Source: Pirellulales bacterium
Lineage (GTDB): Bacteria > Planctomycetota > Planctomycetia > Pirellulales > Pirellulaceae
Length of the DNA stretch: 55,002 nucleotides
Direction of reading: 5' to 3'
Assembly: GCA_022451045.1 (NCBI GenBank)
Contig: JAKUOW010000009.1
Coordinates: forward strand, 1-55,002
Shown: positions 1 to 55,002 of the stretch, piece after piece
How positions within the stretch are numbered: the stretch's first letter is position 1
Layout of the letters: every line of letters begins with the position of its first letter
The notes under the pieces: model-generated
Told to the model about the DNA's origin: nothing
Databases searched by the model: none
Seen by the model: only the letters and a program-made list of their open reading frames with translations
Position numbers and translations under genes: made by a program

Positions 1-1
1 C

Positions 2-124
2 AAGCCGATGACTGCCGAGGAAAAGCATTTCGAAGTAAAGAAACTCGAAAGAAAAATTCGAAAGCCTAATCAAGAAAGCGTCGAGGGCTTTGGCCTGTTC
101 GACACACAGAAGGAGATGTTCTAG
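2..124 (+). CDS. 3' part of, or complete, tiny unknown protein
   Basis: An open frame runs in from the window edge and ends at TAG 122-124. An in-frame ATG at 8 would give a complete 38-residue product, but the frame is open to the left edge, so this may be only a C-terminal tail. The product is short, charged and lysine/glutamate-rich, with no recognisable domain. Its stop codon shares a base with the GTG start of the next gene (TAGTG), and an AAGGAG lies just inside its 3' end, so the two are probably translationally coupled. I do not recognise the family. Confidence 0.5.
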   Translation, partial: KPMTAEEKHFEVKKLERKIRKPNQESVEGFGLFDTQKEMF

Positions 125-333
125 TGAAAACGATTGCTTATGTGACTGTCAAAAACGTTTACGGCGAAGACCGCTACTATCCAGACTGTGAGAAGAGCAG
201 AGCGCTGGCAGAGATCGCCGGAACCAAGACATTGACAACCGCGACGATGAACCAAGCCTTTCGATTAGGGCTTGTGTTCGAGTCCAGGCATCGCCCAATC
301 AATGGAGTGATGCAGGCTGCAAATTATCGTTAG
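124..333 (+). CDS. Unknown 69-aa early protein
   Basis: Small protein started by GTG at 124, with AAGGAG placed 8 nt upstream and the start overlapping the preceding TAG. The sequence is mixed alpha/beta in composition with no transmembrane segment and no cysteine pairs beyond a single Cys. It lies just ahead of the two-hairpin leader and ardA, in the cluster of small early genes where phages carry host-takeover and anti-defence proteins. That position is the only hint to function. I do not recognise a family. Confidence 0.6.
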   Translation: MKTIAYVTVKNVYGEDRYYPDCEKSRALAEIAGTKTLTTATMNQAFRLGLVFESRHRPINGVMQAANYR

Positions 334-344
334 TCCAGCACCTA

Positions 345-406
345 GCGCCGGATACTTCCGGCGCGGCATGGTGGATTAGCCGCCAATACACAACAACACA
401 ACGAGG
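345..406 (+). promoter_or_regulatory. Two-hairpin leader, copy A (upstream of ardA)
   Basis: Hairpin 1 is an 8-bp perfect stem GCGCCGGA/TCCGGCGC (345-352 and 357-364) with loop TACT. Hairpin 2 is TGGTGG/CCGCCA (369-374 and 380-385, one G-U) with a 5-nt loop. Next comes CAACAACACAACGAGG (391-406), whose GAGG sits 9 nt before the ATG at 416. There is no T-tract, so it is not an ordinary terminator. Copies B, C and D have the same architecture with different stem sequences. Confidence 0.7.
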
Positions 407-415
407 CAACAAATT

Positions 416-988
416 ATGGAAAAAGTTTTAAAAATGGTTGAATCAACCATAACCAAGAAAAACACGACCAAGAAGAGCGGCCCTGCGTTATACGTCGGAA
501 CCTATGCCAAGTATAACAACGGTTCGATTTATGGTGCTTGGTTACAGCTGGAAGATTACGCCGACGCGGAAGAGTTTCACAAGGCTTGCGCGGCGCTTCA
601 TTCTGACGAGAGCGACCCCGAATATATGTTCCAAGATTATGAACACTTGCCAGAGTTTCTCTACAGCGAGAGCGGCAACGTTGATTTGATCTATGAATGG
701 TTAAGCTACGACACCATGGAGAGAGGCGCTATCGAAGCGTGGCTAAATGATATTTGTTTCGAGCCATCGGACAGATGGCAAAACATCATCGACAGTCACC
801 ATGGCGTTTGGGATAGCGAAGAAGATTTTGCTTGGCATATTGTCGAAGAGTGCGGCGGCTTCAACGACATCCCGCAGCATTTACAATGTTACTTTGACTG
901 CGGCAGCTATGCGCGAGATCTTTTCATAAACGATTTCAACAGCGCTTACGATAACGCTGGCAACATGCACGTTTTCAGTAACCACTAA
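416..988 (+). CDS. ardA: ArdA-like antirestriction protein
   Basis: 190-residue acidic protein. ArdA proteins mimic the bend and charge of B-form DNA and block type I restriction enzymes, protecting incoming phage or plasmid DNA. What shows it here: after a basic leader of about 25 residues comes a typical ArdA opening (LYVGTYAKYNNGS, then GAWL and EDY). This is followed by the family pattern of FHKAC, a D-P-E-Y-MFQDYE stretch around residues 60-75, and a long Asp/Glu-rich body. Length fits the family (about 165-190). The start at 416 lies behind leader copy A. A later in-frame ATG exists (M7), so the N-terminus is slightly uncertain. Its place among the first genes fits early expression on entry. 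The acidic C-terminal half is also consistent with DNA mimicry. Confidence 0.88.
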   Translation: MEKVLKMVESTITKKNTTKKSGPALYVGTYAKYNNGSIYGAWLQLEDYADAEEFHKACAALHSDESDPEYMFQDYEHLPEFLYSESGNVDLIYEWLSYDTMERGAIEAWLNDICFEPSDRWQNIIDSHHGVWDSEEDFAWHIVEECGGFNDIPQHLQCYFDCGSYARDLFINDFNSAYDNAGNMHVFSNH

Positions 989-1059
989 TGGAAATCGTTT
1001 TGCTAATCAATGCGGCCTTCACTGCTCTAGTGTTGGCCGCTTCATTTTTTGGAGGGTGA
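988..1059 (+). CDS. Possible 23-aa membrane micropeptide
   Basis: A tiny frame begins at an ATG that overlaps the ardA stop (TAATG) and ends TGA at 1057-1059, just before the next start. It encodes one hydrophobic helix-like segment (VLLINAAFTALVLAASFF). Coupling to ardA and the hydrophobic composition make it a plausible micropeptide, but so short a frame can arise by chance. No function is assigned. Confidence 0.35.
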   Translation: MEIVLLINAAFTALVLAASFFGG

Positions 1060-1061
1060 AC

Positions 1062-1358
1062 ATGGAAGATACAGAAATCAATTTCAGTGCTACGGCAAAT
1101 GTTGGAGACAAGATCAAGGCGTATCATTTCGCGCCTTCACCTGATCGAGAGGACAGCTACCTTATCGGCCACGTTATCAACAAAGGCAGATGTGAAAGCG
1201 GATATGACGCTTACACGGTGCAAGTCGTCGAGAACGTTTTCGGCGGCAAGTCAGTGCCAGTGATGGAATACGAAATTTCCTTCGTTCCTTATTTCTGCTG
1301 GGAAGATGGTTTTTACGTCGAGCACTGCGGCGTGGAGAGAGTAACTAAGGTTGATTAA
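1062..1358 (+). CDS. Unknown 98-aa early protein
   Basis: Soluble protein of 98 residues. ATG 1062 is chosen over the in-frame GTG at 1056 because GGAGGG at 1051-1056 is then correctly spaced. The sequence is rich in aromatic residues and suggests an all-beta fold (repeated short strands with Gly/Asp turns, such as YLIGHVINKGR). There is no known motif. It follows ardA in the same direction and precedes another unknown by 13 nt, so the group is probably one transcript. Confidence 0.7.
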   Translation: MEDTEINFSATANVGDKIKAYHFAPSPDREDSYLIGHVINKGRCESGYDAYTVQVVENVFGGKSVPVMEYEISFVPYFCWEDGFYVEHCGVERVTKVD

Positions 1359-1371
1359 TTTGGGGGTGACT

Positions 1372-1608
1372 ATGACAAAGAACTACGAACTGAAGACAGC
1401 GGCAAACGACGGCGTGTACGTGTCGTTTGTTGCGGAAGTAATCAAAGCATACAGCGACTGGGATTATTCAGACAGGGCGCTGGCATCTGCTGCGATACTT
1501 TACAGAGAGACTGTCGGCAAAGACTTTGTCGGTGACTTTGTGGACGTTGAGAACGTCGGCTTGATGCTGGACAACCTCACATTAGAGAGAAGCAATTTTG
1601 CTGCCTAG
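1372..1608 (+). CDS. Unknown 78-aa early protein
   Basis: The likely start is ATG 1372, preceded by GGGGGTG 3-9 nt upstream. A TTG 21 nt earlier in frame is less convincing. The product is 78 residues, soluble and mainly helical by composition. It begins YELKTAANDGVYVSF and has a central AYSDWDYSDRALASAAILY stretch. I do not recognise a family. It is the last gene before leader copy B, which begins 10 nt after its stop. Confidence 0.65.
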   Translation: MTKNYELKTAANDGVYVSFVAEVIKAYSDWDYSDRALASAAILYRETVGKDFVGDFVDVENVGLMLDNLTLERSNFAA

Positions 1609-1617
1609 CATAGCACT

Positions 1618-1680
1618 AGCGTCAGCCACGGCTGGCGCTGCATGGTGTGCTAGACACCGCAACGCAACAACACAACGAGG
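1618..1680 (+). promoter_or_regulatory. Two-hairpin leader, copy B (upstream of DUF2958 gene)
   Basis: Hairpin 1: AGCGTCAGC/GCTGGCGCT (1618-1626 and 1631-1639, one G-U) with a 4-nt loop. Hairpin 2: GGTGT/ACACC (1644-1648 and 1654-1658) with loop GCTAG. Then CAACAACACAACGAGG (1665-1680), identical to copy A over 16 nt. The ATG follows at 1692. Stems differ in sequence from copy A but pair equally well. Confidence 0.7.
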
Positions 1681-1691
1681 TAGAAAAAATT

Positions 1692-2030
1692 ATGAAAGTC
1701 ATTACAAAAGAAATCGAAAAGAAGTTGAGAGCCAATGCCAAATTAGAAGGCGTTGATTACGCAGACCTTGAGCCAGTTGTAAAACTTTTCCAGCCTGACG
1801 GCGCGGCAACCATGCTGCTATCGACGCTGGACGACGACGGCGTGGTACAGGGCGTGTTTGATCTTGGTCTTGGTTACGTTGAAATGGGGCCAGCCTACTT
1901 GCCGGAGATACTGGCCGTTAAGGGTGGTCTTGGTTTGTCAATTGAACGTGACACATCGTTTAAAGCAGAGAAGACCGTCGCCCAGTACTGGAGCGACTCA
2001 CAAGCAACCCAAACATTAGAAGCATACTAA
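1692..2030 (+). CDS. DUF2958 family protein
   Basis: 112-residue protein beginning at ATG 1692, 11 nt after the conserved GAGG of leader B. The sequence follows the DUF2958 pattern: a short N-terminal helix, then PVVKLFQPDGAATMLLSTLD, then FDLGLGYVEMG and a C-terminal LGLSIERDTSFKAEKTVAQY block. DUF2958 proteins are common on conjugative plasmids and phages, often near antirestriction genes, and their biochemical role is unknown. Here it lies close to ardA and shares the same leader type, which suggests co-regulation. Family assignment is from recalled motif pattern rather than a search. Size matches the family's usual 100-130 residues. Confidence 0.75.
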   Translation: MKVITKEIEKKLRANAKLEGVDYADLEPVVKLFQPDGAATMLLSTLDDDGVVQGVFDLGLGYVEMGPAYLPEILAVKGGLGLSIERDTSFKAEKTVAQYWSDSQATQTLEAY

Positions 2031-2052
2031 AGGAGGTATTTGCAGCGTACAG

Positions 2053-2114
2053 GCGGCGGGGTAACTCGCCGCTTTTGCGGTGTTAATGCGCACCATGTGA
2101 AAAACACAACGAGG
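2053..2114 (+). promoter_or_regulatory. Two-hairpin leader, copy C
   Basis: Hairpin 1: GCGGCGGG/CTCGCCGC (2053-2060 and 2065-2072, one G-U) closed by GTAA, a GNRA-type tetraloop. Hairpin 2: GGTG/CACC (2079-2082 and 2091-2094). Then CACAACGAGG at 2105-2114, with an ATG at 2126. The order and spacing match copies A and B while the stem sequences differ. Confidence 0.65.
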
Positions 2115-2125
2115 AAAGATTGCTA

Positions 2126-2290
2126 ATGACTAAAACAGAAGAAAAAAAACTTGAGAAATTTTTAAAAGAAACTTTCGGTAGTCGCTGGGAGTTTACCTGG
2201 AAGGGTGAAGAGGACGGTTTCTCTTTATCGTTGGATGTTTGGAGAACAGACAGCTTCGAGAAGGCTGTAATAGAAGCAAACAAAACTTGA
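2126..2290 (+). CDS. Unknown 54-aa early protein
   Basis: Small charged protein starting at ATG 2126, 11 nt past the GAGG of leader C, and ending TGA 2288-2290. It begins with a lysine/glutamate-rich helix (MTKTEEKKLEKFLKETFG). This is followed by a beta-like half with three tryptophans (RWEFTWKGEE, then a second Trp stretch near DVWRTDSF). No known family. The next gene starts 11 nt downstream behind AAGGGAG, so the two are likely co-translated from one message. Confidence 0.65.
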   Translation: MTKTEEKKLEKFLKETFGSRWEFTWKGEEDGFSLSLDVWRTDSFEKAVIEANKT

Positions 2291-2301
2291 AGGGAGTAGC
2301 C

Positions 2302-2499
2302 ATGAAGCGATACAATCACGCCTTCAGTATTTCTTTTACAGTAGATACTGATAGTTCATGCGAGGATGTTGATAACTACCCTTCAGAAGAAGAACTACTT
2401 GAAGCGCTGTTATTACGCATTACGGAATTGCGTAAGAGCGGCGACCTACGCGAGGCAGTCGATAGCCCCTACGACACTATAGACAACTTGGAACAATGA
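2302..2499 (+). CDS. Small conserved phage protein, 65 aa
   Basis: ATG 2302 is chosen because AAGGGAG lies 6 nt upstream. A longer frame to 2239 overlaps the previous gene and lacks a site. The sequence has a hydrophobic beta-strand start (HAFSISFTVD), an acidic linker, a helix (EEELLEALLLRITELRKSG) and an ending with AVDSPYDTID. I recognise this layout from small phage proteins of unknown function with a beta-strand, an acidic loop and a helix. No catalytic motif is visible. Its stop overlaps the start of the next tiny gene (ATGA). Confidence 0.65.
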   Translation: MKRYNHAFSISFTVDTDSSCEDVDNYPSEEELLEALLLRITELRKSGDLREAVDSPYDTIDNLEQ

Positions 2500-2612
2500 T
2501 GTTTTTTGCAGTCATGCGGGTTATTCTCGAAACGTTGGCAGGTGCGGCGATACTATTTCTATTGCCGTACCTAATTATACTGATAGCGGTTGCGTCAGGT
2601 ATCCAATATTAA
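2496..2612 (+). CDS. 38-aa single-pass membrane peptide
   Basis: Starts at ATG 2496 overlapping the previous TGA and ends TAA 2610-2612. Almost the whole product is one hydrophobic span (around residues 9-34, with LAGGA-like small residues then FLLPYLIILIAVA). It has a single Arg near the N-terminus and no long soluble part. It could be a small inner-membrane effector or simply a chance hydrophobic frame. The start coupling favours a real gene. Confidence 0.45.
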   Translation: MMFFAVMRVILETLAGAAILFLLPYLIILIAVASGIQY

Positions 2613-2640
2613 TGCAGCACTTTTTCCAAAAATCAGTTAC

Positions 2641-2693
2641 GGCAGGGTGGACTCATTTTTGTCGTTGACCGATTTAGGGCAGGGTGGTTTGAT
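2641..2693 (+). promoter_or_regulatory. Direct repeats with possible sigma70 promoter
   Basis: GGCAGGGTGG occurs at 2641-2650 and again at 2678-2687, 37 bp apart. Between and after them, TTGACC (2665-2670) and TTTGAT (2688-2693) are separated by exactly 17 bp, a fair -35/-10 pair. The second repeat lies in the promoter spacer and could be a binding site. This would start transcription ahead of the gene at 2724. Confidence 0.35.
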
Positions 2694-2699
2694 TTTAAA

Positions 2700-2709
2700 C
2701 ACAACGAGG
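2700..2709 (+). promoter_or_regulatory. CACAACGAGG ribosome-binding element, copy E
   Basis: The same CACAACGAGG as in leaders A-D, 14 nt before the ATG at 2724. Hairpin 1 is absent. Only a weak GTTT/AAAC stem (2687-2690 and 2697-2700) precedes it, so this is a reduced member of the leader family. Confidence 0.5.
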
Positions 2710-2723
2710 TACAAGGAAATGTT

Positions 2724-2984
2724 ATGGCTAAAAAAACTTTTCAAATTGAAGGTGTTGATAAGCCTTTTTCTTACGATAAAGAAGAATCCTTCAACGCGGC
2801 TTGTGATGTGTTAGAAAAATTTGTGGATAGTCGTAAAGAAGAAGGGTTCATGGCGCTGCTTAGTTTGAGCAGGGCGATGGCACTTGTTTTATTAAACAAC
2901 GCATCCAACGCAAAACAATGTGAAGAGATGCTTCAAATAATACTTGAAGAAATAAATGACACTACACGCACTCACATGGACTAA
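2724..2984 (+). CDS. Unknown 86-aa early protein
   Basis: Soluble protein beginning at ATG 2724 behind element E. The first 20 residues look beta-rich (FQIEGVDKPFSYD), and the rest is predicted helical with an alanine/leucine-rich core (residues 45-75). No motif of a known family is visible. Its 3' end overlaps an AAGGAGG (2983-2989) serving the next gene, so translation is probably coupled. Role unknown. Confidence 0.65.
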   Translation: MAKKTFQIEGVDKPFSYDKEESFNAACDVLEKFVDSRKEEGFMALLSLSRAMALVLLNNASNAKQCEEMLQIILEEINDTTRTHMD

Positions 2985-2996
2985 GGAGGAAACGTG

Positions 2997-3503
2997 ATGA
3001 ATGTAGATGAAAATTTTGCAAAGGAAACTAGGGATGCGGTTGCGTGGATAAGTAGTCACCTAACCGTAGAAGAAAATGTAGTATTTGAAGATGATGTGAT
3101 TGTGTTAAGGGCAAGGAATGCAAGATTAAAATCGCATAAAGATAGACCTATCCGTAGCCGTCTTTTGCCTATCTTCATTTGCTACATTGACCGTTTTAGT
3201 TTGTCTTTGTCTCACAATTTGGACGTTGGTGATCCATTGCAGGATCATCACACAGTCAATTGTGTGTACTGGAGGTCTTATCGACCTGAGTTTTTTAGTA
3301 AATCTGAATCAGGGAGAGTGCGGAACAAGGCAACATACTTTGTCGGCGATGTATTCTCAAAATCTCAATGGCAAATTCCATACGGCAAATCGCCTTTTGT
3401 AATGGATCTACATTCAAATGAGCGGTTTCTCTTTGAACTCGATTTAGGGCAAGTTGCAATGATGTATGAGGATGAGTGGAATATTTCTAAGGAGGAAACG
3501 TGA
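2997..3503 (+). CDS. Unknown 168-aa early protein
   Basis: Start at ATG 2997 (a GTG lies directly before it at 2994). AAGGAGG at 2983-2989 favours the ATG, with a 7-nt spacing. The protein has a helical N-terminus. The middle is beta-rich and holds ICYIDRFSLSLSHNL and two tryptophans, and the C-terminus is acidic. No known domain is recognised. The 3' end carries the same AAGGAGGAAACGTGATGA cassette that precedes its own start, now serving the next gene. This suggests duplication of a translation-initiation segment. Confidence 0.65.
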   Translation: MNVDENFAKETRDAVAWISSHLTVEENVVFEDDVIVLRARNARLKSHKDRPIRSRLLPIFICYIDRFSLSLSHNLDVGDPLQDHHTVNCVYWRSYRPEFFSKSESGRVRNKATYFVGDVFSKSQWQIPYGKSPFVMDLHSNERFLFELDLGQVAMMYEDEWNISKEET

Positions 3504-3718
3504 TGACAGATTTTTTAAATCCTCACAACCTTGAAGGGGCTTGGTACAGTTTACATCGTTACCCCAACGATAATTTCAATGAATATAAGATGAGCGATTT
3601 TGCTAGTAAGTGGGGGAAGCTGACGGAAGAACAGCAATCAGCAGCCAATGAATTATTCAAAGCTGCGACCAATTCTACCTTCGATGAGTTTTTAGAAGTT
3701 GCAAGGGAAGAGCTGTGA
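3503..3718 (+). CDS. Unknown 71-aa early protein
   Basis: ATG 3503 overlaps the previous TGA (TGATG), with AAGGAGG at 3489-3495 set 7 nt upstream. The product is a small helical acidic protein with the sequence WGKLTEEQQSAANELFKAATN in its centre and a C-terminal FDEFLEVAREEL helix. It has no membrane segment or cysteines. Function is not known. It is coupled to the following gene by a GTGA overlap. Confidence 0.65.
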   Translation: MTDFLNPHNLEGAWYSLHRYPNDNFNEYKMSDFASKWGKLTEEQQSAANELFKAATNSTFDEFLEVAREEL

Positions 3719-3906
3719 AGATCAAGTGCGAGTTTACAATTGAGTTGAACACACAAGAAGACTTTTCAAAAGTAATTAACTACATGAAAGAAACAGATGT
3801 GCTTGATGATTATCTTAATGATGAAGGTGTCGTCACGCGATCTACCTTGAGATCATTTTTGAAAAACGAGTGTGAACATTTCATAAAGTTTAGGCTTGGT
3901 CTTTAA
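3715..3906 (+). CDS. Unknown 63-aa early protein
   Basis: Starts with GTG at 3715, overlapping the previous TGA. No independent strong ribosome-binding site is seen, so expression probably depends on coupling. The 63-residue product opens with a beta strand (IKCEFTIEL) and continues as charged helices. It is the last gene of the first early block: an intrinsic terminator begins 25 nt after its stop. No family is recognised. Confidence 0.6.
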   Translation: MKIKCEFTIELNTQEDFSKVINYMKETDVLDDYLNDEGVVTRSTLRSFLKNECEHFIKFRLGL

Positions 3907-3930
3907 GTAAACAATCAATACAGGGTAAGG

Positions 3931-3961
3931 GGGGTCGCCTTCGGGTGGCCCCTTTTTTTTT
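3931..3961 (+). terminator. Rho-independent terminator with TTCG loop
   Basis: GGGGTCGCC (3931-3939) pairs with GGTGGCCCC (3944-3952) through nine pairs including two G-U, closed by TTCG and followed by nine T residues (3953-3961). This is a textbook intrinsic terminator on the plus strand, ending the first early block. Confidence 0.92.
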
Positions 3962-3984
3962 ACGCAAAAACAGGAAGAGAAAAA

Positions 3985-5196
3985 ATGGATTTATTCAATC
4001 GAGTTATCGCGGCCCATGCTCAACCGAAAAAGGGCTTTGCCCAACTAAATGATTTTTCAACAGAACGCCGCGAGGAGTTGTCGTGGTGTAAGCGACAAGC
4101 AGAAATCCGCTTACAAGAAAACCGAGTCAACCTGTTAGGTTCGCAAAGGTTTATTCTCAGCAACCAAATGCTTGATCACGCAATCTCCGCATCTTTATCA
4201 AAACCTGCTACGATGTTGGATATGCTTTCCACCGCTATTCCCTGTTTCGACAATATGTGGATGGAATTTGATCAACATCACTATATGAAAAGGGCTATGG
4301 AATTGCAAGACGGTATATCTATTGAAGATTTACCAGATGGACACGATCACAAAGATTTTAATCGATGGCCCGATAAAATCGGTTTCCATTTCAGAAAAAT
4401 GAATGATAGTCAGTTCAGCACAGTTGCATACGAAAGAGGTAATACTAAGACTTTGGTTGAACCAGGATTTGGTGACTATAGTTTTATGATTATGGGTTAT
4501 AGCTCTGGGAATAATGGCGAAACGCGAGGTGTTAGCATAAGTGCTGATAAAATTGATGTGTCACCAATGGCTCTTGCTATAAACTTCTCGCAAGCTGGAA
4601 TACACTCAGCCTCTAAAGACTTTAACCTCAATTTACTTGGTGAGAAATATTGCAAGACTCACGAACAACACAAAGAAAGTTTGGATGCGTTTGCTGGATC
4701 ATTTGCTATAAGTATTTCTACTATTGATGCGGTAACAAACAAACCGCCGATTGATAAATTACTGCGGGAAAATCAGCTACCAAAAACAGGAATACTTCTT
4801 TATGGAGCGCAATTTTTCGGTAGCATCATAAGAACCTTGATTTCTGCATTAGCCTTGCTTAATTATCCGCATATCATAATTCAACGTGACCAGCCCAAGA
4901 CATCTAGCAGAGATTTTTATCTTGGACGCAAGCTGCCGAAGAATGAATTGAAGGTTTTGGAAGTTGATCTGCCGAAGCCCCGAGGCACAACGCACTACGA
5001 AAAAATATTTAAAGGGCGCGGCAATAAAAAGCGACAGCATACTCGTCGCGGCCACTGGCGGGTTCTGCGCTTAAAAGAAGGTGGCATAAGGCGAACTTGG
5101 GTAAAAGAATGTTTAGCCGGAGATCCATCTCTTGGCGTGATTATTCACGATTATCACCTCAAGTCAACGCAACCACTAACAGCGCACATTTCGTAA
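3985..5196 (+). CDS. Unknown 403-aa phage protein with basic C-terminal tail
   Basis: The largest gene of the early region, starting at ATG 3985 behind GGAAGAG. The first two thirds look like a mixed alpha/beta globular domain with a hydrophobic helix near residues 275-297 (TGILLYGAQFFGSIIRTLIS). The last quarter is strongly basic and contains the pattern RQHTRRGHWR followed by a Gly-Gly, Trp and Val-Lys stretch. I recall this tail pattern from uncharacterised proteins of alphaproteobacterial phages, where it is annotated as hypothetical. The basic, aromatic tail would suit nucleic-acid binding, but no catalytic motif is visible. It stands alone between a terminator and a possible promoter. 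Confidence 0.75.
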   Translation: MDLFNRVIAAHAQPKKGFAQLNDFSTERREELSWCKRQAEIRLQENRVNLLGSQRFILSNQMLDHAISASLSKPATMLDMLSTAIPCFDNMWMEFDQHHYMKRAMELQDGISIEDLPDGHDHKDFNRWPDKIGFHFRKMNDSQFSTVAYERGNTKTLVEPGFGDYSFMIMGYSSGNNGETRGVSISADKIDVSPMALAINFSQAGIHSASKDFNLNLLGEKYCKTHEQHKESLDAFAGSFAISISTIDAVTNKPPIDKLLRENQLPKTGILLYGAQFFGSIIRTLISALALLNYPHIIIQRDQPKTSSRDFYLGRKLPKNELKVLEVDLPKPRGTTHYEKIFKGRGNKKRQHTRRGHWRVLRLKEGGIRRTWVKECLAGDPSLGVIIHDYHLKSTQPLTAHIS

Positions 5197-5201
5197 AACT
5201 G

Positions 5202-5210
5202 TGCTATAAT
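5202..5210 (+). promoter_or_regulatory. Perfect extended -10 promoter element
   Basis: TGCTATAAT at 5202-5210 is an exact extended -10 (TGn plus TATAAT), with no good -35. Transcription would start near 5217, only about 5 nt before the ATG at 5222, so the message would be nearly leaderless and lose the GGGAGAG. It could be coincidental. Confidence 0.3.
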
Positions 5211-5221
5211 GGGAGAGCAAA

Positions 5222-5455
5222 ATGCTTTATACCGCGATCATCAGTTTTTCGTTGTTTGGCTTTCTTGTCACGGTTGAGAGTGAAACAAACTTTCGAAGCC
5301 GCAGTGAATGTTTGAATTTTATCACACGCAAGTTGGAAAGCATCCCAAGTGATCTTTTAGAACAGACACAACTGGGAGTGTACGACATGCGGTGCCAACA
5401 CATACCGTTTCCATATCAAAAACCAGTCAGAATGGAGTATCAAAATGACGACTGA
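5222..5455 (+). CDS. Small protein with hydrophobic N-terminus, possibly exported
   Basis: 77 residues from ATG 5222 behind GGGAGAG. Residues 2-18 are hydrophobic (LYTAIISFSLFGFLVTV), resembling an uncleaved anchor or a signal peptide without a clear cleavage site or a positively charged start. Two cysteines (in SECLNF and DMRCQH) could form a disulfide in the periplasm. Phages use such proteins for superinfection exclusion, but nothing here proves that. The 3' end overlaps the next gene by 11 nt. Confidence 0.6.
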   Translation: MLYTAIISFSLFGFLVTVESETNFRSRSECLNFITRKLESIPSDLLEQTQLGVYDMRCQHIPFPYQKPVRMEYQNDD

Positions 5456-5741
5456 AGAAGAACAAAATCGCGTTGCTTTTCTCAGAGAAGCTGCGGAAAA
5501 CATCTCTGAACTTATAAATCGATATTCGGCTGACACTGGTCTGTCACTTCACGAATTGCTGCTAGATGTCGCGCAGCTTCCCATTTGGGTAACAGCCAAT
5601 ACGTCGCCTATTAATAAAGGCGATCAAAACATGGCCATGACTATGAGTCAGATGAAAAATCTTGCACTAGCATATGAACATCAAGTGTTGGGGGTAGACT
5701 ATGAAGCGACGCAATCCTTTGGCAGCCCAACTTTGCACTAG
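5445..5741 (+). CDS. Unknown 98-aa early protein
   Basis: ATG 5445 lies inside the end of the previous gene, with GGAG about 12 nt upstream. The product starts with a helical acidic region (EEEQNRVAFLREAAENISEL), has a central segment with one tryptophan, and ends with a serine/threonine-rich tail. No cysteine, membrane segment or recognised motif is present. An intrinsic terminator follows 51 nt after its stop, closing this two-gene unit. Confidence 0.6.
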   Translation: MTTEEEQNRVAFLREAAENISELINRYSADTGLSLHELLLDVAQLPIWVTANTSPINKGDQNMAMTMSQMKNLALAYEHQVLGVDYEATQSFGSPTLH

Positions 5742-5792
5742 CAAATATCGCCAGCGGGTGGTCAAACCCCGCAAAGGAAAGGGCAGTTACCA

Positions 5793-5828
5793 ACGCCGCA
5801 GTAAATACAGACTGCGGCGTTTTTCTTT
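5793..5828 (+). terminator. Rho-independent terminator
   Basis: A ten-bp perfect stem ACGCCGCAGT/ACTGCGGCGT (5793-5802 and 5811-5820) with an 8-nt loop is followed by TTTTTCTTT. It ends the transcript of the genes at 5222-5741. Confidence 0.9.
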
Positions 5829-5851
5829 AGCGAAAACTTTATGGAGAAAAA

Positions 5852-6142
5852 ATGAGTTACGAAATTATATCAAAACCAATTCTAAAAACATCCGAGTTCC
5901 CTTTCGAAAAAATGAGGGCAGGAACTGACGATTGTTTTTTTGTTCCGTTTCACAAAAGCGGTAGGGGCGCATATCGCATACGTCGCGCCGCAACACAGCG
6001 CGGTTTTAAAATAGTAGTCCGCGAAAGAGTACACGAAGAACAGCGTGGTTACTTTGTTTGGGTGCGTAAGCCGAGCATACCGACATGCGGCAAGGTGGCC
6101 GTGCAGCAACCGGATGTTGTATCAGTTTCGACTAATTTGTAA
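5852..6142 (+). CDS. Unknown 96-aa basic protein
   Basis: Starts at ATG 5852 with TGGAGAAAAA upstream. After an N-terminal part of about 30 residues the protein becomes strongly basic and beta-like. RIRRAATQRGFKIVVRERV is followed by EEQRGYFVWVRKP, a layout of alternating strands seen in small nucleic-acid-binding phage proteins. No zinc motif is present (single cysteines only). It precedes a strong promoter, so it is probably the last gene of its transcript. Family unknown. Confidence 0.6.
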   Translation: MSYEIISKPILKTSEFPFEKMRAGTDDCFFVPFHKSGRGAYRIRRAATQRGFKIVVRERVHEEQRGYFVWVRKPSIPTCGKVAVQQPDVVSVSTNL

Positions 6143-6149
6143 AAAAATG

Positions 6150-6178
6150 TTGACATCATTAGAAATCAAAATTCTAAT
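6150..6178 (+). promoter_or_regulatory. Strong sigma70 promoter with embedded inverted repeat
   Basis: TTGACA (6150-6155, perfect -35), a 17-bp spacer, then TCTAAT (6173-6178, five of six). The inverted repeat ATTAGAA-N7-TTCTAAT (6158-6164 and 6172-6178) fills the spacer and overlaps the -10, as an operator would. It drives the gene at 6200. Confidence 0.8.
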
Positions 6179-6199
6179 ACAAGAAAGGGGCGATCAATC

Positions 6200-6778
6200 A
6201 TGAATCATTTTAATACTTTTGTTACAGCCAGAGTGCTAAAAGACGAAGAAGACGCAATATATAAATATAAAATCTGGCCAGTGGTGCTCGATTATATTGC
6301 TGACAACCCGCACATACTGAAAAGTATTGACCAACGCATTACCAAAAAACGTGTGGGTAATAAAGATGTAAATGTCATAACAAATCTTATGCTTTTTGCT
6401 GGCACGTTTGAAGAGTATGTCACTCTGGTTAAATCGTTTTACGAAGAACTTGGGTATCTCGATGACTTCACTCCTGGGTCTGATGGTTATGAAATCAGAG
6501 AAAGTGCGATTGCATTAGCACCAGTTGGCGAAGAGAGTAAACTGATTGAACCTATAGCTGTTCCAAAGGTGCGAACTCAGCTTGCTTCACCAAATTTTGT
6601 CACGCATGTTGCAGATGATTTTCCAGATGTTGATATAAATTTAAGCAATAATAGCTTCACAATGCCTCTTAATGAGGCAGTTAAGATGGCAAAGCAAATA
6701 TTACACATTGCAGATTTTCACGATAAAGACATTCAAAAATCTGAAAATAAATCTTCCGCTTCTGCCAGACATGCTTGA
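6200..6778 (+). CDS. Unknown 192-aa protein under its own strong promoter
   Basis: The start ATG 6200 follows AAAGGGGCG. The N-terminal 90 residues are alpha-helical and charged, then a proline/valine-rich linker (residues 110-130) leads to an acidic C-terminal segment ending in a serine-rich tail. No domain is recognised. It is the only gene driven by the well-formed, operator-bearing promoter at 6150-6178 and the last plus-strand gene before convergent replication genes. It may be an early regulator or host-takeover factor, which is inference. Its last 46 bp overlap the opposing zinc-ribbon frame. Confidence 0.65.
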   Translation: MNHFNTFVTARVLKDEEDAIYKYKIWPVVLDYIADNPHILKSIDQRITKKRVGNKDVNVITNLMLFAGTFEEYVTLVKSFYEELGYLDDFTPGSDGYEIRESAIALAPVGEESKLIEPIAVPKVRTQLASPNFVTHVADDFPDVDINLSNNSFTMPLNEAVKMAKQILHIADFHDKDIQKSENKSSASARHA

Positions 6779-6918
6779 TCTGTTACCCAGCGTTTAAATT
6801 TTTCTTCATCGCGGTAGCAATTCATGCAGACCCAGTGCTTGCTGGCAAGTGGCACTGCACCTACACCTACTTCTGTAGTAGATAAATCACCTCTGCAAAC
6901 TGGACACGTTTCGCCCAA
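6733..6918 (-). CDS. Small zinc-ribbon protein, start uncertain
   Basis: The minus-strand frame encodes two CxxC knuckles (CPVC, then CMNC about 22 residues later) followed by a charged helical tail. This is a typical treble-clef or zinc-ribbon layout for a small nucleic-acid-binding protein. The frame is open back to 7017, but its upstream part is encoded by the terminator hairpin. TTG 6918 is the first start codon downstream of that hairpin, with no good ribosome-binding site. A transcript reaching it must read through the terminator at 6917-6954. It may therefore be poorly expressed, or a remnant. It overlaps the end of the plus-strand gene by 46 bp. Confidence 0.4.
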   Translation of the reverse strand: MGETCPVCRGDLSTTEVGVGAVPLASKHWVCMNCYRDEEKFKRWVTDQACLAEAEDLFSDF

Positions 6919-6954
6919 TAAAAAAGGCGAAGGGTTATGGATGCCCTTCGCCTT
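6917..6954 (-). terminator. Rho-independent terminator of the replication operon
   Basis: Eleven-bp perfect stem AAGGCGAAGGG/CCCTTCGCCTT (6924-6934 and 6944-6954) with a 9-nt loop. Read on the minus strand it is followed by TTTTTTATT, so it terminates transcription coming from the primase-helicase gene. Confidence 0.85.
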
Positions 6955-6982
6955 GGTGTTGCGCCTACCAGACACAACGAGG
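6924..6982 (+). promoter_or_regulatory. Orphan copy D of the two-hairpin leader
   Basis: Read on the plus strand, the same 11-bp hairpin is followed by a second stem TGGT/ACCA (6954-6957 and 6967-6970) and then CACAACGAGG at 6973-6982. This matches the order of copies A-C, and the sequence GGTGTT then GCGC resembles copy C. No plus-strand gene starts behind it. Confidence 0.5.
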
Positions 6983-6989
6983 TTCTTTC

Positions 6990-8663
6990 TTATACTACAT
7001 CCGGCTGACGGTAGCAACCGGAACTTAATTCATAATTTAGATCAACTGCTCCAGGAGTGCCTGTTGTTTTAAACCGCACTTTTCTGAATATTACTTCAAC
7101 TGCATGTGGGTTTACTGTTGGGTGACGATGTATCACAGTAAGGACATCGGCCTTCGTCCAAAAGTTATTGCTTCCTGATATGTCCATGCCAGTAGGGGCG
7201 GGGATGCTACCATCTTTGTCTTTCATCATCTTTGCTGGATGTGCGACGAGATAAACGTGAACACCTAGTCGCTGCGCAAAGTTTCGCAGCTTGCCTAACA
7301 CTGCTGACACATATTCTGTTTCGTTTTGGCCCCTGTCGCGGGATTGCTCAATGTAATTCCACGGATCTATTGTTAGCGTTTGGATACCGAAACGCATGAC
7401 CACCGCCCTAGCTAATCGCAATATTGTATCGACTGTCGGATGATCATCGTCTTCGAGCCGCAGAAAAAAGAAATGCTTGTCGATCCAATCAACAGCTTCT
7501 TCTAATTCATCTTCGGCAAGTCGGATTCCGTTGTGACCAACAAAAGATTTTTCAACATATTTTTCTGCAAGTATAGCTAGGTGCTGGTCTGCTGGATTTT
7601 CAAAAGAGCAAACTGCATGGCGTGTACCAAACTGTTTTGATAGATTTACATTGACTTGATCAAGCCAGTTACTCTTACCAGTGCCTGGATGTCCGGTGAC
7701 AATTTCCAACTCGCCAAGCTGCACGGTATAGTATTCATCGACTGATTTGTAGCCGGTTGACATACCCCTTGCACGACCATCCCTGTATAGTTTTTTCACA
7801 GCGTCAAGACTATCGGCTGCTCTTTGCAGTTGTTTAATTGGCCACTGTTTGGCATTGCTGATACATTTTTCGAGCACATCACTGTCAAAGTTTACCAGCA
7901 CATCGTTTGCGTCTTTGCATCCAATGGGCCATTCGACGTATGCGCAACGATCCCTGCCGTAGGCATCAGCCAGTTTTTCACGCAGCGCTATTCCAGGCTC
8001 ATCGTTGTCTGTCGCGATAATAATCTGCGGCACGGTGTCAAAGAGTTCGATACTGTTTTTTATATATGGCCGTTGCAGCGGGTCGCCGCTTAGACTTGCG
8101 CCGTTGGGTACGCTTACTGCTTGTATACCAACTTCGTAGAGCGACGCGGTATCCATTTCGCCTTCAGTAATTACTACTGGCTGGTTCCAATCGATGTTAT
8201 CCAAATTGTATAGATAGCTGCCGCCGCCTTTTGTTTGGGTGTATCCGCTGCCGTTTAAAAACTTCGTCTTAACGGTGACGAGTTCGCCGTCTATATAATA
8301 TGGGTAATGAACAGACTTGCTATCGGCAGAAAGTTTTAAATCATCTATCGTTTTGTCTGATAGTTCGCGTCTGTAAAAATATTCTCTGCCATCAGCAGTT
8401 ATTGGTTTGGGCGGTGTAGCCTTAACACGCTTTTCTATTTTAGGAATGAGATCGCGTTCTTGCAGTGCGGCAAAGACTTCTTGCTGGCTGCAACCTTTAT
8501 GGCAGCGCCAGAGCAGCTTGCCATCTTTCATCTTTATTGTAAGGGAAGGGTTGCGATCTCCGTGCTTGTGGTTTTCTTTAACAGGACAACTGGTTTTCCA
8601 CTCGCCATTCCCAACATGCTGCGCTTTTGCGTTCAGACGTTTTGCAAGGAGTTCAACTTGCAT
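6990..8663 (-). CDS. T7 gp4-like primase-helicase
   Basis: A 557-residue bifunctional replication protein: it primes lagging-strand synthesis and unwinds duplex DNA at the fork. Domains in order: an N-terminal zinc-binding domain with C26, H32, C54 and C58; a Toprim catalytic core with TEGEMD (E168) and ATDNDEPG (D219, D221); a RecA-type ring-helicase domain with Walker A GHPGTGKS (324-331) and a Walker B LTIDPW (D433). Length matches phage T7-type primase-helicases (about 550-570). It is the last main gene of the minus-strand replication operon, overlaps the loader-like gene upstream by 11 nt and is followed by an intrinsic terminator. No phage DNA polymerase is encoded in the window, so the host replicase is presumably recruited. 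Confidence 0.93.
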   Translation of the reverse strand: MQVELLAKRLNAKAQHVGNGEWKTSCPVKENHKHGDRNPSLTIKMKDGKLLWRCHKGCSQQEVFAALQERDLIPKIEKRVKATPPKPITADGREYFYRRELSDKTIDDLKLSADSKSVHYPYYIDGELVTVKTKFLNGSGYTQTKGGGSYLYNLDNIDWNQPVVITEGEMDTASLYEVGIQAVSVPNGASLSGDPLQRPYIKNSIELFDTVPQIIIATDNDEPGIALREKLADAYGRDRCAYVEWPIGCKDANDVLVNFDSDVLEKCISNAKQWPIKQLQRAADSLDAVKKLYRDGRARGMSTGYKSVDEYYTVQLGELEIVTGHPGTGKSNWLDQVNVNLSKQFGTRHAVCSFENPADQHLAILAEKYVEKSFVGHNGIRLAEDELEEAVDWIDKHFFFLRLEDDDHPTVDTILRLARAVVMRFGIQTLTIDPWNYIEQSRDRGQNETEYVSAVLGKLRNFAQRLGVHVYLVAHPAKMMKDKDGSIPAPTGMDISGSNNFWTKADVLTVIHRHPTVNPHAVEVIFRKVRFKTTGTPGAVDLNYELSSGCYRQPDVV

Positions 8664-8895
8664 TATACGCCTCCCGCACTATGGCCGACGGCGGCGGCAT
8701 TTCCCATCCGTTATGTTTGGCAACAACTGCTGCCTTGGCTTGTTGCAGTGCCTTTACTTTAAAAGGTGTCAATGCGTCGATGTAATTCTGCTTGGCAGCA
8801 AGCAGCGTCTCTTCATCCGACCAGTGCGCTGGAGGACGGTAGAGACTTAACAAAGGCTTCAACACAACATCAATTACTTCTTGTTCCGTCGCCAT
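8653..8895 (-). CDS. Small replication accessory protein, possible helicase loader
   Basis: 80 residues. ATG 8895 overlaps the TGA of the upstream gene (TGATG) and is preferred to a TTG one codon earlier. The protein is helical and resembles small phage replication proteins with the pattern LTPFKVKALQQAKAAVVAKHNGWEMPPPSAIVREA. This recalls loader-type sequences in which a run of helices is followed by a Trp-Pro-Pro motif. Its place between a replisome organiser and the helicase fits a loader role. Assignment is from context and pattern, not a proven homology. Confidence 0.55.
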   Translation of the reverse strand: MATEQEVIDVVLKPLLSLYRPPAHWSDEETLLAAKQNYIDALTPFKVKALQQAKAAVVAKHNGWEMPPPSAIVREAYNAS

Positions 8896-9164
8896 CAAAG
8901 AATGTCCTGCATTCGCAACGGTTTTTCAGTTGCGTTTTGGTAATCCAAAAATCGTTCCTGATTGAGAAACGTCGCACATTGACAAATAAACTTGCGTTCT
9001 ACTTTATGACTCTCAACATAGTCTGCGTAGTTTTTCGCGCCTTCGATGATTTGCTTCTCGTCGTACTTTTTGATGACTTTGTTGTACGCTTTTTCGGCGG
9101 TTTTTTTGGGATTGGCATGCGGATGTCGGCTTGGATAGATTGCCCAGAATTTTTCGAAGTCCAT
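8895..9164 (-). CDS. Replisome organiser-like protein (C-terminal domain type)
   Basis: 89 residues from ATG 9164 behind GAAAGGGGC. It opens with DFEKFWAIYPSRHPHANPKKTAEKAY and ends with CQCATFLNQERF and DYQN. This is the pattern of the C-terminal domain of phage replication-initiation proteins (FW..YP..NPKK..A..AF then F...ATFLN..RW). Those domains bind helicase or single-stranded DNA. Here it stands alone without an origin-binding N-terminal domain. The first 166 bp overlap the 3' end of the VRR-NUC gene in another frame. A perfect TGTATCA palindrome lies 25 bp upstream of the start. Confidence 0.7.
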   Translation of the reverse strand: MDFEKFWAIYPSRHPHANPKKTAEKAYNKVIKKYDEKQIIEGAKNYADYVESHKVERKFICQCATFLNQERFLDYQNATEKPLRMQDIL

Positions 9165-9601
9165 AAGTTTGCCCCTTTCGCATTCTTTTGTATCAATTTG
9201 TGATACATTAGCAAACCATTTTTTTCCAGAATTTTTAATCCATCCTCCGAAGATCTTGCAATCTCATAGGTTATACCTAGTTCGCCGCAGTAACTCTCAA
9301 CGGTCTTTTGTGCGATGCTTTGCCGTCCAGTTGGAGTTTTAAACTCTATGCAAACTGCCGATTCGCTGCCGATAAATACATAGTCTGGCGCACCTGGTAA
9401 CAGCCCCATGGCCCTAAGTATACTTCGCTGATGTATGCTGCGTCTCGCTTCATTCGGCACGGTAAACCAGAGTGCTTGCAATTCACCGCTTCGGCTGTAG
9501 AAACGGCATTTATCTGCGAAGTCTACGCAGATCGCAGCTTCCGGTTTTAACTTTTTAAATAGCAGATCATACTGCTGATAGAGAATATCAGCCAGTGACA
9601 T
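8999..9601 (-). CDS. VRR-NUC domain nuclease
   Basis: 200 residues from ATG 9601, overlapping the upstream gene by 14 nt. The nuclease core spans about residues 30-130: it has the PD-(D/E)XK signature GAPDYVFIG followed by CIEFKTPTG (Glu and Lys of the active site) and a Gln-containing helix (RQSIAQ). VRR-NUC enzymes are structure-selective nucleases that act on replication or recombination intermediates. The last 60 residues are lysine/serine/threonine-rich and disordered-looking, and they are encoded where the frame overlaps the replisome-organiser gene. The tail may bind DNA or be a by-product of the overlap. Confidence 0.85.
   Translation of the reverse strand: MSLADILYQQYDLLFKKLKPEAAICVDFADKCRFYSRSGELQALWFTVPNEARRSIHQRSILRAMGLLPGAPDYVFIGSESAVCIEFKTPTGRQSIAQKTVESYCGELGITYEIARSSEDGLKILEKNGLLMYHKLIQKNAKGANLWTSKNSGQSIQADIRMPIPKKPPKKRTTKSSKSTTRSKSSKARKTTQTMLRVIK
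9189..9207. promoter_or_regulatory. Palindromic operator 1, TGTATCA-N5-TGATACA
   Basis: Perfect 7-bp inverted repeat with a 5-bp centre (ATTTG). It lies within the VRR-NUC coding sequence, 25 bp upstream of the start of the replisome-organiser gene on the minus strand. Identical arms occur at 10474-10492 and 52705-52723. Confidence 0.8.
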
Positions 9602-9773
9602 AATAGTAACTGTAATTATATGCTGCGTGTTTTTTCTGGACGAGATGGCCGTGGCCTTTTTCAGCCAAGCGGTACATCTGCCGTGCTACATCGTCAACTT
9701 CTCGATTAATGATGCGATCTCGAAAAAGATAACCTTCGTGGTATTTCTTCCACCGTTTCCGCTTCTTAAACAT
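9588..9773 (-). CDS. Unknown 61-aa basic protein
   Basis: First gene of the minus-strand replication operon, starting at ATG 9773. The N-terminus is very basic (FKKRKRWKKYHEG). The middle forms a helix (DDVARQMYRLAEKG) and the C-terminus has several tyrosines (NYSYYYV). The charge suggests nucleic-acid binding. GGGGAGA lies about 15 nt upstream, rather far for a ribosome-binding site. It is transcribed from the promoter described at 9797-9836. No family is recognised. Confidence 0.55.
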   Translation of the reverse strand: MFKKRKRWKKYHEGYLFRDRIINREVDDVARQMYRLAEKGHGHLVQKKHAAYNYSYYYVTG

Positions 9774-9796
9774 AGGGGCATCGCTTTCTCCCCTTA

Positions 9797-9836
9797 TGTA
9801 TCACATTATTATATTTTTTCTTGTAATTGTATACAA
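9797..9836 (-). promoter_or_regulatory. Promoter of the replication operon with half-operator
   Basis: On the minus strand TTGTAT (9836-9831), a 17-bp spacer and a perfect TATAAT (9813-9808). The -35 lies in the small palindrome TTGTATACAA (9827-9836). A TGTATCA half-site (9797-9803) covers the expected start point, so the repressor encoded next door could block it. Confidence 0.65.
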
Positions 9837-9873
9837 CTTTGTGCTACCGCTTACATGGGTGAAATTTTTAGGG

Positions 9874-10461
9874 ATGAGACAGTTGGCGCGGAAACGTGAA
9901 GACCAAGTCCATGCAGGGCTTGAACGGCTAAAATGGGAAGCAAATCACACATATAAAGAGATGGCCCTAGCCTTGGGTAAAAGCACGGCAGCGTTATACA
10001 AAGTATCGCGGGGTGAGCGGTCACTCAACGACGAGTGGGTGAGAAATATCTGCCAAGTATACAGTCGATTATTGAAGCGCAATGTTACAGAAGCTGAAGT
10101 GCGAGGACAAAGCACACGAGGCTTCGTTGAGTTTCACAACTTAGGTGAGTTTCCACCAGACGAGGGCGGCGCTCTTGTTGAGGCGCAGTACGAATACATT
10201 ACCCAGATGAATACTGACGATCTTGGCGGGTTTATTCCGTCTGGTAGTTACGCCTATCTTATGCCGCAGCCTAACATGCAAGACGGTGGCATTTACATTA
10301 TTGAGATAAACGATGAGATCCGTGTTGCGCGCTACCGTAGCGATGAGCAACCAAGATTTGAAACGCAACCAAGAGATGTTAGCAATGTGCAAAGCTGGTT
10401 CGTAAACAACTTAGAATACCGTATATTATACCGTATTACTGCTTTTTACACTGTATTATAG
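9874..10461 (+). CDS. Phage repressor: HTH plus degenerate S24-like domain
   Basis: 195 residues if translated from ATG 9874; GTG 9859 is possible. The frame extends to 9796 but that part would be a hydrophobic run encoded by AT-rich promoter DNA, so I leave it out. Residues 26-53 form a Cro/CI-type helix-turn-helix (TYKEMALALGKSTAALYKVSRGERS). The C-terminal half follows the shape of the S24 peptidase fold (PSGSYAYLMP, then GGIYIIEINDEIRVARYR). However, the catalytic Ser-Met and Lys of LexA/CI-type autocleavage are not visible; the usual Val-Lys-Arg reads VARYR. It stands divergent from the replication operon and just before the recombination block, the usual place of an immunity repressor. 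Probable target: the TGTATCA palindromes. Confidence 0.78.
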   Translation: MRQLARKREDQVHAGLERLKWEANHTYKEMALALGKSTAALYKVSRGERSLNDEWVRNICQVYSRLLKRNVTEAEVRGQSTRGFVEFHNLGEFPPDEGGALVEAQYEYITQMNTDDLGGFIPSGSYAYLMPQPNMQDGGIYIIEINDEIRVARYRSDEQPRFETQPRDVSNVQSWFVNNLEYRILYRITAFYTVL

Positions 10462-10473
10462 AAAAAAACACTT

Positions 10474-10492
10474 TGTATCACTAAATGATACA
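10474..10492. promoter_or_regulatory. Palindromic operator 2, TGTATCA-N5-TGATACA
   Basis: Perfect arms with centre CTAAA, in the 60-bp gap between the repressor and the exonuclease gene. It ends 30 bp before the ATG at 10522, a position suited to controlling the recombination block independently of the repressor transcript. Confidence 0.85.
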
Positions 10493-10521
10493 TGCTACGT
10501 TGTTTCAGAAATGGAGCAACA

Positions 10522-11370
10522 ATGGCATTTTCTTTTGAACATAGTTCACCATCCGATTGTGATCTCGTATTAGACGAGCCGTTCTTATGGATGCTGAAAC
10601 ATGCAGGGGTATTCGGACAACCTCACTGGACTTACAGAGCAACAGTCGGGCCAGCCGCAGACAGGGGAAGCGCAGCAGAAAATGCTGTCATAGAAAAACT
10701 TCACAACAATAAGTCACTCGATGAAGCAATAAATATTTGCCAGAAAGATTTCAGAGAACGCCTTGCGTATCTTAGCGCTGCCAAGATGAACGATGAAGAG
10801 CGGCGAGAGTATGATGACATACCACACTACGTTAGAAATATTTATGCGCTGCTGGACAGTGAGGAGTTTGCATCTCTTGGTTTGGGCGAACTTGTTGATG
10901 CCCAGCACAAACACACTGGCAGCATCCAAACGACCAGAGGCCCAATGGAATGGTGGGGCTTTACTGATTTCAAACATAAAGCAGAATTTGGTGACAATGA
11001 GTTTGCGTATTGGGATCTAAAAACTACACGATCATCGCAGCTTTCGTTCCGTAAATCACATCAGTTACAGCTTGCATACTACGCTGACGCAACCGGATGT
11101 ATGCAACATATTTGTTATGTAAAGCCGGTCTCAAGCACAACAAAGAGCGGTAAGAAAAGCGTCGCCGTGCCATTTAAAGTTTTCACTTTAACAGCAGACC
11201 AAAGAGCCAGTGGAGCTAGCAGACGGAAAGCTGGTGCTGAATATATGATGAGTTTGTATCGAATGGGCTGGGAAGATGCCATGCGTGTCAGCATGCCCCG
11301 CGACATACACGGTTTTCGCTGGGATGACGGCGCAAGAAAAATAGCAAAAGAGATATGGGGGATAACATGA
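10522..11370 (+). CDS. RecB-like PD-(D/E)XK exonuclease
   Basis: 282 residues. ATG 10522 is chosen because GGAGC lies 8 nt upstream; the ATG at 10492 is inside the operator. The protein is a PD-(D/E)XK nuclease of the RecB/Cas4-like type. After an N-terminal region with the sequence DRGSAAENAVIEKL comes GFTDFKHK (metal-binding Asp), then YWDLKTTRSS (Asp-X-Lys) and a Gln/Tyr helix (SHQLQLAYYADA). Such enzymes resect DNA ends to make single strands for an annealase. The very next gene is an ERF-type annealase, overlapping by 4 nt or so, making a Red-like pair. Confidence 0.85.
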   Translation: MAFSFEHSSPSDCDLVLDEPFLWMLKHAGVFGQPHWTYRATVGPAADRGSAAENAVIEKLHNNKSLDEAINICQKDFRERLAYLSAAKMNDEERREYDDIPHYVRNIYALLDSEEFASLGLGELVDAQHKHTGSIQTTRGPMEWWGFTDFKHKAEFGDNEFAYWDLKTTRSSQLSFRKSHQLQLAYYADATGCMQHICYVKPVSSTTKSGKKSVAVPFKVFTLTADQRASGASRRKAGAEYMMSLYRMGWEDAMRVSMPRDIHGFRWDDGARKIAKEIWGIT

Positions 11371-11867
11371 CAGATTTTAGTCCGGCTGCGGTTGATTATG
11401 CAATTGCCAATCAAAGCAAAGCAACAACAGGTGGAGCAGAAATAGCGGCTGCATTAAGCGCAGCGCAGGGAGAAATGACTGAGCCAGCATTTGACGGCAA
11501 GGGGTATCATAAAAACAAATACGCATCGCTTGCTAGCGTTTACAAAGTCACACGACCTATCCTCGCCAAACACGGTCTTGCTGTTGTTCATAACATAGAA
11601 GGCGAACAGCTTGTAACGACGCTGCATCACAGCAGCGGTCAAACAATTGTGCAGCGTTATCCGCTTCACTTTGCACCGATCAAGGAAAAGGACACGCCGC
11701 ATATGGAGCGGCAAAAGACAATCACCTACGCAACCCGCAACAGTCTTTACATGCTCTTAGGTCTTCGAGGTGACGAGGACGAGGGAGAAGGAGAGTTTTT
11801 CGAATTACCCATCGAGCAACCTAAAAGTAACGGCTCGATGATCAGCACCACACCGGATGAATTTTAA
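11367..11867 (+). CDS. erf: ERF family single-strand annealing protein
   Basis: 166 residues from ATG 11367, with GGGGG 6 nt upstream; an ATG 12 nt earlier is in frame but less well placed. Recognised by the ERF pattern: an alanine-rich N-terminal helix, AFDGKGYHKNKYASLASVYKVTRPILAKHGLAVVHN in the core, then Leu-Val-Thr-Thr-Leu-His-His-Ser-Ser-Gly and a YATRNSLYMLLGL segment before an acidic tail. ERF proteins anneal complementary single strands during phage circularisation and repair. It follows the exonuclease in a translationally coupled pair. The Glu-rich C-terminus (DEDEGEGEFFE) may contact partner proteins. Confidence 0.9.
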   Translation: MTDFSPAAVDYAIANQSKATTGGAEIAAALSAAQGEMTEPAFDGKGYHKNKYASLASVYKVTRPILAKHGLAVVHNIEGEQLVTTLHHSSGQTIVQRYPLHFAPIKEKDTPHMERQKTITYATRNSLYMLLGLRGDEDEGEGEFFELPIEQPKSNGSMISTTPDEF

Positions 11868-11883
11868 CTGAAAGGAAAAAACA

Positions 11884-12267
11884 ATGGCAGAATATCAAGA
11901 CAAACCAGGAGACATTACGCTTTGGATGATGGGTAAAGACCGTCAGGAAGAGTTTAAAGCAAGCGGTTACTTGCTGGATGGCAACCTCGATAGAGTAAAC
12001 ACAGTTGTACAGAAGGTCACAACCAAGAACGGCAAAACAGTTCGGCGGCTCTATGCAGAAGTCGGCGCAATGTTTGAAACGGATAGTACGCATGAAAAAG
12101 CGCCTTGGCTATCAGGCAAGGTAGACATAGCATCGCTTCCAGACATGACGAAGATCTCGCTTTGGAAACGAGAGAGCAAAGACGGAAGAGGGTTTCTGTC
12201 CGGCATGATTGATGAACCATACGAAGCACAAGCCGGTAACAAACAGAAGTCAATGGATGATGTCTGA
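11884..12267 (+). CDS. Recombination-block protein, possible ssDNA-binding accessory
   Basis: 127 residues behind GAAAGGAAAAAAC. Composition suggests a small beta-barrel: PGDITLWMM, a GYLLDGNLDRV strand pair, then TKISLWKRESKDGRGFLSGMI, followed by a disordered acidic tail. This resembles small phage or plasmid proteins that accompany annealases (DUF736-like in outline), but I cannot assert homology. Its position directly after ERF suggests a role with single-stranded DNA. The final residues overlap the next gene's start. Confidence 0.6.
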   Translation: MAEYQDKPGDITLWMMGKDRQEEFKASGYLLDGNLDRVNTVVQKVTTKNGKTVRRLYAEVGAMFETDSTHEKAPWLSGKVDIASLPDMTKISLWKRESKDGRGFLSGMIDEPYEAQAGNKQKSMDDV

Positions 12268-12460
12268 ACCAGAGTTTCTATCAACAAAGGATCTTATGAA
12301 GCGGCTTGGCGTCTCTCGTAAATATATAGAAAGTATGCGCAAGAACGGCGATGGCCCACCGTTTATAAAGATCAGTGAAAAAATGATTCGCTACCCAGTG
12401 TGTGGTTACGATGCTTGGATACAACGACAACTAGCTTTGCCGAAGGCTAGTGACAAGTAG
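12260..12460 (+). CDS. AlpA/excisionase-like MerR-type HTH protein
   Basis: 66 residues. The double ATG at 12257/12260 overlaps the preceding stop at 12267. The frame encodes the classic helix-turn-helix layout of AlpA and Xis proteins: FLSTKDLMKRLGVSRKYIESM, then GDGPPFIKISEKMIRYP and a C-terminal VCGYDAWIQRQL. These proteins bend DNA at att sites or activate promoters. Located upstream of the integrase and tandem TGTATCA sites, it is a good candidate recombination directionality factor or transcriptional regulator. Size fits the family (60-75 residues). Confidence 0.82.
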   Translation: MSEPEFLSTKDLMKRLGVSRKYIESMRKNGDGPPFIKISEKMIRYPVCGYDAWIQRQLALPKASDK

Positions 12461-13004
12461 CTACACACAAAGCGGGTATCCTCGTCTGGCAGATGATAAC
12501 TATCAGACCGTAGATGAACGTTGCCTGGACTCGTTTTTAGAAATTTATGGTGAAGAGATATTAGCGCCGATTTGCGATCCCTGCGTCAGCAAGGATGGCG
12601 AGTCGGCGTTAGTCACTCAATTAATTAACAAAGGCTACGACGCAGAAGGCGGCTGTCTTTTCGAACACAACGCTAAAACAATCATCACAAACCCGCCATA
12701 TAAACGCGATGTCGTTGACAAGATCGCCGGTGAGATATTAGCGCAAGTTAAAGAGGGCCGTGTTAAGTTGGCGGCAATGCTTGTGCGCAGCGGCTGGGAT
12801 CTTGCAAAGCGCCGACAGTATCTTTTTGACGACCCAGCATTTAGCGGTCTAGTGCGGCTAACTTTCAGACCTTGGTGGACAAGTTCTCGAAAAGCGCAGC
12901 CGATACACGGCTACCAGTGGGTTGTCTTAGAGCACGACAAATACCTCGATTATCTGGACGAGGGGTATGATGAACCAGCGGAAGTCTGGCACGTTTATTT
13001 ATGA
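12450..13004 (+). CDS. N6-adenine methyltransferase-like protein, atypical motif I
   Basis: 184 residues from GTG 12450 (AAGG five nt upstream; overlaps the previous gene by 11 nt). The catalytic motif TNPPY (residues about 78-82) is that of N6-adenine or N4-cytosine DNA methyltransferases, followed by the helix KRDVVDKIAGEIL and AAMLVRSGWDLAKRR, as in small phage Dam-like enzymes. The S-adenosylmethionine motif is unusual: where DPFAGSG or EPACGDG is expected it reads CDPCVSKDGES. The enzyme may still bind the cofactor, or may have lost activity. It could protect phage DNA or modify host sites. Confidence 0.72.
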   Translation: MTSSYTQSGYPRLADDNYQTVDERCLDSFLEIYGEEILAPICDPCVSKDGESALVTQLINKGYDAEGGCLFEHNAKTIITNPPYKRDVVDKIAGEILAQVKEGRVKLAAMLVRSGWDLAKRRQYLFDDPAFSGLVRLTFRPWWTSSRKAQPIHGYQWVVLEHDKYLDYLDEGYDEPAEVWHVYL

Positions 13005-13552
13005 GTAAATCTCACAGAGTTTTTCTAGAGCCACGAGAACAGGTACTTGCCAAGCGCCTTGCAGACAGGCGGCTGGGCAGCAAGTATGTGCCAGTTGGCG
13101 AGAAGAGTTACACACGAAACACAACACCATGGGAGTCGCATTATATCGGCTTGCAAGGTGAGATAGCAGTCGGCAAACTGCTACGCTATCCGATAGGAGA
13201 GTTTATCAGCCCATCAGGCGATGGTGATGAACCAGATTTATTTTGGGGCCGTCGAAGCGTAGAAGTAAAGACGACTAAGTATTCACCGCCAATATTGAAG
13301 TTGGATAAACTCACAGACTTTGTTACAGACGTATTAGTTCTCTGTTATCTCGCAGAAGAATCTGTTATTGATGTTATGGGTTGGGTGTCTAAATCAGATT
13401 TCTTTGATAAACATTCAAGCCGCAATTTTGGTTACGGTGAAAGAGCGATAGTAGAAGAAGGGGGTTTGAATCCGGCGAGTGATTTAATTGTGTGTGAACA
13501 TGGTGTGAACCGTGTTCGTAGCCCAGGAGTCCATATTGATATTGACGTTTAA
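13001..13552 (+). CDS. PD-(D/E)XK-like putative endonuclease
   Basis: 183 residues, ATG 13001 overlapping the previous stop (ATGA). The middle of the protein reads LQGEIAVGKLL, then GDGDEPDLFWGRRSVEVKTTKYSPP. An Asp followed about 11 residues later by Glu-X-Lys is the signature of PD-(D/E)XK restriction-like nucleases, and the preceding Glu-containing helix fits the fold. Position directly after a methyltransferase-like gene raises the possibility of a modification and cleavage pair, or of a Holliday-junction or replication nuclease. Context alone does not decide. It is the last gene before the attachment region. Confidence 0.65.
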   Translation: MSKSHRVFLEPREQVLAKRLADRRLGSKYVPVGEKSYTRNTTPWESHYIGLQGEIAVGKLLRYPIGEFISPSGDGDEPDLFWGRRSVEVKTTKYSPPILKLDKLTDFVTDVLVLCYLAEESVIDVMGWVSKSDFFDKHSSRNFGYGERAIVEEGGLNPASDLIVCEHGVNRVRSPGVHIDIDV

Positions 13553-13586
13553 AAACAATGACTTAGCTGGAAATAAAGAAGCGGTT

Positions 13587-13605
13587 TGGCTCCCCGGGAC
13601 GGATT
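13587..13605. other. Putative attP core matching a tRNA-Asn 3' end
   Basis: The reverse complement of 13587-13605 reads AATCCGTCCCGGGGAGCCA. This matches the T-arm, acceptor strand, discriminator and CCA end of an alphaproteobacterial tRNA-Asn (acceptor TCCCCGG/CCGGGGA, then GCCA). No tRNA gene is present here, so it looks like the phage half of a tRNA attachment site. It lies 157 bp before the integrase start. Confidence 0.6.
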
Positions 13606-13666
13606 CCAAAATCAGTAAAAAAAATAAGTAAATAGTACAAATTCCCTGTTTTCTGCGGTTTTCGCT

Positions 13667-13703
13667 TGTATCACTATTAATATTAATGTATCAGTTTGTA
13701 TCA
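13667..13703. repeat. Tandem TGTATCA half-sites beside the integrase
   Basis: TGTATCA occurs at 13667-13673, 13687-13693 and 13697-13703, all in one orientation and spaced 20 and 10 bp. They therefore lie on one face of the helix. The last two form a 10-bp tandem repeat TGTATCAGTT. These may be repressor, excisionase or integrase arm-type sites. Confidence 0.65.
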
Positions 13704-13761
13704 GTTTGTTTCTTTAAGAACTGAACTTGGTGTGAACATTGTGTGAACCGGAGGGAGTTAT

Positions 13762-15183
13762 ATGATTACACTTAAAGATCTAAAAGAGCTTAGTGAAAGC
13801 AAAATTAAGACACGGCGTTCAGATGGTACCATACTTGGATTAGTCTGGAGGATAAGCGCAACCGGCCAAGTTTCAGCAGCCTATAGACTGCGAGAGGCAT
13901 CAATGCAAAAAGCGGTCAATAAAGTGTTTATTTCAAACATGCCGCTTGAGTCTGAAACTTACAAGTCGGTTCGTAAGCAAGCCATGTCTTACATGCTTAA
14001 GGCAGCAAACGGTGAACAGGTTTTTGATGAACCAGCGGCACAACTACAAAAACAATCGTACACTATTGGCGAATACTTTGCAGTGTTCCTTGTAGATAGG
14101 CCACTGGAACAAAATCAAAAGAGTAGACTGACACTCAACGCACCAAACACCGTGAGGCGCGACAAGGGATCAATGAACTGGCTACTCAATCAGCAAGTTG
14201 GAAGAACTACATTGCGTGACGTTGATTTAAACGACCCAAAAATAGCCAGTTACTTAGATCGTATTGTAAGAAATATGGCTGAAAATGGTGGTCGTGGAAA
14301 GGGACAGTTTGAGAAAGCGCTTCCAAGATTAAAGACGATGTTTAAGATAGCAGTTCGCAACCAAGAGATAGGTTTCGATCCGCTTTTTGATTATGTGTGG
14401 TCGCAACCAGAGAGTAAGGTAGCCAAAGCAATTCCACCGGATGAACTTGGTATTATTATAGCAGAGTGCCGAAAATTTTCTGCTGGTGTGGGAAGATACA
14501 AAGCAAAGAAGTGGACACGTTTAGGCATCTTGTTCGAAATAAAGGCCATCATGGGAACAAGAAATAAAGAGTTAAACACATTAGAAAAAAGTCAGGTGTG
14601 TTTCAATTCGAACACATTTACGCTGCGTGCAGACCAGGCAAAAACTAGGAAGGAATATAGGTTTGCTTTCACGTCAGAGGTAGCACGTTTATTGAAGAGC
14701 AGTCCGGCTTGGGATGAACCTAATAATAAGTTGGTGTTCGGAATAAATAGTAAACCCTGTGATAGCTTCGATAAAGAATGGCATTTTATGTTAGATGGCA
14801 CTAGCTTATTTGGAGACGTTGAGTTTTTAGAAAAACAAAAAAGACGATTACTCAAGAAGCGAACAGTGAACCAATTACATCCCGACGAGTTAATTATCTT
14901 TAAAAATTTGTCACAAGAACTCTCTGATTTAAAAACAACTCGTTACAGAGGCCACGATACTCGTCACGCTTTTGCCACCGATCAGATGAGGTCGGCGGTG
15001 CAAGCTGGTATGGTTATGTCTGAGCGAGATCAGCATGAGGTGTTGTCGCAGATAGGAAAGGGGCTGCAACATTCTGACACAAAAACTACTGCGCACTATG
15101 TACGACCAGATGATGAGATCAAGAGAAAGATGGTTGAGAATAGGCAGGCTGCGTTGCAGATAGCATTAAGCTCTGCCAAATAA
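13762..15183 (+). CDS. int: Tyrosine recombinase integrase
   Basis: 473 residues, ATG 13762 behind GGAGGG. The integrase joins phage attP to the bacterial attB by site-specific recombination. An N-terminal arm-binding region (1-95) precedes a core-binding helical domain (about 98-215) and the catalytic domain. Catalytic residues visible: R267 (IMGTRNKEL), H398 and R401 (GHDTRHAFA), H437 (GLQHSDTKTT) and Y446 (AHYVRP). An insertion of charged residues at 350-390 lengthens the catalytic domain relative to lambda Int. The adjacent tRNA-like 13587-13605 and the AlpA-like gene complete an integration module. Its 3' end overlaps the opposing endolysin gene by 18 bp. Confidence 0.93.
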   Translation: MITLKDLKELSESKIKTRRSDGTILGLVWRISATGQVSAAYRLREASMQKAVNKVFISNMPLESETYKSVRKQAMSYMLKAANGEQVFDEPAAQLQKQSYTIGEYFAVFLVDRPLEQNQKSRLTLNAPNTVRRDKGSMNWLLNQQVGRTTLRDVDLNDPKIASYLDRIVRNMAENGGRGKGQFEKALPRLKTMFKIAVRNQEIGFDPLFDYVWSQPESKVAKAIPPDELGIIIAECRKFSAGVGRYKAKKWTRLGILFEIKAIMGTRNKELNTLEKSQVCFNSNTFTLRADQAKTRKEYRFAFTSEVARLLKSSPAWDEPNNKLVFGINSKPCDSFDKEWHFMLDGTSLFGDVEFLEKQKRRLLKKRTVNQLHPDELIIFKNLSQELSDLKTTRYRGHDTRHAFATDQMRSAVQAGMVMSERDQHEVLSQIGKGLQHSDTKTTAHYVRPDDEIKRKMVENRQAALQIALSSAK

Positions 15184-15612
15184 CTTTGCCTCGGCTGCGC
15201 GGCGTAATATCAACCCGCGCAGCTTCTTACCTCCGGCGTAGACCCATTTATGAAACTCCCGCTGTGCGCCATCAAAGTCGCCTCGGTTTAGCTTGCGACG
15301 CAGCGTACTGCTCTGAAGCGCGCCACTGCCAAGGTTAAACGCGAAGGACACTAGGGCGTCATTTTGACACTCTTCTAGCGGCACTTTAATCAAACGCTCA
15401 ATGGCTCTTTCAAATCTTTGCAACTCATGCTTTAGCTGCTGCTGCCCTTCTTCCAGGGTAATCTCTCCGCTATCCAGCGTAAGCGGGTTGCCTTTCATGT
15501 CGCGTGTAAAACCGTAACCGCGTGTCAGCCGGTTGCCGCTGCATAGATAAATCTTGCTGGACCATCCTTCGAAGTGACAAATGAGATCAATACCGGTTTT
15601 ACTTGTTTGCAT
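15166..15612 (-). CDS. GH24 phage lysozyme (endolysin)
   Basis: 148 residues, cleaving peptidoglycan glycan strands at lysis. The T4-lysozyme family signature is present: E15 in CHFEGW, then C24 and T30, matching Glu-8aa-(Asp/Cys)-5aa-Thr, followed by RGYGFT. Further family marks are NDALVSFAFNLGSGALQSSTLRRKLN and a C-terminal GLILRRAAEAKLF. There is no signal peptide or SAR anchor, so export depends on a holin encoded upstream in the same transcript. Last gene of the late minus-strand operon, convergent with the integrase. Confidence 0.92.
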   Translation of the reverse strand: MQTSKTGIDLICHFEGWSSKIYLCSGNRLTRGYGFTRDMKGNPLTLDSGEITLEEGQQQLKHELQRFERAIERLIKVPLEECQNDALVSFAFNLGSGALQSSTLRRKLNRGDFDGAQREFHKWVYAGGKKLRGLILRRAAEAKLFGRA

Positions 15613-15949
15613 TTTTCACCGGCTTTTTATCTATACATCGTTCTATTTTTAAAAATTTGATGCGATCATTACTCACATGCCGCCAGACTGTGCCTCTGCC
15701 GTTGCTTATTGCAAAGATCGTTTCACTGATACTAATCTTAATAATGATAGCTGGCTCACCATCCACATAGCAAGGTTGCCCTTCATACCAGGCTTGATCC
15801 AGTTTAAACTTTAACCCAGCAACAAGATTAGTGGCCCAGTCTTTCAAAGCTAACGCAACCACCATAGCTAATGTGATTGCCATCAACGGCTGTAGCATTT
15901 CGAGAAAGCCGAATGATAACGCATTGAGGTTCATGCTTGGTATTTCCAT
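15599..15949 (-). CDS. Lysis-cassette membrane protein, 116 aa
   Basis: One strong transmembrane helix at residues about 17-37 (MLQPLMAITLAMVVALALKDW), then a soluble part with beta-strand character (CYVDGEPAIIIKISISETIFAISNGRGTVWRHVSN). The layout recalls a mechanosensitive-channel-like or anchored beta domain. Encoded between small basic or membrane genes and the endolysin, and overlapping the endolysin start, so it probably acts in lysis, for example as a spanin-like or holin-modulating protein. No lipobox is seen. The start could be ATG 15949 or the internal ATG 15 nt later. Confidence 0.6.
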   Translation of the reverse strand: MEIPSMNLNALSFGFLEMLQPLMAITLAMVVALALKDWATNLVAGLKFKLDQAWYEGQPCYVDGEPAIIIKISISETIFAISNGRGTVWRHVSNDRIKFLKIERCIDKKPVKNANK

Positions 15950-15952
15950 CTT

Positions 15953-16099
15953 CTATGCTCTTTTTTTCTTGGCTGTTTTCTTGGCACGAGCAAATTGCTT
16001 CTTAGTAGGCGCACCCTTCGCACCTTTGCGCCGCATTTTCTCGCCGCTACCTGCTTTAATTCTGGCTCGTTTTTTTTGGATGTTTCGATAGAGCGACAT
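15953..16099 (-). CDS. 48-aa very basic protein
   Basis: The frame, read on the minus strand, gives 48 residues with about 40 percent Lys/Arg. It opens MSLYRNIQKKRARIKAG and ends in AKKTAKKKRA. The start overlaps the stop of the upstream gene (TAATG), which supports translation. Similar small basic proteins occur again at 31810-32495 and 49473-49760. They probably bind phage DNA or neutralise it inside the head, but this is inference. Confidence 0.6.
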   Translation of the reverse strand: MSLYRNIQKKRARIKAGSGEKMRRKGAKGAPTKKQFARAKKTAKKKRA

Positions 16100-16269
16100 T
16101 ATTTTTTATCCTGCATTAGTTTGTTTACTAGTTCGTAGAGCACCCGCACTTTGTCCTGCAATACGGAGATGTCGGTGTGTGATTTCGCAAGCGCAAAGAC
16201 CAACGCCAGAAAACCAAGAAACACCGGCCATAGCGTTGACACTATCTCTAGGAACCCAACTCCTTCCAT
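16099..16269 (-). CDS. 56-aa single-span membrane protein, holin-like
   Basis: A transmembrane helix at residues 6-28 (LEIVSTLWPVFLGFLALVFALA) is followed by a charged coiled-coil-like segment (DISVLQDKVRVLYELVNKLMQDKK). Small size, one span and position between a three-span holin-like gene and the endolysin fit a pinholin, antiholin or holin partner. Its TAA overlaps the next start (TAATG). Confidence 0.6.
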   Translation of the reverse strand: MEGVGFLEIVSTLWPVFLGFLALVFALAKSHTDISVLQDKVRVLYELVNKLMQDKK

Positions 16270-16278
16270 TTCTCTGCC

Positions 16279-16743
16279 CTATTTTTTAAACCGTTGCATG
16301 GCTCTGCCGCCAAACCAGAAGCTGATTATTGCTGCAAAGATTGCTGCCGATCCGTCGTCGTAAATCACCGGCATAGCTTCGGCTATCATCATTCCTTCGA
16401 GCCAAACCAGCGCGTATAAAGCGAATCCTTTAGTCGCAATAAACCATGATAAAAACGTGTAGGTAACGACAGGACGTACCGAGCCACGGAGACCATTAAT
16501 AAAACCGCCTGGCTTTGTTTGAATGGAACTATCATGTTGATATATAGCTTTTGTTTGAGCGATGTCAGCTTGTGCATTTATTTCTTCCAGTCTTAATTCG
16601 TGTTGTATTTTGGCAGCTTCCATATTCAGCTTGACCATCTCGCGTTCATGCTTACGGTCTTGCCATTCATCGAACATGTCAAAGATGCGCGGAACCGCTG
16701 ATGCAGCAAAGCCGCCCAGTGATCCCAACAATGTGAGAATCAT
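16279..16743 (-). CDS. Holin, 3TM/GTA-type family
   Basis: 154 residues. A hydrophobic N-terminal stretch and a long charged helix (about 25-70, with DEWQDRKHEREMVKLNMEA) precede a conserved block: GSVRPVVTYTFLSWFIATKGFALYALVW, then a final span IFAAIISFWFGGRAM. The RPxxTY and FWFGxR motifs are those of the three-transmembrane holin family found in phages and gene transfer agents. The protein would open the inner membrane at the set time and release the endolysin encoded downstream. Confidence 0.82.
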   Translation of the reverse strand: MILTLLGSLGGFAASAVPRIFDMFDEWQDRKHEREMVKLNMEAAKIQHELRLEEINAQADIAQTKAIYQHDSSIQTKPGGFINGLRGSVRPVVTYTFLSWFIATKGFALYALVWLEGMMIAEAMPVIYDDGSAAIFAAIISFWFGGRAMQRFKK

Positions 16744-16746
16744 TTT

Positions 16747-19700
16747 CTAATCCTTAATACTATCTACTGCTTTGAGTGTTTTGCGTGACAATTCGGCACG
16801 TTGTTTTTTCAGCTTCTCAAGCTGCTTGCGCTTTTCCTCAAGAGGCAGATTGCTAAAGTCGCGTATCTGTCTTTCGAGTGCGGATATTTCATTTAGTCTT
16901 TTTACTGTATCGCTCACCGGCTTGGATAACATCGCCTGATCTCCTACTGCATCTACCAGTTCACGATAACGTTCTGGATTTCTAAACTTCTCTTGATTGC
17001 GAATGCCTTGTCGGTATGCTTTCAGTTGTGCGTTTAGTTCACGCAACTCCTGTTCACTCGCGCTGTAGCCAGGAAACTCTGACGGCACAAAGCGACCCAC
17101 TGTAAACCTGCCGAAGATTGTATCGTTAAACTCTTCCGGTAAAGGCGGCATACCGTTGGCGCTGCGCATAACCATATCTGCTGCTTGCAATACCATGGAG
17201 CCTACCTTGGGAAACCATGCGTCGGCATATGCCTGTACCCGCTGTGGAGCCATATCAAGCTGTCTTGCGATTGCAGCAATAGACTGCGGCGTTCTATCTG
17301 TTATTGTTGCGTCGGCTTCGCCTTCTTTACCAACAAACTGTCTTTGATGTGCTGGTACAAGATCACGGCCACGGAAAAGATCTTTGAGAATAATGTCTTG
17401 ATAGACACCTTTTATATACGGCCCAGCTACCTCACCTGGATCTATCTTGAATATACCGCCAAGGATGAAGCCCATTGTTTTTACAAAGTCCTCGCCGTCA
17501 GCTTCCTTGTCAATGATCTGTTCCATCAATCGTTCTGGTACAGTCATACTTACCGCACCAAGTTCAAATGGTTTTGGTATAGCTATGTGTGGATTTGTAA
17601 TACCAACAGACTCAAGTGCTTCTCGCGGAATAAACTTATCGAGATACATATGTAGATACAGATCTTTCGATACCTGACTTTCTTCTCTGTATCTTTCATC
17701 ATCGTAGTTCATTGCATACAGCGCGGTAGCCGCACCGGCATACAGTGTGCTCATTAGTAAAAAGTTTTTACGGTTCTTTCTGTTGAGTCCTCTTGCCAGC
17801 GAATAACCACCCTGCGCTCTGGCGTTGAGGAAAGGCACAGTACGGATCAGTAGCTGCACCGCCTGATGTTTGCCCGATAAACTGTAGTCAATAATATCAC
17901 GCGATTGAAACGCTGATTCGAAGCCGCCAACACCGCGCTCCCTCGAACTGTTGTATACAGACAATCTGTTTGCTTGTTCAGTTGCTTGGCCTACCTTATC
18001 CCACAACGCCCACGCATTGGCTGGCGCTGCGATTATCGGATTAGTTTTGCTACCAGTTACCTTTTTGAAACGTCGAAGATCGTTGCCGTAAAAACCACCG
18101 ATTGCCATACCGCCGTTTACACGCAACTCCTGCATCACAGCATCGTCTGAAAGACTTCGCTGCAATCCTCTGAACACACCAGTCAGTGGGTTGTATCCAC
18201 CACGCAGCGCTCTGGTTGCCATCGTATCACGCATCAAGTTTGCCAACATGAAGTCTGGCATCATGGTGATCATACGAGAAAAGAATGTTCTGCTTGTATT
18301 CATAAAATCCATGAATGCACCCATGGATTTTGGCGGCAGCTCTGATAGCGCAGCAAAAAGATTTTGATCGTTTACTTCAAAGTAATCAGTGCCATGCTGC
18401 TCAACCATATTACCGTCAGCGTCTTCGACTTCTCTTATGCGCCGCACATACACAACGTTCTGTGCGGGCTTACGCATAATCGGTTCCATGGTGAAGATAG
18501 TTTGCAGCCCTTCGATGTTTCGTGTTTCGTTCACCAGTGGATGATCATCACCTAACGCTCTAATCAGCGTTTGTCGAATACCATCCGGTGTTACCTTACT
18601 TGCTGAAGCAAAAGAAGAGGGCACTTTTTTGAAGACATCCATGCCGGTATCAGGACCAAAGTTCTCGACCATCAGTTGCATGCCACGGTTCTTGAGCGAC
18701 TTACCAAGTAGGTATTCAGTGTTTTTCACCATGTTGTCGAGGATGTTATTTATTTTACTTTCACCGCCGAAAAGTCTGCGTGAAGGCGAACCAACTGTAC
18801 CTATGCCCCCAACTGAAGGCGGCGTAACAATACGGCTATCGGGATCTAAGATACGATAGAAAGGCACATAGTCACCGAAGCTGCGCCATGTGTCTGCTTG
18901 CTCCTGCGACAACACCTGACTATCCACCGCAACCTGTACGATGTTATCGTTAAACTCTACATACTCTTTCCTTGCTTGCTCAAACAGCGGGTACTGTCTG
19001 CCAAGATCGAGAAGGGTGCTGATCTCACCTTGTGATAACACGCTTTCTCTTTTGTCAGCCAGCAGTCTATTGGCTCTTACAGCGTAAGCATACGCACCGA
19101 ATAGATGAAGTCCGTCGTCACCATATTCTTTGACAATTGGTTCAATAATTTTCAGCAGTGACTTTTTCTCTGGCAGCACTTCGAAGCCTTGATTGGTATA
19201 TCTGGCTTGACCGTTATTCAAAAAATAACTAACGGTTCCTGATACGTCGTTTGCTAGTCGCATCATTTTGTATGCAGATTTATCTGCGTCTGGAAGCACA
19301 CCGCCGAAGCGCTCTCGCTCTAGCTGATTAACCGGATAGTATCTATCGAATATCTGCGTTATCCAGTTGCCGTTTTTGAAACCGGTAAACTTATCTTTCA
19401 TGTAGCCAAGCAATCGGAAGCTGCTGCCATTGTCACGGCTATGCACTTTGTCGGCTGCGGCCATGATGTCATTGTCAACATTCATGGAGAACTCAACGTT
19501 ACGCACAACCGGATCAACTGTTTTCTTTTCTCGCTGTGCTAAATCAGGAGAGTATATTGTGACGGTTGCGTAATAAGTGTTGCGTGTTCGTGGATCAACG
19601 ACTGGTGTGACCAGTGCGTGTATGCGGTATTCTTTACCGGCAACTCTCTTTGTTGCTTCTAATCGTCCTTTTATTTTGTTGCCTCTTGCATCCGGCACAG

Positions 19701-22700
19701 ACACAGCACCGGTATGGTTGGCAGTCACATACTGCAATGCGTCAACGTCGTCACGAAAACCAAGTTGTTGCAGTTCTTCAACATGACCTCTTTGCTTGAC
19801 ATGCCGCTGTCCAAAGCCGCCGATGTCTGCATCTCCTGTGCCGGTCTTGCCAGTAGGGTAGATCACGCGACCTGGCCCAAAATCACCTTGAGCCGCAGCT
19901 CTTAATGCGCGAACATCTTTGGCATTTATCGCTCTGCCGAAAAAAGGTTTTCCGCTTTGATTTGGAACAACGGTTCTTGTATCCAGTGAGAACTCAACGT
20001 CTGGAAATCCAGTGAGGTTGGGATCGACTTCAACAGACGTACCGTAATCAAATGTCTCCATGGCACGATTGAAAACATCTTCAATATCAGCCAATACTTT
20101 TTTAGATCGCGCTGTTTCTTCTGCTGTCAGTTCACTTGTAGGTTTATCAAGAAGCCGCTTGATGGGTTGCCGCATCGCATGTGCTTCTTTATGTACTTTG
20201 CTGATCGGCGCAGGTACAACCTGTAATTCAAGCGAAACAATCTCATTGACTGCTATCTGTGTATGTACTGCCCGATACCCACCTGGCTTTGGATCTAGCA
20301 TGAAGTTGTCAACTTCAAGGTTCATCAATCGATCCATTTGATCAATGACTTTTGAAAGCGCCGTGCCGTCGTCAACGACTATTCTTGCGCCAATGTAATC
20401 AGGCATTGTGCTGGCTGGTCTTCGTTTTTGCGCAACCTTGGCTTGCATGCCAGGGCTGTCTTTCACTCTCGCTTTGGAGAACGATGCCCCAGTAATTGCA
20501 TCCGCAACGTCTGTTAAAAAACTACTCACATCGTCCATCACACGGTTGGCTTCGTTGAGTAAATCAGTTATATTATTTAAACCTTGGAGGTGCGGTTTGC
20601 CCGAAGATTCATCAAAAGAACCCATGGCTACTGATGGCGAAATATTAGCTGGGCCACTGGATATAAACGGTACTCTTTCTCGTTGGCGTGAACGATCCGA
20701 TGGATCAAGCGTTGTCGAAATCTGGGATGGAAACCGGTTTATAACCAGCGACGGCTCCATCACATTGAAAGATTTTTTCCCGCCAGACGTTTGATCTTTC
20801 TGTGCTGGTGTTTCTATAGACGCTTCCATTACATCTGGTAACGGAAACAAATCTTGCTCTGCCGCTGGTGCGGGAGGCTCTTTCTGACGTAACGATCCAA
20901 TAAGAAGCTGTTCCGGTGTTGGCTTGTCACCAATTAAATCTGCACCCGCACTCGTTTTGTTTGCTTCTGTTATATAGTAATCAAGTCTATCTGCGACTGC
21001 TTTTGAAGACGCTGGCTTTGTGAAAGTGTCGTCAGTAAAAAAGGTACGCAACCATCCTCTTTGTATTGGATTCATTTCGCCAGTAAAGGCATCCGTTTGA
21101 TCTACAAATTCTGCAACACTGCGACCTTCATCTTTTGCTCTTCGATAAACATTCAACGCTTCCCGCAGATTATCTGTCGTGTCCATGAATGGATCGATTT
21201 CGTTTCTTTCAGCGGCATTTCTCATCATTGCCCATTTAGATGCACCTTCGCGTAAAGCGTTACCCACTGATTTTCTGGTCGGGTCTGGCGATTCAAAAAA
21301 ATCTGCCACAAGTCTATCGTCTTCGTAGGCATACCGAAAAAGTGCGGCGTCTATGCGTCGGATGCCGTCGATGTTTATGCGGCCCTTCTCGTCCATGTAC
21401 TGCGCACTGTCAGCTTCAGATACAACCTCACCCATGAATGCTCTACGGAAGCCATTGTTAGCCGCAGCGTTTATATCGCCGCCCTGGTACTGTGCAACAA
21501 TCTCCGGTGTCATAGCATCAGCGTCGGAAGCCGCCATTTCTGTGCTGCTCATTCCCAGTGTAGTGCGCATGTTGCTTTCACGAACAAAGTCAGCCCTTGC
21601 GTCTGGACTTGTTGCGGTTCGATTTACGCGAACCAATACCGGATTATTAAATCCTGTTACGTCAAACCCAGCTTCCGAAATAGCGCTTCTATAATTAGCA
21701 TAGGCTTGCGGATTACCCGCAGCGGCTTTACGCAACGCTAATATTCTACCGTTACCAGACTCAACCATGTTGTCTGTGCCAACAACCGGCGCACCTTCAG
21801 CAGACGACGGAGACTTTAAAAGAAACGCAGGGTTCAGTTCTCGTGCTATCTTATTTACTTGCTGTTCGCTTGCGGCTCTCGTTCTATCCCTTGGTTGCAA
21901 TGCAGCAACATAATTTGGATTGACTTGCAAATCATCGGTCTGTGATGGGATGAGATCATTTAACTCTTTGACTTCGTAGGTAACACCGACTTCTGTTCCC
22001 GCTGGTGTAACAATTCTGTCAGTTGGTTCTATGTCAGATATAGGGGCTTCGGGTATCTCTGGAGGTAACGCTGGTTCTTCAACAACAGGCTCCGGTTCTG
22101 GTACAGGTTCTGCCGCGACAGGTTCCGGTTCTGGTGCAGGTTCTGGCGTAGGTGCTGGTTCCGGCTCTACTTGTGGCTCAACAGCCGGTGCTGCTTCTGG
22201 TGTAGCTTGTGCAGTCGTTGGAAACTGTTGCGTAATCTTGCCTTCGGCTGCAAACAACAGTGCCTGTTTCTGCGTCATGCGACCACTCATCTTTGCGATG
22301 ATGCGATCCAGACTATCACTGAAGAAATCAAAGGCTCTGCTTACGACGTTGCGTTTTGCAGGCTTGCCGGTTTGTTTGTAAAGTTCAAGCGCATAGGCTC
22401 TAGCTTCTCTGGGCGTGATGATTGCGCCTTGTTCCTGTAGTGAAGTGTTGTACTGCGCAAGTAGTTTGGGATCGAGTAATCTTTTGACAGCAGGTGACAG
22501 CGCATTGCGGAGTGTGCTTGCTTGTTTGAATCCACTTGACCATGCAGCATGGGCTTTCGGATCTTGCTGTGAAAATATTGTGTCGTGAAAATGCAGCACT
22601 TCGTGAGCCATAGCTGCGCGGGGATTTTGCCGTGGGTCTATTCGTATTTCGTTATTGCTTGCAAAGAATCCACCCTTGGCTTGACGACCACCGACTTCAA

Positions 22701-24030
22701 GACCTTCAGTACTAAAGTTAATAGTTGGATCAAACTCTGCCTTATCATTTATTTCAACAGCATCTTGCAGCGCCGCCATGTTCTGCCGTGTTTGCACCGG
22801 CGATAGATCAAGATCACGCAACTGCTTGGCAGCATCTTGTAGTTTTGGCCGTGCATCTAACTCGTTTATAAACCGATCAAGTTCGCTGGTTGGATCAACA
22901 CCTTCTTCGGCAGCATCAACAATGCGAGGATCTTTTATAGTTGGCGCGGCTGGGGCAGGGGTTGCATCATCAGGTGTTTCTTGTGCAGTTTGCGGCAGAT
23001 CAAACGTAGGATCTTGCTCACCGGCGGGTGACGCAGCCGCTGCATCAGCATCGCGTCGGGAAGTGAGATAACCAACTCCAACTTCGACTGGTGTTCCCAA
23101 TAAGGTTTCTAACGCAACCTCAAGTGCTATATCACCGCGACTTGTAATTCTACCTTCTGATAACAATTGCGCACTTGTTTCACCACCCGCTGCTGTAGCA
23201 GCTTGCAATCCGATTTCACCGCCGACACCAGCTACTCGGCCAGCACCCACGCGAGTCGCAAGACCAAACGCTTTTCCTGCTAGACCCATCGAAAGCGCTT
23301 CAAAGGCAGCAATAGGCACACCGCGCTTTACAGCCTTGTCTCTTGCCAACGCCATAAATTCTGGATCTTGTAGTTTTTCTATAACCTGCTCTTTTGTATC
23401 AGCACCGCTTGCACGAAGTTGTTCAGCCATTACATTGCCGTACTCGATGCCCAATGTTGGAAGAGCCATACCAGCACCAAGACCGACGGCTGTACCAGCA
23501 GGGCCGGTTGTCGAACCAACAATACCGCCAACAATAGAGGACGGTATTGACACTGCCATTTGCGGAATGGTTTCGAGAGTGAGCACACCGGCTGCGCGAG
23601 GATTAGTAATGAACTCACCCAGCGTTTCGAAGAAGCCTTCTGCCTCGTCTATCTCTTGTAGTTGCGCTTGTGTCTCAGGAGAATATGTTGGCCGCTCTTG
23701 TTCTAGTAAACTCTCTGCTAGATCTTCGTCGTCTAATACGCCAAGCTCACGACCAACAACGCTGCCAGCAACACCCAAACGAGCAAGGCCAGATGAAAAG
23801 GCTTTAGATACATCGCTTTCGTCCTCCAAAAATTTTGAAGCAAAGTCAGTTCCGTATACAGGCTTAAAACTATCTATCTTGTCTGGAGTCTCTCGGAGAA
23901 AATTTATCACCTCATCAGTAGGCGTTATGTATTTTGCAGAAGCACCAGCACCAAATGTCTCGTTGAATTTATCAAAAAGAGAGTGATCAGATTTGAGTAG
24001 ATCTATGGCTTCTTGCGTAGGTTCTGCCAT
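16747..24030 (-). CDS. 2427-aa polyvalent virion protein
   Basis: By far the largest gene. Regions in order: charged N-terminus; two glycine/alanine-rich amphipathic stretches (155-200, 235-320) that could interact with membrane; a zincin-like segment with HEVLH at 476-480; a Pro-Glu-rich hinge (610-660); a ddrB-type ParB-like domain (about 675-870, ESGNGRILALRKA at 757-769); a RelA/SpoT-like nucleotidyltransferase domain (about 1150-1290: DYIGARIVVDD, then DNFMLDPKPGGYRAVHTQI); a possible PBECR-like nuclease (about 1365-1500, GGFGQRHVKQRG); and a long helical C-terminus with an LPD38-like part (about 1990-2240, VPFLNARAQGGYS). This domain mix is that of polyvalent proteins, which are ejected with the phage genome to act in the host. 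Placement among internal virion genes supports that role. Confidence 0.85.
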   Translation of the reverse strand: MAEPTQEAIDLLKSDHSLFDKFNETFGAGASAKYITPTDEVINFLRETPDKIDSFKPVYGTDFASKFLEDESDVSKAFSSGLARLGVAGSVVGRELGVLDDEDLAESLLEQERPTYSPETQAQLQEIDEAEGFFETLGEFITNPRAAGVLTLETIPQMAVSIPSSIVGGIVGSTTGPAGTAVGLGAGMALPTLGIEYGNVMAEQLRASGADTKEQVIEKLQDPEFMALARDKAVKRGVPIAAFEALSMGLAGKAFGLATRVGAGRVAGVGGEIGLQAATAAGGETSAQLLSEGRITSRGDIALEVALETLLGTPVEVGVGYLTSRRDADAAAASPAGEQDPTFDLPQTAQETPDDATPAPAAPTIKDPRIVDAAEEGVDPTSELDRFINELDARPKLQDAAKQLRDLDLSPVQTRQNMAALQDAVEINDKAEFDPTINFSTEGLEVGGRQAKGGFFASNNEIRIDPRQNPRAAMAHEVLHFHDTIFSQQDPKAHAAWSSGFKQASTLRNALSPAVKRLLDPKLLAQYNTSLQEQGAIITPREARAYALELYKQTGKPAKRNVVSRAFDFFSDSLDRIIAKMSGRMTQKQALLFAAEGKITQQFPTTAQATPEAAPAVEPQVEPEPAPTPEPAPEPEPVAAEPVPEPEPVVEEPALPPEIPEAPISDIEPTDRIVTPAGTEVGVTYEVKELNDLIPSQTDDLQVNPNYVAALQPRDRTRAASEQQVNKIARELNPAFLLKSPSSAEGAPVVGTDNMVESGNGRILALRKAAAGNPQAYANYRSAISEAGFDVTGFNNPVLVRVNRTATSPDARADFVRESNMRTTLGMSSTEMAASDADAMTPEIVAQYQGGDINAAANNGFRRAFMGEVVSEADSAQYMDEKGRINIDGIRRIDAALFRYAYEDDRLVADFFESPDPTRKSVGNALREGASKWAMMRNAAERNEIDPFMDTTDNLREALNVYRRAKDEGRSVAEFVDQTDAFTGEMNPIQRGWLRTFFTDDTFTKPASSKAVADRLDYYITEANKTSAGADLIGDKPTPEQLLIGSLRQKEPPAPAAEQDLFPLPDVMEASIETPAQKDQTSGGKKSFNVMEPSLVINRFPSQISTTLDPSDRSRQRERVPFISSGPANISPSVAMGSFDESSGKPHLQGLNNITDLLNEANRVMDDVSSFLTDVADAITGASFSKARVKDSPGMQAKVAQKRRPASTMPDYIGARIVVDDGTALSKVIDQMDRLMNLEVDNFMLDPKPGGYRAVHTQIAVNEIVSLELQVVPAPISKVHKEAHAMRQPIKRLLDKPTSELTAEETARSKKVLADIEDVFNRAMETFDYGTSVEVDPNLTGFPDVEFSLDTRTVVPNQSGKPFFGRAINAKDVRALRAAAQGDFGPGRVIYPTGKTGTGDADIGGFGQRHVKQRGHVEELQQLGFRDDVDALQYVTANHTGAVSVPDARGNKIKGRLEATKRVAGKEYRIHALVTPVVDPRTRNTYYATVTIYSPDLAQREKKTVDPVVRNVEFSMNVDNDIMAAADKVHSRDNGSSFRLLGYMKDKFTGFKNGNWITQIFDRYYPVNQLERERFGGVLPDADKSAYKMMRLANDVSGTVSYFLNNGQARYTNQGFEVLPEKKSLLKIIEPIVKEYGDDGLHLFGAYAYAVRANRLLADKRESVLSQGEISTLLDLGRQYPLFEQARKEYVEFNDNIVQVAVDSQVLSQEQADTWRSFGDYVPFYRILDPDSRIVTPPSVGGIGTVGSPSRRLFGGESKINNILDNMVKNTEYLLGKSLKNRGMQLMVENFGPDTGMDVFKKVPSSFASASKVTPDGIRQTLIRALGDDHPLVNETRNIEGLQTIFTMEPIMRKPAQNVVYVRRIREVEDADGNMVEQHGTDYFEVNDQNLFAALSELPPKSMGAFMDFMNTSRTFFSRMITMMPDFMLANLMRDTMATRALRGGYNPLTGVFRGLQRSLSDDAVMQELRVNGGMAIGGFYGNDLRRFKKVTGSKTNPIIAAPANAWALWDKVGQATEQANRLSVYNSSRERGVGGFESAFQSRDIIDYSLSGKHQAVQLLIRTVPFLNARAQGGYSLARGLNRKNRKNFLLMSTLYAGAATALYAMNYDDERYREESQVSKDLYLHMYLDKFIPREALESVGITNPHIAIPKPFELGAVSMTVPERLMEQIIDKEADGEDFVKTMGFILGGIFKIDPGEVAGPYIKGVYQDIILKDLFRGRDLVPAHQRQFVGKEGEADATITDRTPQSIAAIARQLDMAPQRVQAYADAWFPKVGSMVLQAADMVMRSANGMPPLPEEFNDTIFGRFTVGRFVPSEFPGYSASEQELRELNAQLKAYRQGIRNQEKFRNPERYRELVDAVGDQAMLSKPVSDTVKRLNEISALERQIRDFSNLPLEEKRKQLEKLKKQRAELSRKTLKAVDSIKD

Positions 24031-24043
24031 GAGTGCAACCTTA

Positions 24044-25519
24044 CTACTTCGTCATCGCGTCGAATGGATTAGGCTCTTTTGTAGAACCTCCACCGCCGCC
24101 GCCACCGCCGCCTTCTAATTCTTTCTTTACGCCAGCAGTAACACCAGGCAAAAACTTTTCAAGGCCAGTTCGAATAACGCCTACCATACCAAGCGCTCTT
24201 TCTACTTCAGCCCTGTATATGGTGTTTTTTTCTGCCTCTGATTTTCCTAATACGTCGAGTTTATCAACATCGATAAGATCAATTATCGCTCTCACATATT
24301 CACGCTCAGTCTTCGCATCACTCAACCTAACCTTGTCTTTTTCACCGGAGGCTTGCGCTTCGAAGTTCAACGCTTGTGCATCCATCACTTTTATTTTTGC
24401 CGCCATCAGCTTTCCTTCTGCGGCTTTTTGCTCGTCAGTTTCCAACTTTGCAAATTCAATTTTAAGCATTTCTGAATTTTTACGGATCGTTTCCGCAAGA
24501 CTATCAGCACGAATTTGGTTTTGGTTTTCGAGCACTTTGATTCGATCTTGCGCTATACCCAACTGTTGAGCACGATCAAGCTGGTTTTGAGACGCCTTGA
24601 AGGTTTGCTCCATCTTCATTATCGACTGCTTGTATGCACGGTCTTCTTTTATTAGTTCGCGCTTTTCTTTTCTGTTGAGATGGTTGAGTCCACCTTGAGC
24701 CAGCGACCCAAGGAATGTAGCACCTGGCTTAGAAGCTGCCGCAGAAATCTCAAGGCCAAGCCGTACAAGATCCATGTCTGGATCAAACTTAAATGACTCG
24801 TCCTTTTCCGTATCTACAGCTTGATCGATACCGGCATCTAATTCTGCGTCTGTGCCAGGATCTCTCTCTGCTTCCGGCAAACGTCGCGGCATTCTGCCTA
24901 TAGCATCTGGCGCTCTAGTAGGCGGCATATCAAATAACTTTTCATTTGTCTGATTTGGATTAGAAGTGAACCCTTCCATGCCTTCTCTTTGTTCTGCTCG
25001 ACTAAAAGGTTCCGGTGCAGTGGCGCTTGTGACAGGCCGGATTGCCTTAGCTGGTGACATCGCTGGAGGCATACGATTGCCAAACATTCGATCTGTTGTT
25101 ATCGGTGCAGGTGCAGATGCAGGTTGCCTGTCTCTCTGCATAGTGTCACCGATGTCTGCTGTAGGTGGTAATCTTGCACCTTCGCTTGGGTCTACTTGAA
25201 GCATGGGAGCAGATGTATTTACAATCGTCGGGTCTAAACCAGCCAATGAAGCCATGACGTTTTGCTGATTGGCAGTGTCTTGTCGCGTCCTTTCAATAGC
25301 GCGGCCAGATCGCCCACCTGTAGGAGTTCTTGGATTTGTAAAAAACTCAACTATCTGTGGCAATGTTAAGCCTGGATTGTTTCTTGCCATTTGTCGCATA
25401 GCCACTGGACTCATGGAGGCATTTACAAATGGATCTCCACGGAACATAGCATTTTGAGGCAAAGAAGTTATGCCGCCGCGAGAACCTCTTCCTCTGGCTA
25501 ATTGACGAAGAATACTCAT
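24044..25519 (-). CDS. Internal virion-like protein with coiled coil, 491 aa
   Basis: The N-terminal half is low-complexity and proline/arginine-rich. It is followed at residues about 255-440 by a long alpha-helical, Gln/Glu/Lys-rich coiled coil, and the end carries a run of nine glycines before a short acidic tail. No enzymatic motif. Position between the polyvalent protein and another alanine/glutamine-rich protein suggests a core or ejection protein that assembles inside the capsid. The start overlaps the upstream gene's stop (ATGA). I do not recognise a named family. Confidence 0.65.
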   Translation of the reverse strand: MSILRQLARGRGSRGGITSLPQNAMFRGDPFVNASMSPVAMRQMARNNPGLTLPQIVEFFTNPRTPTGGRSGRAIERTRQDTANQQNVMASLAGLDPTIVNTSAPMLQVDPSEGARLPPTADIGDTMQRDRQPASAPAPITTDRMFGNRMPPAMSPAKAIRPVTSATAPEPFSRAEQREGMEGFTSNPNQTNEKLFDMPPTRAPDAIGRMPRRLPEAERDPGTDAELDAGIDQAVDTEKDESFKFDPDMDLVRLGLEISAAASKPGATFLGSLAQGGLNHLNRKEKRELIKEDRAYKQSIMKMEQTFKASQNQLDRAQQLGIAQDRIKVLENQNQIRADSLAETIRKNSEMLKIEFAKLETDEQKAAEGKLMAAKIKVMDAQALNFEAQASGEKDKVRLSDAKTEREYVRAIIDLIDVDKLDVLGKSEAEKNTIYRAEVERALGMVGVIRTGLEKFLPGVTAGVKKELEGGGGGGGGGSTKEPNPFDAMTK

Positions 25520-26790
25520 ACCAGCACCTCTTTATTATGCTTGTCGATAATGCGATCCATCCACTTACGAATGAGTGATTTGATACGCGGTTTGTCACGC
25601 AACCATTTCGCAAAGTCTTCGCCGTGCAGCATATACAAGTTTCTGAACCAGCGCGGTGAAGCATGTAACAGCCATTTTCGGAAGAGCACCCATCTCACGT
25701 TCTCTTCGCCGTAGACTTCTCGTGCAACCCAACAGAATAGACCAGCAATGCCAGCGGCGTTTGCTGCTATACCAGGGCCACCGGATAATGCACCCAACCC
25801 AGCAATCCCAAGGCCAGCGATTTGACCAAGCGTTGACGGCCCAGGTGAAGTCGTGGTTTGTCCGGTAAACACCGCTGGATTAAACGGTGCTTGTTGTATC
25901 GCGCTTTGTAGAAATCCAAGCTGTGCATAGGGATATGCTGTTTGCGCTTGGAAGTCGCCGTAAGCGAGATCAAGTCCTTGTTGTCCGAATGCTTGCTGTT
26001 GCGCGCCTTGCGCTTGTAGTGCAGCCGCATCTCTAAATAGCTGTTGCTGTTGCTGCTGACCAAGACCGGCGGCTACTTGTGCAGACGATAGCATGCGGCC
26101 CTGATCTGCTTGAAAGGTAGCACGGTTCATTGCAGCCGCTGCTCTGTCAGCTTGCTCTTGTGCAATATCACCACGCAACCCAGCTTCTAAGTCGGCTTGT
26201 CTTGCTGACAGCGCTCTACCAAAACCTCTGTCTCGTATGTCTGCACCCACTCTGCCAACTGCGCGATTGTAACGTTCTTGCGCCAGCGCATCCTGTAATC
26301 CATGGCGGCTACCGCCAAAGGCTCCGGCTCTTGTTGCTGCGCCTTGTCGTGCTAACCCTTGCCGTTGAAACTCTTCCTGCATATCTGCAAGAGTCGCGTC
26401 AACAACGTCATCTTCATAGATGGATCTGTAGGGGGCTAAGTTTGCAGCCGTCAGTCCTTCGATGCCTATGTTTTGATCAGCGGTGTATGGTGTGCCGCCC
26501 ATATCAGCGAAGGTTCGACCAGCTTGTGTGGCTCTTGCTGTAGCTGCTTCAAGTGCAGGATCGCCAATGCCTACGTTGCGTCTGATGAGATCGAATGACG
26601 CAACCTGATCTGGGGTAAGTTGTTGTAGTCTTGGCTCTGTATAAAGAGGGAAGTCTACCCTCTGTCGATATATGTCTCGCGCAGTATCATAGAGTTCAGA
26701 CGCAGCCGCTGTCTGCCTCTTGTAAAAGTTTTCTAACCACTCAGGGACTTCTGGGGCGCTTACTGTTGTTTGTGTGTTTCCGCAGCACAT
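25516..26790 (-). CDS. Internal/ejection protein with conserved CWVAREVYG tail
   Basis: 424 residues. The N-terminal two thirds are helical and rich in Ala, Gln and Arg, including six consecutive glutamines (about residue 248). A glycine/alanine hydrophobic stretch (about 320-350, LGIAGLGALSGGPGIAANAAGIAGLFC) could span a membrane. It is followed by a domain I recognise from many phage structural proteins: CWVAREVYGEENVRW, FRKWLLHASPRWFRNLY and HGEDFAKWL. That combination of long helices, one membrane-like segment and a conserved small domain fits an ejected or core protein. It overlaps the GNAT gene by 31 bp. Confidence 0.7.
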   Translation of the reverse strand: MCCGNTQTTVSAPEVPEWLENFYKRQTAAASELYDTARDIYRQRVDFPLYTEPRLQQLTPDQVASFDLIRRNVGIGDPALEAATARATQAGRTFADMGGTPYTADQNIGIEGLTAANLAPYRSIYEDDVVDATLADMQEEFQRQGLARQGAATRAGAFGGSRHGLQDALAQERYNRAVGRVGADIRDRGFGRALSARQADLEAGLRGDIAQEQADRAAAAMNRATFQADQGRMLSSAQVAAGLGQQQQQQLFRDAAALQAQGAQQQAFGQQGLDLAYGDFQAQTAYPYAQLGFLQSAIQQAPFNPAVFTGQTTTSPGPSTLGQIAGLGIAGLGALSGGPGIAANAAGIAGLFCWVAREVYGEENVRWVLFRKWLLHASPRWFRNLYMLHGEDFAKWLRDKPRIKSLIRKWMDRIIDKHNKEVLV

Positions 26791-27233
26791 AAATATAATC
26801 CACCGATTCGCGTAAAGCCTTGCGATTCAAAAAATTTGTCTTTGGCTTTAACTCGATCACCGCTGCTTATGCCAAGCATAAGCGGGAGATGGAGGCTGCG
26901 AGCATATGCCTTCAGCTCGGTGGTTAGCAGCTTTGCTGCTCTACTTCGTCTTGCGCGAGGACTGACGTAGAATACGCCCTCGTTAATATACTGACTATGG
27001 CTAAACCAAAACGCTGTTGGCTTTGCCATGGTAACTCCGACAACTTCTCCGTCACGCTTTGCAACGAAGATTTTGCCACGGTGATAGTGATCTCCAATAT
27101 ACTCGATAGTCTTTTTAACGTCTACTGGAGGAAAGTAATTTTCGTATTCAGTATGAAATTCATCAACTAAAACTCGTGCAATCGGCACAACGTCTTCAGC
27201 CGTTGCTTCCTCTATTTTCACTGCATCGCTCAA
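26760..27233 (-). CDS. GNAT acetyltransferase among virion genes
   Basis: 157 residues. It starts with TTG 27233 overlapping the upstream TGA, so it is translationally coupled. The GNAT fold is visible: an N-terminal DVVPIARVLVDEF helix, GKIFVAKRDGEVVGV strands, EGVFYVSPRARRSRAAKLL (the acetyl-CoA-binding loop and helix, where R-x-x-x-x-A replaces the usual Gly-rich form) and a C-terminal FFESQGFTRIGGLY. The substrate is unknown: candidates are a virion protein, a host protein or a small molecule. Similar acetyltransferases sit among structural genes in several marine podoviruses. Confidence 0.85.
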   Translation of the reverse strand: MSDAVKIEEATAEDVVPIARVLVDEFHTEYENYFPPVDVKKTIEYIGDHYHRGKIFVAKRDGEVVGVTMAKPTAFWFSHSQYINEGVFYVSPRARRSRAAKLLTTELKAYARSLHLPLMLGISSGDRVKAKDKFFESQGFTRIGGLYLCAAETHKQQ

Positions 27234-28345
27234 TCGCTTATTCCTAAAATATCATCAACGTTAAGTTCTTCTGGTATCGTGCCGATTTCGTTGGGATAAA
27301 AGTCAAACTCGCCGCTAGAAGTGCCGTAGACGCCGGTCACTTCGCGTATGGCTCCTGGTGTGTTTGCTGGTACATAGCGTTTGACCATGTTGCCTTGATC
27401 ATCAGCTTCGAGGATATAGAAGCGTACACCGACGCCTTGATCAGCCAATATGTCAGGAATGTTTTCCGGTGTAATGGTTGCGATACCGCTGTAATCTGCC
27501 GGAGTGAATGTATCGCCAGCTACTCTCGGAGAATATGATTGGCCAGTTGGCGATGATGGAAGATTTACAACAGCCGGTATGCCGTCACTCGGCCCTGGCA
27601 TGGTTCGGTTTTCCGACCCGCCGTTGTCAGACCCATTATCGTCAGAACCGGAGGCTACTCCTAAACGACCTTCAGCCTGTCCAAAGTCTAAGAAGTGTCG
27701 GTATAATCGATCCGGTGCTGATCCGTATACACTAACAACATCAGGATTATTTGCAGCGTAAAATGCCGGATCAAAACTTTCCGGCGGCGCAACGATTTGT
27801 GATGGATCAGTCAATCGTCCAACATCTGGGCTACCAGAAAAATCTGTCTCGCCGACACCAAACTGTAAATAATGACGCAACAGATCTCGTGGATTAGTCC
27901 CCACTGCGGCAGCAACATTTGGATTGCGCTCTGCATAGAAGTCAGCAAACGCTTGCGGGTCTTCTTCGAACCGTTGGATGGTATCAACGGTGGGTTCCGC
28001 AGCCGTTGCTTTGGTTGCAGCTCTGCCTTCTTGCTCTCCAAAGGCATCGTAATGCGCTTGTGCATATTCATTCATTGCAGCAGTAAAATCCGCACCAGGA
28101 GCGATACCTGCCGCTCTGGTTGCTTGTTGCGCTGCTGCCATAACGTCTGGATTGACCGACAAGTAGTACAGCGGATCAACTGGTGCAAACTCCGGCAAAC
28201 CAGTCATTGGATTAGTTGTACCTCGGCCACCCATGCGCATCAACTGCATAGCTTCTTGCGGATTGATGTGTGCAAGAATAGTATCTCCATCGCGTCCAAG
28301 GCGTTGCATCCGTTGTGCAACCGACATTATTCCGTTGCCCATCAT
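27230..28345 (-). CDS. Virion protein with three NPDV repeats, 371 aa
   Basis: The N-terminal part contains LAHINPQEAMQLM and NPMTGLPEF, a pair also found in the next gene upstream. It is followed by three repeats of about 45-50 residues. The repeat core is F-Y-x-x-N-P-x-V then a short helix and H-(Y/F)-x-x-F-G-x-x-E: YYLSVNPDV...HYDAFGEQEGR, FYAERNPNV...HYLQFGVGE and FYAANNPDV...HFLDFGQAEGR. These repeats occur in secreted and tail-associated proteins of marine bacteria and phages. The C-terminal third is proline/serine-rich and then beta-like with an acidic end. Probably a structural or ejected protein. Confidence 0.7.
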   Translation of the reverse strand: MMGNGIMSVAQRMQRLGRDGDTILAHINPQEAMQLMRMGGRGTTNPMTGLPEFAPVDPLYYLSVNPDVMAAAQQATRAAGIAPGADFTAAMNEYAQAHYDAFGEQEGRAATKATAAEPTVDTIQRFEEDPQAFADFYAERNPNVAAAVGTNPRDLLRHYLQFGVGETDFSGSPDVGRLTDPSQIVAPPESFDPAFYAANNPDVVSVYGSAPDRLYRHFLDFGQAEGRLGVASGSDDNGSDNGGSENRTMPGPSDGIPAVVNLPSSPTGQSYSPRVAGDTFTPADYSGIATITPENIPDILADQGVGVRFYILEADDQGNMVKRYVPANTPGAIREVTGVYGTSSGEFDFYPNEIGTIPEELNVDDILGISD

Positions 28346-29715
28346 GTCCTTAAACTCCCAATGCCGCTACCCATTCCAACCGGTCTGCCACGACGAATGT
28401 TGATGAACTGCTGCTTGTCAGCTTCCATGAGTTGCGCTGGTGTGGGCGGTACGCCAAACCTGCCTTCAAAGCGCTGCTGGAATGTGTCGAGTGTACCGAA
28501 GTTATCCAGAATGGTTTGTGCGTCACTTTCAGAATAACCTGCGCCTAACAGCTTTGCTTTTTCGCTGAACTGATCTGGGGCTGGCTCTTCTTCGGTAGTT
28601 GGCGTTTCACTTTCATCCGGCACAAAGTTTTCGTTACCCAACCCTTGCTCTGCCATTTCGACATCTGCTGCTGTTTCAGTCGGCGCTGGCCCTGCTGCAT
28701 CAACCAAAGATTGTATGCCAGACATCAACCCGCTATCTCTTGCAAAATCTGCAATCGCTTGTGTAGGGCCGGAAAGCGGATCACCTGCTTTTGTGCCAAG
28801 TGCCATATCAACCATCGTTGGTCTACCAGTCATTGCATTGACGGTGTTACCGATTCCAGAGACTAAGCCAAAACCTGGTACAGCAAGACCGGCAAGTGTT
28901 CCGGCCACACCAACAGCCCGCGATATGCCTGGGTTTGCCTGTTGAAAACCTCGCTCCAATCTCTCATTTAAAGCAAGTTGCGCCATTGTAGGATCAAGTG
29001 CTGTTCTAGCAGCCATTGCTTGATCTACTTGTGTATCAACAGGAACGTCAGGACTAAACTGATTAACTCCAACGAAACCCATAGATGTTGCAGCCCTTGC
29101 TGTGCCTATAGGATTTGATGCACCTTCTTTTTGTGCTCTATCAGCTATGGCAACTTCGGGGCCAGTCAAACCAGAAACATTTAATCCAGAACTAAGAGAG
29201 GCACCTGGGCCAGCAAATCCTGTAGGATTACCCGCAGTAGCATCTACGACAGATCCTTCTGGGCCTGACATACCCATTCCTGCACCAGCCCCACCAACAC
29301 CACTTCCACCCATTTCACCGGCAGTTCCAGCACTCGACTCGGCTCCAGCACTAGAGCCTGTACCAGTTCCAGTATCACCATTGTCATCGTCAGGCTCATT
29401 ACCTGGATTATCGCCTTGGAAAGCTGGCAGTCCTGTCATTGGGTTCATCTGACCTTGCGGAAGTATTCCCATTTCTTGAGCCATGCCGATTGTTTCTGGC
29501 GACATATGGGCCATCATCGTATCGCCGCCTTCACCAGCAGCCGATAGCATCTCACCAGCCATGCCTGACATAGCTGTGGTCTGTATGTCTGATTTGATTT
29601 GGTTCAACTGTTCTGGCGATAACCTACCTTTGAACACAATGGACATACGCTCCATTGCTTTGTTCATATCGCCGCTTGCTTTACCGTGACCATCGAGAGA
29701 AGTAATACCGTGCAT
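28342..29715 (-). CDS. Low-complexity virion protein, 457 aa
   Basis: Starts at ATG 29715. Residues about 65-105 carry MMAHMSPETIGMAQEMG and NPMTGLPAF, the same pair as in the following gene, so both share a short domain. A Gly/Ser/Asp/Glu-rich region (110-190), a glycine-rich hydrophobic centre and a C-terminal helical segment (LLGAGYSESDAQTILDNFG, then FEGRFGVPPTPAQLME) follow. The latter resembles small helical adaptor motifs. No catalytic residues. Likely an internal virion or ejection protein. Confidence 0.6.
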   Translation of the reverse strand: MHGITSLDGHGKASGDMNKAMERMSIVFKGRLSPEQLNQIKSDIQTTAMSGMAGEMLSAAGEGGDTMMAHMSPETIGMAQEMGILPQGQMNPMTGLPAFQGDNPGNEPDDDNGDTGTGTGSSAGAESSAGTAGEMGGSGVGGAGAGMGMSGPEGSVVDATAGNPTGFAGPGASLSSGLNVSGLTGPEVAIADRAQKEGASNPIGTARAATSMGFVGVNQFSPDVPVDTQVDQAMAARTALDPTMAQLALNERLERGFQQANPGISRAVGVAGTLAGLAVPGFGLVSGIGNTVNAMTGRPTMVDMALGTKAGDPLSGPTQAIADFARDSGLMSGIQSLVDAAGPAPTETAADVEMAEQGLGNENFVPDESETPTTEEEPAPDQFSEKAKLLGAGYSESDAQTILDNFGTLDTFQQRFEGRFGVPPTPAQLMEADKQQFINIRRGRPVGMGSGIGSLRT

Positions 29716-30017
29716 TAGAGATGCCTACCGCCAAGTGTTCTTTGCAATGTGAATGAAGGCGTATGTTTAACGTGAAACGTATTCCAACCGTCTCCGTCAA
29801 ATCCTTCATACACCCCCTTAGTTTTATTGAAAATTATTGCGCCGACATCTACATTTGGAAGTAAGTCGCGTTCATTCGAAGTATACTCTTTTACCGTCTT
29901 GCCGTCTAGGATGCGGATGCGTCTGCTTTGCTCATCACTATCGTTTTGTGCGACTTCTGCAAAACTTCTGGCCCACGCAACCATGTTGACCGGATTTACA
30001 TCGGGGAAGCGACTCAT
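29715..30017 (-). CDS. Unknown 100-aa virion-associated protein
   Basis: Starts at ATG 30017. The sequence looks beta-rich with an N-terminal helix (NPVNMVAWARSFAEVAQ). It ends TLGGRHL one base before the next gene's start, so the order is tightly packed. It could be a tail or head-tail accessory protein by position beside the hub-like gene. No family recognised. Confidence 0.6.
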   Translation of the reverse strand: MSRFPDVNPVNMVAWARSFAEVAQNDSDEQSRRIRILDGKTVKEYTSNERDLLPNVDVGAIIFNKTKGVYEGFDGDGWNTFHVKHTPSFTLQRTLGGRHL

Positions 30018-31810
30018 CTAAAGCCTCCTGCCGTTAGATCCATTCGCAGATCACCCAACCGCCAATCATCGCCAACACCATCAGTTGAGATCTGCAATGA
30101 TATTTGCCGCGCTTGCACACGATAATCTAGCTTGCTGGTGCTGGCTGTAACTTGCCGCGCTGATTCCGTTGTTTCAGTTGCGTTTGGAAATCGTTTATGT
30201 TTGATAGAAAAGTTTACCGAAGAGCCATCACCCAACACCAGATCAGGTATGATACGGCGCAGTTCTGTCACACGCTCACCGTCGCCTATATCGAGTGGGC
30301 CACTGGTGATAGAACTTTCAAACACACCGCCATCAGCGTCTACACCGTTTTCATGTGAGAACACGATGCCGGTTTTACTTATCATGTGAGGCTTATCAAA
30401 AACGCCTCTGTCAATACCGGCAACTCTGTCGAATGTTCCTATGCTCCAAGTATTGTTTTGATAGTTATAGATGACATATCTATCGCATTCTTCGGTGTCA
30501 TGCGGATAGAGCCACCAAATCTCACCGAATGCGCTGTTGGCAAAAGCGTAAACCTTCTCCATTTGCGCGACTGACATATTGTCAAAGATGTGGTCTTGAA
30601 CGGAGCAGGGGAGCACTTGCGGCTCACCACCGTTGTAGACATAGAACTGTCTGTTGTTGCTCATCCAGTAACAACGACTGTCCACAACCGCAAAGCCGTT
30701 GGGGCCAATCAAACCACATGATGTACCAGCTAATTGAAACTCGTAAACAAAATCAATGTCACCGATATTCCTTGCTGTATATAACGCTGTGTCGCTGAAG
30801 ATCAAGTTGACTAACCTCGTTGACGTACCGGCAATCAAACGGTTGCCTTCGGAGAGCACCGTGTCACCCGCAAGGTTTGTCGCCGTAGTAATATAGACTT
30901 CTGAATTTTCCTGATCGGAGAACATGACACGCATTGGATTAAAAGTACCAGTTGTTCCGGCTGCATCCATATTCGTGCCTAGCAGAAACACATGGCGGTT
31001 CGGATCAACAAACATCGCACCTATTTCGGATGGCGCTATCGTCTCACTTTCAGAGTTTGTGAGTATCTGGGTTGCACGGCTGGCAACATTTAGCGGCCAT
31101 TTGAACAGTCCTTGGAAGCGCGGTGCAAATAGTAGATCCTCGCCAAACTGCGCTGACGATACGGTGCGCAGCAGTAAACCAGTTGCTGATCTAGCGGTTG
31201 ACCATGTGCCTTCATCCCATGTTCCGGTTGACCAACCCAAACCGGCAACACCATCAGCCCTGCCAGTTGTTGCTTCATAGCTAAATGTAACTGAAGACCC
31301 GCCACCGGTTGTCGTGCTTGTTGCAGCAGACGATGCGGTAATGACATAGGTGTTTGCGTTTGTAACAGACGTTACCTGGAAGGTTGTATCCAGATCCAAC
31401 CCACCAACTTCATCGCCGCTTGCAAAAGTAACAAAGTCATTTGCAATCAAACCATGAGATGTATGCGTTACAGTAACCGCCGTACTGCCGTCTGTCGTTG
31501 CAAATGGATTTGTACCAAGTGTACCGCTGCTTCTGATCGGTGTGATGTTATATGCCTTACCACCTGTCCAGACGTAGTTACGCAAGTTTGTGTGAATAGC
31601 GATGTAACGAATGCTGTCGTTGTCGCGCCAGCTAAACATACCACGAGGTGTTCCATCCAGCGCAGTGCTGGTCACGCTGGTAAAGCCACCTATTTTTTCT
31701 GCCCTGTCATTTCGAAAACGCACATGATCACCATCTACCCAAGTACCTTCTTGAGAATATTCAGTGTCCGTTTTGTTTATGCCGGATCTAAATGGAACAC
31801 GATTTAACAT
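30014..31810 (-). CDS. Tail hub-like structural protein, 598 aa
   Basis: Predominantly beta protein beginning VPFRSGINKTDTEYSQEGTWVDGDHVRF, with repeated short strands and tryptophans in its middle, and a C-terminal half with RYVIYNYQNNTWSIG and similar propeller-like blades. This opening (GINKxxTxYxxEGxWxDGxxVRFR) is one I recall from podoviral structural proteins at the tail position, comparable in role to the P22 gp10 hub that plugs the portal. Location between the small basic proteins and the ejection proteins supports a tail-hub or stabilisation role. Homology to gp10 itself is not demonstrated. Confidence 0.7.
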   Translation of the reverse strand: MLNRVPFRSGINKTDTEYSQEGTWVDGDHVRFRNDRAEKIGGFTSVTSTALDGTPRGMFSWRDNDSIRYIAIHTNLRNYVWTGGKAYNITPIRSSGTLGTNPFATTDGSTAVTVTHTSHGLIANDFVTFASGDEVGGLDLDTTFQVTSVTNANTYVITASSAATSTTTGGGSSVTFSYEATTGRADGVAGLGWSTGTWDEGTWSTARSATGLLLRTVSSAQFGEDLLFAPRFQGLFKWPLNVASRATQILTNSESETIAPSEIGAMFVDPNRHVFLLGTNMDAAGTTGTFNPMRVMFSDQENSEVYITTATNLAGDTVLSEGNRLIAGTSTRLVNLIFSDTALYTARNIGDIDFVYEFQLAGTSCGLIGPNGFAVVDSRCYWMSNNRQFYVYNGGEPQVLPCSVQDHIFDNMSVAQMEKVYAFANSAFGEIWWLYPHDTEECDRYVIYNYQNNTWSIGTFDRVAGIDRGVFDKPHMISKTGIVFSHENGVDADGGVFESSITSGPLDIGDGERVTELRRIIPDLVLGDGSSVNFSIKHKRFPNATETTESARQVTASTSKLDYRVQARQISLQISTDGVGDDWRLGDLRMDLTAGGFR

Positions 31811-32052
31811 TAGCTTCTGAACCGTCTTGTTTTCTTTGCGATTTTTCTAGGCTGCTTGCTGTGCTGCTTACCTTTGCGAGTGTCTTCTCGTTTTTTGCGT
31901 GTCGTTGCTGCGTATTCAGCAGGACTCAACGCCTTACGTGCTGCTTTGGGAAGATAACGCTCACCAGTCTTGCTAGACTTTTTGCCGGACTTGGTTCCCC
32001 AGTCTTGCTTTGTCCAGTTCTTAAGTGAACGTTGTGACTTCTTCAGAGCCAT
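31810..32052 (-). CDS. Small basic phage protein, 80 aa
   Basis: ATG 32052 overlaps the upstream TGA (TGATG). The sequence is lysine/arginine-rich with LKNWTKQDWGTKSGKKSSKTGERYLP and LSPAEYAATTRKKR. I recognise this pattern as a family of small conserved phage proteins with no assigned function, annotated as hypothetical or DUF5872-like. Probably DNA-binding or packaged with DNA. It is one of four basic genes in a row. Confidence 0.75.
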   Translation of the reverse strand: MALKKSQRSLKNWTKQDWGTKSGKKSSKTGERYLPKAARKALSPAEYAATTRKKREDTRKGKQHSKQPRKIAKKTRRFRS

Positions 32053-32168
32053 CAACGTTTCTTTCGTGACTTTTTAAGTTTTTTAAAATCTGCACCAGTA
32101 ATCTTGTCGCGTGGTGCAGCCACTCTAGCCAACTTCTTTTGCTTCGCACTGTATTTACTTTTTGGCAT
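32052..32168 (-). CDS. 38-aa basic protein
   Basis: Begins MPKSKYSAKQKKLARVA and ends with a KKLKKSRKKR tail. The start at 32168 lies inside the following gene's end (14-nt overlap) and the stop overlaps the next start. It belongs to the basic cluster and is likely to bind nucleic acid. Confidence 0.6.
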   Translation of the reverse strand: MPKSKYSAKQKKLARVAAPRDKITGADFKKLKKSRKKR

Positions 32169-32298
32169 TGCTCTTCTTTCGCTTTTTAGGTTGACCGGCT
32201 AAAACTGATGACAACGTTTTTGCTTGCTTGGCGTGTGTCTTTGACGCTTTCTGCAAACCGCTTACAACTTTCTTAATTCGCTTTCTGCCATGCTTCAT
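32155..32298 (-). CDS. 47-aa basic protein
   Basis: Begins MKHGRKRIKKVVSG and has a central helix with QKASKTHAKQAKTL. ATG 32298 overlaps the upstream stop by 4 nt (32295-32298), and GGAGG is 8 nt before it. Another member of the basic cluster, function unknown. Confidence 0.6.
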   Translation of the reverse strand: MKHGRKRIKKVVSGLQKASKTHAKQAKTLSSVLAGQPKKRKKSNAKK

Positions 32299-32495
32299 GA
32301 TTTATATCCTCCCCCAGCAGCTTTATATTGTTTCGCCAACATCTGTGCTTTGCGACCCGACCACTGACCAGGCTTACCGCCTTTGCTTCCAGCTTTTATT
32401 CTGTTGAACATCCGCTTGCGCATTCCAGGCTTGGTGTAGTTGCCAGCTTCGTTTACGCGACTTTTCGTTTTCTTTTTTACTTTTGCTTTTGCCAT
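32295..32495 (-). CDS. Small basic phage protein, 66 aa
   Basis: Conserved pattern VNEAGNYTKPGMRKRMFNRI, then GGKPGQWSGRKAQMLAKQY and a Gly-Gly-Gly-Tyr end. I recognise this as a widely distributed small phage protein with strongly conserved Asn-Tyr-Thr-Lys-Pro and Pro-Gly-Gln-Trp-Ser segments, lying near head or tail genes. Its basic charge and position suggest packaging or DNA condensation, but the role is unproven. Confidence 0.78.
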   Translation of the reverse strand: MAKAKVKKKTKSRVNEAGNYTKPGMRKRMFNRIKAGSKGGKPGQWSGRKAQMLAKQYKAAGGGYKS

Positions 32496-32497
32496 AC

Positions 32498-32935
32498 TTA
32501 GTACTCGATGCTTATCGTGTGAAAAACCATTCCGTCAGACAACGCTTGCGAGTAACCGGCGTACAATATTGCGCCGTTCTCTAGTTCAAACGGTTCGGAC
32601 TCGGAGATGGGTCGGGCAACATCATTGTTCCAACAAAACTCAACACAAACTGGAGCACTTGTTGCCGACACTGTATTTGCAGCTATAGACTTCGTAAGCG
32701 CCAATCGCTTGGTACTGCCGCTGTCTGTGCTGACCCATAGATAAAGCACACCGGCTGAACTTGTTGCCCTGGGTACAGCCCAAATTTTTGTAACGCGATT
32801 ACCTTCACCGCCAGCAGTGAGCAACGTTACCATGTTGGTTGGTGTATCGTCATTCAGACTGCCGGTTGCAGCGGTTGCTACCGCATAGTCGTATTTAATT
32901 GTTTGCGGATAAGCTGCGGTGTTGGTTTTAGCCAT
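32498..32935 (-). CDS. Virion structural protein, 145 aa, beta-rich
   Basis: ATG 32935. Composition is beta-rich with many Ala, Thr and Ser. RVTKIWAVPRATSSAGVLYLWVSTD and ENGAILYAGYSQAL look like jelly-roll strands. Similar small beta proteins recur in this operon (40254-40616, 44203-44601, 49760-50227). Shared elements such as LYLWVSTDSG and a Tyr-Ala-Gly-Tyr end suggest decoration or fibre-capping roles. Confidence 0.6.
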   Translation of the reverse strand: MAKTNTAAYPQTIKYDYAVATAATGSLNDDTPTNMVTLLTAGGEGNRVTKIWAVPRATSSAGVLYLWVSTDSGSTKRLALTKSIAANTVSATSAPVCVEFCWNNDVARPISESEPFELENGAILYAGYSQALSDGMVFHTISIEY

Positions 32936-32942
32936 ACATCAC

Positions 32943-33293
32943 CTAGAGCGTTGCGTTACAAGCGTCCAACGCATCCCAAACTCTTTTGGCATGGGCAGCG
33001 TTATCAAATGCCTTTGTATTATCTGGATCATCTTCAGTTGGATCAGGATCAGTCCAGTCGCCACTCACTGAAGTTAAATATGTTTGAAGAGCATCTTTAC
33101 TAGTAATCTCCTCAAAGTCTCCACTACCACCATCCTTGACGATGCCGACCATAACGTTGTCTCTGGGTGCTGCGGTGCTACTATCAACCACAACATAAAC
33201 GCCGTGCATACCCATTGGGTCGTGTCCGAAGTGAAGAAAGTCTGGAATAGTGCCATCGGCATTCAGACGATATTTACAAACTTTGTAAGCCAT
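32943..33293 (-). CDS. Unknown 116-aa virion-associated protein
   Basis: ATG 33293 with AGGAG 6 nt upstream. The frame extends further but only the form starting AYKVCKYRLNADG has a good site. Beta strands (GMHGVYVVVDSS) lead to an acidic helical end that includes DDPDNTKAFDNAAHAKRVWDALDAC. No family recognised. Placed between a helical protein and a beta protein in the tail/fibre block. Confidence 0.6.
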   Translation of the reverse strand: MAYKVCKYRLNADGTIPDFLHFGHDPMGMHGVYVVVDSSTAAPRDNVMVGIVKDGGSGDFEEITSKDALQTYLTSVSGDWTDPDPTEDDPDNTKAFDNAAHAKRVWDALDACNATL

Positions 33294-33301
33294 AGCATCT
33301 C

Positions 33302-34132
33302 CTATTCTGCGGCTAGTTGTGGTGTGTTTGTTAGAGAGGAGGGATCGAAAACATCGAAGCCCCGACTGTTGGCAAACCTTGCTGGACATGCTGCCCATTT
33401 GTCAGCGCAACCTTCCAACCATTTAACAGTTGCCTCGTGCTCCGGCGCTTTGCCTTCGCTGATTATTTGGTTTTCCCATTGTAAATAAGCAAAGACTTCA
33501 GCTTGTGCTTGTGCAGCGTTGATGCCCAAATCAAAGAGGTATATGAGATTACCTTCATCGATCTGACCGCCACGAGGTCTTGCGCTGTTCAACGCTTGCT
33601 TCATGCAAGTCATTATGTGATACCGCGCTTCTTCCAGTTCGTAGTCTTCTTCCGTCAGTTCTTCCTTGCCAATCTTTTTCATTAGATTGTCGTACTGATT
33701 TGTAAAGAAGTTCATCTTGCGGATAGCGCCTTGCACACTGTTTTGACCGTTTGCAAGACCGCTTTCTAATTCAAGTATTTCAATCTCAACCATCTCTTTG
33801 TCGAGATCATCTGTGCATTCTTCTAATTCACGTTGCTTCTTTTTAAGTTCTACTTCCTTCTTTTTCATGTTGATGAATGCTTCTTGCAGTGCGCCGCGAG
33901 TGCGGTCTACTTCTGCAAGAGTGTGTTTAATTGAACGGATAGGCGTGATAGCAGTAACATCGAGAGTCACACCCATGAACTGACTGTGTGACTTGTGGAA
34001 GTTACTAGTAGCTTGCGCAACCGCTGGCATCTTCTCTTGAATGTTAGCCAGCATTGTTTTGTATTCTGGTTTTACATTAGCAGGTAAATTTATATTAAGT
34101 GTTTGTACTGCTAATTCTGTATTCTTTGACAT
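33302..34132 (-). CDS. Helical coiled-coil protein, 276 aa
   Basis: ATG 34132, with no strong site visible other than AAGAGG. Residues about 75-140 form a long charged coiled coil (MKKKEVELKKKQRELEE) with a Met/Lys/Glu bias. The C-terminal half is helical (LGINAAQAQAEVFAYLQW). No enzymatic motif is visible. Its location just after the repeat-protein genes fits a structural or assembly-chaperone role. The 117-bp gap upstream has no convincing promoter. Confidence 0.6.
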   Translation of the reverse strand: MSKNTELAVQTLNINLPANVKPEYKTMLANIQEKMPAVAQATSNFHKSHSQFMGVTLDVTAITPIRSIKHTLAEVDRTRGALQEAFINMKKKEVELKKKQRELEECTDDLDKEMVEIEILELESGLANGQNSVQGAIRKMNFFTNQYDNLMKKIGKEELTEEDYELEEARYHIMTCMKQALNSARPRGGQIDEGNLIYLFDLGINAAQAQAEVFAYLQWENQIISEGKAPEHEATVKWLEGCADKWAACPARFANSRGFDVFDPSSLTNTPQLAAE

Positions 34133-34249
34133 CTATGGGCCTCTTGCAAACGCATGTTGCGCTTGGTTGTTGCCCCTTTCAGTTTAATTTCTTCACCCAA
34201 AGAATTACTGCGATTTTACTTCAAATAGTGCGTTTTCGCAATCAAGTAT

Positions 34250-36244
34250 TTAAGATAGTCCACCATGTGCGTTAGAAGTACCACCTGCTTGTCCAGCACC
34301 CCATGTTAAATCACCCCAATCAGCAGCGTCACCTGTACTAGCAATGGTAATTTTATCTACGTTGTATGATGATCCACTGTAATTGTGGAATACTCCTATT
34401 GTAGAAGCAGAAAGTCCTGTAGCATAATTATAAGATCCTGATCCTGTTGCATCACCGAAATCTGTACCATTGCCAGTTGAGGCGATAGTAACATACTGCA
34501 TTACGTTACTAGATCTACCTCCAGAACCCATGACAGCTCTAGTGTTGCTACTTACCATACCAACACTAAAATTGGTTTCAATAAGATCTCCAAAATCTGT
34601 ACCGTTGCCTGTTGAAGCAATGGTGATATATTCAATTACATCAGTATAACTACCTGATGGTTGACCACCTGCAAATATACCTCTTGTAGTGCCTGCTACA
34701 CCTGCCAAGTATTGATTTGTTATAGTTAGATCCCCAAAGTCTGTGGCGTTTCCTGCGGAAGCAATGGTAAAATAATCTATTGTATTTGACTGTGTACCTT
34801 CACCCCCTGCTGTACCTGCTTTTCCAAGAGCAACTACACCTCTAGTAGAATTACTTAATGCTCCACCAAATACACTACCACTTGTTAAATTGCCAAAGTC
34901 TGTAACTGCACCTTTAGTTGAAAAAGTATTATATTCAAGCTCATTTGTTACAGTATAATTAGGTGATCCTCCTATTCTAGTAATTCCTCTAGTAGAACTA
35001 GCTGCTGTACCTAAAGCTAACCGTGACGATTTTGCACTCAATTCTCCAAACATACCACTCTGACCATCAGTAGTTATGTTTAGAAATATTACAGCCGTTT
35101 GATAACCAGCACTATTTATACCGTCACCACCAGCAAGTAATCCTATAGCAGCAGGGGGAAAACCTGCTTCGTTTTGTACTGCTGCATGACTAGAAGCATT
35201 TGCAGAACCTGATCTACTTACGGCAGATAAATCTCCAAAATCAGTTGCATCTCCAGTAGTAGAAAATGTTATTGTTTCTATTGTATTTACAGCAGCAGAA
35301 CCAGTATAACCTCCAAGAATAAAACCCTTGGTAGAACTAGATGCACCCATTAAAAATGCTTTAGCTACTGTCATATCTCCAAAGTCTGTCACATTTCCTG
35401 TACTAGCAATCGTTACATACTCTAAAGTATTTCTAAATGAACCCCCACCACCAGAACCACCTGCAATAACTGCTCTTGTATTTGATGACGTAAAACCTAA
35501 CTCATCTGTAGAAGCAGACATATCACCAAAGTCTGTAGAATTACCAGTACTAGCAATAGTCACATATTGAATTACATTTGATAGAGCAGCAGGAGTATAA
35601 CCACCAGAAGCTAATCCTCTAGTAGTAGAACCACTCATACCATTGCCTTGTCTATGCCTTGCTGAATTAGAACTATCAACGGACAGATCACCAAAATCTA
35701 TGGCATTACCAGTTGATGCTATAGTTAAGTACTCTATTGAGTTACTTAAATTACCATTACTATAGAGCCTTCCCCCAAAAGTAATTCCTCTGACATTATT
35801 AGAAGCAGAAGCATTTGCATCAGATGTTGTTGCAGCTACATCACCAAAGTCAGTTGCATTACCAGTTGTAGTGTAAGTTATATAATCAATTACATTACTA
35901 CGTGAACTACCACCGTAATTATCCCAACCACCTGCAAATATTGCTCTTGTGTCATTACCCATAGATGATGATGCGTGTCTTGCTACAGTTAAATCACCAA
36001 AGTCTGTAGCATTTCCAGCAGATTCAGGTACAAATTTATCTATGTCTGTTACTAATGGGTTTACTTGTCCTCTTGTAGCTATACCAACACTAGGAACATT
36101 CGTGGGATCAGGCCAATCACCTGCCTGACCAAATATCAGTGGATCATGTATATTCCACACACCAGATGCAGTTGCATTTGAAAGATTGCTAGATGGCTCA
36201 ACAGGGCTTGAAGATATTATGGAGCCTAAATATCGTTCAGTCAT
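34250..36244 (-). CDS. Kelch-like 12-repeat protein 1 (664 aa)
   Basis: Twelve copies of a repeat of about 50 residues whose core is T-I-A-S-T-G-N-A-T-D-F-G-D followed about 15-20 residues later by T-R-(A/G)-x-x-x-G-G. The diglycine after hydrophobic residues is kelch-like and suggests beta-propeller blades. Repeats 6 and 7 are separated by a linker carrying QNEAGFPPAAIGLLAGG, and repeat 7 is degenerate (GQSGMFGE). The first 70 residues have an SGVWNIHDPL segment resembling virion anchors. The end is NAHGGLS. Its start overlaps the stop of protein 2 (TAATG). Likely a surface or receptor-binding protein. Confidence 0.75.
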   Translation of the reverse strand: MTERYLGSIISSSPVEPSSNLSNATASGVWNIHDPLIFGQAGDWPDPTNVPSVGIATRGQVNPLVTDIDKFVPESAGNATDFGDLTVARHASSSMGNDTRAIFAGGWDNYGGSSRSNVIDYITYTTTGNATDFGDVAATTSDANASASNNVRGITFGGRLYSNGNLSNSIEYLTIASTGNAIDFGDLSVDSSNSARHRQGNGMSGSTTRGLASGGYTPAALSNVIQYVTIASTGNSTDFGDMSASTDELGFTSSNTRAVIAGGSGGGGSFRNTLEYVTIASTGNVTDFGDMTVAKAFLMGASSSTKGFILGGYTGSAAVNTIETITFSTTGDATDFGDLSAVSRSGSANASSHAAVQNEAGFPPAAIGLLAGGDGINSAGYQTAVIFLNITTDGQSGMFGELSAKSSRLALGTAASSTRGITRIGGSPNYTVTNELEYNTFSTKGAVTDFGNLTSGSVFGGALSNSTRGVVALGKAGTAGGEGTQSNTIDYFTIASAGNATDFGDLTITNQYLAGVAGTTRGIFAGGQPSGSYTDVIEYITIASTGNGTDFGDLIETNFSVGMVSSNTRAVMGSGGRSSNVMQYVTIASTGNGTDFGDATGSGSYNYATGLSASTIGVFHNYSGSSYNVDKITIASTGDAADWGDLTWGAGQAGGTSNAHGGLS

Positions 36245-38127
36245 TACGATAGTCCTCCATGTCCATTAGATTGTCCTGATCCACCACTTGGAGCAAGTAA
36301 ATCTCCAAAGTCTGTGGAGTTACCTGTAGACGCTATTGTAAATTGTTGAATTACGTCTGAACTTGCACTGGCAACGTAGTCGTACCCACCAAGAACTAAT
36401 GCTCTAGTAGAATTACTAAAAGCACCTCCTTGTGTCCATTTAGCTAAAAGATCTCCAAAGTCCGTTGCGTTACCAGTACTCGCTGTAGTCAAATACTGTA
36501 ATCTGTTCAAACCATCTGAACCGTCAAAACCACCACAATGAACAACTCTAGTATTATTAGAAGTTGCCACACCAAAACCATTGTTTTCTAACAGATCGCC
36601 AAAATCTGTGGTATTACCTGTTGATGAAATAGTCACATATCCTATTTGATCGGTGTAACCACCTCCTCCCTGTCGCCCACCCATAAATAACATTCTAGTT
36701 GGGCTTCCAGCTATTCCAGGAGTTTCTAATGCTTCTACAAGATTTCCAAAATCAGTAGCGTTACCAGCACTAGCAATCGTAATATAATCTATTGTGTCAA
36801 CTCTAGAACCACCACTGTCTTTACCACCACCATATATTCCTCGTGTACTATTTGATGCACCTACTGTTATTCTAGTAACTGTAAGATCTCCAAAGTCAGT
36901 ACCAAGTCCTCTTGTAGCAAAAATTGTAAGGTCTATATTGTTTTTATATCCACTATATAATCCACCTGCTACACACATTCTAGTTGCACTTGCTGCACCA
37001 CCGTATCCACCATTTATACTTGTGTAACTTATATCTCCAAACTCAACAGAATTACCAGCAGATGCTATGTCAATAGACTCTATGAAACTGCCTAATGATT
37101 GCACCATCAACCCAGTATTACCTGCTGATGGTAAAGCTGGTAATGCATCTACTGATGGGCTAAACGGAGAAGCAGCACCATTGTAAGAAAAGTATGTTCC
37201 ACCATATGTTTGCAGTGTTCCGAAATCAGTGGCATTACCAGCAGACGCTATTGTAATTTTTTGGTTAGTTCCTGATGCTCCTGCATTATCACCTACAAGT
37301 ATTCCAATGATGCCGTTACTTACCCCTGCACCTCTAGCACCTTGAGCCTGATCTAAATCTCCGAAATCTGTTGCGTTTCCAAATGTCGGTATGGTTATAA
37401 ACTCAATTACGTTTAAGTGAGAAGAGCCATTATATCCACCGTAAATTACAGATCTTGTTTCACTATTTATGCCTCCTCCATGACCATAAATACTATTTGA
37501 CGTATCTCCAAAATCTCTAGCAGTGCCTGTTGAAGCGACTGTCACATAGTCAATTACATTTACAGCAGCACTGCCCCAAGCATATCCAGCAAACCATAAA
37601 GCTCTTGTTGTGTTTCCTCCTCCTTCACAAGCGTTTCTATTGGTTGATAAGTCTCCAAAATCACTAGCGTTTCCAGCAGAGGCTATAGTATAGTAGTCGA
37701 TAGTTTTATTTACTGTATTAACACCATCAGCAGTATTAAAACCAGCTACAAGTCCTCTAGTATCACTACTATGTGATCCATAACCTATGGCTGCAACAGT
37801 TGCGTCACCAAAGTCTGTAGCATTTCCTAATGTTGCGTGTTCTATATAATCTACTACGTTTACAACTCCACTAGCACCATATCCTCCAGAAAACACTGCT
37901 CTAGTAGTAGATCCAAATCCAGCAGCATCATATCTTGCTACTGTTAAATCACCTTGATCAGCACCATTACCATTATTAAAATCTATAGTCTGTGTGTGTG
38001 CTACCGTGCCTACACCACCACCTATAAAAGCACCACCAAGAAGAGCATTTACAGGTGGGCCAGGAAAAGCAGAACTATACTGATACTTTGTCTGTAGTTT
38101 CCAAACGCCTGAGAATGATGGAGCCAT
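36244..38127 (-). CDS. Kelch-like 12-repeat protein 2 (627 aa)
   Basis: Same architecture as its neighbours: a short N-terminus with FSGVWKLQTKY, twelve GNATDFGD-type repeats, and the end NGHGGLS. Repeat 1 is degenerate (NGNGADQGD), and repeat 7 (GNSVEFGD) again follows a linker at the same place (ALPSAGNTGLMVQSLG). It lacks the QNEAGFPP segment of proteins 1 and 3. Tandem duplication is clear from the order and overlap of the three genes. A virion appendage is probable. Confidence 0.75.
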   Translation of the reverse strand: MAPSFSGVWKLQTKYQYSSAFPGPPVNALLGGAFIGGGVGTVAHTQTIDFNNGNGADQGDLTVARYDAAGFGSTTRAVFSGGYGASGVVNVVDYIEHATLGNATDFGDATVAAIGYGSHSSDTRGLVAGFNTADGVNTVNKTIDYYTIASAGNASDFGDLSTNRNACEGGGNTTRALWFAGYAWGSAAVNVIDYVTVASTGTARDFGDTSNSIYGHGGGINSETRSVIYGGYNGSSHLNVIEFITIPTFGNATDFGDLDQAQGARGAGVSNGIIGILVGDNAGASGTNQKITIASAGNATDFGTLQTYGGTYFSYNGAASPFSPSVDALPALPSAGNTGLMVQSLGSFIESIDIASAGNSVEFGDISYTSINGGYGGAASATRMCVAGGLYSGYKNNIDLTIFATRGLGTDFGDLTVTRITVGASNSTRGIYGGGKDSGGSRVDTIDYITIASAGNATDFGNLVEALETPGIAGSPTRMLFMGGRQGGGGYTDQIGYVTISSTGNTTDFGDLLENNGFGVATSNNTRVVHCGGFDGSDGLNRLQYLTTASTGNATDFGDLLAKWTQGGAFSNSTRALVLGGYDYVASASSDVIQQFTIASTGNSTDFGDLLAPSGGSGQSNGHGGLS

Positions 38128-40241
38128 TACGATATACCTCCATGTGAGTTTGATGCTTTACCACCAAAATTACCTTGACAGGTTGTGTCACCAAAGTCTT
38201 GAGCATTGCCAGTGGAAGCTATGGTCACATAATCCATCACCATACTGGTGCTGTCTCCACTGTTAAACACGGCTCTTGTGCTTGAAGATAACGCTTTTAA
38301 ACCTGCTCTAGTAGCTGTTAAATCTCCAAAATCTGTTGCGTTGCTTGTAGAAGCAATAGTCAAGTATTCTATAATATTAACATTATTTCCTGCACCATCC
38401 ATTCCACCACCTACAACCATTCTTGTGTTTGAAGATGCTGCTCCAAGATAACCTCTCGTACCAGAAAGATCTCCGAAGTCTGTAGAGTCACCAGTTGAGG
38501 CAATAGTTACATAATCAATAACATTTGTTCTAGTGCTAGAATTAATTCCACCTGCTGTTATTCCTCTAGTTGTATTTGCACTTGACGCATTATAATAGTT
38601 ACTTTCTGTTCTATCCCCAAAATCTGTAGCGTTACCAGCAGAAGCAATAGTTATGTAATCCATAGTATTTACTAAAGAAGTACCACCAGAAAAATTTGTA
38701 TCTCCACCACTAAATATACCTCTGGTAGAGTTTGATAAAGCAGAATACGCTACTCGTAGTTGAGAAGAATCTCCAAAATCTGTAGCTTTTCCTTTTGTGC
38801 TGAAAGTAAGATGCTCGATTATATTTGATTTTGAATTACCGCTTCTAAGATAATGTGCGCCAAACACTGCTCTAGTAGAAGACGCTACACCATCAAAAGA
38901 TTCTGACTTTTCAATAAGGTCTCCAAATATAATACTGTTACCTGTTGTTGCTATATCGATATATTCTACGGTAGATTGGCTTCCACCAGAAGCTAGGTTA
39001 GTATAACCACCAGCAAATAGACCCATAGCTGATGGAGGAAATCCAGCTTCGTTTTGTACTGCTGCTTCATCAGAACAGTGACCACCTATTTTTTGTGATG
39101 CAACTCCTCTAAGATCCCCAAAATCTGTCGCATTGCCAGTGGATGCTATGGTAATATAATCAATTACATTTTGATTTTGTCCACCAGCAAATACACCTCT
39201 AGTAGACGTTGCTGCTCCAGCAGGATCATACAATCTTGCTACGGTGAGATCTCCGAAATCTTGAGCGTTACCTGTAGATGCTATGGTTACATAATCCATA
39301 ACATTACTAGTAGTTCCAAGACCACCGCCCCACACACCTCTAGTAGAACTAGATAAAGCACCACAAGTACGAGCTACTGTAAGATCACCAAAATCTGTGG
39401 AATTTCCAGCAGTCGCTATAGTAAAATAGTCTATAACATCAGTGAATTGGGTGGTATAACCACCACCATGAATAGCCCTAGTTGATGAACCACAAGCACC
39501 CCCATAACCTTTAGCAGCAGATAAATTGCCAAAGTCTGTTGAATTGCCAGTTGAGGGTATCGTGACATATTCAACTTTATTTACATTACCACCACTAGTA
39601 AATCCACCAAAATGCATACTTCTTACATTATTAGATGTAGAAGTTGCGTATCCTCTATCTTCAGATATATCGCCAAAGTCTGTGGCGTTGCCTAATGACG
39701 CCATCGTTACATAACTTATAATATTTGAATACCCACCAGATTTGTAACCCTCATAAAACAAAGCCCTTGTGTCAGATCCAGAAGCTGCTGAAAACATGGC
39801 ATCATCTATCGTATCACCAAAATCAGCAGCATCACCTGTTGTTGTGACGGTTATGTAATTTATTTCTTTATTAGCACCTCCACCTGAACTAGATTTCATT
39901 CCTATAAATAAAGCTCTAGCTAATACAGGAGTAAAACTATCAGTAGCATCAGATAGTGGGCCATTACCGTAGTCATTGATCGCCCATACCTGTGCTGTGT
40001 AGCTAGTGCCGTTTGAAAGGCCAGTCACAGTAATAGGAGAAGATGACGCAGTGCCATTAAATGTATTTGTTCCATCTGTTACTCTGGCTGCATATTCGGT
40101 AATAGGATCATCACCAACATCAGAAGGCCCAGTAAATGCTACTGATACTTGCGTAGAAGCAGCAGTAGCTGTACCTATTGTTGGAGCATCAGGTACACTA
40201 AGATTGTCCTGACCACCTACGAATCCACCTCTGCGTGTCAT
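38127..40241 (-). CDS. Kelch-like 12-repeat protein 3 with FnIII domain (704 aa)
   Basis: The first about 95 residues are a fibronectin type III domain (SVPDAPTIGTATAASTQVSV, then GTSYTAQVWAINDYGNGPLS). This is followed by twelve GNATDFGD-type repeats, with linker QNEAGFPPSAMGLFAGG between repeats 6 and 7, degenerate repeat 7 (GNSIIFGD) and the shared end NSHGGIS. FnIII domains on phage tails are thought to bind carbohydrate on the cell surface. Of the three paralogues it alone carries the FnIII domain and it is the first transcribed. Confidence 0.78.
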   Translation of the reverse strand: MTRRGGFVGGQDNLSVPDAPTIGTATAASTQVSVAFTGPSDVGDDPITEYAARVTDGTNTFNGTASSSPITVTGLSNGTSYTAQVWAINDYGNGPLSDATDSFTPVLARALFIGMKSSSGGGANKEINYITVTTTGDAADFGDTIDDAMFSAASGSDTRALFYEGYKSGGYSNIISYVTMASLGNATDFGDISEDRGYATSTSNNVRSMHFGGFTSGGNVNKVEYVTIPSTGNSTDFGNLSAAKGYGGACGSSTRAIHGGGYTTQFTDVIDYFTIATAGNSTDFGDLTVARTCGALSSSTRGVWGGGLGTTSNVMDYVTIASTGNAQDFGDLTVARLYDPAGAATSTRGVFAGGQNQNVIDYITIASTGNATDFGDLRGVASQKIGGHCSDEAAVQNEAGFPPSAMGLFAGGYTNLASGGSQSTVEYIDIATTGNSIIFGDLIEKSESFDGVASSTRAVFGAHYLRSGNSKSNIIEHLTFSTKGKATDFGDSSQLRVAYSALSNSTRGIFSGGDTNFSGGTSLVNTMDYITIASAGNATDFGDRTESNYYNASSANTTRGITAGGINSSTRTNVIDYVTIASTGDSTDFGDLSGTRGYLGAASSNTRMVVGGGMDGAGNNVNIIEYLTIASTSNATDFGDLTATRAGLKALSSSTRAVFNSGDSTSMVMDYVTIASTGNAQDFGDTTCQGNFGGKASNSHGGIS

Positions 40242-40253
40242 CGGCTGCTCCTA

Positions 40254-40616
40254 CTAAGCGTCGTCTATTTCCTCATACGAAAGAACAGCACTTAGATCGC
40301 CAGCCGCACTTGCTTGTACTTTGAGTATATCGCTTTCGTTGAGATACAGACCCATGTTTTTGTCCAACGCAACCAACGTTGCATCAGCGGGAACAGAGAC
40401 TGTTTTTAATAAATAATGATCAGTAGAACTTCTTGTTATAAAAACATCAACTGACGCCGCATTTGTGCCATCGATATTCGCTATCACTAACGAGTTTATC
40501 TTGCACAGTTTGTCAGATGCACAAGTTAAAAGAGACACCGCTGAGGTAGAGATGTTATCTTCCAAAACCGTTTTCGCAAGAATTGATGTTACTGCTACTA
40601 CATTAGGATTTGCCAT
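40254..40616 (-). CDS. Small beta-rich virion protein, 120 aa
   Basis: ATG 40616 with AAGGAAATAAAAA upstream. Beta strands with SLVIANIDGTNAASVDVFITR and ESDILKVQASAAGDLSAVLSYEE. This looks like a small jelly-roll cap or fibre accessory protein, and the Gly/Asn-rich turns and length fit proteins that accompany tail fibres in marine podoviruses. Function inferred from composition and position only. Confidence 0.6.
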   Translation of the reverse strand: MANPNVVAVTSILAKTVLEDNISTSAVSLLTCASDKLCKINSLVIANIDGTNAASVDVFITRSSTDHYLLKTVSVPADATLVALDKNMGLYLNESDILKVQASAAGDLSAVLSYEEIDDA

Positions 40617-40634
40617 TTTTTATTTCCTTATTAA

Positions 40635-42638
40635 CTAACCAAAAACCATCGCCATAGCGATTGCTTTTCCAGTACTTGCCTTCGTATTGAGTTGGGTTTG
40701 AATTGCAGATGTCACCCCATTGACATGCCCTAGTTCAGCGGCAGTGGTTGATAGACTAGCAAGTTTATTAATTTCAGCCGCAGAAGCAGTAATAGAAGTT
40801 CCTGCTATTTGTAAGGTTGTCGCGTTTACTTCGCCACTTGATCCGTAGATTACAGCTTTACTATTTACAATTGTTCCTGCGCTTGAGCCGTCCACTAAAT
40901 TAAGTTCAGCACCAGTTGAGGTAACTGCCGTACCGCCGTAATTTAAATTGGAGGCTCCAATGTTTACTTCGCCTGTGCCTTTTGGTGTGAGATCAATGTC
41001 CACATTCGAGTCGCTACCGAATGCACCCAACACAATTGCATTGCCTGTCGCGCTGTTGGTGACCTCAAGTGCATTGACGGCAGATGAAGTTGTTTGGAAC
41101 ACAACCATCTCATTGCCATTTGCGTCAGCTACAAATCCGGCATCGGCAAACTTCGGTTCAGTAAGTGTTTTGTTGCTCAAAGTTTGTGTTGCTGATGTAC
41201 CAACTAGTTCTTGGTTACTGCCAGCAGGTAGTGTCAAGACGTTTGTTACACCCGCACTGTGTGCTTGCGCAATAATTGTTTGACCATGCGAGTTGTTTTC
41301 ACAATTTAAAACCAAAGATCCTTGATTGTCATTACCTTTGACAACAACTTTTCCTGTTCCGTTTGGTGCGAGTTCAATGTCGGCATTCGATGTGGTGACA
41401 ATATCATTGCCATTCATATCCAAGTTACCGCCAAGCTGTGGTGTTGAGTCTTCGACGACGTTGGAGATAGCACCCGAAGTTGCAAGACCAGCAACGACTG
41501 CACTTCTTTGTATCTTTTTCAGTCCACCGCCAGAGGTATCTATTGCAAGAAACAAATCATCGTTAGCAACTGTAGATATTTCAGATAGAGATCCAACAGA
41601 AACTGACTCAAAGTTTGTGCCGTCTGCTACAAGGATATTGTGCTGAGTGCTGTTACTCAACTGTAAATCAGAAGAAGCAAAAGCGCTACTGTCTAATGCG
41701 GCGGCTTGCCACGCACTTCCTGTATAAACCTCCAACACATTGTTTGAGGTGTTGAAATAAAGATCTCCTGCCTGGAGGCTGGAACTGTCAGATCTAGCTG
41801 ACGGATCTGAACTAGCCGCGCCATGGTAAACGAGATTAAAACTTGTTACGTCTGTTACTTTTGACGCCACAGAAGATACAGCAGACTGTATACCTGCCAC
41901 CGTGGATATATTGTTTGTTGGGCTAATTTGTCCGGCTACGGTATCAATATTTGTTTTTGCACCGGCCACCAAATTTACGTTGGTTTCATTATCGGCTACA
42001 CTGGTAATATTACTGGCGAGTGGTTCCGCAACAACAGCCGCGATATTTGTGACCGAATTAGCAGCCGCATTTATATTACTGGCATTCGCGGCCACAGATG
42101 AAACCGCTGCATTTATGGAACTTACTTGGGTGATATTGGCTTCGTTGGTATTTACGCCTTTTATCGCAGCAATGTTTGCAGCTATGGAAGAAAGTGTGCC
42201 GTTGTTTACTTGCGTTACCGTATCAGCAAGCGACGATCCCAGTAATGTCGTAATGACATTGTTGCCATCGCAGTAGACAATATCTTTACCGAAAGCAATC
42301 TCCACGGCAGAGCCGGATGATGTTTTGATAAAGACAGCAAACTCATTGCCGGTCTTGTTGTTTATAAAATATGTTTTCTGCGCATTCGGTATCACGACAT
42401 TTCTGATGCCGGTAAGTGTACCTGTTAGTTCGAGCACCGCATGTCGCGCTTCGTCTGCCACAAAGTTTGTTGAAGTAAGTGTAATGTCTCCCGCACCGCC
42501 AATGTCTTTTGAAAGAACACCCGCAACTGCATCTTCAACCAAGGTTAAATTGATGTCAGTATATGTTCCCCAAAGGCTGTCATTGCCGCCTGATTCCTGA
42601 TCTCTAAGTCGTAGTATCGGGGTAGCTGAATCTGCCAT
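40635..42638 (-). CDS. Tail fibre-like protein, 667 aa
   Basis: The N-terminal 130 residues form a domain beginning PILRLRDQESGGNDSLWG with VVIPNAQKTYFINNKTGNEF. This is the N-terminal pattern I associate with podoviral fibre/head-fibre proteins that attach to the virion. Residues 130-260 are heptad-like with repeated Asn-Ile-(Ala/Thr) units. The rest is Ser/Ala/Thr-rich with beta-structured repeats (NGTGKVVVKGN, GTGEVNIG) as in trimeric fibres. No cleavable intramolecular chaperone motif is seen. It probably recognises or contacts the host. Confidence 0.75.
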   Translation of the reverse strand: MADSATPILRLRDQESGGNDSLWGTYTDINLTLVEDAVAGVLSKDIGGAGDITLTSTNFVADEARHAVLELTGTLTGIRNVVIPNAQKTYFINNKTGNEFAVFIKTSSGSAVEIAFGKDIVYCDGNNVITTLLGSSLADTVTQVNNGTLSSIAANIAAIKGVNTNEANITQVSSINAAVSSVAANASNINAAANSVTNIAAVVAEPLASNITSVADNETNVNLVAGAKTNIDTVAGQISPTNNISTVAGIQSAVSSVASKVTDVTSFNLVYHGAASSDPSARSDSSSLQAGDLYFNTSNNVLEVYTGSAWQAAALDSSAFASSDLQLSNSTQHNILVADGTNFESVSVGSLSEISTVANDDLFLAIDTSGGGLKKIQRSAVVAGLATSGAISNVVEDSTPQLGGNLDMNGNDIVTTSNADIELAPNGTGKVVVKGNDNQGSLVLNCENNSHGQTIIAQAHSAGVTNVLTLPAGSNQELVGTSATQTLSNKTLTEPKFADAGFVADANGNEMVVFQTTSSAVNALEVTNSATGNAIVLGAFGSDSNVDIDLTPKGTGEVNIGASNLNYGGTAVTSTGAELNLVDGSSAGTIVNSKAVIYGSSGEVNATTLQIAGTSITASAAEINKLASLSTTAAELGHVNGVTSAIQTQLNTKASTGKAIAMAMVFG

Positions 42639-43255
42639 TATGTACTCGCCACGTTATCATTTGTTATTTGTTGTCTTGCATAACGCCGGTTAATACCGAC
42701 AAGCGCTCTCTCGTAATACTGTCCGTACATCGCTGCCGCTTCTGGATTTTTGACATACAGTGCGCCATGATGCAGACAGCAATACAACAAAAGCTGATAG
42801 GCATTCGTTGTGTAAAAGTTCGTTGTGTTTCCTGTCGATAGTCTTGGTAATCTCTGCGTAAAACCAATCTCATAAGTGAGTGCAGCAGAAGGTGAGGGGG
42901 CTATCAAAAAATTATCAGCATCGTATTCGCCAAAATATTTCGGTGTGCCGGTATCACTGGTGCTGCTGAAAAACTCTCGCAGAAATGTAAGTTCTCTTCG
43001 CTCAAGCTGTATAAGTGTAGTACCGCTGGTGATTTGGAAATATCGGATGCCTCTTTCATTAGTCGGTTTGTTTACCGTATCGTCACCAATTGAAAGCGAT
43101 CCTGTTTCTTTTGCAAAAAACGCATCTTCAGTTACTTCATCCGCAAGCTGGTCTTCCGCATTCTCGATGATCTGATCAAGCTGCGCTGTCAACTCGCTAC
43201 TGTTATTATCTAGGAAGTCAGAGATGTCTGTTTTAAGTGTCGTAAAGTTTGCCAT
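42638..43255 (-). CDS. Head-tail adaptor-like protein, 205 aa
   Basis: TAATG overlap with the fibre gene. The N-terminus is a helical acidic region (FLDNNSSELTAQLDQIIENAEDQL). The rest is beta-rich: RGIRYFQIT, then LERRELTFLREFF and an aromatic C-terminal helix (YCCLHHGALYVKN). The sequence pattern resembles gp6/adaptor-type proteins of marine podoviruses (phage structural protein of the DUF6682-like type). Position next to a second adaptor-like gene supports a connector role. Family assignment is tentative. Confidence 0.65.
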   Translation of the reverse strand: MANFTTLKTDISDFLDNNSSELTAQLDQIIENAEDQLADEVTEDAFFAKETGSLSIGDDTVNKPTNERGIRYFQITSGTTLIQLERRELTFLREFFSSTSDTGTPKYFGEYDADNFLIAPSPSAALTYEIGFTQRLPRLSTGNTTNFYTTNAYQLLLYCCLHHGALYVKNPEAAAMYGQYYERALVGINRRYARQQITNDNVAST

Positions 43256-43527
43256 CAGACGTTATCCGTTCCACCGCCAGCGGTATTAGGAAAAAGCGTT
43301 GTGATGCTGGTAACAGTACCCACAGAAAAACCGTCAGTAGGTCTTGGATCTTTCAAAGCCATTGCATCGTGAATGCCTTTGGCCGGTGTCAGTTGAGGGT
43401 GCTTGTCTTCAAACGCTTCGGGAGAAACACGCTGCCCCTTCCAGTTTGTTCGAAGTTTCCGATAAGGAACCCTGACACCTGTGATGTCACAATAACCGTA
43501 TGAATATTTACCCGCTGCGTACCGCAA
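43255..43527 (-). CDS. Small conserved neck/head protein, 90 aa
   Basis: Starts with TTG 43527 inside the end of the upstream gene; no ATG fits. It opens RYAAGKYSYGYCDITGVRVPY, then WKGQRVSPEAFEDKHPQL and KDPRPTDG. I recognise this opening (YxYGxCDxTGxRxPYxxL) from small phage proteins near head-tail genes. The Cys and His content is low, so it is not a zinc ribbon. Function unknown. Coupled to both neighbours by overlaps. Confidence 0.7.
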   Translation of the reverse strand: MRYAAGKYSYGYCDITGVRVPYRKLRTNWKGQRVSPEAFEDKHPQLTPAKGIHDAMALKDPRPTDGFSVGTVTSITTLFPNTAGGGTDNV

Positions 43528-44197
43528 AACCAGTTCCCGCCAAATTTGGAGTTAAGAAAAGCGATGCTCGTTCTTCGTCTTCTTGTATTGCACGGAGAAC
43601 TTCTTCATCGTAGCGCGATTTAAATAACGCGGTTTTGGCGGCGTCAACTTTTTCACTTAGGTAAAAAGCTAAACCGGTTGTGACTGCCGGTAAAAACTTT
43701 ACCGGAACGTCAAGTGTGTTGGTATATGCACCAACGTCTTCGATGCGATTATACGCATAATAGTTAATTTTGTATACCTTGTCCGGCGTTGTGTAGAGGA
43801 AGAGTATCGGCGCATCGCGCTCTCTGTCCAGGTAGTATTGTGAAGGTCTTGCTTCCGTCGTTTTGTTGGGCAGGGCTGCATAATCACTCTGCGTCAGCCT
43901 TGCGACGGAAATCTCACTTCCGGTTGTACCGTCTGCATGAACGGTTACGTCAGATACATCAAGCACCGCGCCAGACAGCGTGTAACTTGTCTGTGACGCA
44001 ACCGTATTAAATGTTGATTGTGCTCTTTTGAAAAGATGCAGATCTCTATTGTTTAGATCCGCAAGCAGTAAGTTGAGAGAGCGTCGAGCACTGCGCAGTT
44101 GTTGACCTGTTGGGCTGGGAACCGCACAACGCTCATACGCTTCAATAATCAACTCATCAACACTAAGGTTGAAAGAGGTTGTGCCAGAAGTCGCCAT
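43508..44197 (-). CDS. P22 gp4-like head-completion/adaptor protein, 229 aa
   Basis: ATG 44197. It opens TTSFNLSVDELIIEAYERC, then LLLADLNNRDLHLFKR and a beta-rich centre. The C-terminus is helical with LAFYLSEKV, RYDEEVLRAIQEDEER. The helical N-terminus plus central sheet and C-terminal helix is the layout of gp4-like adaptors, which bind beneath the portal and complete the neck. This fits its position among virion genes, but the assignment rests on pattern and context. Confidence 0.68.
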   Translation of the reverse strand: MATSGTTSFNLSVDELIIEAYERCAVPSPTGQQLRSARRSLNLLLADLNNRDLHLFKRAQSTFNTVASQTSYTLSGAVLDVSDVTVHADGTTGSEISVARLTQSDYAALPNKTTEARPSQYYLDRERDAPILFLYTTPDKVYKINYYAYNRIEDVGAYTNTLDVPVKFLPAVTTGLAFYLSEKVDAAKTALFKSRYDEEVLRAIQEDEERASLFLTPNLAGTGFAVRSG

Positions 44198-44202
44198 TAA
44201 GT

Positions 44203-44601
44203 TTAGCCCTTCTGAACTTCAAGGATAATAAAATATGTATCCCCGCTGGTATGGTTGCGGGTGGTGAAAACAATGTCACCAGTCTTTCCACTCCCCGCAG
44301 TATTAGGCAATCCACCAAATGATGTGAAGTCAAGATAACCGGCACCGTCAGAAGTCAGTGACAGTGCCAGTATATTTGTTGACGCATCAAAAAGCATGTC
44401 TACGTCCATACCGCTAATAGACCACCAGCATTTCATAATTTTAATGTTGGTGCTCTTGGAACCACTCGTCATGGCAGCAAGTGCCGAAGCATCGACTTTT
44501 ACTACTGCGCTTTCACCAGTGCCGTCACTGACATTGGTGAAACGCAACACAGAAGTACGCTCTCCATCTTGAATAGTGGTGCTTGTAACGGTGTCGGCCA
44601 T
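44203..44601 (-). CDS. Small beta-rich virion protein, 132 aa
   Basis: ATG 44601. Beta-strand-rich with SVLRFTNVSDGTGESAVVKVD, IKIMKCWWSISGMDVDMLFD and YLDFTSFGGLPNT. It resembles small virion beta-sandwich proteins that decorate heads or neck. The Trp-Trp pair near residue 60 is notable. Preceded by a tiny Met/Lys-rich gene. Function inferred from its place near the capsid genes. Confidence 0.6.
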   Translation of the reverse strand: MADTVTSTTIQDGERTSVLRFTNVSDGTGESAVVKVDASALAAMTSGSKSTNIKIMKCWWSISGMDVDMLFDASTNILALSLTSDGAGYLDFTSFGGLPNTAGSGKTGDIVFTTRNHTSGDTYFIILEVQKG

Positions 44602-44604
44602 AGT

Positions 44605-44745
44605 TTACGCCTTTCGCATCATCCGCTTTTTCATCGCCATCATTTTTTTAGCGCCGTTCTTTTTCTTGCCGTTCATCATCATTCCATTTTTCTTTTTTGG
44701 TGGACGGCCTCGTTTTGAACCATATGTTCCAGCACCCATTGGCAT
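44605..44745 (-). CDS. 46-aa Met/Lys-rich basic protein
   Basis: ATG 44745 with a strong AAAAGGAG site 7 nt upstream. The product opens MPMGAGTYGSKRGRPPKKK and has two methionine-rich clusters (NGMMMNGKKK, KKMMAMKKRMMRKA), giving about 20 percent methionine. Such peptides occur in marine phages near head genes. Function unknown, but the strong site and conservation of type suggest that it is real. Confidence 0.65.
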   Translation of the reverse strand: MPMGAGTYGSKRGRPPKKKNGMMMNGKKKNGAKKMMAMKKRMMRKA

Positions 44746-44759
44746 AATTATTCTCCTTT

Positions 44760-45686
44760 TTAAGCGTCAGTTGAAGCGGTAATATTAGTATTCAATCCAA
44801 CTTCACCATCAGCGTTGGCGATAGCAATTGGCTGGAAGAACTGCATGTCTGCACCGACGAATGCTTCGGTAATATTTGCAGCGTTGTCAGCTACGCGGGC
44901 ATAAATATTCGGCCCAACGTTTCCTGTCGTTGTCGCGACAGCAGTGAAACACACATCAGCAGAATTTCTGTTGCGGATGTATGAACCATTCGCTCCACCA
45001 TTTATTGTGAGGTTAGTTGCAGCGGTTGTTACATTCTCAATCGCGGCTGTATCGAAGTTACCGTCGATGAAAAAGTTTCGAACTGTTGCACCGTCACCGC
45101 CAACAATTTGGAGTGCGGAAGCACCACCGGCAGCAGCAGCGCCGCGATGTGTCCATCCATCAATCATTAAGCGAGAAGCGTTTGCGTCAGTAACGATGAA
45201 GTCAGTTGCCTGACCAGTTACATCTTTTGTTTCACAATCCATCATGGTGAAGTCAGCAGCGTTGACATCGATAGGGCCGGTGAGGGCATCGATACCACCA
45301 GTAAACAGGAAGTTGCTGATTGTAATGTTGTCTGCGTCAACGTCCATGTCTGCCGTTACAGCAGTTGTAAAGTTTACAGTTGGGCGATCCGAACCGTTAC
45401 CAAGACCGATGATGGTAATACCAGCAACGTCGAGATCGAGACCACCAGCGGCGGTTACTGTTTCGGTGTGACCAGCTTTGACTAGAATTAGATCACCGTT
45501 GTTAGCTGTGCATTTACCGACAGCATAATCAAGGGTGGCATATGGACGGACATGTGTTCCGTCGTTTGTATTGGAGCCGCTACCGGAGTCTACCCAGAAG
45601 ATATTTCCTCCGTAGCTGTTTAGTATCGGCATACCACGGATAGCGACACCGTTGGCAAAGCCGTTAGGAAAATTAGAAAATGGCAT
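44760..45686 (-). CDS. Beta-helix-like virion protein, 308 aa
   Basis: ATG 45686. The sequence contains a pectate-lyase-type beta-helix pattern. It begins with SYGGNIFWVDSGSGSNTNDGTHVRPYATLDYAVG, then ILVKAGHTETV, ITIIGLGNGSDRP, ITISNFLFTGG and repeated short strands ending in Asn/Asp turns. This fold is used by tail spikes, and sometimes by head fibres. Its position immediately downstream of the capsid gene suggests a head-attached decoration or fibre rather than a spike. No catalytic depolymerase residues can be read out. Confidence 0.7.
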   Translation of the reverse strand: MPFSNFPNGFANGVAIRGMPILNSYGGNIFWVDSGSGSNTNDGTHVRPYATLDYAVGKCTANNGDLILVKAGHTETVTAAGGLDLDVAGITIIGLGNGSDRPTVNFTTAVTADMDVDADNITISNFLFTGGIDALTGPIDVNAADFTMMDCETKDVTGQATDFIVTDANASRLMIDGWTHRGAAAAGGASALQIVGGDGATVRNFFIDGNFDTAAIENVTTAATNLTINGGANGSYIRNRNSADVCFTAVATTTGNVGPNIYARVADNAANITEAFVGADMQFFQPIAIANADGEVGLNTNITASTDA

Positions 45687-45743
45687 TTTAGCAACCTTTC
45701 AAATTAGGCGGGAGTATTCCCAAACTCATAAGAGCCGCAGCAT

Positions 45744-45765
45744 TGGGAGAGCCGAAGCCCTCCCA
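45744..45765 (-). terminator. Stable hairpin with TTCG loop after the capsid gene
   Basis: On the minus strand TGGGAGGGC/GCTCTCCCA (one G-U) closes a TTCG loop (22 nt). No T-tract follows, so it is probably a partial terminator or mRNA-stability element that sets the amount of capsid message relative to genes downstream. Confidence 0.5.
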
Positions 45766-45783
45766 CTGCCAGGAGTGAGGTGG

Positions 45784-46695
45784 TTATGCACCTTGCGATG
45801 CGTAAACTGCTCTCCAATCGGAAAAACCAAAAGCATATCGCTCTCTGGCCTTGAACTTCATGCTGCCGCTATCGAAGTCGCCTTCGGTAGACGTTTGCAT
45901 TGCAATACGTTCAAAGTACTTCAGTCCGTCTGGAGAATCCGTGAGGACATAGAAGCTATCGGTATCGGAAATGTGTGGAGACATTTCGTAACCGCCAGGG
46001 AACATTCCCTTAGAGCGAAGCGCATTCAGATCGTTGTCAGCAGTTGCGCTGCGAAGTTCAGATCTCAAGATCCGCTCTGCAACAAACTGTGACTCAATCG
46101 GAATAAGCAACATGCGTGGATTTACAGCGATTGGAAGCTCACGATCATCCGTGAAGTTGTGGATTGCTATGACAGCATTTTCCAACGCAGTTTCCGACAA
46201 GTCAACTTGCGTAGAAAATGTGTTGCTTGCAGTTGAACCAGTAGCAAGAGGGTGAGAAGCGTTTGCGAGTGAAACACCGTCACCGCCTTTGTGGTCGGAT
46301 GAAAACGCATTGTTGAAAATGTTCATAGCCTTCACTTGTTTTGTGTGAGCCATGGAACGTGCAAGAGCCTTGGTATAGCGAGAACCTAACTCTTCATAGA
46401 GATTATCTTCGAGTGCCTGTTCCGTGATGGAGAAAGCCAGTGAGACTTCTTCCATTGTGTAACGTGACACATAACTTTCCCGCGCAGCGTCGAAAGTTAC
46501 AGCAGAACCTTCAGCCTTCGTTGGCGCAGCGCCAAACCCAACTAAAAGAACTTCTTCTTCGAAGGCACGTTGAGATGTATTCTTTTCGAATACTCTTTCG
46601 TGCATTTCATCGTATCGATCATACTCAAGACCGAATAGCGCATGCAGACCAGGGACCAAAGATTTGGCGTGGTCTGACCTTGTAATAACAGCCAT
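45784..46695 (-). CDS. Major capsid protein
   Basis: 303 residues. The layout is that of an HK97-fold capsid protein: a helical N-terminus (HALFGLEYDRYDEMHERVF), a P-domain-like region (residues 75-130, MEEVSLAFSITEQALEDNLYEELG), and beta-strands around NPRMLLIPIE and SDTDSFYVLTD, with a C-terminal RYAFGFSDWRAVYAS. It resembles Mu gpT-type capsid families. Context is decisive: scaffold, portal and terminase genes lie upstream, and decoration genes flank it. No protease is seen, so processing is probably by scaffold loss. Confidence 0.82.
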   Translation of the reverse strand: MAVITRSDHAKSLVPGLHALFGLEYDRYDEMHERVFEKNTSQRAFEEEVLLVGFGAAPTKAEGSAVTFDAARESYVSRYTMEEVSLAFSITEQALEDNLYEELGSRYTKALARSMAHTKQVKAMNIFNNAFSSDHKGGDGVSLANASHPLATGSTASNTFSTQVDLSETALENAVIAIHNFTDDRELPIAVNPRMLLIPIESQFVAERILRSELRSATADNDLNALRSKGMFPGGYEMSPHISDTDSFYVLTDSPDGLKYFERIAMQTSTEGDFDSGSMKFKARERYAFGFSDWRAVYASQGA

Positions 46696-46707
46696 TGTTC
46701 AGACCTC

Positions 46708-47274
46708 CTAAATACCTGCTGTGCCGCTATTGAAGAAAGACTCGTTGAGCATCACTTCAATTTCGACTTGATCGCCGTTGGCAGTACCGAAGCTATTGCC
46801 TGGTCTGTCTATACGACGAATGATTTTAAACCCTGCCGCTGATGCCGTGGCACCATCCGTATCGATCATAGCGCCAGATACACCGGTAACTGTGCTTCCA
46901 GAACCGGCAACATGGTCGGCTGATGTGCCAACGTCTGCTGCGGTTAAGAAGTCAGAGTCACCATCGTCAAACGCAGAATACGTCACGAAAGGATCATCGA
47001 TTACGAGAGCCTTGATGTCTGTACCTCCCGATACAGCCCCAGGCCAATAACGTGAGAATTTTACTTCTCCGTTGCTTTCTTTGTAGGAAACACCCTGGAA
47101 GATACCAAGGATGGTGTTTCCAGCAGCAGCTAACTCGATGTCACCGTCAGCGACTAACTTCACTGGATCACCAGTGTAGATAGCAGTGCTGTAAGTGGTA
47201 TCAATGGTGTATTCGCTTGTGCGAACCTCACCACCCGCTAGATGCCGCAGGGGTTTAAACCCATGTGCAGCCAT
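46708..47274 (-). CDS. Capsid decoration-like protein, 188 aa
   Basis: ATG 47274. The sequence is beta-rich with short hydrophobic strands (TAIYTGDPVKLVADGDIEL, then TILGIFQGVSYKES). These match small phage decoration or head-stabilisation domains (comparable to lambda gpD-like fold). The Ala/Gly/Asp-rich loop (about 110-150) may face the surface. Encoded directly before the major capsid gene (transcription order). Assignment from layout and position. Confidence 0.65.
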   Translation of the reverse strand: MAAHGFKPLRHLAGGEVRTSEYTIDTTYSTAIYTGDPVKLVADGDIELAAAGNTILGIFQGVSYKESNGEVKFSRYWPGAVSGGTDIKALVIDDPFVTYSAFDDGDSDFLTAADVGTSADHVAGSGSTVTGVSGAMIDTDGATASAAGFKIIRRIDRPGNSFGTANGDQVEIEVMLNESFFNSGTAGI

Positions 47275-47305
47275 TTGCTTGCCTTTCTATTGAGGCAGCA
47301 ATTTG

Positions 47306-47797
47306 CTAATCGTCGAAACGCAAACCGCCGCCAGTTGCAACACGAGATTGTCGGTTCACTGAAATAGGCATGCGCGGGTCTTCTTCTCTAAATAGATTGC
47401 TATCCATGGCAGCTTGTAATCGATCTGTCTTTTGATTGATGTACTTTTGTTTTGCAGCCAATAGTCTTTCGTCTATCTTCATAAGAATTAAATCGCCAAC
47501 ACCTATAACACCTGTAAAACGACCTTCTGAATGAACTGGGCCAACAAACTCTGGGAACTCTTCGGCGCGTACTACTTCCCACCCTTCGCGTCTGCGCATC
47601 GACATATTTCTGTCGTCGTCAGAACCCATGAGTGAGATTCGTACCCAGCGATGCTTTGTCCCAGGCTTTTCTTGTGGGCTATCCAGTTGAGAGGGCGGGG
47701 TATAAGTATATTCCCGTTCTTGTGCTTTGCGAGTCTCTGTCTCTCGTGTGGCGTGAGCGGCTGCTGAAGGTTTCTTGTTATCTACCATCTTAGACAT
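47306..47797 (-). CDS. Unknown head-assembly protein, 163 aa
   Basis: ATG 47797 lies 8 nt inside the scaffold gene's end. A longer in-frame form (to 47851) would be mostly overlap and is less likely. The N-terminus is charged and disordered-looking (AHATRETETRKAQ). The centre has TKHRWVRISLMGSDDDRN and MRRREGWEVVRAEEFPEF, then VGDLILMKIDERLL. The C-terminal part is basic. It is conserved in type among marine phages beside scaffold. Role unknown. Confidence 0.6.
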   Translation of the reverse strand: MSKMVDNKKPSAAAHATRETETRKAQEREYTYTPPSQLDSPQEKPGTKHRWVRISLMGSDDDRNMSMRRREGWEVVRAEEFPEFVGPVHSEGRFTGVIGVGDLILMKIDERLLAAKQKYINQKTDRLQAAMDSNLFREEDPRMPISVNRQSRVATGGGLRFDD

Positions 47798-48629
47798 CCA
47801 CGAATCGAGCATATTGCTCCGGCGTAACACCCAACCGTTTGCAAACGTCAAGTTGTGCTTGGTTGAGTTTTACTCTCTTGCTGGTTGCGCCTCTGCTCGT
47901 AACAGCCGCAACCGGAGATGAATTAGATTTCCGTTTGAACTTATCAGGGAAGGCATCCTTAAGACGCCTATCCAATTCGGAAAAATATTCGTCACTAGTT
48001 GTATCATAACTTTCAGTATTTACCAAGCGGTTGTGGATAGCATACGCCGCACCAGTCATGGCTTCATCCTGTCCAAACCACTTATTTTTTCGCGCCCATT
48101 CTACAGCCTTTGGTTCTGGCTCTTGCTGTACTGGTTGCTGTTGTTGAACGACAGGCTGTTGAGGTTGAGCCGCTTGTTGTTCTGCACGTTGCTCATTGTA
48201 AGTTTTTTGCCTGTCATATTCACTTTGCTGCGCAGTCAGTCTCGATAGCTTGTCCTGCACTTCAAACATTTTGTCAGTATCGCCGCTGTTATAAGCGTCA
48301 GTGTAATCACGCTGCAAAGCAATTTTCTGTGCTTCGACGGCTGATGAGCCACTGTCCAACGCACTCTTCTGCGCTTGATCTAACTGCTGTTGAATTTGTA
48401 TCAACCGCTCTTCAACTTTAGCGGCTCTTCTTTCAGCTTCGTGTCGCTTGGCAACTTCTTGTGAAATTCTTTTTTTGACCCGCTGAGAATAATCTTCATC
48501 TTTGTCTTGCGAGGCTTCTTCTTTTTCTACCGGTTGTTCTGCCGCATCAACGGAAGTATCTACTTCCAGTTCAGTCGGTTCTGAAGCAGGTAACTCAACC
48601 TCTACTTCTGTTACTGTTTCGTCTGTCAT
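47790..48629 (-). CDS. Scaffold protein-like, 279 aa
   Basis: ATG 48629. The protein is acidic at its N-terminus (SEPTELEVDTSVDAAEQ), then has a long glutamine-rich coiled-coil region (residues 60-160, with ERLIQIQQQLDQAQK) and a run of Gln (about 165-185), ending in a basic helical segment (KRVKLNQAQLDVCKRLG). Acidic start, long helix and basic C-terminus is the classic scaffold layout, the basic end binding the capsid protein. It lies between the GroES-like gene and the capsid genes. Confidence 0.72.
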   Translation of the reverse strand: MTDETVTEVEVELPASEPTELEVDTSVDAAEQPVEKEEASQDKDEDYSQRVKKRISQEVAKRHEAERRAAKVEERLIQIQQQLDQAQKSALDSGSSAVEAQKIALQRDYTDAYNSGDTDKMFEVQDKLSRLTAQQSEYDRQKTYNEQRAEQQAAQPQQPVVQQQQPVQQEPEPKAVEWARKNKWFGQDEAMTGAAYAIHNRLVNTESYDTTSDEYFSELDRRLKDAFPDKFKRKSNSSPVAAVTSRGATSKRVKLNQAQLDVCKRLGVTPEQYARFVDV

Positions 48630-48997
48630 GTTATCGCATCCTTTCTTCGCATGACGGCTTGGATTTCATCATCGTTCAATATTCGGCAGGGATGATCACT
48701 CACACGAAAGCGCACACCGGCGTATTTACTGAAGACAACCATATTGCCTTCTTCACACCAGTCTTCGTGATCGACCATGTCTTCGCGGGTGTACGCCATC
48801 TTGCCAAGGCTTACGACTTGTCCGATCATACACACGCCTCTTTGAACTTCTTGAACGCTACCTGGAAGTAAAATCCCACCTTGGGTTTTTTCTTCTACCG
48901 GCACATCAGCTATAAGGATTCTGTAGCCTTTTGGCTCACAACTAAGTTTGATTTCATTTATTAAATCTGCGTCAATCGACGGTATCTCTGAGTGCAA
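48626..48997 (-). CDS. groES: GroES-like co-chaperonin (Cpn10)
   Basis: 123 residues. The start is TTG 48997, supported by GGAGG 6 nt upstream. The Cpn10 pattern is clear: EPKGYRILIADVPVEEKTQGGILLPGSVQEVQRG (with the mobile-loop region GGI-L-L), then IGQVVSLGKMAYT and FSKYAGVRFRVSDHPCRILNDDEIQAV. GroES caps the host GroEL to fold the phage capsid protein. T4 gp31 plays the same part but is unrelated in sequence. Encoded between small virion genes and scaffold, so probably serves capsid assembly. Confidence 0.9.
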   Translation of the reverse strand: MHSEIPSIDADLINEIKLSCEPKGYRILIADVPVEEKTQGGILLPGSVQEVQRGVCMIGQVVSLGKMAYTREDMVDHEDWCEEGNMVVFSKYAGVRFRVSDHPCRILNDDEIQAVMRRKDAIT

Positions 48998-49166
48998 GGA
49001 TGTCCTCCAGTGAAAGGTTTACCTTGTCAAGCGCTGCTATCGCTGCAACGTGACGAATATATTCCTCCCAATCTGAGCACCTTCCTTCCGAGATGTAATC
49101 AGTATGGTCGTTTCTTATATTTTGTATCGCTTTTTTTACGTCCTGTAAAGCTAATTTGTATGACAT
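48972..49166 (-). CDS. Unknown 64-aa helical protein
   Basis: ATG 49166. A mainly helical charged protein (YKLALQDVKKAIQNIRNDH, then EEYIRHVAAIAALDKVNLSLEDILAL). It has the look of a small assembly or adaptor helix-bundle protein. It overlaps the GroES-like start by 26 nt. No known family. Confidence 0.55.
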   Translation of the reverse strand: MSYKLALQDVKKAIQNIRNDHTDYISEGRCSDWEEYIRHVAAIAALDKVNLSLEDILALRDTVD

Positions 49167-49175
49167 TCTGCGGTT

Positions 49176-49433
49176 TTAGTCCTCTTTTGTGTAATGCTCC
49201 ATCAATATTTCGGTGCAAAATGTATCAAGAAATTTACTACTGATAATCAACTCCGGTAGATCAATGTCTGTTGTCGCCAAACTTGTTGATCCATCTTTGA
49301 ATGTAACTACCGCTGCGATGCAGGATATTTTATCTGCATCAGCGGCGAGAAGATTTCCCAGCCATTTTGCGTCTGGTGGAACTTCCTCTTCTTTTTTTGG
49401 AAACGGTATTACGGTTGGTCTTTTTCTTTCCAT
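49176..49433 (-). CDS. Unknown 85-aa protein
   Basis: ATG 49433 is chosen; a TTG 12 nt earlier is in frame. The N-terminus is basic and proline-rich (KRPTVIPFPKKEEEVPP). This leads to a helix-strand region (WLGNLLAADADKISCIAAVVTFKDGS), then SLATTDIDLPELIISSKFLD. No recognised family. Adjacent to the GroES-like pair. Function unknown. Confidence 0.55.
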   Translation of the reverse strand: MERKRPTVIPFPKKEEEVPPDAKWLGNLLAADADKISCIAAVVTFKDGSTSLATTDIDLPELIISSKFLDTFCTEILMEHYTKED

Positions 49434-49472
49434 ATCCACTTTCAATCTGTTTTCTCATGGAGGCACGGTTCA

Positions 49473-49760
49473 TCATCTTCGGCTCTTGGCTCCCACGCAG
49501 CGCCACTTTTTCCTTGAAAGGTTGTTAGGGCTATTTGGATCTCTTGCTTTCTTCGCAGACTTGCCGCCTTTGCGAATCATCTCGCGCTTAATGCCAAGGC
49601 TGCGAGAGCAATATGAGTCCGCCTTTTTGGTGGATGGGCGAATACGATCACCGCCGCCTTTTGCTTTTCCAGCCTGTCCAAATGACACCTTGCGGGTGCG
49701 GCCCGTCTTCGGGTTCCGCACCGTCTTCGCAAAGCGTTTACCTTTGGCTGGCTTCGCCAT
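49473..49760 (-). CDS. Small basic protein, 95 aa
   Basis: ATG 49760 shares a base with the upstream TGA (TGATG). It is a conserved basic phage protein type: KRFAKTVRNPKTGRTRKVSFGQ, then DRIRPSTKKADSYCSRSLGIKREMI and PNSPNNLSRKKWRCVG. Two Cys near the end do not form a zinc ribbon. I recall it as a small conserved protein in marine podoviral genomes, possibly DNA-associated. Confidence 0.65.
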   Translation of the reverse strand: MAKPAKGKRFAKTVRNPKTGRTRKVSFGQAGKAKGGGDRIRPSTKKADSYCSRSLGIKREMIRKGGKSAKKARDPNSPNNLSRKKWRCVGAKSRR

Positions 49761-50227
49761 CAAGCAACATCGTCTATAAGTGCTGCAACTATAAGATTAG
49801 CAGTTGCGTCACCGGCATCGGCTATGTCAGACGAGATCGCATGGATGTTACCGACTGTGGTATTTGGCAATCTTCCAAACCATGTTTGAGAAGGGCCAAC
49901 AAACACAGCGTCAACGAGATCGTTTGCAGCGATGCCGCCGTCAAAACATACATACACACCGTCAGAGGATGATTGGTTTTGTATGAAAAGAAACTTCACT
50001 TTGTCAGAAGTTGTGATGGCGGTTGGTGCAGTGTCGTCATCGACAGCGGTGTAATCAAGAAAATACCCAGCGATAAGATCAGTGCTGGTTTGGGTGCAAG
50101 CGGTAAGTTTGTAATACCACTTATCGTTTGCATCGTCGGGTGTCACAGTCATAGAACCGGACAGAGTAGCCGCTATCTCGTCTGGTAAGAGGGTAGCGGT
50201 GATTGCTATTGTTGCGGCATCGGCCAT
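49760..50227 (-). CDS. Small beta-rich virion protein, 155 aa
   Basis: ATG 50227. Hydrophobic beta strands with Ala/Thr/Ser/Asp loops (TIAITATLLPDEIAATLSGSM, then KVKFLFIQNQSSSDGVYVCFDGG). It belongs to the same size and composition class as the small beta proteins near the fibres (32498, 40254, 44203). Next to the portal gene it may be a neck or head-decoration protein. Assignment by position. Confidence 0.6.
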   Translation of the reverse strand: MADAATIAITATLLPDEIAATLSGSMTVTPDDANDKWYYKLTACTQTSTDLIAGYFLDYTAVDDDTAPTAITTSDKVKFLFIQNQSSSDGVYVCFDGGIAANDLVDAVFVGPSQTWFGRLPNTTVGNIHAISSDIADAGDATANLIVAALIDDVA

Positions 50228-50239
50228 TGGTAAAATCCT

Positions 50240-52669
50240 TTATCTTCGATTGGAAACATTCAGCGCTGCGGCTTGCACCCGCGCTCTCTGATCAGACGCT
50301 TTTATTTGTGCGTCAAGGACTGCTTTTTCGGCAGCAAGTTCACGATCCAGATTTTCATCTTGAATTTCAGCCTGTATCTCTGCCTGCTTCAGTGCAACAT
50401 CAGCTTGTGCCTTGAAGGACTTCGTATCGGCTTCTTGTTTGTCAATTGCAAGTTTTTGCAATGCAAGTTGAAAGTTAGGATCTTGCGCCATCGCGGCGTT
50501 TTGTTGTGCTTGCTGTAACGCAGCCGCTTGCTGCGCCAGTTGTTGAGCAGCCATCGCTTGCATCTTAGCAACTTCGTTTTCAATCTCCGGTGCTAGTTCT
50601 GCATATTCACCCTGCTCAGTTGGCTTCAACGGATTGTAGTCCGGTGCAGTAGGTAGTCGCTGCTGCATCGCTGCTTCAATCTGCTGACGATAGGTATGTG
50701 CCATATGTTCTGCTATGTGAGCATTTACCAATGGCGCTAGTCTTGAAAATGTTGCCTGATCTTTTTGCATGGACAACAAGAAAGTCTGATGCACTGTCAT
50801 ATGTGCCTGATGATCCTGATCGGCAAATGCCTTTGCTGGCTTTCCGTGTAAAAAAGAAAAGTTTTCTGTTGCGGGATCTGCCCGCTCTGGCCCGCGATCT
50901 GGCAACAGCACATCATCAATATCTTCTGTGCCTAGCGTAACGTGCATTCTGCGAAGCGCGGCGTGAACGTCATGCTGTTGTGGAAACTGTGTCGCCACCT
51001 GTAGCTGCGCTTGCGCTCTCATAATACGCTGACTTTCACTGATTATAGACGGATCTGCGACAGGAATGATGTCAATTGTTGCATCGTAGTCTTCGGCTCT
51101 GATTTCTCCGGATCCGTTGTTATATCCGGTGAAATCGTTAAATTCAGCGTTTAATCGGGCAAAAATCCGTAATTCTGCTTTTTGAGCACGATATAATCTA
51201 CGGTGTATTGCAGACATAAGACGCTGACCAGCTTCCATTAACGCAACCACTGAACCAACTGGACTGTCTTTACTGTTGGCATCACCCACTTGAATATCGG
51301 TTGAAGCTGCCAATCGACGGCCATTGTCTGTGATTGTGCCAAGTAACATTAGCAAGGTCTGGCTTGGTTCTTTCGTTGGCAGCGGAATGATACTCTTCCT
51401 TATGTCATCGCCTACGCCTTCGACAGATCGGAACTCACCGAAACTCACCGGCTGATCACCAGCTAGTCGCATACCTCTTGCTTTAAAACCACCTGGCAGA
51501 TTTGCATATTGTCCGGCATCAACAAGGGCGCGAAGTATAGCTGTTGCAGTTTTCTGCAAGTTGCCCAGCACATGAATAAAACCCAAACCGTAAAAGCCAA
51601 GTCCAGGCAGAAACTTGTAAGTGGTAAACCAGGACAGCTTACGATACAGCGTATCGCCTTCGGCGTAGTTTCGACGGATCGACAGTATCTGATTGCTGTC
51701 CTCATGGATGGTTACAATGTAGGGAAGGGCGATACCTGTTGGCTCCCCGCTTTCCATATCTAGATGTTCGAACCCTTGGATGTTAAGATCAACGTGCATT
51801 TCCAGCACACGGTGTCGATCATTGTCAGCGGTGTAATATGATATGCCGGTTATTTCATTTTCTTTTTCCGTAAGCACACCTCTGTCCAACCTCGACGGTT
51901 TACCCAGTTCGACATCGCGGTATACACCCGCATAGATGTTTTTACGAATATCGTTTTCAGCCATATGCAAAACGTGTGTGTACCTAGGACTAGTAAGAAG
52001 GTCAGTCGCCTCGTTATCGACCACAAAGTCTTGAGCCTTGACGTAGCGGCTGGTGACGCGACCCATGCTCTGGTCGTAGTAGGTCTTTTTGAATCCGATA
52101 CCATTGAGCGGTAGAGCGAATAGTAGACGGTCCATATCGTCAAAATATTCCTCGCATTCCTCGGTAAGCTGATAGTTCATGTGGCGCTGCACACGCTGCG
52201 CTTGCCGTAAAAGTTCTTCTGTTTGTTCACCAATAATTTTTGTCTTCACCGGCCCATCCGGTGGACAAAGTTCACCGATAGTTCGCGCTTGAAACTGCAA
52301 ACATGCTTCAAGTAACAGTGGGTGTGATGCACCACACGCACCTTCAAACGGCTCGGTGACTTCTTCCAACTTCACACCAAGTAAATCCATGCCTTCTACG
52401 AGGGTCTCTTCCCACTCACTGCGCGACTGCCTATCCTGGTGATAGGTGTCCACAAGTGCCATTGCCATCTCAACGAGATCTTGCTCATCTAATATTTCAG
52501 CGATGTTTGCATCGTGTGGAACTAACGCTTCCGACTCGGGCATTTCAGATATGCCGATTGTTGTCTCGCCGGTGTTACCGTCTGTTTCAACAACAATTTC
52601 AGTAACAATATCGTCAGTGTATTCCATATCGCCAGACGGCATGGGATTGAGTGCTTTTTCAACAGCCAT
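50240..52669 (-). CDS. Portal protein (P22-type)
   Basis: 809 residues, starting ATG 52669. The portal forms the dodecameric channel through which DNA enters and leaves the head. Length and layout match the P22 portal family. There is a disordered acidic N-terminus and a helical wing region (residues about 60-200, ASHPLLLEACLQFQARTIGELCPP). The stem/clip regions contain NGIGFKKTYYDQSMGRV, DFVVDNEATDL and GFYGLGFIHVLGN, and a C-terminal Gln/Ala-rich coiled coil (about 685-800) resembles the barrel extension. It follows TerL and a small gene on the same strand. No separate small terminase is recognisable. Confidence 0.9.
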   Translation of the reverse strand: MAVEKALNPMPSGDMEYTDDIVTEIVVETDGNTGETTIGISEMPESEALVPHDANIAEILDEQDLVEMAMALVDTYHQDRQSRSEWEETLVEGMDLLGVKLEEVTEPFEGACGASHPLLLEACLQFQARTIGELCPPDGPVKTKIIGEQTEELLRQAQRVQRHMNYQLTEECEEYFDDMDRLLFALPLNGIGFKKTYYDQSMGRVTSRYVKAQDFVVDNEATDLLTSPRYTHVLHMAENDIRKNIYAGVYRDVELGKPSRLDRGVLTEKENEITGISYYTADNDRHRVLEMHVDLNIQGFEHLDMESGEPTGIALPYIVTIHEDSNQILSIRRNYAEGDTLYRKLSWFTTYKFLPGLGFYGLGFIHVLGNLQKTATAILRALVDAGQYANLPGGFKARGMRLAGDQPVSFGEFRSVEGVGDDIRKSIIPLPTKEPSQTLLMLLGTITDNGRRLAASTDIQVGDANSKDSPVGSVVALMEAGQRLMSAIHRRLYRAQKAELRIFARLNAEFNDFTGYNNGSGEIRAEDYDATIDIIPVADPSIISESQRIMRAQAQLQVATQFPQQHDVHAALRRMHVTLGTEDIDDVLLPDRGPERADPATENFSFLHGKPAKAFADQDHQAHMTVHQTFLLSMQKDQATFSRLAPLVNAHIAEHMAHTYRQQIEAAMQQRLPTAPDYNPLKPTEQGEYAELAPEIENEVAKMQAMAAQQLAQQAAALQQAQQNAAMAQDPNFQLALQKLAIDKQEADTKSFKAQADVALKQAEIQAEIQDENLDRELAAEKAVLDAQIKASDQRARVQAAALNVSNRR

Positions 52670-52704
52670 GAATTACTCCGAAGTATTTGTGGAGATTAGC
52701 ACAT

Positions 52705-52723
52705 TGTATCATAAAATGATACA
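52705..52723. promoter_or_regulatory. Palindromic operator 3, TGTATCA-N5-TGATACA
   Basis: Perfect arms with centre TAAAA, in the 61-bp gap before the portal gene. Read on the minus strand the right arm forms TGATACAAT, an extended -10 (TGn plus TACAAT), so repressor binding here would cover a promoter for the late genes from portal onward. Confidence 0.8.
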
Positions 52724-52730
52724 TCTATGC

Positions 52731-52979
52731 TTAATTGTCTCCAACAAGGATGTCATTTTCTGTTTCAATCCAAACCCTGGCTCCACAAGGAAGCGGATGA
52801 TCAGGATGGTAAACAATAGAAGCCAGCACCTCACCAGTGTCAGGGCTTACAATATCAATATGATCACCATACATGGTTTCGAAATCACCTTGTGCGCGCA
52901 GCACCGGCAAACGCTCATCAGCGTTACGCCTAATATTTTGTCTTATGTTGCCTTGATTAACGTGAACAATCGTCGTCAT
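52731..52979 (-). CDS. Small conserved phage protein, 82 aa
   Basis: ATG 52979. The sequence opens TTIVHVNQGNIRQNIRRNADERLPV. The centre is beta-like (FETMYGDHIDIVSPDTGEVLASIVYHP), ending LPCGARVWIETENDILV. I recognise this pattern as a small conserved phage protein family, typically between terminase and portal. A strand-helix arrangement with a conserved Pro-Cys-Gly-Ala-Arg-Val-Trp end suggests a compact beta fold. Function unknown. Confidence 0.7.
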   Translation of the reverse strand: MTTIVHVNQGNIRQNIRRNADERLPVLRAQGDFETMYGDHIDIVSPDTGEVLASIVYHPDHPLPCGARVWIETENDILVGDN

Positions 52980-52983
52980 TTTT

Positions 52984-54447
52984 TTACCAGTAGTATCGCT
53001 TTTTAGATTTAAATTCTGTTTCGTCTTCTATTTCATTTAGATAGTGCAAAAAGTATCCGTTCTTCAGTCGGATGATCGCTTGCGTGAAAGCGTCCACCAT
53101 GTCTTTGCGGCGACCATTCGGAAAACTGCTGCACTGATTAAGAAAATCATCGGCCCAGTATTTTCCCTTGGGCAGATAGATCTGACCAGACTCAACCATA
53201 GGAGCGATACTATGTGCTCTTGCAACTTTATCTCTGTCGGGTGTGTAGTCCGTTACCGGTATTCCGCTGCGACGTAGATCCTGCAAAAGAGATTGACCAC
53301 TGGCTTTCTTTTCTATGAGCACAGTATCCGGTTGCCATCTCTTATATAGATCCACCGCCTTTTCACGAAGCTGCGGATATTCCAATCGCTCATTTAGACA
53401 AGACAGTAATATTGCACATGGCTTTTCGTCCTTTTCAAAGACACCCCAAGTTTGCACCGCTGTATAGTCTGCGTCACGACTGCTGCTGAAAGCGGTATCG
53501 TAACTCTGTAAGATGAAGTCGCAATCAGGCGGCTCACTGTCTTCCCACCATTGCCACCAGAAACGTTTGAAGATGTTGCCGTCTTCCGCACTGGGTGATT
53601 GCTGAAACAGTGCCGCCCATTCGCGTGAGCCAACTGTCTTTTTTATTTCAATTAATCGCTCTACCGGAAACTGCTCCGGCCACAAGGCTTCTCCCTGTTC
53701 CCTGCCAAGCTGATCATCCTCGTCGGCGATGGCTGGTAGATTGATAACCTCCCAAGGTTCATGTGTAGCTTCTTCCAAGACAAAACCCAGGAGATCAGCT
53801 TCATGCCAGCGAGTACCAACAATAACAATGCGCCCACCAGGCATGAGGCGAGTATAGGCAACAGATTTATACCAATCTGTAACACTACGACGAATAGCCG
53901 TACTATCTGCATCTTCTCGTCCTTTTATAATGTCATCGACAATTAGGAGGTGCGCACCTCGACCTGTGATTGCGCCACCGGCTCCTACTGCGAAATATGT
54001 TCCAAGTTTATTTGTTCCAAAACGTCTGGCTGACTGACTGGTATCGTCAAGTTGCACATTGGAGAACACCTGCGAAAAGCGTTCATCGCGCATGGTGTTG
54101 CGAACCTTGCGTCCAAAGTCATCAGCCAGTTCTTGTGCGTATGTACTGAAGATAACGTATTTATCTGGGTTGCGTCCCAGAAACCATGAAGGGAAAAAAT
54201 TACTTGCGAGTTCAGACTTGCCATGTCGCGGCGGCATACTGATTGCCAGTCGCGTGATGTCACCGCGCTCCACTGCTTCCAGCTTTTCAGCAAGAAACTC
54301 GATGTGCGGCGGTCTTAAATAAGAAGTCTGCAAATGCTGCGCATAATCCAGCAGTGTATGCTGTGCCTGTTCAGCCGACAGTTTGTCGTCCAGCACTTGC
54401 ATTGCGATTTTAATGTCATCGAGACTTTCAAGCGTGAGTGCAGTCAC
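52984..54447 (-). CDS. terL: Terminase large subunit
   Basis: 487 residues, starting GTG 54447 inside the preceding gene. TerL uses ATP to pump DNA into the procapsid and cuts the concatemer. ATPase motifs: Walker A PPRHGKS at 72-78, Walker B LLIVDD (D171, D172) and a C-motif near 210 (VIVGTRWH). The RNase-H-like nuclease has D317 (QSYDTAF), E379 (VLIEKKASG) and D452 (DMVDAF). This composition matches Terminase_6-like large subunits used by headful packagers; whether packaging is headful here is inference. Confidence 0.93.
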
Positions 54448-54772
54448 TGTCTTCTGTATCGAGGCAGGTTTCGCAAACTATCTCTTCAGTAAGAAATAAA
54501 GAATGACGATCTTTCTTCTCTGCGTTGCATTCGCAAAATTTCAAAGTGGTTGTGTGCTGCTGGCGAAAGTCGTCAAACAACATGTTGACCATAGAACTTA
54601 ACTTATCAATCCTATCTTTCGGAAACTGACTACTGACTCGATCAGCAATAATTTCGTAAGTGCTAAATCTTTCACCGCAGGTATTGCAGATACGTCGTCT
54701 TCGAATACGATCCATAGTTGGCCGACTGTCTTTTACAGCCGTGTCTTCACTCTTTCCACAAGGACACAACAT
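54428..54772 (-). CDS. NrdR-like zinc-ribbon protein beside TerL
   Basis: 114 residues, ATG 54772, overlapping TerL by 20 nt. The N-terminus is a zinc ribbon of the NrdR type: MLCPCG, then [28 protein letters not shown]. In NrdR this domain binds ribonucleotide-reductase promoters. Here the first knuckle is CPC rather than CPxC, and the ATP-cone that follows in NrdR is replaced by an unrelated helical and Cys-rich tail ([23 protein letters not shown]). The place immediately before TerL is where a small terminase is usual, so it may be a DNA-recognition partner of TerL or a regulator of host nucleotide synthesis. Confidence 0.72.
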
Positions 54773-54774
54773 GA

Positions 54775-55002
54775 TTACCTCTTCGCGTTGTTTTCAACAA
54801 GTTCCAAGCGTTCTATTTCGCGTGTGATAAACTGACGACATTTTTTCAGATCTTGCAGATCGTTGTCTTTGCCGCCGTTGCCAACACGGAAAAGATATTT
54901 ACCGGCGTTCCATAACGTCGGGTTACGATTGAATAGCGCATCGAGCAGATCCCATGCTTCAACCATCTTGCCGTTCAGCATCAGCTTGTAATGTCTTGGA
55001 TG
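54775..55002 (-). CDS. DUF3310 family protein, cut by the window edge
   Basis: The frame continues in register past the first ATG (54981) to the last base: the upstream codons give HPRHYKL ahead of [17 protein letters not shown]. HPxHY at the start, then [17 protein letters not shown] and [21 protein letters not shown] is the DUF3310 pattern, known from phages as a small protein once called a nucleotide kinase-like or SaV-like protein. Function is not settled. The 5' end lies outside the window, so the true start is not seen. Confidence 0.8.

Follow-up and report, generated by a model that had tools for sequence, protein, structure and literature searches.

At the start of the stretch of DNA analyzed here, the same 10-nt core stands ahead of several small early genes, in each case with potential hairpins upstream. 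Do these leaders form one family of structured elements, and at which level would such elements act? The stretch, hereafter the window, is contig C388 (55,002 bases), one of the 398 that make up a metagenome-assembled genome, and appears to hold most of a tailed temperate phage. The genes for terminase, portal, and structural proteins lie on its minus strand; other genes encode a tyrosine recombinase (Phage_integrase, E=1.8e-6), a PD-(D/E)XK-like nuclease, and an ERF annealing protein, and one gene is repressor-like. Close relatives were found in IMG/VR: L054/L139 and L163/L140 (each a single contig present in two orientations), L226, and L227. The gap between the two ends of the window is bridged by L163 and L227 with, in order, a minus-strand gene that looks like a small terminase subunit (our own naming), a probable promoter region, and early plus-strand genes running into window position 1. 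In L163, a leader of ~300 nt (922-1347), rich in hairpins and with repeated TTGCAAAAAA-like sequences, separates the first early gene from the probable small terminase gene.

The core CACAACGAGG occurs in the window at 397, 1671, 2105, 2700, and 6973, always on the plus strand. These five exact copies compare with 0.05 expected (200 dinucleotide shuffles, maximum 1). The first four are followed by an ATG 9-15 nt downstream, in agreement with the original prediction of a sequence shared ahead of start codons, and a Shine–Dalgarno GAGG is contained in the core. The copy at 397..406 precedes ardA (416..988, plus strand; PF07275 ArdA, E=9e-31), that at 1671..1680 a DUF2958 gene (1692..2030, plus strand; PF11171, E=2.6e-24), and that at 2105..2114 the gene at 2126. 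Further copies had been expected in related phages, and L163 contains eight, seven of them gene-associated and mostly in the form CACAACGAGGTAAA-ATG. Behind the cores, more of the start region is unpaired than at other early starts (mean ~0.65 vs. 0.48, p=0.0002, a test in which homologous copies are included, so that the samples are non-independent).

On folding, elements A, B, and C of the window and B2, C2, and G of the relatives each form one long irregular hairpin. P1 comprises 7-9 pairs and, in C, contains a mismatch; above it follow a G.G mismatch, a short CA:UG helix, and a small internal loop, topped by P3 with 8-10 pairs and a loop of mostly 4 nt. The hairpins total 17-23 pairs and span 47-55 nt (47-54 nt in A, B, and C), or about two helical turns. 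Thus, the upper stems of 8-10 bp with 4-nt loops that had been proposed are present, but the proposed order of two successive hairpins gives way to a single irregular one, and the elements begin 10-17 nt upstream of the leader starts first assigned.

Element A (331..378, plus strand; -28.3 kcal/mol; z -4.13 over 331-421) pairs UAGUCCA:UGGAUUA in P1, followed by G.G, CA:UG, the internal loop, and P3 with GCGCCGGA:UCCGGCGC. The hairpin opens with the stop codon of the 124-333 gene (3 nt) and scores 67.8 bits in the covariance model, with A itself within the training set. Element B (1606..1652, plus strand; -27.4 kcal/mol; z -2.83 over 1606-1697) starts likewise with the stop codon of the 1351-1608 gene, and an identical hairpin is found in L163 at 3554-3600. 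Element C (2036..2089, plus strand; -31.7 kcal/mol; z -3.61 over 2035-2128) begins 8 nt past the start of the DUF2958 stop codon and has sister copies in L163 at 4632-4685 and 2669-2722. The covariance model R1 recovers C-type elements at weak E-values only (0.55 and 3); the kinship of C to A and B is instead based on position, the shared core, and the P1/G.G/GGUG..CACC layout. A scan for single hairpins within 50 nt, covering both strands and requiring at least 16 pairs and -24 kcal/mol or lower, gives 8 places over 55 kb; the first 12 kb contain four of these, including A, B, and C. The strongest hairpin of the window (~20 pairs, -37.6 kcal/mol for 58 nt) lies at 12558-12615 within ORF 12450-13004 of the plus strand; this coding-region hairpin is retained in L054 at ~11956-12030 (-36.1 kcal/mol).

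The pairing pattern is maintained while the sequences change. In the A/B/G-type sequences (n=5), 96.8% of the cells are paired and 8 of the 19 pairs are changed on both sides, a level reached in 0/500 shuffles; sliding the partner by 1-3 columns cuts pairing to 23-46%. For P1 alone, with the C types included (8 distinct elements), 96.4% of the cells are paired, 0/500 shuffles reach the covariation score, and there are 15 double-change cells vs. 4.8 expected. The sequences are few and related (8 distinct, in two subtypes), and the shuffle results are therefore not exact probabilities. The comparison of B with B2, within one genome and with identical flanks, is persuasive by itself: the stem pairs change from C-G to U-G, G-C to A-U, U-G to G-C, and A-U to C-G. 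The G.G mismatch and the adjoining A-U pair are invariant in 8/8 elements, while P1 and P3 vary. The compensatory change and selection on RNA structure first proposed are thereby upheld for the long hairpin. They do not extend to the second hairpin of the original prediction, GGUG/CACC, in which no both-sided changes occur. This pairing is 2.0-6.8 kcal/mol less stable and overlaps the 3′ strand of P1, so that both cannot form together. GGUG/CACC is a conserved sequence, not a shown structure.

Folding scores favor the sense strand over the antisense strand (z of -4.1, -2.8, -3.6, and -3.3 vs. -1.8, -0.4, -1.3, and -1.2), and 1-5 G.U pairs per element are present in the sense strand. Both features favor an mRNA element rather than single-stranded DNA, pointing to action at the mRNA level, and the post-transcriptional role that had been proposed is in this respect supported.

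The placement is regular. The distance from the first base of the upstream stop codon to the hairpin is 0-14 nt in 10/10 cases; P1 of A, B, and B2 opens with the stop codon as its first three bases. Downstream from the hairpin come 14-18 nt that are mostly unpaired, then CACAACGAGG(UAA), then the start codon, with 30-39 nt between hairpin and start codon in 8/10 (~70 nt in G). A scan for sigma-70-like promoters (the promoter type covered) and for terminators gives no such site at A, B, or C, from which we infer that the genes around the elements are co-transcribed. Behind element C stands a TTTT. An open frame runs through A, B, and B2, but we do not read the A/B leaders as coding, since the spacer of B is 4 nt shorter in L163 and G shifts the frame.

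Not every core is accompanied by such a hairpin. Core D (2700..2709, plus strand), predicted to be a reduced copy, does have the core, but the window lacks the hairpin there (fold z = 0.26); in the L163 and L054 counterparts of D, hairpin G lies ~48 nt ahead of this core. A core alone is also present in L054 at 423, and the hairpin is thus not required at every border. Element F (L163 5790-5850; L054 1957-2017) has the same core with two separate hairpins, unlike the long A/B/C type. The plus-strand copy at 6973..6982, for which an orphan element at 6924-6982 had been claimed, has no plus-strand gene downstream and is probably a non-working member. In the region 6924-6989, kept in both relatives, the core copy lies between opposed genes and beside a minus-strand terminator-like hairpin. 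Read on the minus strand, the 6924-6982 hairpin is followed by TTTTTTATT and looks like the terminator of the helicase gene; a pair changed in the relatives is G.U solely in that reading. The locus was therefore left out of the family, its core notwithstanding.

The original prediction tied the element to ardA and the DUF2958 gene behind it. In the relatives, the hairpins A, B, and C remain linked instead to the gene before them, and replacement of the downstream gene begins immediately after CACAACGAGG. L163 matches the window around A at 93-100% identity as far as the core extends and at 42-65% (about 50%) thereafter, with a gene unrelated to ardA behind the same hairpin A; C behaves likewise. 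In L163, an extra cassette made up of genes at 3631 and 3879 and hairpin B2 separates B from the DUF2958 gene, which there follows B2, not B, and the B/B2 junction falls inside the hairpin region. The opposite sharing is found as well: at L163 4701 and L054 423, the core and the downstream gene are common while the upstream sequence is not, and with element F the element and the downstream gene are common to L163 and L054 while the gene on the upstream side was gained or lost. The methyltransferase-like cassette gene of these contigs (L163 4717-5391; L054 439-1224; phrog_757, E=9e-51 for the L163 copy) has very similar ends and differing middle parts. A second start-associated repeat (AAGGAGGAAACGTGATG or GGAAACGT) occurs in the window at 2981-3000 and 3487-3506, in L163 at 6313 and 6690, and in L054 at 2478, 2968, and 3473; the GGAAACGT copies flank the gene 6322-6699 of L163, which is absent from L054. 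Since swaps occur at several kinds of border (B/B2, F, and GGAAACGT), what the swaps have in common seems to be the borders and not a single site-specific enzyme, and homologous recombination via ERF would be sufficient to explain the exchange.

On present data, the element is limited to one phage lineage. At gathering scores, Rfam matches nothing in the window, and at A, B, and C nothing is worth keeping at E up to 10; the sole overlap is PrrB_RsmZ at 1935-2079 (14.4 bits vs. a cut-off of 44). Among 398 genomes of the class, the covariance model R1 finds the window only. It finds none in 69 contigs retrieved through the portal protein, where absence says little because the contigs of the closest relatives end before the element region. 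The covariance-model search that had been suggested thus recovers the hairpins in two relatives (L163/L140 and L054/L139), but not elsewhere in the viral contigs and genomes searched. The genome contigs contain neither the hairpin consensus pattern nor a match in a helicase search, and the ArdA relatives in viral contigs are distant, with neither core nor hairpin upstream. Two further viral pattern matches were set aside as chance on the basis of the covariance model, the fold, and the lack of shared genes; ACACAACGAGG-N-ATG loci in viral contigs are mostly chance, with hairpins in the close relatives only. In six viral contigs (L062, L129, L174, L204, L205, and L214), a terminator-like hairpin is directly followed by (C)AACACAACGAGG-N-ATG; these start regions of other phages are possibly convergent.

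What, then, would the elements do? We favor, at about one half, a reading of the elements as signals at cassette borders, in which a putative RNase III processing or insulation hairpin and an open translation start double as recombination joints. The part supported by the sequence is the succession, in an early polycistronic mRNA, of a hairpin right after the stop codon, an unpaired stretch, the core, and the start codon. The host RNase III would cut or bind the hairpin, as at the T7 early sites, and so separate the mRNAs of neighboring cassettes; the open CA-rich start region would give strong translation independent of the upstream gene. Because many borders share sequence, homologous recombination (with the ERF-type annealing protein and the PD-(D/E)XK-like nuclease) could swap or drop whole cassettes with expression intact. 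Against this reading, RNase III needs little sequence, yet the G.G and the neighboring AGCA / GCAUGGU are kept, which suggests a recognition more specific than that of RNase III; GGUG/CACC, too, is kept in all elements for no reason under an RNase III model. The estimate is no higher since cleavage is only inferred and the G.G motif and CACC exceed what RNase III needs. The match to a host RNase III in the metagenome-assembled genome is weak and partial, and the host assignment itself rests on that assembly.

The kept internal loop is what an operator would offer to a sequence-specific RNA-binding protein, of phage or host, that jointly controls the early genes bearing the element. The variable stems would then present a fixed motif (A-U, G.G, C-G, then GCAUGGUG), as the invariance of G.G and flanking A-U among changing P1 and P3 suggests. 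No candidate regulator was identified, the elements follow stop codons and leave 30-39 nt to the start instead of covering the Shine–Dalgarno, and the genes behind them change; we regard such an operator as rather unlikely. Slightly better odds, still well short of even, go to the broader notion of a phage RNA element not described before, whose internal-loop motif, recognized by a protein or gated by ribosomes, would jointly control exchangeable early anti-host genes. Gating by ribosomes could take the form of a bistable switch: a ribosome at the upstream stop codon, which lies at the foot of P1, would cover P1, GGUG/CACC would pair, and the translation of neighboring genes would become coupled. 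The two pairings are mutually exclusive, possible in all elements, and differ by 2.0-6.8 kcal/mol only, but the lack of covariation in GGUG/CACC, and of a strong partner for the freed CACC near the start codon, makes the switch improbable.

A stable hairpin directly after stop codons, in C with TTTT behind it, could also stabilize the mRNA as protection of a 3′ end, terminate weakly, or act as a put-like antiterminator. This is, if anything, a little more doubtful still, because A, B, and C fail the terminator scan and the hairpin is repeated between genes inside an operon instead of occurring once at the operon start. A single-stranded DNA site used by the phage tyrosine recombinase has very little in its favor, despite the likeness to integron attC: in both, a gene with a 3′ imperfect palindrome forms a unit, with structure kept and sequence variable, and in the comparisons gene and 3′ hairpin do move as a cassette. 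The attC sites fold and are conserved on the bottom strand, whereas here the fold and the G.U asymmetry favor the transcribed strand. An integron integrase was not found in the phage (NF040815, 17.5 bits vs. a cut-off of 220), its recombinase being far from that family, and the B/B2 junction inside the hairpin region and the GGAAACGT copies flanking another inserted gene fit general homologous recombination. Least probable of all is an origin by chance or as plain ribosome-binding variants. The core as a common ribosome-binding variant holds to the extent that ACACAACGAGG-ATG alone arises by chance in many unrelated viral contigs, so that a core without hairpin is not diagnostic; it does not hold for the hairpin-bearing element, where the shuffle counts (5 copies vs. 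0.05), the covariation, and the repetition in relatives rule it out.

The border reading bears on a general problem. Early phage regions contain many small anti-host genes that are rapidly gained and lost, and a border element that preserves expression whatever gene is inserted would explain how such regions stay functional. It would link the T7 processing sites, the start-associated sequences (SAS) of mycobacteriophages, and the PeSLs of T4-like phages as separate solutions to one problem. With their fixed internal motif, the covarying stems constitute a concrete, testable RNA.

The SAS of Cluster K mycobacteriophages is a short asymmetric repeat with a Shine–Dalgarno that precedes, always in the same orientation, non-structural genes belonging to various families; an inverted repeat lies upstream of about half of the copies (PMC3203893). 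The likeness noted at the outset is borne out in position (a few nucleotides from start codons), single orientation, internal Shine–Dalgarno, and gene type, with a motif of its own: the core is GGGATAGGAGCCC there and CACAACGAGG here. The inverted repeats of the extended SAS have a 17-bp consensus, without covariation, and their authors saw little support for pairing in the mRNA (PMC3203893), in contrast to the covarying stems here. PeSL cassettes of T4-like phages (Arbiol 2010; Comeau 2014, as described in PMC4503421) combine an early promoter with a terminator stem-loop and likewise place repeated stem-loop signals at the borders of shuffled small genes; neither a sigma-70-like promoter nor a terminator was found at A, B, or C.

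The closest parallel is T7. Upstream of T7 genes 0.3, 0.5, 1, 1.1, and 1.3, folding gives hairpins in which an internal loop or bulge separates an upper stem of 9-13 bp from a lower one, with the start codon close; no such fold occurs before 0.7, and a long single stem before 3.8. These five are the well-established RNase III sites R0.3, R0.5, R1, R1.1, and R1.3. The start of gene 0.3, GCACGAGGUAACACAAGAUG, is near the CACAACGAGGUAAA-AUG of the present element, a likeness that may be convergence. Both systems place irregular hairpins, some two helical turns long and interrupted by an internal loop, between early genes and just upstream of ribosome-binding sites and start codons in a polycistronic transcript (presumed here), and both have an anti-restriction gene behind such a site (ocr in T7, ardA here). 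Peculiar to the present elements are the conserved G.G with its flanking motif, the repeated 10-nt core, and the exchange of copies together with the upstream gene, cleavage being putative. The arrangement looks like that of the T7 RNase III cutting sites, but the phages are unrelated and the present elements have a conserved signature of their own.

Follow-up and report, generated by a model that had tools for sequence, protein, structure and literature searches.

The analysed DNA, hereafter the window, is a stretch of 55,002 nucleotides on contig JAKUOW010000009.1 of the Pirellulales bacterium assembly GCA_022451045.1. It contains a virion gene block of an uncultured marine phage, in which the genes of P0005 and P0004 are followed by three paralogous genes, A, B and C, in this order (Table 1).

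Table 1. Features of the array and of the associated genes (nucleotide positions in the window)
Feature	Position	Strand	Remarks
Gene A (P0003, 704 aa)	38127..40241	-	Tag RRGGFVGGQDNLSVPDAPT, FN3 domain and two six-bladed propellers
FN3 domain of gene A, residues 19-100	39942..40187	-	PF00041, E 1.9e-8
Gene A propeller 1, residues ~109-393	39063..39917	-	84% identity with gene A propeller 1 of L001
Gene A propeller 2, residues ~404-700	38142..39032	-	Domain with the Kelch structure match
GGAGG (Shine-Dalgarno) in HGG codons of gene A	38137..38141	-	9 nt before the gene B ATG
Gene B (P0002, 627 aa)	36244..38127	-	Tag MAPSFSGVWKLQTKYQYSSAFPGPP and two propellers
Gene B propeller 1 (approximate)	37192..38046	-	Closest: B propeller 1 of L007/L010, 68-69%
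Gene B propeller 2 (approximate)	36247..37116	-	Closest: B propeller 2 of L009, 67%
GGAGG in HGG codons of gene B	36254..36258	-	9 nt before the gene C ATG
Gene C (P0001, 664 aa)	34250..36244	-	48-residue tag and two propellers; last gene of the array
Gene C N-terminal tag, residues 1-48	36101..36244	-	73% identity with the tag of an L006 gene with a DUF7483 head
Gene C exchanged segment	35174..36054	-	DNA 86% identical to propeller 1 of the class B gene of L091/L092/L093
Gene C propeller 2 (approximate)	34253..35149	-	Repeat motifs and propeller comparison
P0004, 120-aa jelly-roll protein	40254..40616	-	Directly upstream of gene A; proposed hub
P0005, tail fibre protein	40635..42638	-	C-terminus GKAIAMAMVFG
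ERF-family recombinase	11355..11867	+	PF04404, E 3.4e-8; candidate driver of head exchange

Repeat architecture and predicted fold

A regular expression for the GNATDFGD-type motif matches 12 times in P0001, 12 times in P0002 and 11 times in P0003; because the motif overlooked in P0003 is GNSIIFGD at residue 434, each protein contains twelve repeats. The repeats are spaced by 45-55 residues, and repeats 6 and 7 by 63, 61 and 65 residues, which bears out the 6+6 division proposed in an initial annotation of this DNA. The altered repeat 7 (GQSGMFGE, GNSVEFGD and GNSIIFGD) and the N-x-HGG(L/I)S end (NAHGGLS, NGHGGLS and NSHGGIS) that it had described are likewise read in all three sequences, and the FnIII domain that it had placed in one member occurs in P0003 only (34.8 bits, against a Pfam gathering score of 25). 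This repeat architecture is far above chance, and a hidden Markov model of the unit recovers it in over 100 related loci.

The AlphaFold2 model of P0003 (mean pLDDT 81) displays two domains of 24 strands each, whose relative placement is not fixed at a pTM of 0.51. A Foldseek search with the model retrieved KLHL12 (E 1.7e-18). The second domain aligns as a whole to Keap1, KLHL12 and the designed protein SAKe6, with Z values of 37-38 at about 2 Å. It superimposes to 7onc with a VIA Z of 38.0 (278 aligned residues, 2.0 Å) and to Keap1 (5wfv_A) with a VIA Z of 37.2, model residues 405-698 lying on chain residues 326-609 in a single register over the entire domain. The match from the PDB aligner concerns this second domain, and the first is assigned from its 24 strands and equal repeats. 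Together with the repeat counts of 6, 12 and 18 in relatives, these predictions agree with the two six-bladed propellers per chain that had been suggested from the repeats, and a Kelch-type six-bladed propeller is well supported as the modelled fold.

The propellers share with Kelch proteins the six four-stranded blades, a ring apparently closed by the C-terminal strand A, and the diglycine after strand B; across 1722 blades, model positions 13 and 14 are glycine in 82% and 90%. Position 26 is Tyr in 70% of the blades and position 38 is Phe in 94% and Trp in 1%, with a spacing longer than in the Kelch consensus, which has a conserved Tyr and Trp. The Phe of DFGD presumably sits at the place of the Kelch Trp, with a longer C-D hairpin. 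By contrast with known Kelch propellers, several propellers are combined per chain and arrayed in a phage, and sequence profiles do not detect them: no Kelch profile of Pfam or NCBIfam matched P0001-P0003 or 37 members of A1 at E 0.1, PDB sequence profiles did not recognise the family, and the PHROG matches of P0001-P0003 are all of unknown function.

Six-bladed propellers also form depolymerase domains in host-recognition proteins of Klebsiella phages, as reported in PMC11448410, and the array propellers might therefore be enzymes, for instance capsule depolymerases, rather than passive binders. Their conserved blade positions, however, look structural (the G, F and D of the GNATDFGD hairpin, the diglycine and the Arg of TR), and conservation appears to run repeat by repeat with no single conserved catalytic site. 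The Kelch-like repeats and the arrayed genes further distinguish them from the Klebsiella enzymes; an enzymatic role does not seem to be indicated, and we consider it improbable relative to a passive binding function.

Among 239 complete ORFs from 120 related loci, 198 contain 6, 12 or 18 repeats (139, 57 and 2 ORFs, respectively) and none contains 7-9 or 13-17; the relatives are mostly metagenomic contigs, and pairs of loci are phylogenetically non-independent. The other 41 ORFs comprise 14 neighbouring pairs (28 ORFs, L006 and L103 included) whose counts add to 6 or 12, two ORFs of L120, and 11 left over, seven of which have five detected units. L006 and L103, whose ORFs overlap by 103 and 76 nt and look frameshifted, and the ambiguous L120 are not counted as splits. 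Differing repeat numbers in relatives had been offered as a refutation of the propeller architecture; the numbers do differ, but in multiples of six.

A search of 50,697 isolate records revealed no clear relative of the propellers, S-SKS1 being a weak candidate (30% at E 2e-3). P0003 had no match at E 1e-5 and seven weak ones at E 10 in this collection, and an L037 protein had none. An L025 protein matched 132 records; of the best 15, 13 covered a 40-residue N-terminal stretch only and two, from S-SKS1, extended over 230 residues. A 45-residue tag, too short a query, retrieved just its own record.

Tags, alternative heads and gene coupling

The N-terminal tags differ among the three genes and their order is fixed as A-B-C: tagged neighbours are AB in 31 cases, BC in 27 and BB in 2, with no other order. 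No propeller is present in 12 of 108 tagged ORFs. Six of these were submitted to Pfam, which identified DUF7483 in five and Gly_rich_2 in one, and the C tag carries heads other than propellers at other loci.

The stop and start codons of neighbouring array ORFs share one base (TAATG), and GGAGG lies within the HGG codons of genes A and B. The HGG of gene C is encoded by CAT GGT GGA, without GGAGG, and no further array gene is present. Codons of the form GGR-GGN are found at 68 of 78 coupled ends versus 9 of 32 uncoupled ends (p 3e-9). The ten coupled ends that lack them include six (L025, L039) whose C-terminal GGF extension contains GGAGG and four at which the next array gene begins 20-26 nt downstream. 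Judged from these signals, the codons of the HGG end serve additionally as a Shine-Dalgarno site for the gene that follows, and the genes would be translationally coupled by a ring-closing strand that also encodes a ribosome-binding site. One uncoupled end, L029:2536-4437, has GGAGG, and the next gene there may start at GTG.

Exchange of whole propellers

Random propeller pairs are 40.7 ± 4.6% identical. In 33 pairs from different loci at least one blade is shared at 80% identity or above; all six blades are related in every such pair, and all 149 blade pairs at this level are in register. No blade is shared at this level by two propellers of one locus. In 12 of the 15 two-propeller pairs listed, one propeller has high identity and the other lies at background, and the conserved one varies between pairs. 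Gene A of the window matches L001 in this manner, since its second propeller is at 42-50% identity per blade, the background of the family. Identity thus shifts at propeller borders, and whole propellers are exchanged in register, by replacement or by transfer from one gene to another.

Recombination between single repeats, which the initial annotation had envisaged, was rejected. No pair shares a few blades over a background rest, and no register-shifted blades were found, in a search whose prefilter (at least eight shared 5-mers, 5-mers in more than 120 blades skipped) could let weak sharing escape. The unit of exchange is instead the complete six-blade propeller. The broader proposal of a modular set gains strong support from this exchange and from the tags that carry other heads.

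Propellers also match across gene classes: L045 B resembles L042 A (94%), L006 A1 resembles C1 of L007/L010/L017 (81-88%), L008 B2 resembles L003 A2 (88%), and the closest relative of the first propeller of P0001 is L091 B1 (79%). Where P0004 is 95-100% identical between loci, first propellers in the same slot fall below 55% identity in 54 of 63 (A), 18 of 24 (B) and 11 of 13 (C) pairs. Same-slot propellers are indeed often at background, as would follow from vertical divergence with saturation and no recombination, in which one propeller evolves fast and the other slowly. In four cases or more, however, the best match belongs to another gene class while the own slot is at background, and which propeller stays conserved depends on the pair; vertical divergence is largely contradicted by the cross-class matches and is exceedingly improbable. 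The array was initially proposed to have arisen by duplication, but its three paralogous genes are not simple duplicates, as each has its own tag, a fixed place in the order and a separate propeller history.

Junction DNA is highly conserved, reaching 97% over 95 nt, and such stretches are error-prone for assemblers, so that coexisting variants could have been joined there into an artificial mosaic from short reads. This is very unlikely, because exchanged propellers show numerous silent differences accumulated after the exchange (window C and L091 B agree in 186 codons, differ silently in 56 and show 45 amino-acid differences or gaps) and contigs from separate samples repeatedly contain mixed contexts, one propeller being found in such contexts in L091, L092, L093 and L002. 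The exchange of heads as whole units between fixed sockets is well supported by these comparisons of sequences. The window proteins searched against PHROGs or Pfam, which represent part of the ORFs, include no reverse transcriptase; a diversity-generating retroelement introduces point hypermutation, whereas whole propellers are exchanged here.

Position on the virion and related systems

Homologues of P0004 are found at 60 loci and in isolates, Pelagibacter phage HTVC033P among them, and in the window and the four isolates examined they directly follow a fibre or fibre-like gene. In two of these isolates the proteins that come next have lectin, tail fibre or tail collar annotations. The array genes lie directly downstream of the fibre and hub genes within the virion block, the location anticipated for tail-fibre tip adhesins. 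The P0004 model resembles the KHP40 cement and HFTV1 turret proteins (Z 9.0 and 9.2), and also the tail-needle knob of Sf6. P0004 could accordingly be a cement or turret protein of the capsid, and the propeller proteins head fibres with a loose affinity for surfaces or particles rather than tail adhesins specific for a receptor. A Z near 9 is weak for the jelly-roll fold class, however, and the fibre genes before P0004 and its homologues and the annotations after two of these homologues point to the tail; capsid decoration is therefore unlikely.

We consider it probable that the genes form a three-socket array of fibre-tip adhesins with exchangeable heads. Three virion adhesins would dock near the tip of the tail fibre P0005, each via its own short tag, through or beside the small jelly-roll hub P0004. 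Each would show one to three six-bladed Kelch-type propellers, two in the window, whose variable loops may bind a host surface molecule; both the tip position and receptor binding are inferred. The sockets (tags, hub and flanking DNA) would remain conserved while heads change as whole propellers or other folds, by recombination where gene junctions and propeller ends have conserved DNA. The ERF recombinase of the phage possibly assists, a role we infer; temperate phages that encode ERF generate mosaics through relaxed homologous recombination (PMC3945230).

More tentatively, and with somewhat less confidence than doubt, this arrangement may represent a general three-socket fibre-tip display of short-tailed marine phages. 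Fixed A, B and C tags would accept heads of any fold (Kelch-type propellers in one to three copies, DUF7483, glycine-rich, LamG) that travel whole from socket to socket and from genome to genome, and the head ends would contain both the arms for recombination and the ribosome-binding sites. Some heads would be natural split propellers, in which the break lies in the B-C loop behind a diglycine and two chains (1+5, 2+4, 3+3 or 4+2 blades; for example L020:7102-7515 and 7519-8061) jointly close a six-bladed ring. Provided that the two chains associate, they would be two-chain propellers open to direct testing.

The gp38 protein of T-even phages is an exchangeable fibre-tip adhesin, encoded by a small partner gene beside the fibre gene. 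Like the array, it combines a conserved part for attachment with a variable part for binding, whereas the array has three distinctly tagged adhesins, propellers as heads and a jelly-roll protein placed between these and the fibre. Phage-encoded Kelch propellers are present in the jumbo phages vB_PcaM_CBB, where the Kelch-domain protein CBB_552 was detected in the virion (PMC5259590), and BcepSaruman (BFVD). These carry InterPro Kelch signatures, and neither a three-tag array nor whole-propeller exchange is described in the accessible text. Our literature search, with subscription journals thinly covered and absence not proven, found no account of such an array.

Changes in host recognition by uncultured marine phages are largely unread in metagenomes because the binding proteins are unannotated. 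With the tags, the conserved neighbour P0004 and a head unit that can be counted, such arrays can be recognised from sequence. Head swapping looks like a means of changing what the phage sticks to, and whole-propeller exchange would explain how a closed-ring protein recombines with its fold intact. The array occurs in one of 199 genomes of the bin's family, the 4.59 Mb bin that holds the window, and the GC content of the window is 0.455 versus 0.48-0.50 in two other stretches of the bin.

Fold and variable surface of the repeat proteins

The twelve repeats per protein, the wider spacing between repeats 6 and 7, the altered repeat 7 and the C-terminal N-x-HGG(L/I)S end (HGG) described in the initial annotation were all recovered in P0001, P0002 and P0003 (genes C, B and A). 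P0003 was modelled using 37 aligned sequences taken from the window and from relatives; the model reaches a mean pLDDT of 81 (mainly 75–93 in the propeller region) and displays 24 main strands per half, that is, six blades of four. Its second half aligns full-length with the Kelch domains of 7onc (Z 38.0), Keap1 (Z 37.2) and KLHL12 (Z 37.1), all at about 2 Å, and a Foldseek search with the model was consistent with this match. The fold previously proposed, two six-bladed Kelch-like propellers, is thus supported by the model and by the alignment of its second half. At the sequence level, no Kelch match was obtained in Pfam among the 37 members, in NCBIfam or in a PDB profile search.

In our mapping of the repeat unit onto the Kelch blade, TVAR... 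would form strand A, TRGVFAGG strand B, NVIDYVTIAS strand C and GNATDFGDL strand D. Each half of P0003 begins with strand B, and the last strand is A (..SNxHGGxS at the C-terminus); a C-terminal strand thus apparently closes the ring, as it does in Keap1. Across 1722 blades, the D hairpin and the diglycine are almost invariant, and variability is highest mainly at positions 15–21, in the B–C loop after the diglycine, and 43–48, at the start of strand A on the D–A side. The corresponding loops make up the peptide-binding face of Keap1, and by analogy the variable loops fit a putative binding role.

Exchange and possible loss of whole propellers

Background identity, taken from random propeller pairs, is 40.7 ± 4.6% (99th percentile, 51.3). 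Propeller 1 of P0001, at only 48% to its best C-class relative, matches the first propeller of class B genes from three related loci, L091/L092/L093, at 79% identity (blades 54, 94, 81, 88, 87 and 70), and the DNA shared with them corresponds to propeller 1 minus about its first strand (Table). P0003 and gene A of locus L001 share 84% identity in propeller 1 and 42–50% per blade in propeller 2. One propeller is highly similar and the other at background in 12 of the 15 listed two-propeller pairs, the similar one differing between pairs, and 8 of the 32 propeller pairs at 70–97% identity lie across gene classes, in at least four separate cases. Blades are shared in register, as whole propellers, in 149 of 149 blade pairs; sharing between propellers of one locus was never seen in this comparison. 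The modularity anticipated in the initial annotation therefore stands, with the whole propeller, rather than the repeat, as the unit of exchange. Assembly chimeras are disfavoured because the exchanged stretches carry silent differences.

Locus pairs in which P0004, the 120-residue protein encoded upstream of gene A, is 95–100% identical yet propeller 1 of the same slot falls below 55% account for 54/63 (A), 18/24 (B) and 11/13 (C), the pairs not being independent; heads are replaced faster than the backbone. The tag and gene-junction DNA retains about 70–97% identity and could provide recombination arms. The window phage encodes a recombinase of the ERF group, described as efficient on diverged sequences (PMC3945230), which may be linked to head exchange.

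Queries with P0003, the family alignment A1 and P0001 yielded 73, 9 and 38 related loci, respectively, some on one contig. Of the complete ORFs, 239 once identical proteins were collapsed, 139 hold six GNATDFGD-type motifs, 57 hold 12, 2 hold 18 and 41 hold other numbers, with no counts of 7–9 or 13–17. Twenty-eight of these 41 form 14 adjacent pairs totalling 6 or 12, two of which look like frameshifts and were left out. The remaining 12 all break at model positions 14–21, in the B–C loop directly after the diglycine, with the second ORF starting at most 18 nt away. Several are copies of one propeller (L020/L022/L048; L064/L107; probably L047 and one of L057), which leaves about eight distinct split propellers. 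In two of the single-propeller genes, those of L009 and L017, the DNA past the stop codon still resembles the former HGG end, which suggests loss of a whole propeller.

Features in the window and related loci. Split propellers comprise two ORFs whose repeats sum to 6; single-propeller genes end near the linker (..AVQ..) of two-propeller relatives; DUF7483 heads follow a gene-C-type N-terminal tag.
Feature	Location	Evidence
Split propeller	L020:7102-8061	repeat counts
Split propeller	L048:6720-7682	repeat counts
Split propeller	L047:1644-2755	repeat counts
Split propeller	L057:3427-8832	repeat counts
Split propeller	L064:6001-7202	repeat counts
Split propeller	L065:4612-7098	repeat counts
Split propeller	L067:5992-7202	repeat counts
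Split propeller	L091:5680-6887	repeat counts
Split propeller	L127:6827-7782	repeat counts
Single-propeller gene	L007:5187-6224	
Single-propeller gene	L009:6706-7740	
Single-propeller gene	L017:7206-8168	
Single-propeller gene	L019:9089-10132	
DUF7483 head	L006:10017-11354	
DUF7483 head	L008:7131-9200	
DUF7483 head	L041:5827-7866	
DUF7483 head	L045:8141-10780	
DNA shared with L091/L092/L093	window 35174-36054	86% identical
SU10-type adaptor	window 42638-43255	PF24175, E 2.4e-19
SU10-type adaptor	window 43508-44197	PF24175, E 2e-12
Polyvalent protein	window 16747-24030	

Tags, gene junctions and virion position

Each gene carries its own N-terminal tag: GGFIG...VPDAPT in A (followed by FN3 in the window), SGVWxL...WP in B and RYLGxII...GVW...WP in C. 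Neighbouring genes across loci are AB (31), BC (27) or BB (2), in no other order, with 1–3 propellers in A, 1–2 in B and 1–2 in C. The array is thus a three-tag set in fixed order rather than the plain duplication first supposed. Propellers are missing from 12 of 108 tagged ORFs; of six of these tested, five bear DUF7483, accompanied in one case by LamG, and the sixth has a glycine-rich domain. Residues 1–48 of P0001 are 73% identical to the DUF7483 protein of L006, the only significant similarity between the two, and the isolate DSL-LC04 has two proteins with such a tag, bearing glycine-rich and LamG heads. A role in host binding is hinted at for DUF7483, a domain with no assigned function.

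The survey of translational coupling at the HGG end covered the window and the first 73 loci, which together supplied 164 distinct ORF ends; HGG is present in 110. The first glycine codon is GGA/GGG in 68/78 ends where an ATG lies within nine bases versus 9/32 of the others (p 3e-9), and in 58/60 tight TAATG/TGATG overlaps, both exceptions carrying GGAGG in a C-terminal extension; among the internal GG pairs of these proteins, 490/1255 begin with GGAGG or GGGGG. The window uses GGA-GG in genes A and B and GGT-GG in C, the last gene, and the L037 and L049 clades have a ribosome site past the stop codon and no HGG ending. Because the amino acids are kept in last genes, the motif also serves the protein.

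Homologues of P0004 were found in 60 loci (some on one contig), immediately upstream of gene A in ABC loci. In the four isolates examined, the gene before the homologue either is annotated as a fibre or encodes a fibre-like end (GKAIAMAIVFG, GKSIAMAMIFGF and the like), and several downstream genes are annotated tail fibre, collar, lectin or C1q. On the minus strand of the window, genes A, B and C directly follow the tail fibre gene (P0005) and P0004. We infer that the heads sit near the fibre tip; the main rival reading places them on the capsid. For P0004, structure prediction (pLDDT 91) gives a jelly roll that weakly matches the tail-needle knob of Sf6 as well as phage cement proteins and turret proteins. 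Exchangeable fibre tips are already known. As Kelch domains have also been described in phages (PMC5259590), the array represents a variant of something known.

Phage context

The window is one entire contig belonging to a genome bin, and its gene content, which includes a terminase, a portal, a major head protein and a primase-helicase as well as an integrase, an S24-like repressor, an ERF recombinase, ArdA and a lysozyme, reads as that of a temperate tailed phage. The closest relatives of portal and terminase are in Roseobacter, Pelagibacter, gammaproteobacterial and unclassified phages, at about 38–46% identity. The two SU10-type adaptor genes, which lie near each other, are an apparent duplication. 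The polyvalent protein (2427 aa; ParB-like, RelA/SpoT and LPD38 domains) is perhaps co-injected with the phage DNA. Relatives of the array also occur in an Epulopiscium single-cell assembly (L082), a Thermoprotei MAG (L087) and a Maricaulis MAG (L083), more likely as phage contigs swept into assemblies of very different organisms than as host genes.
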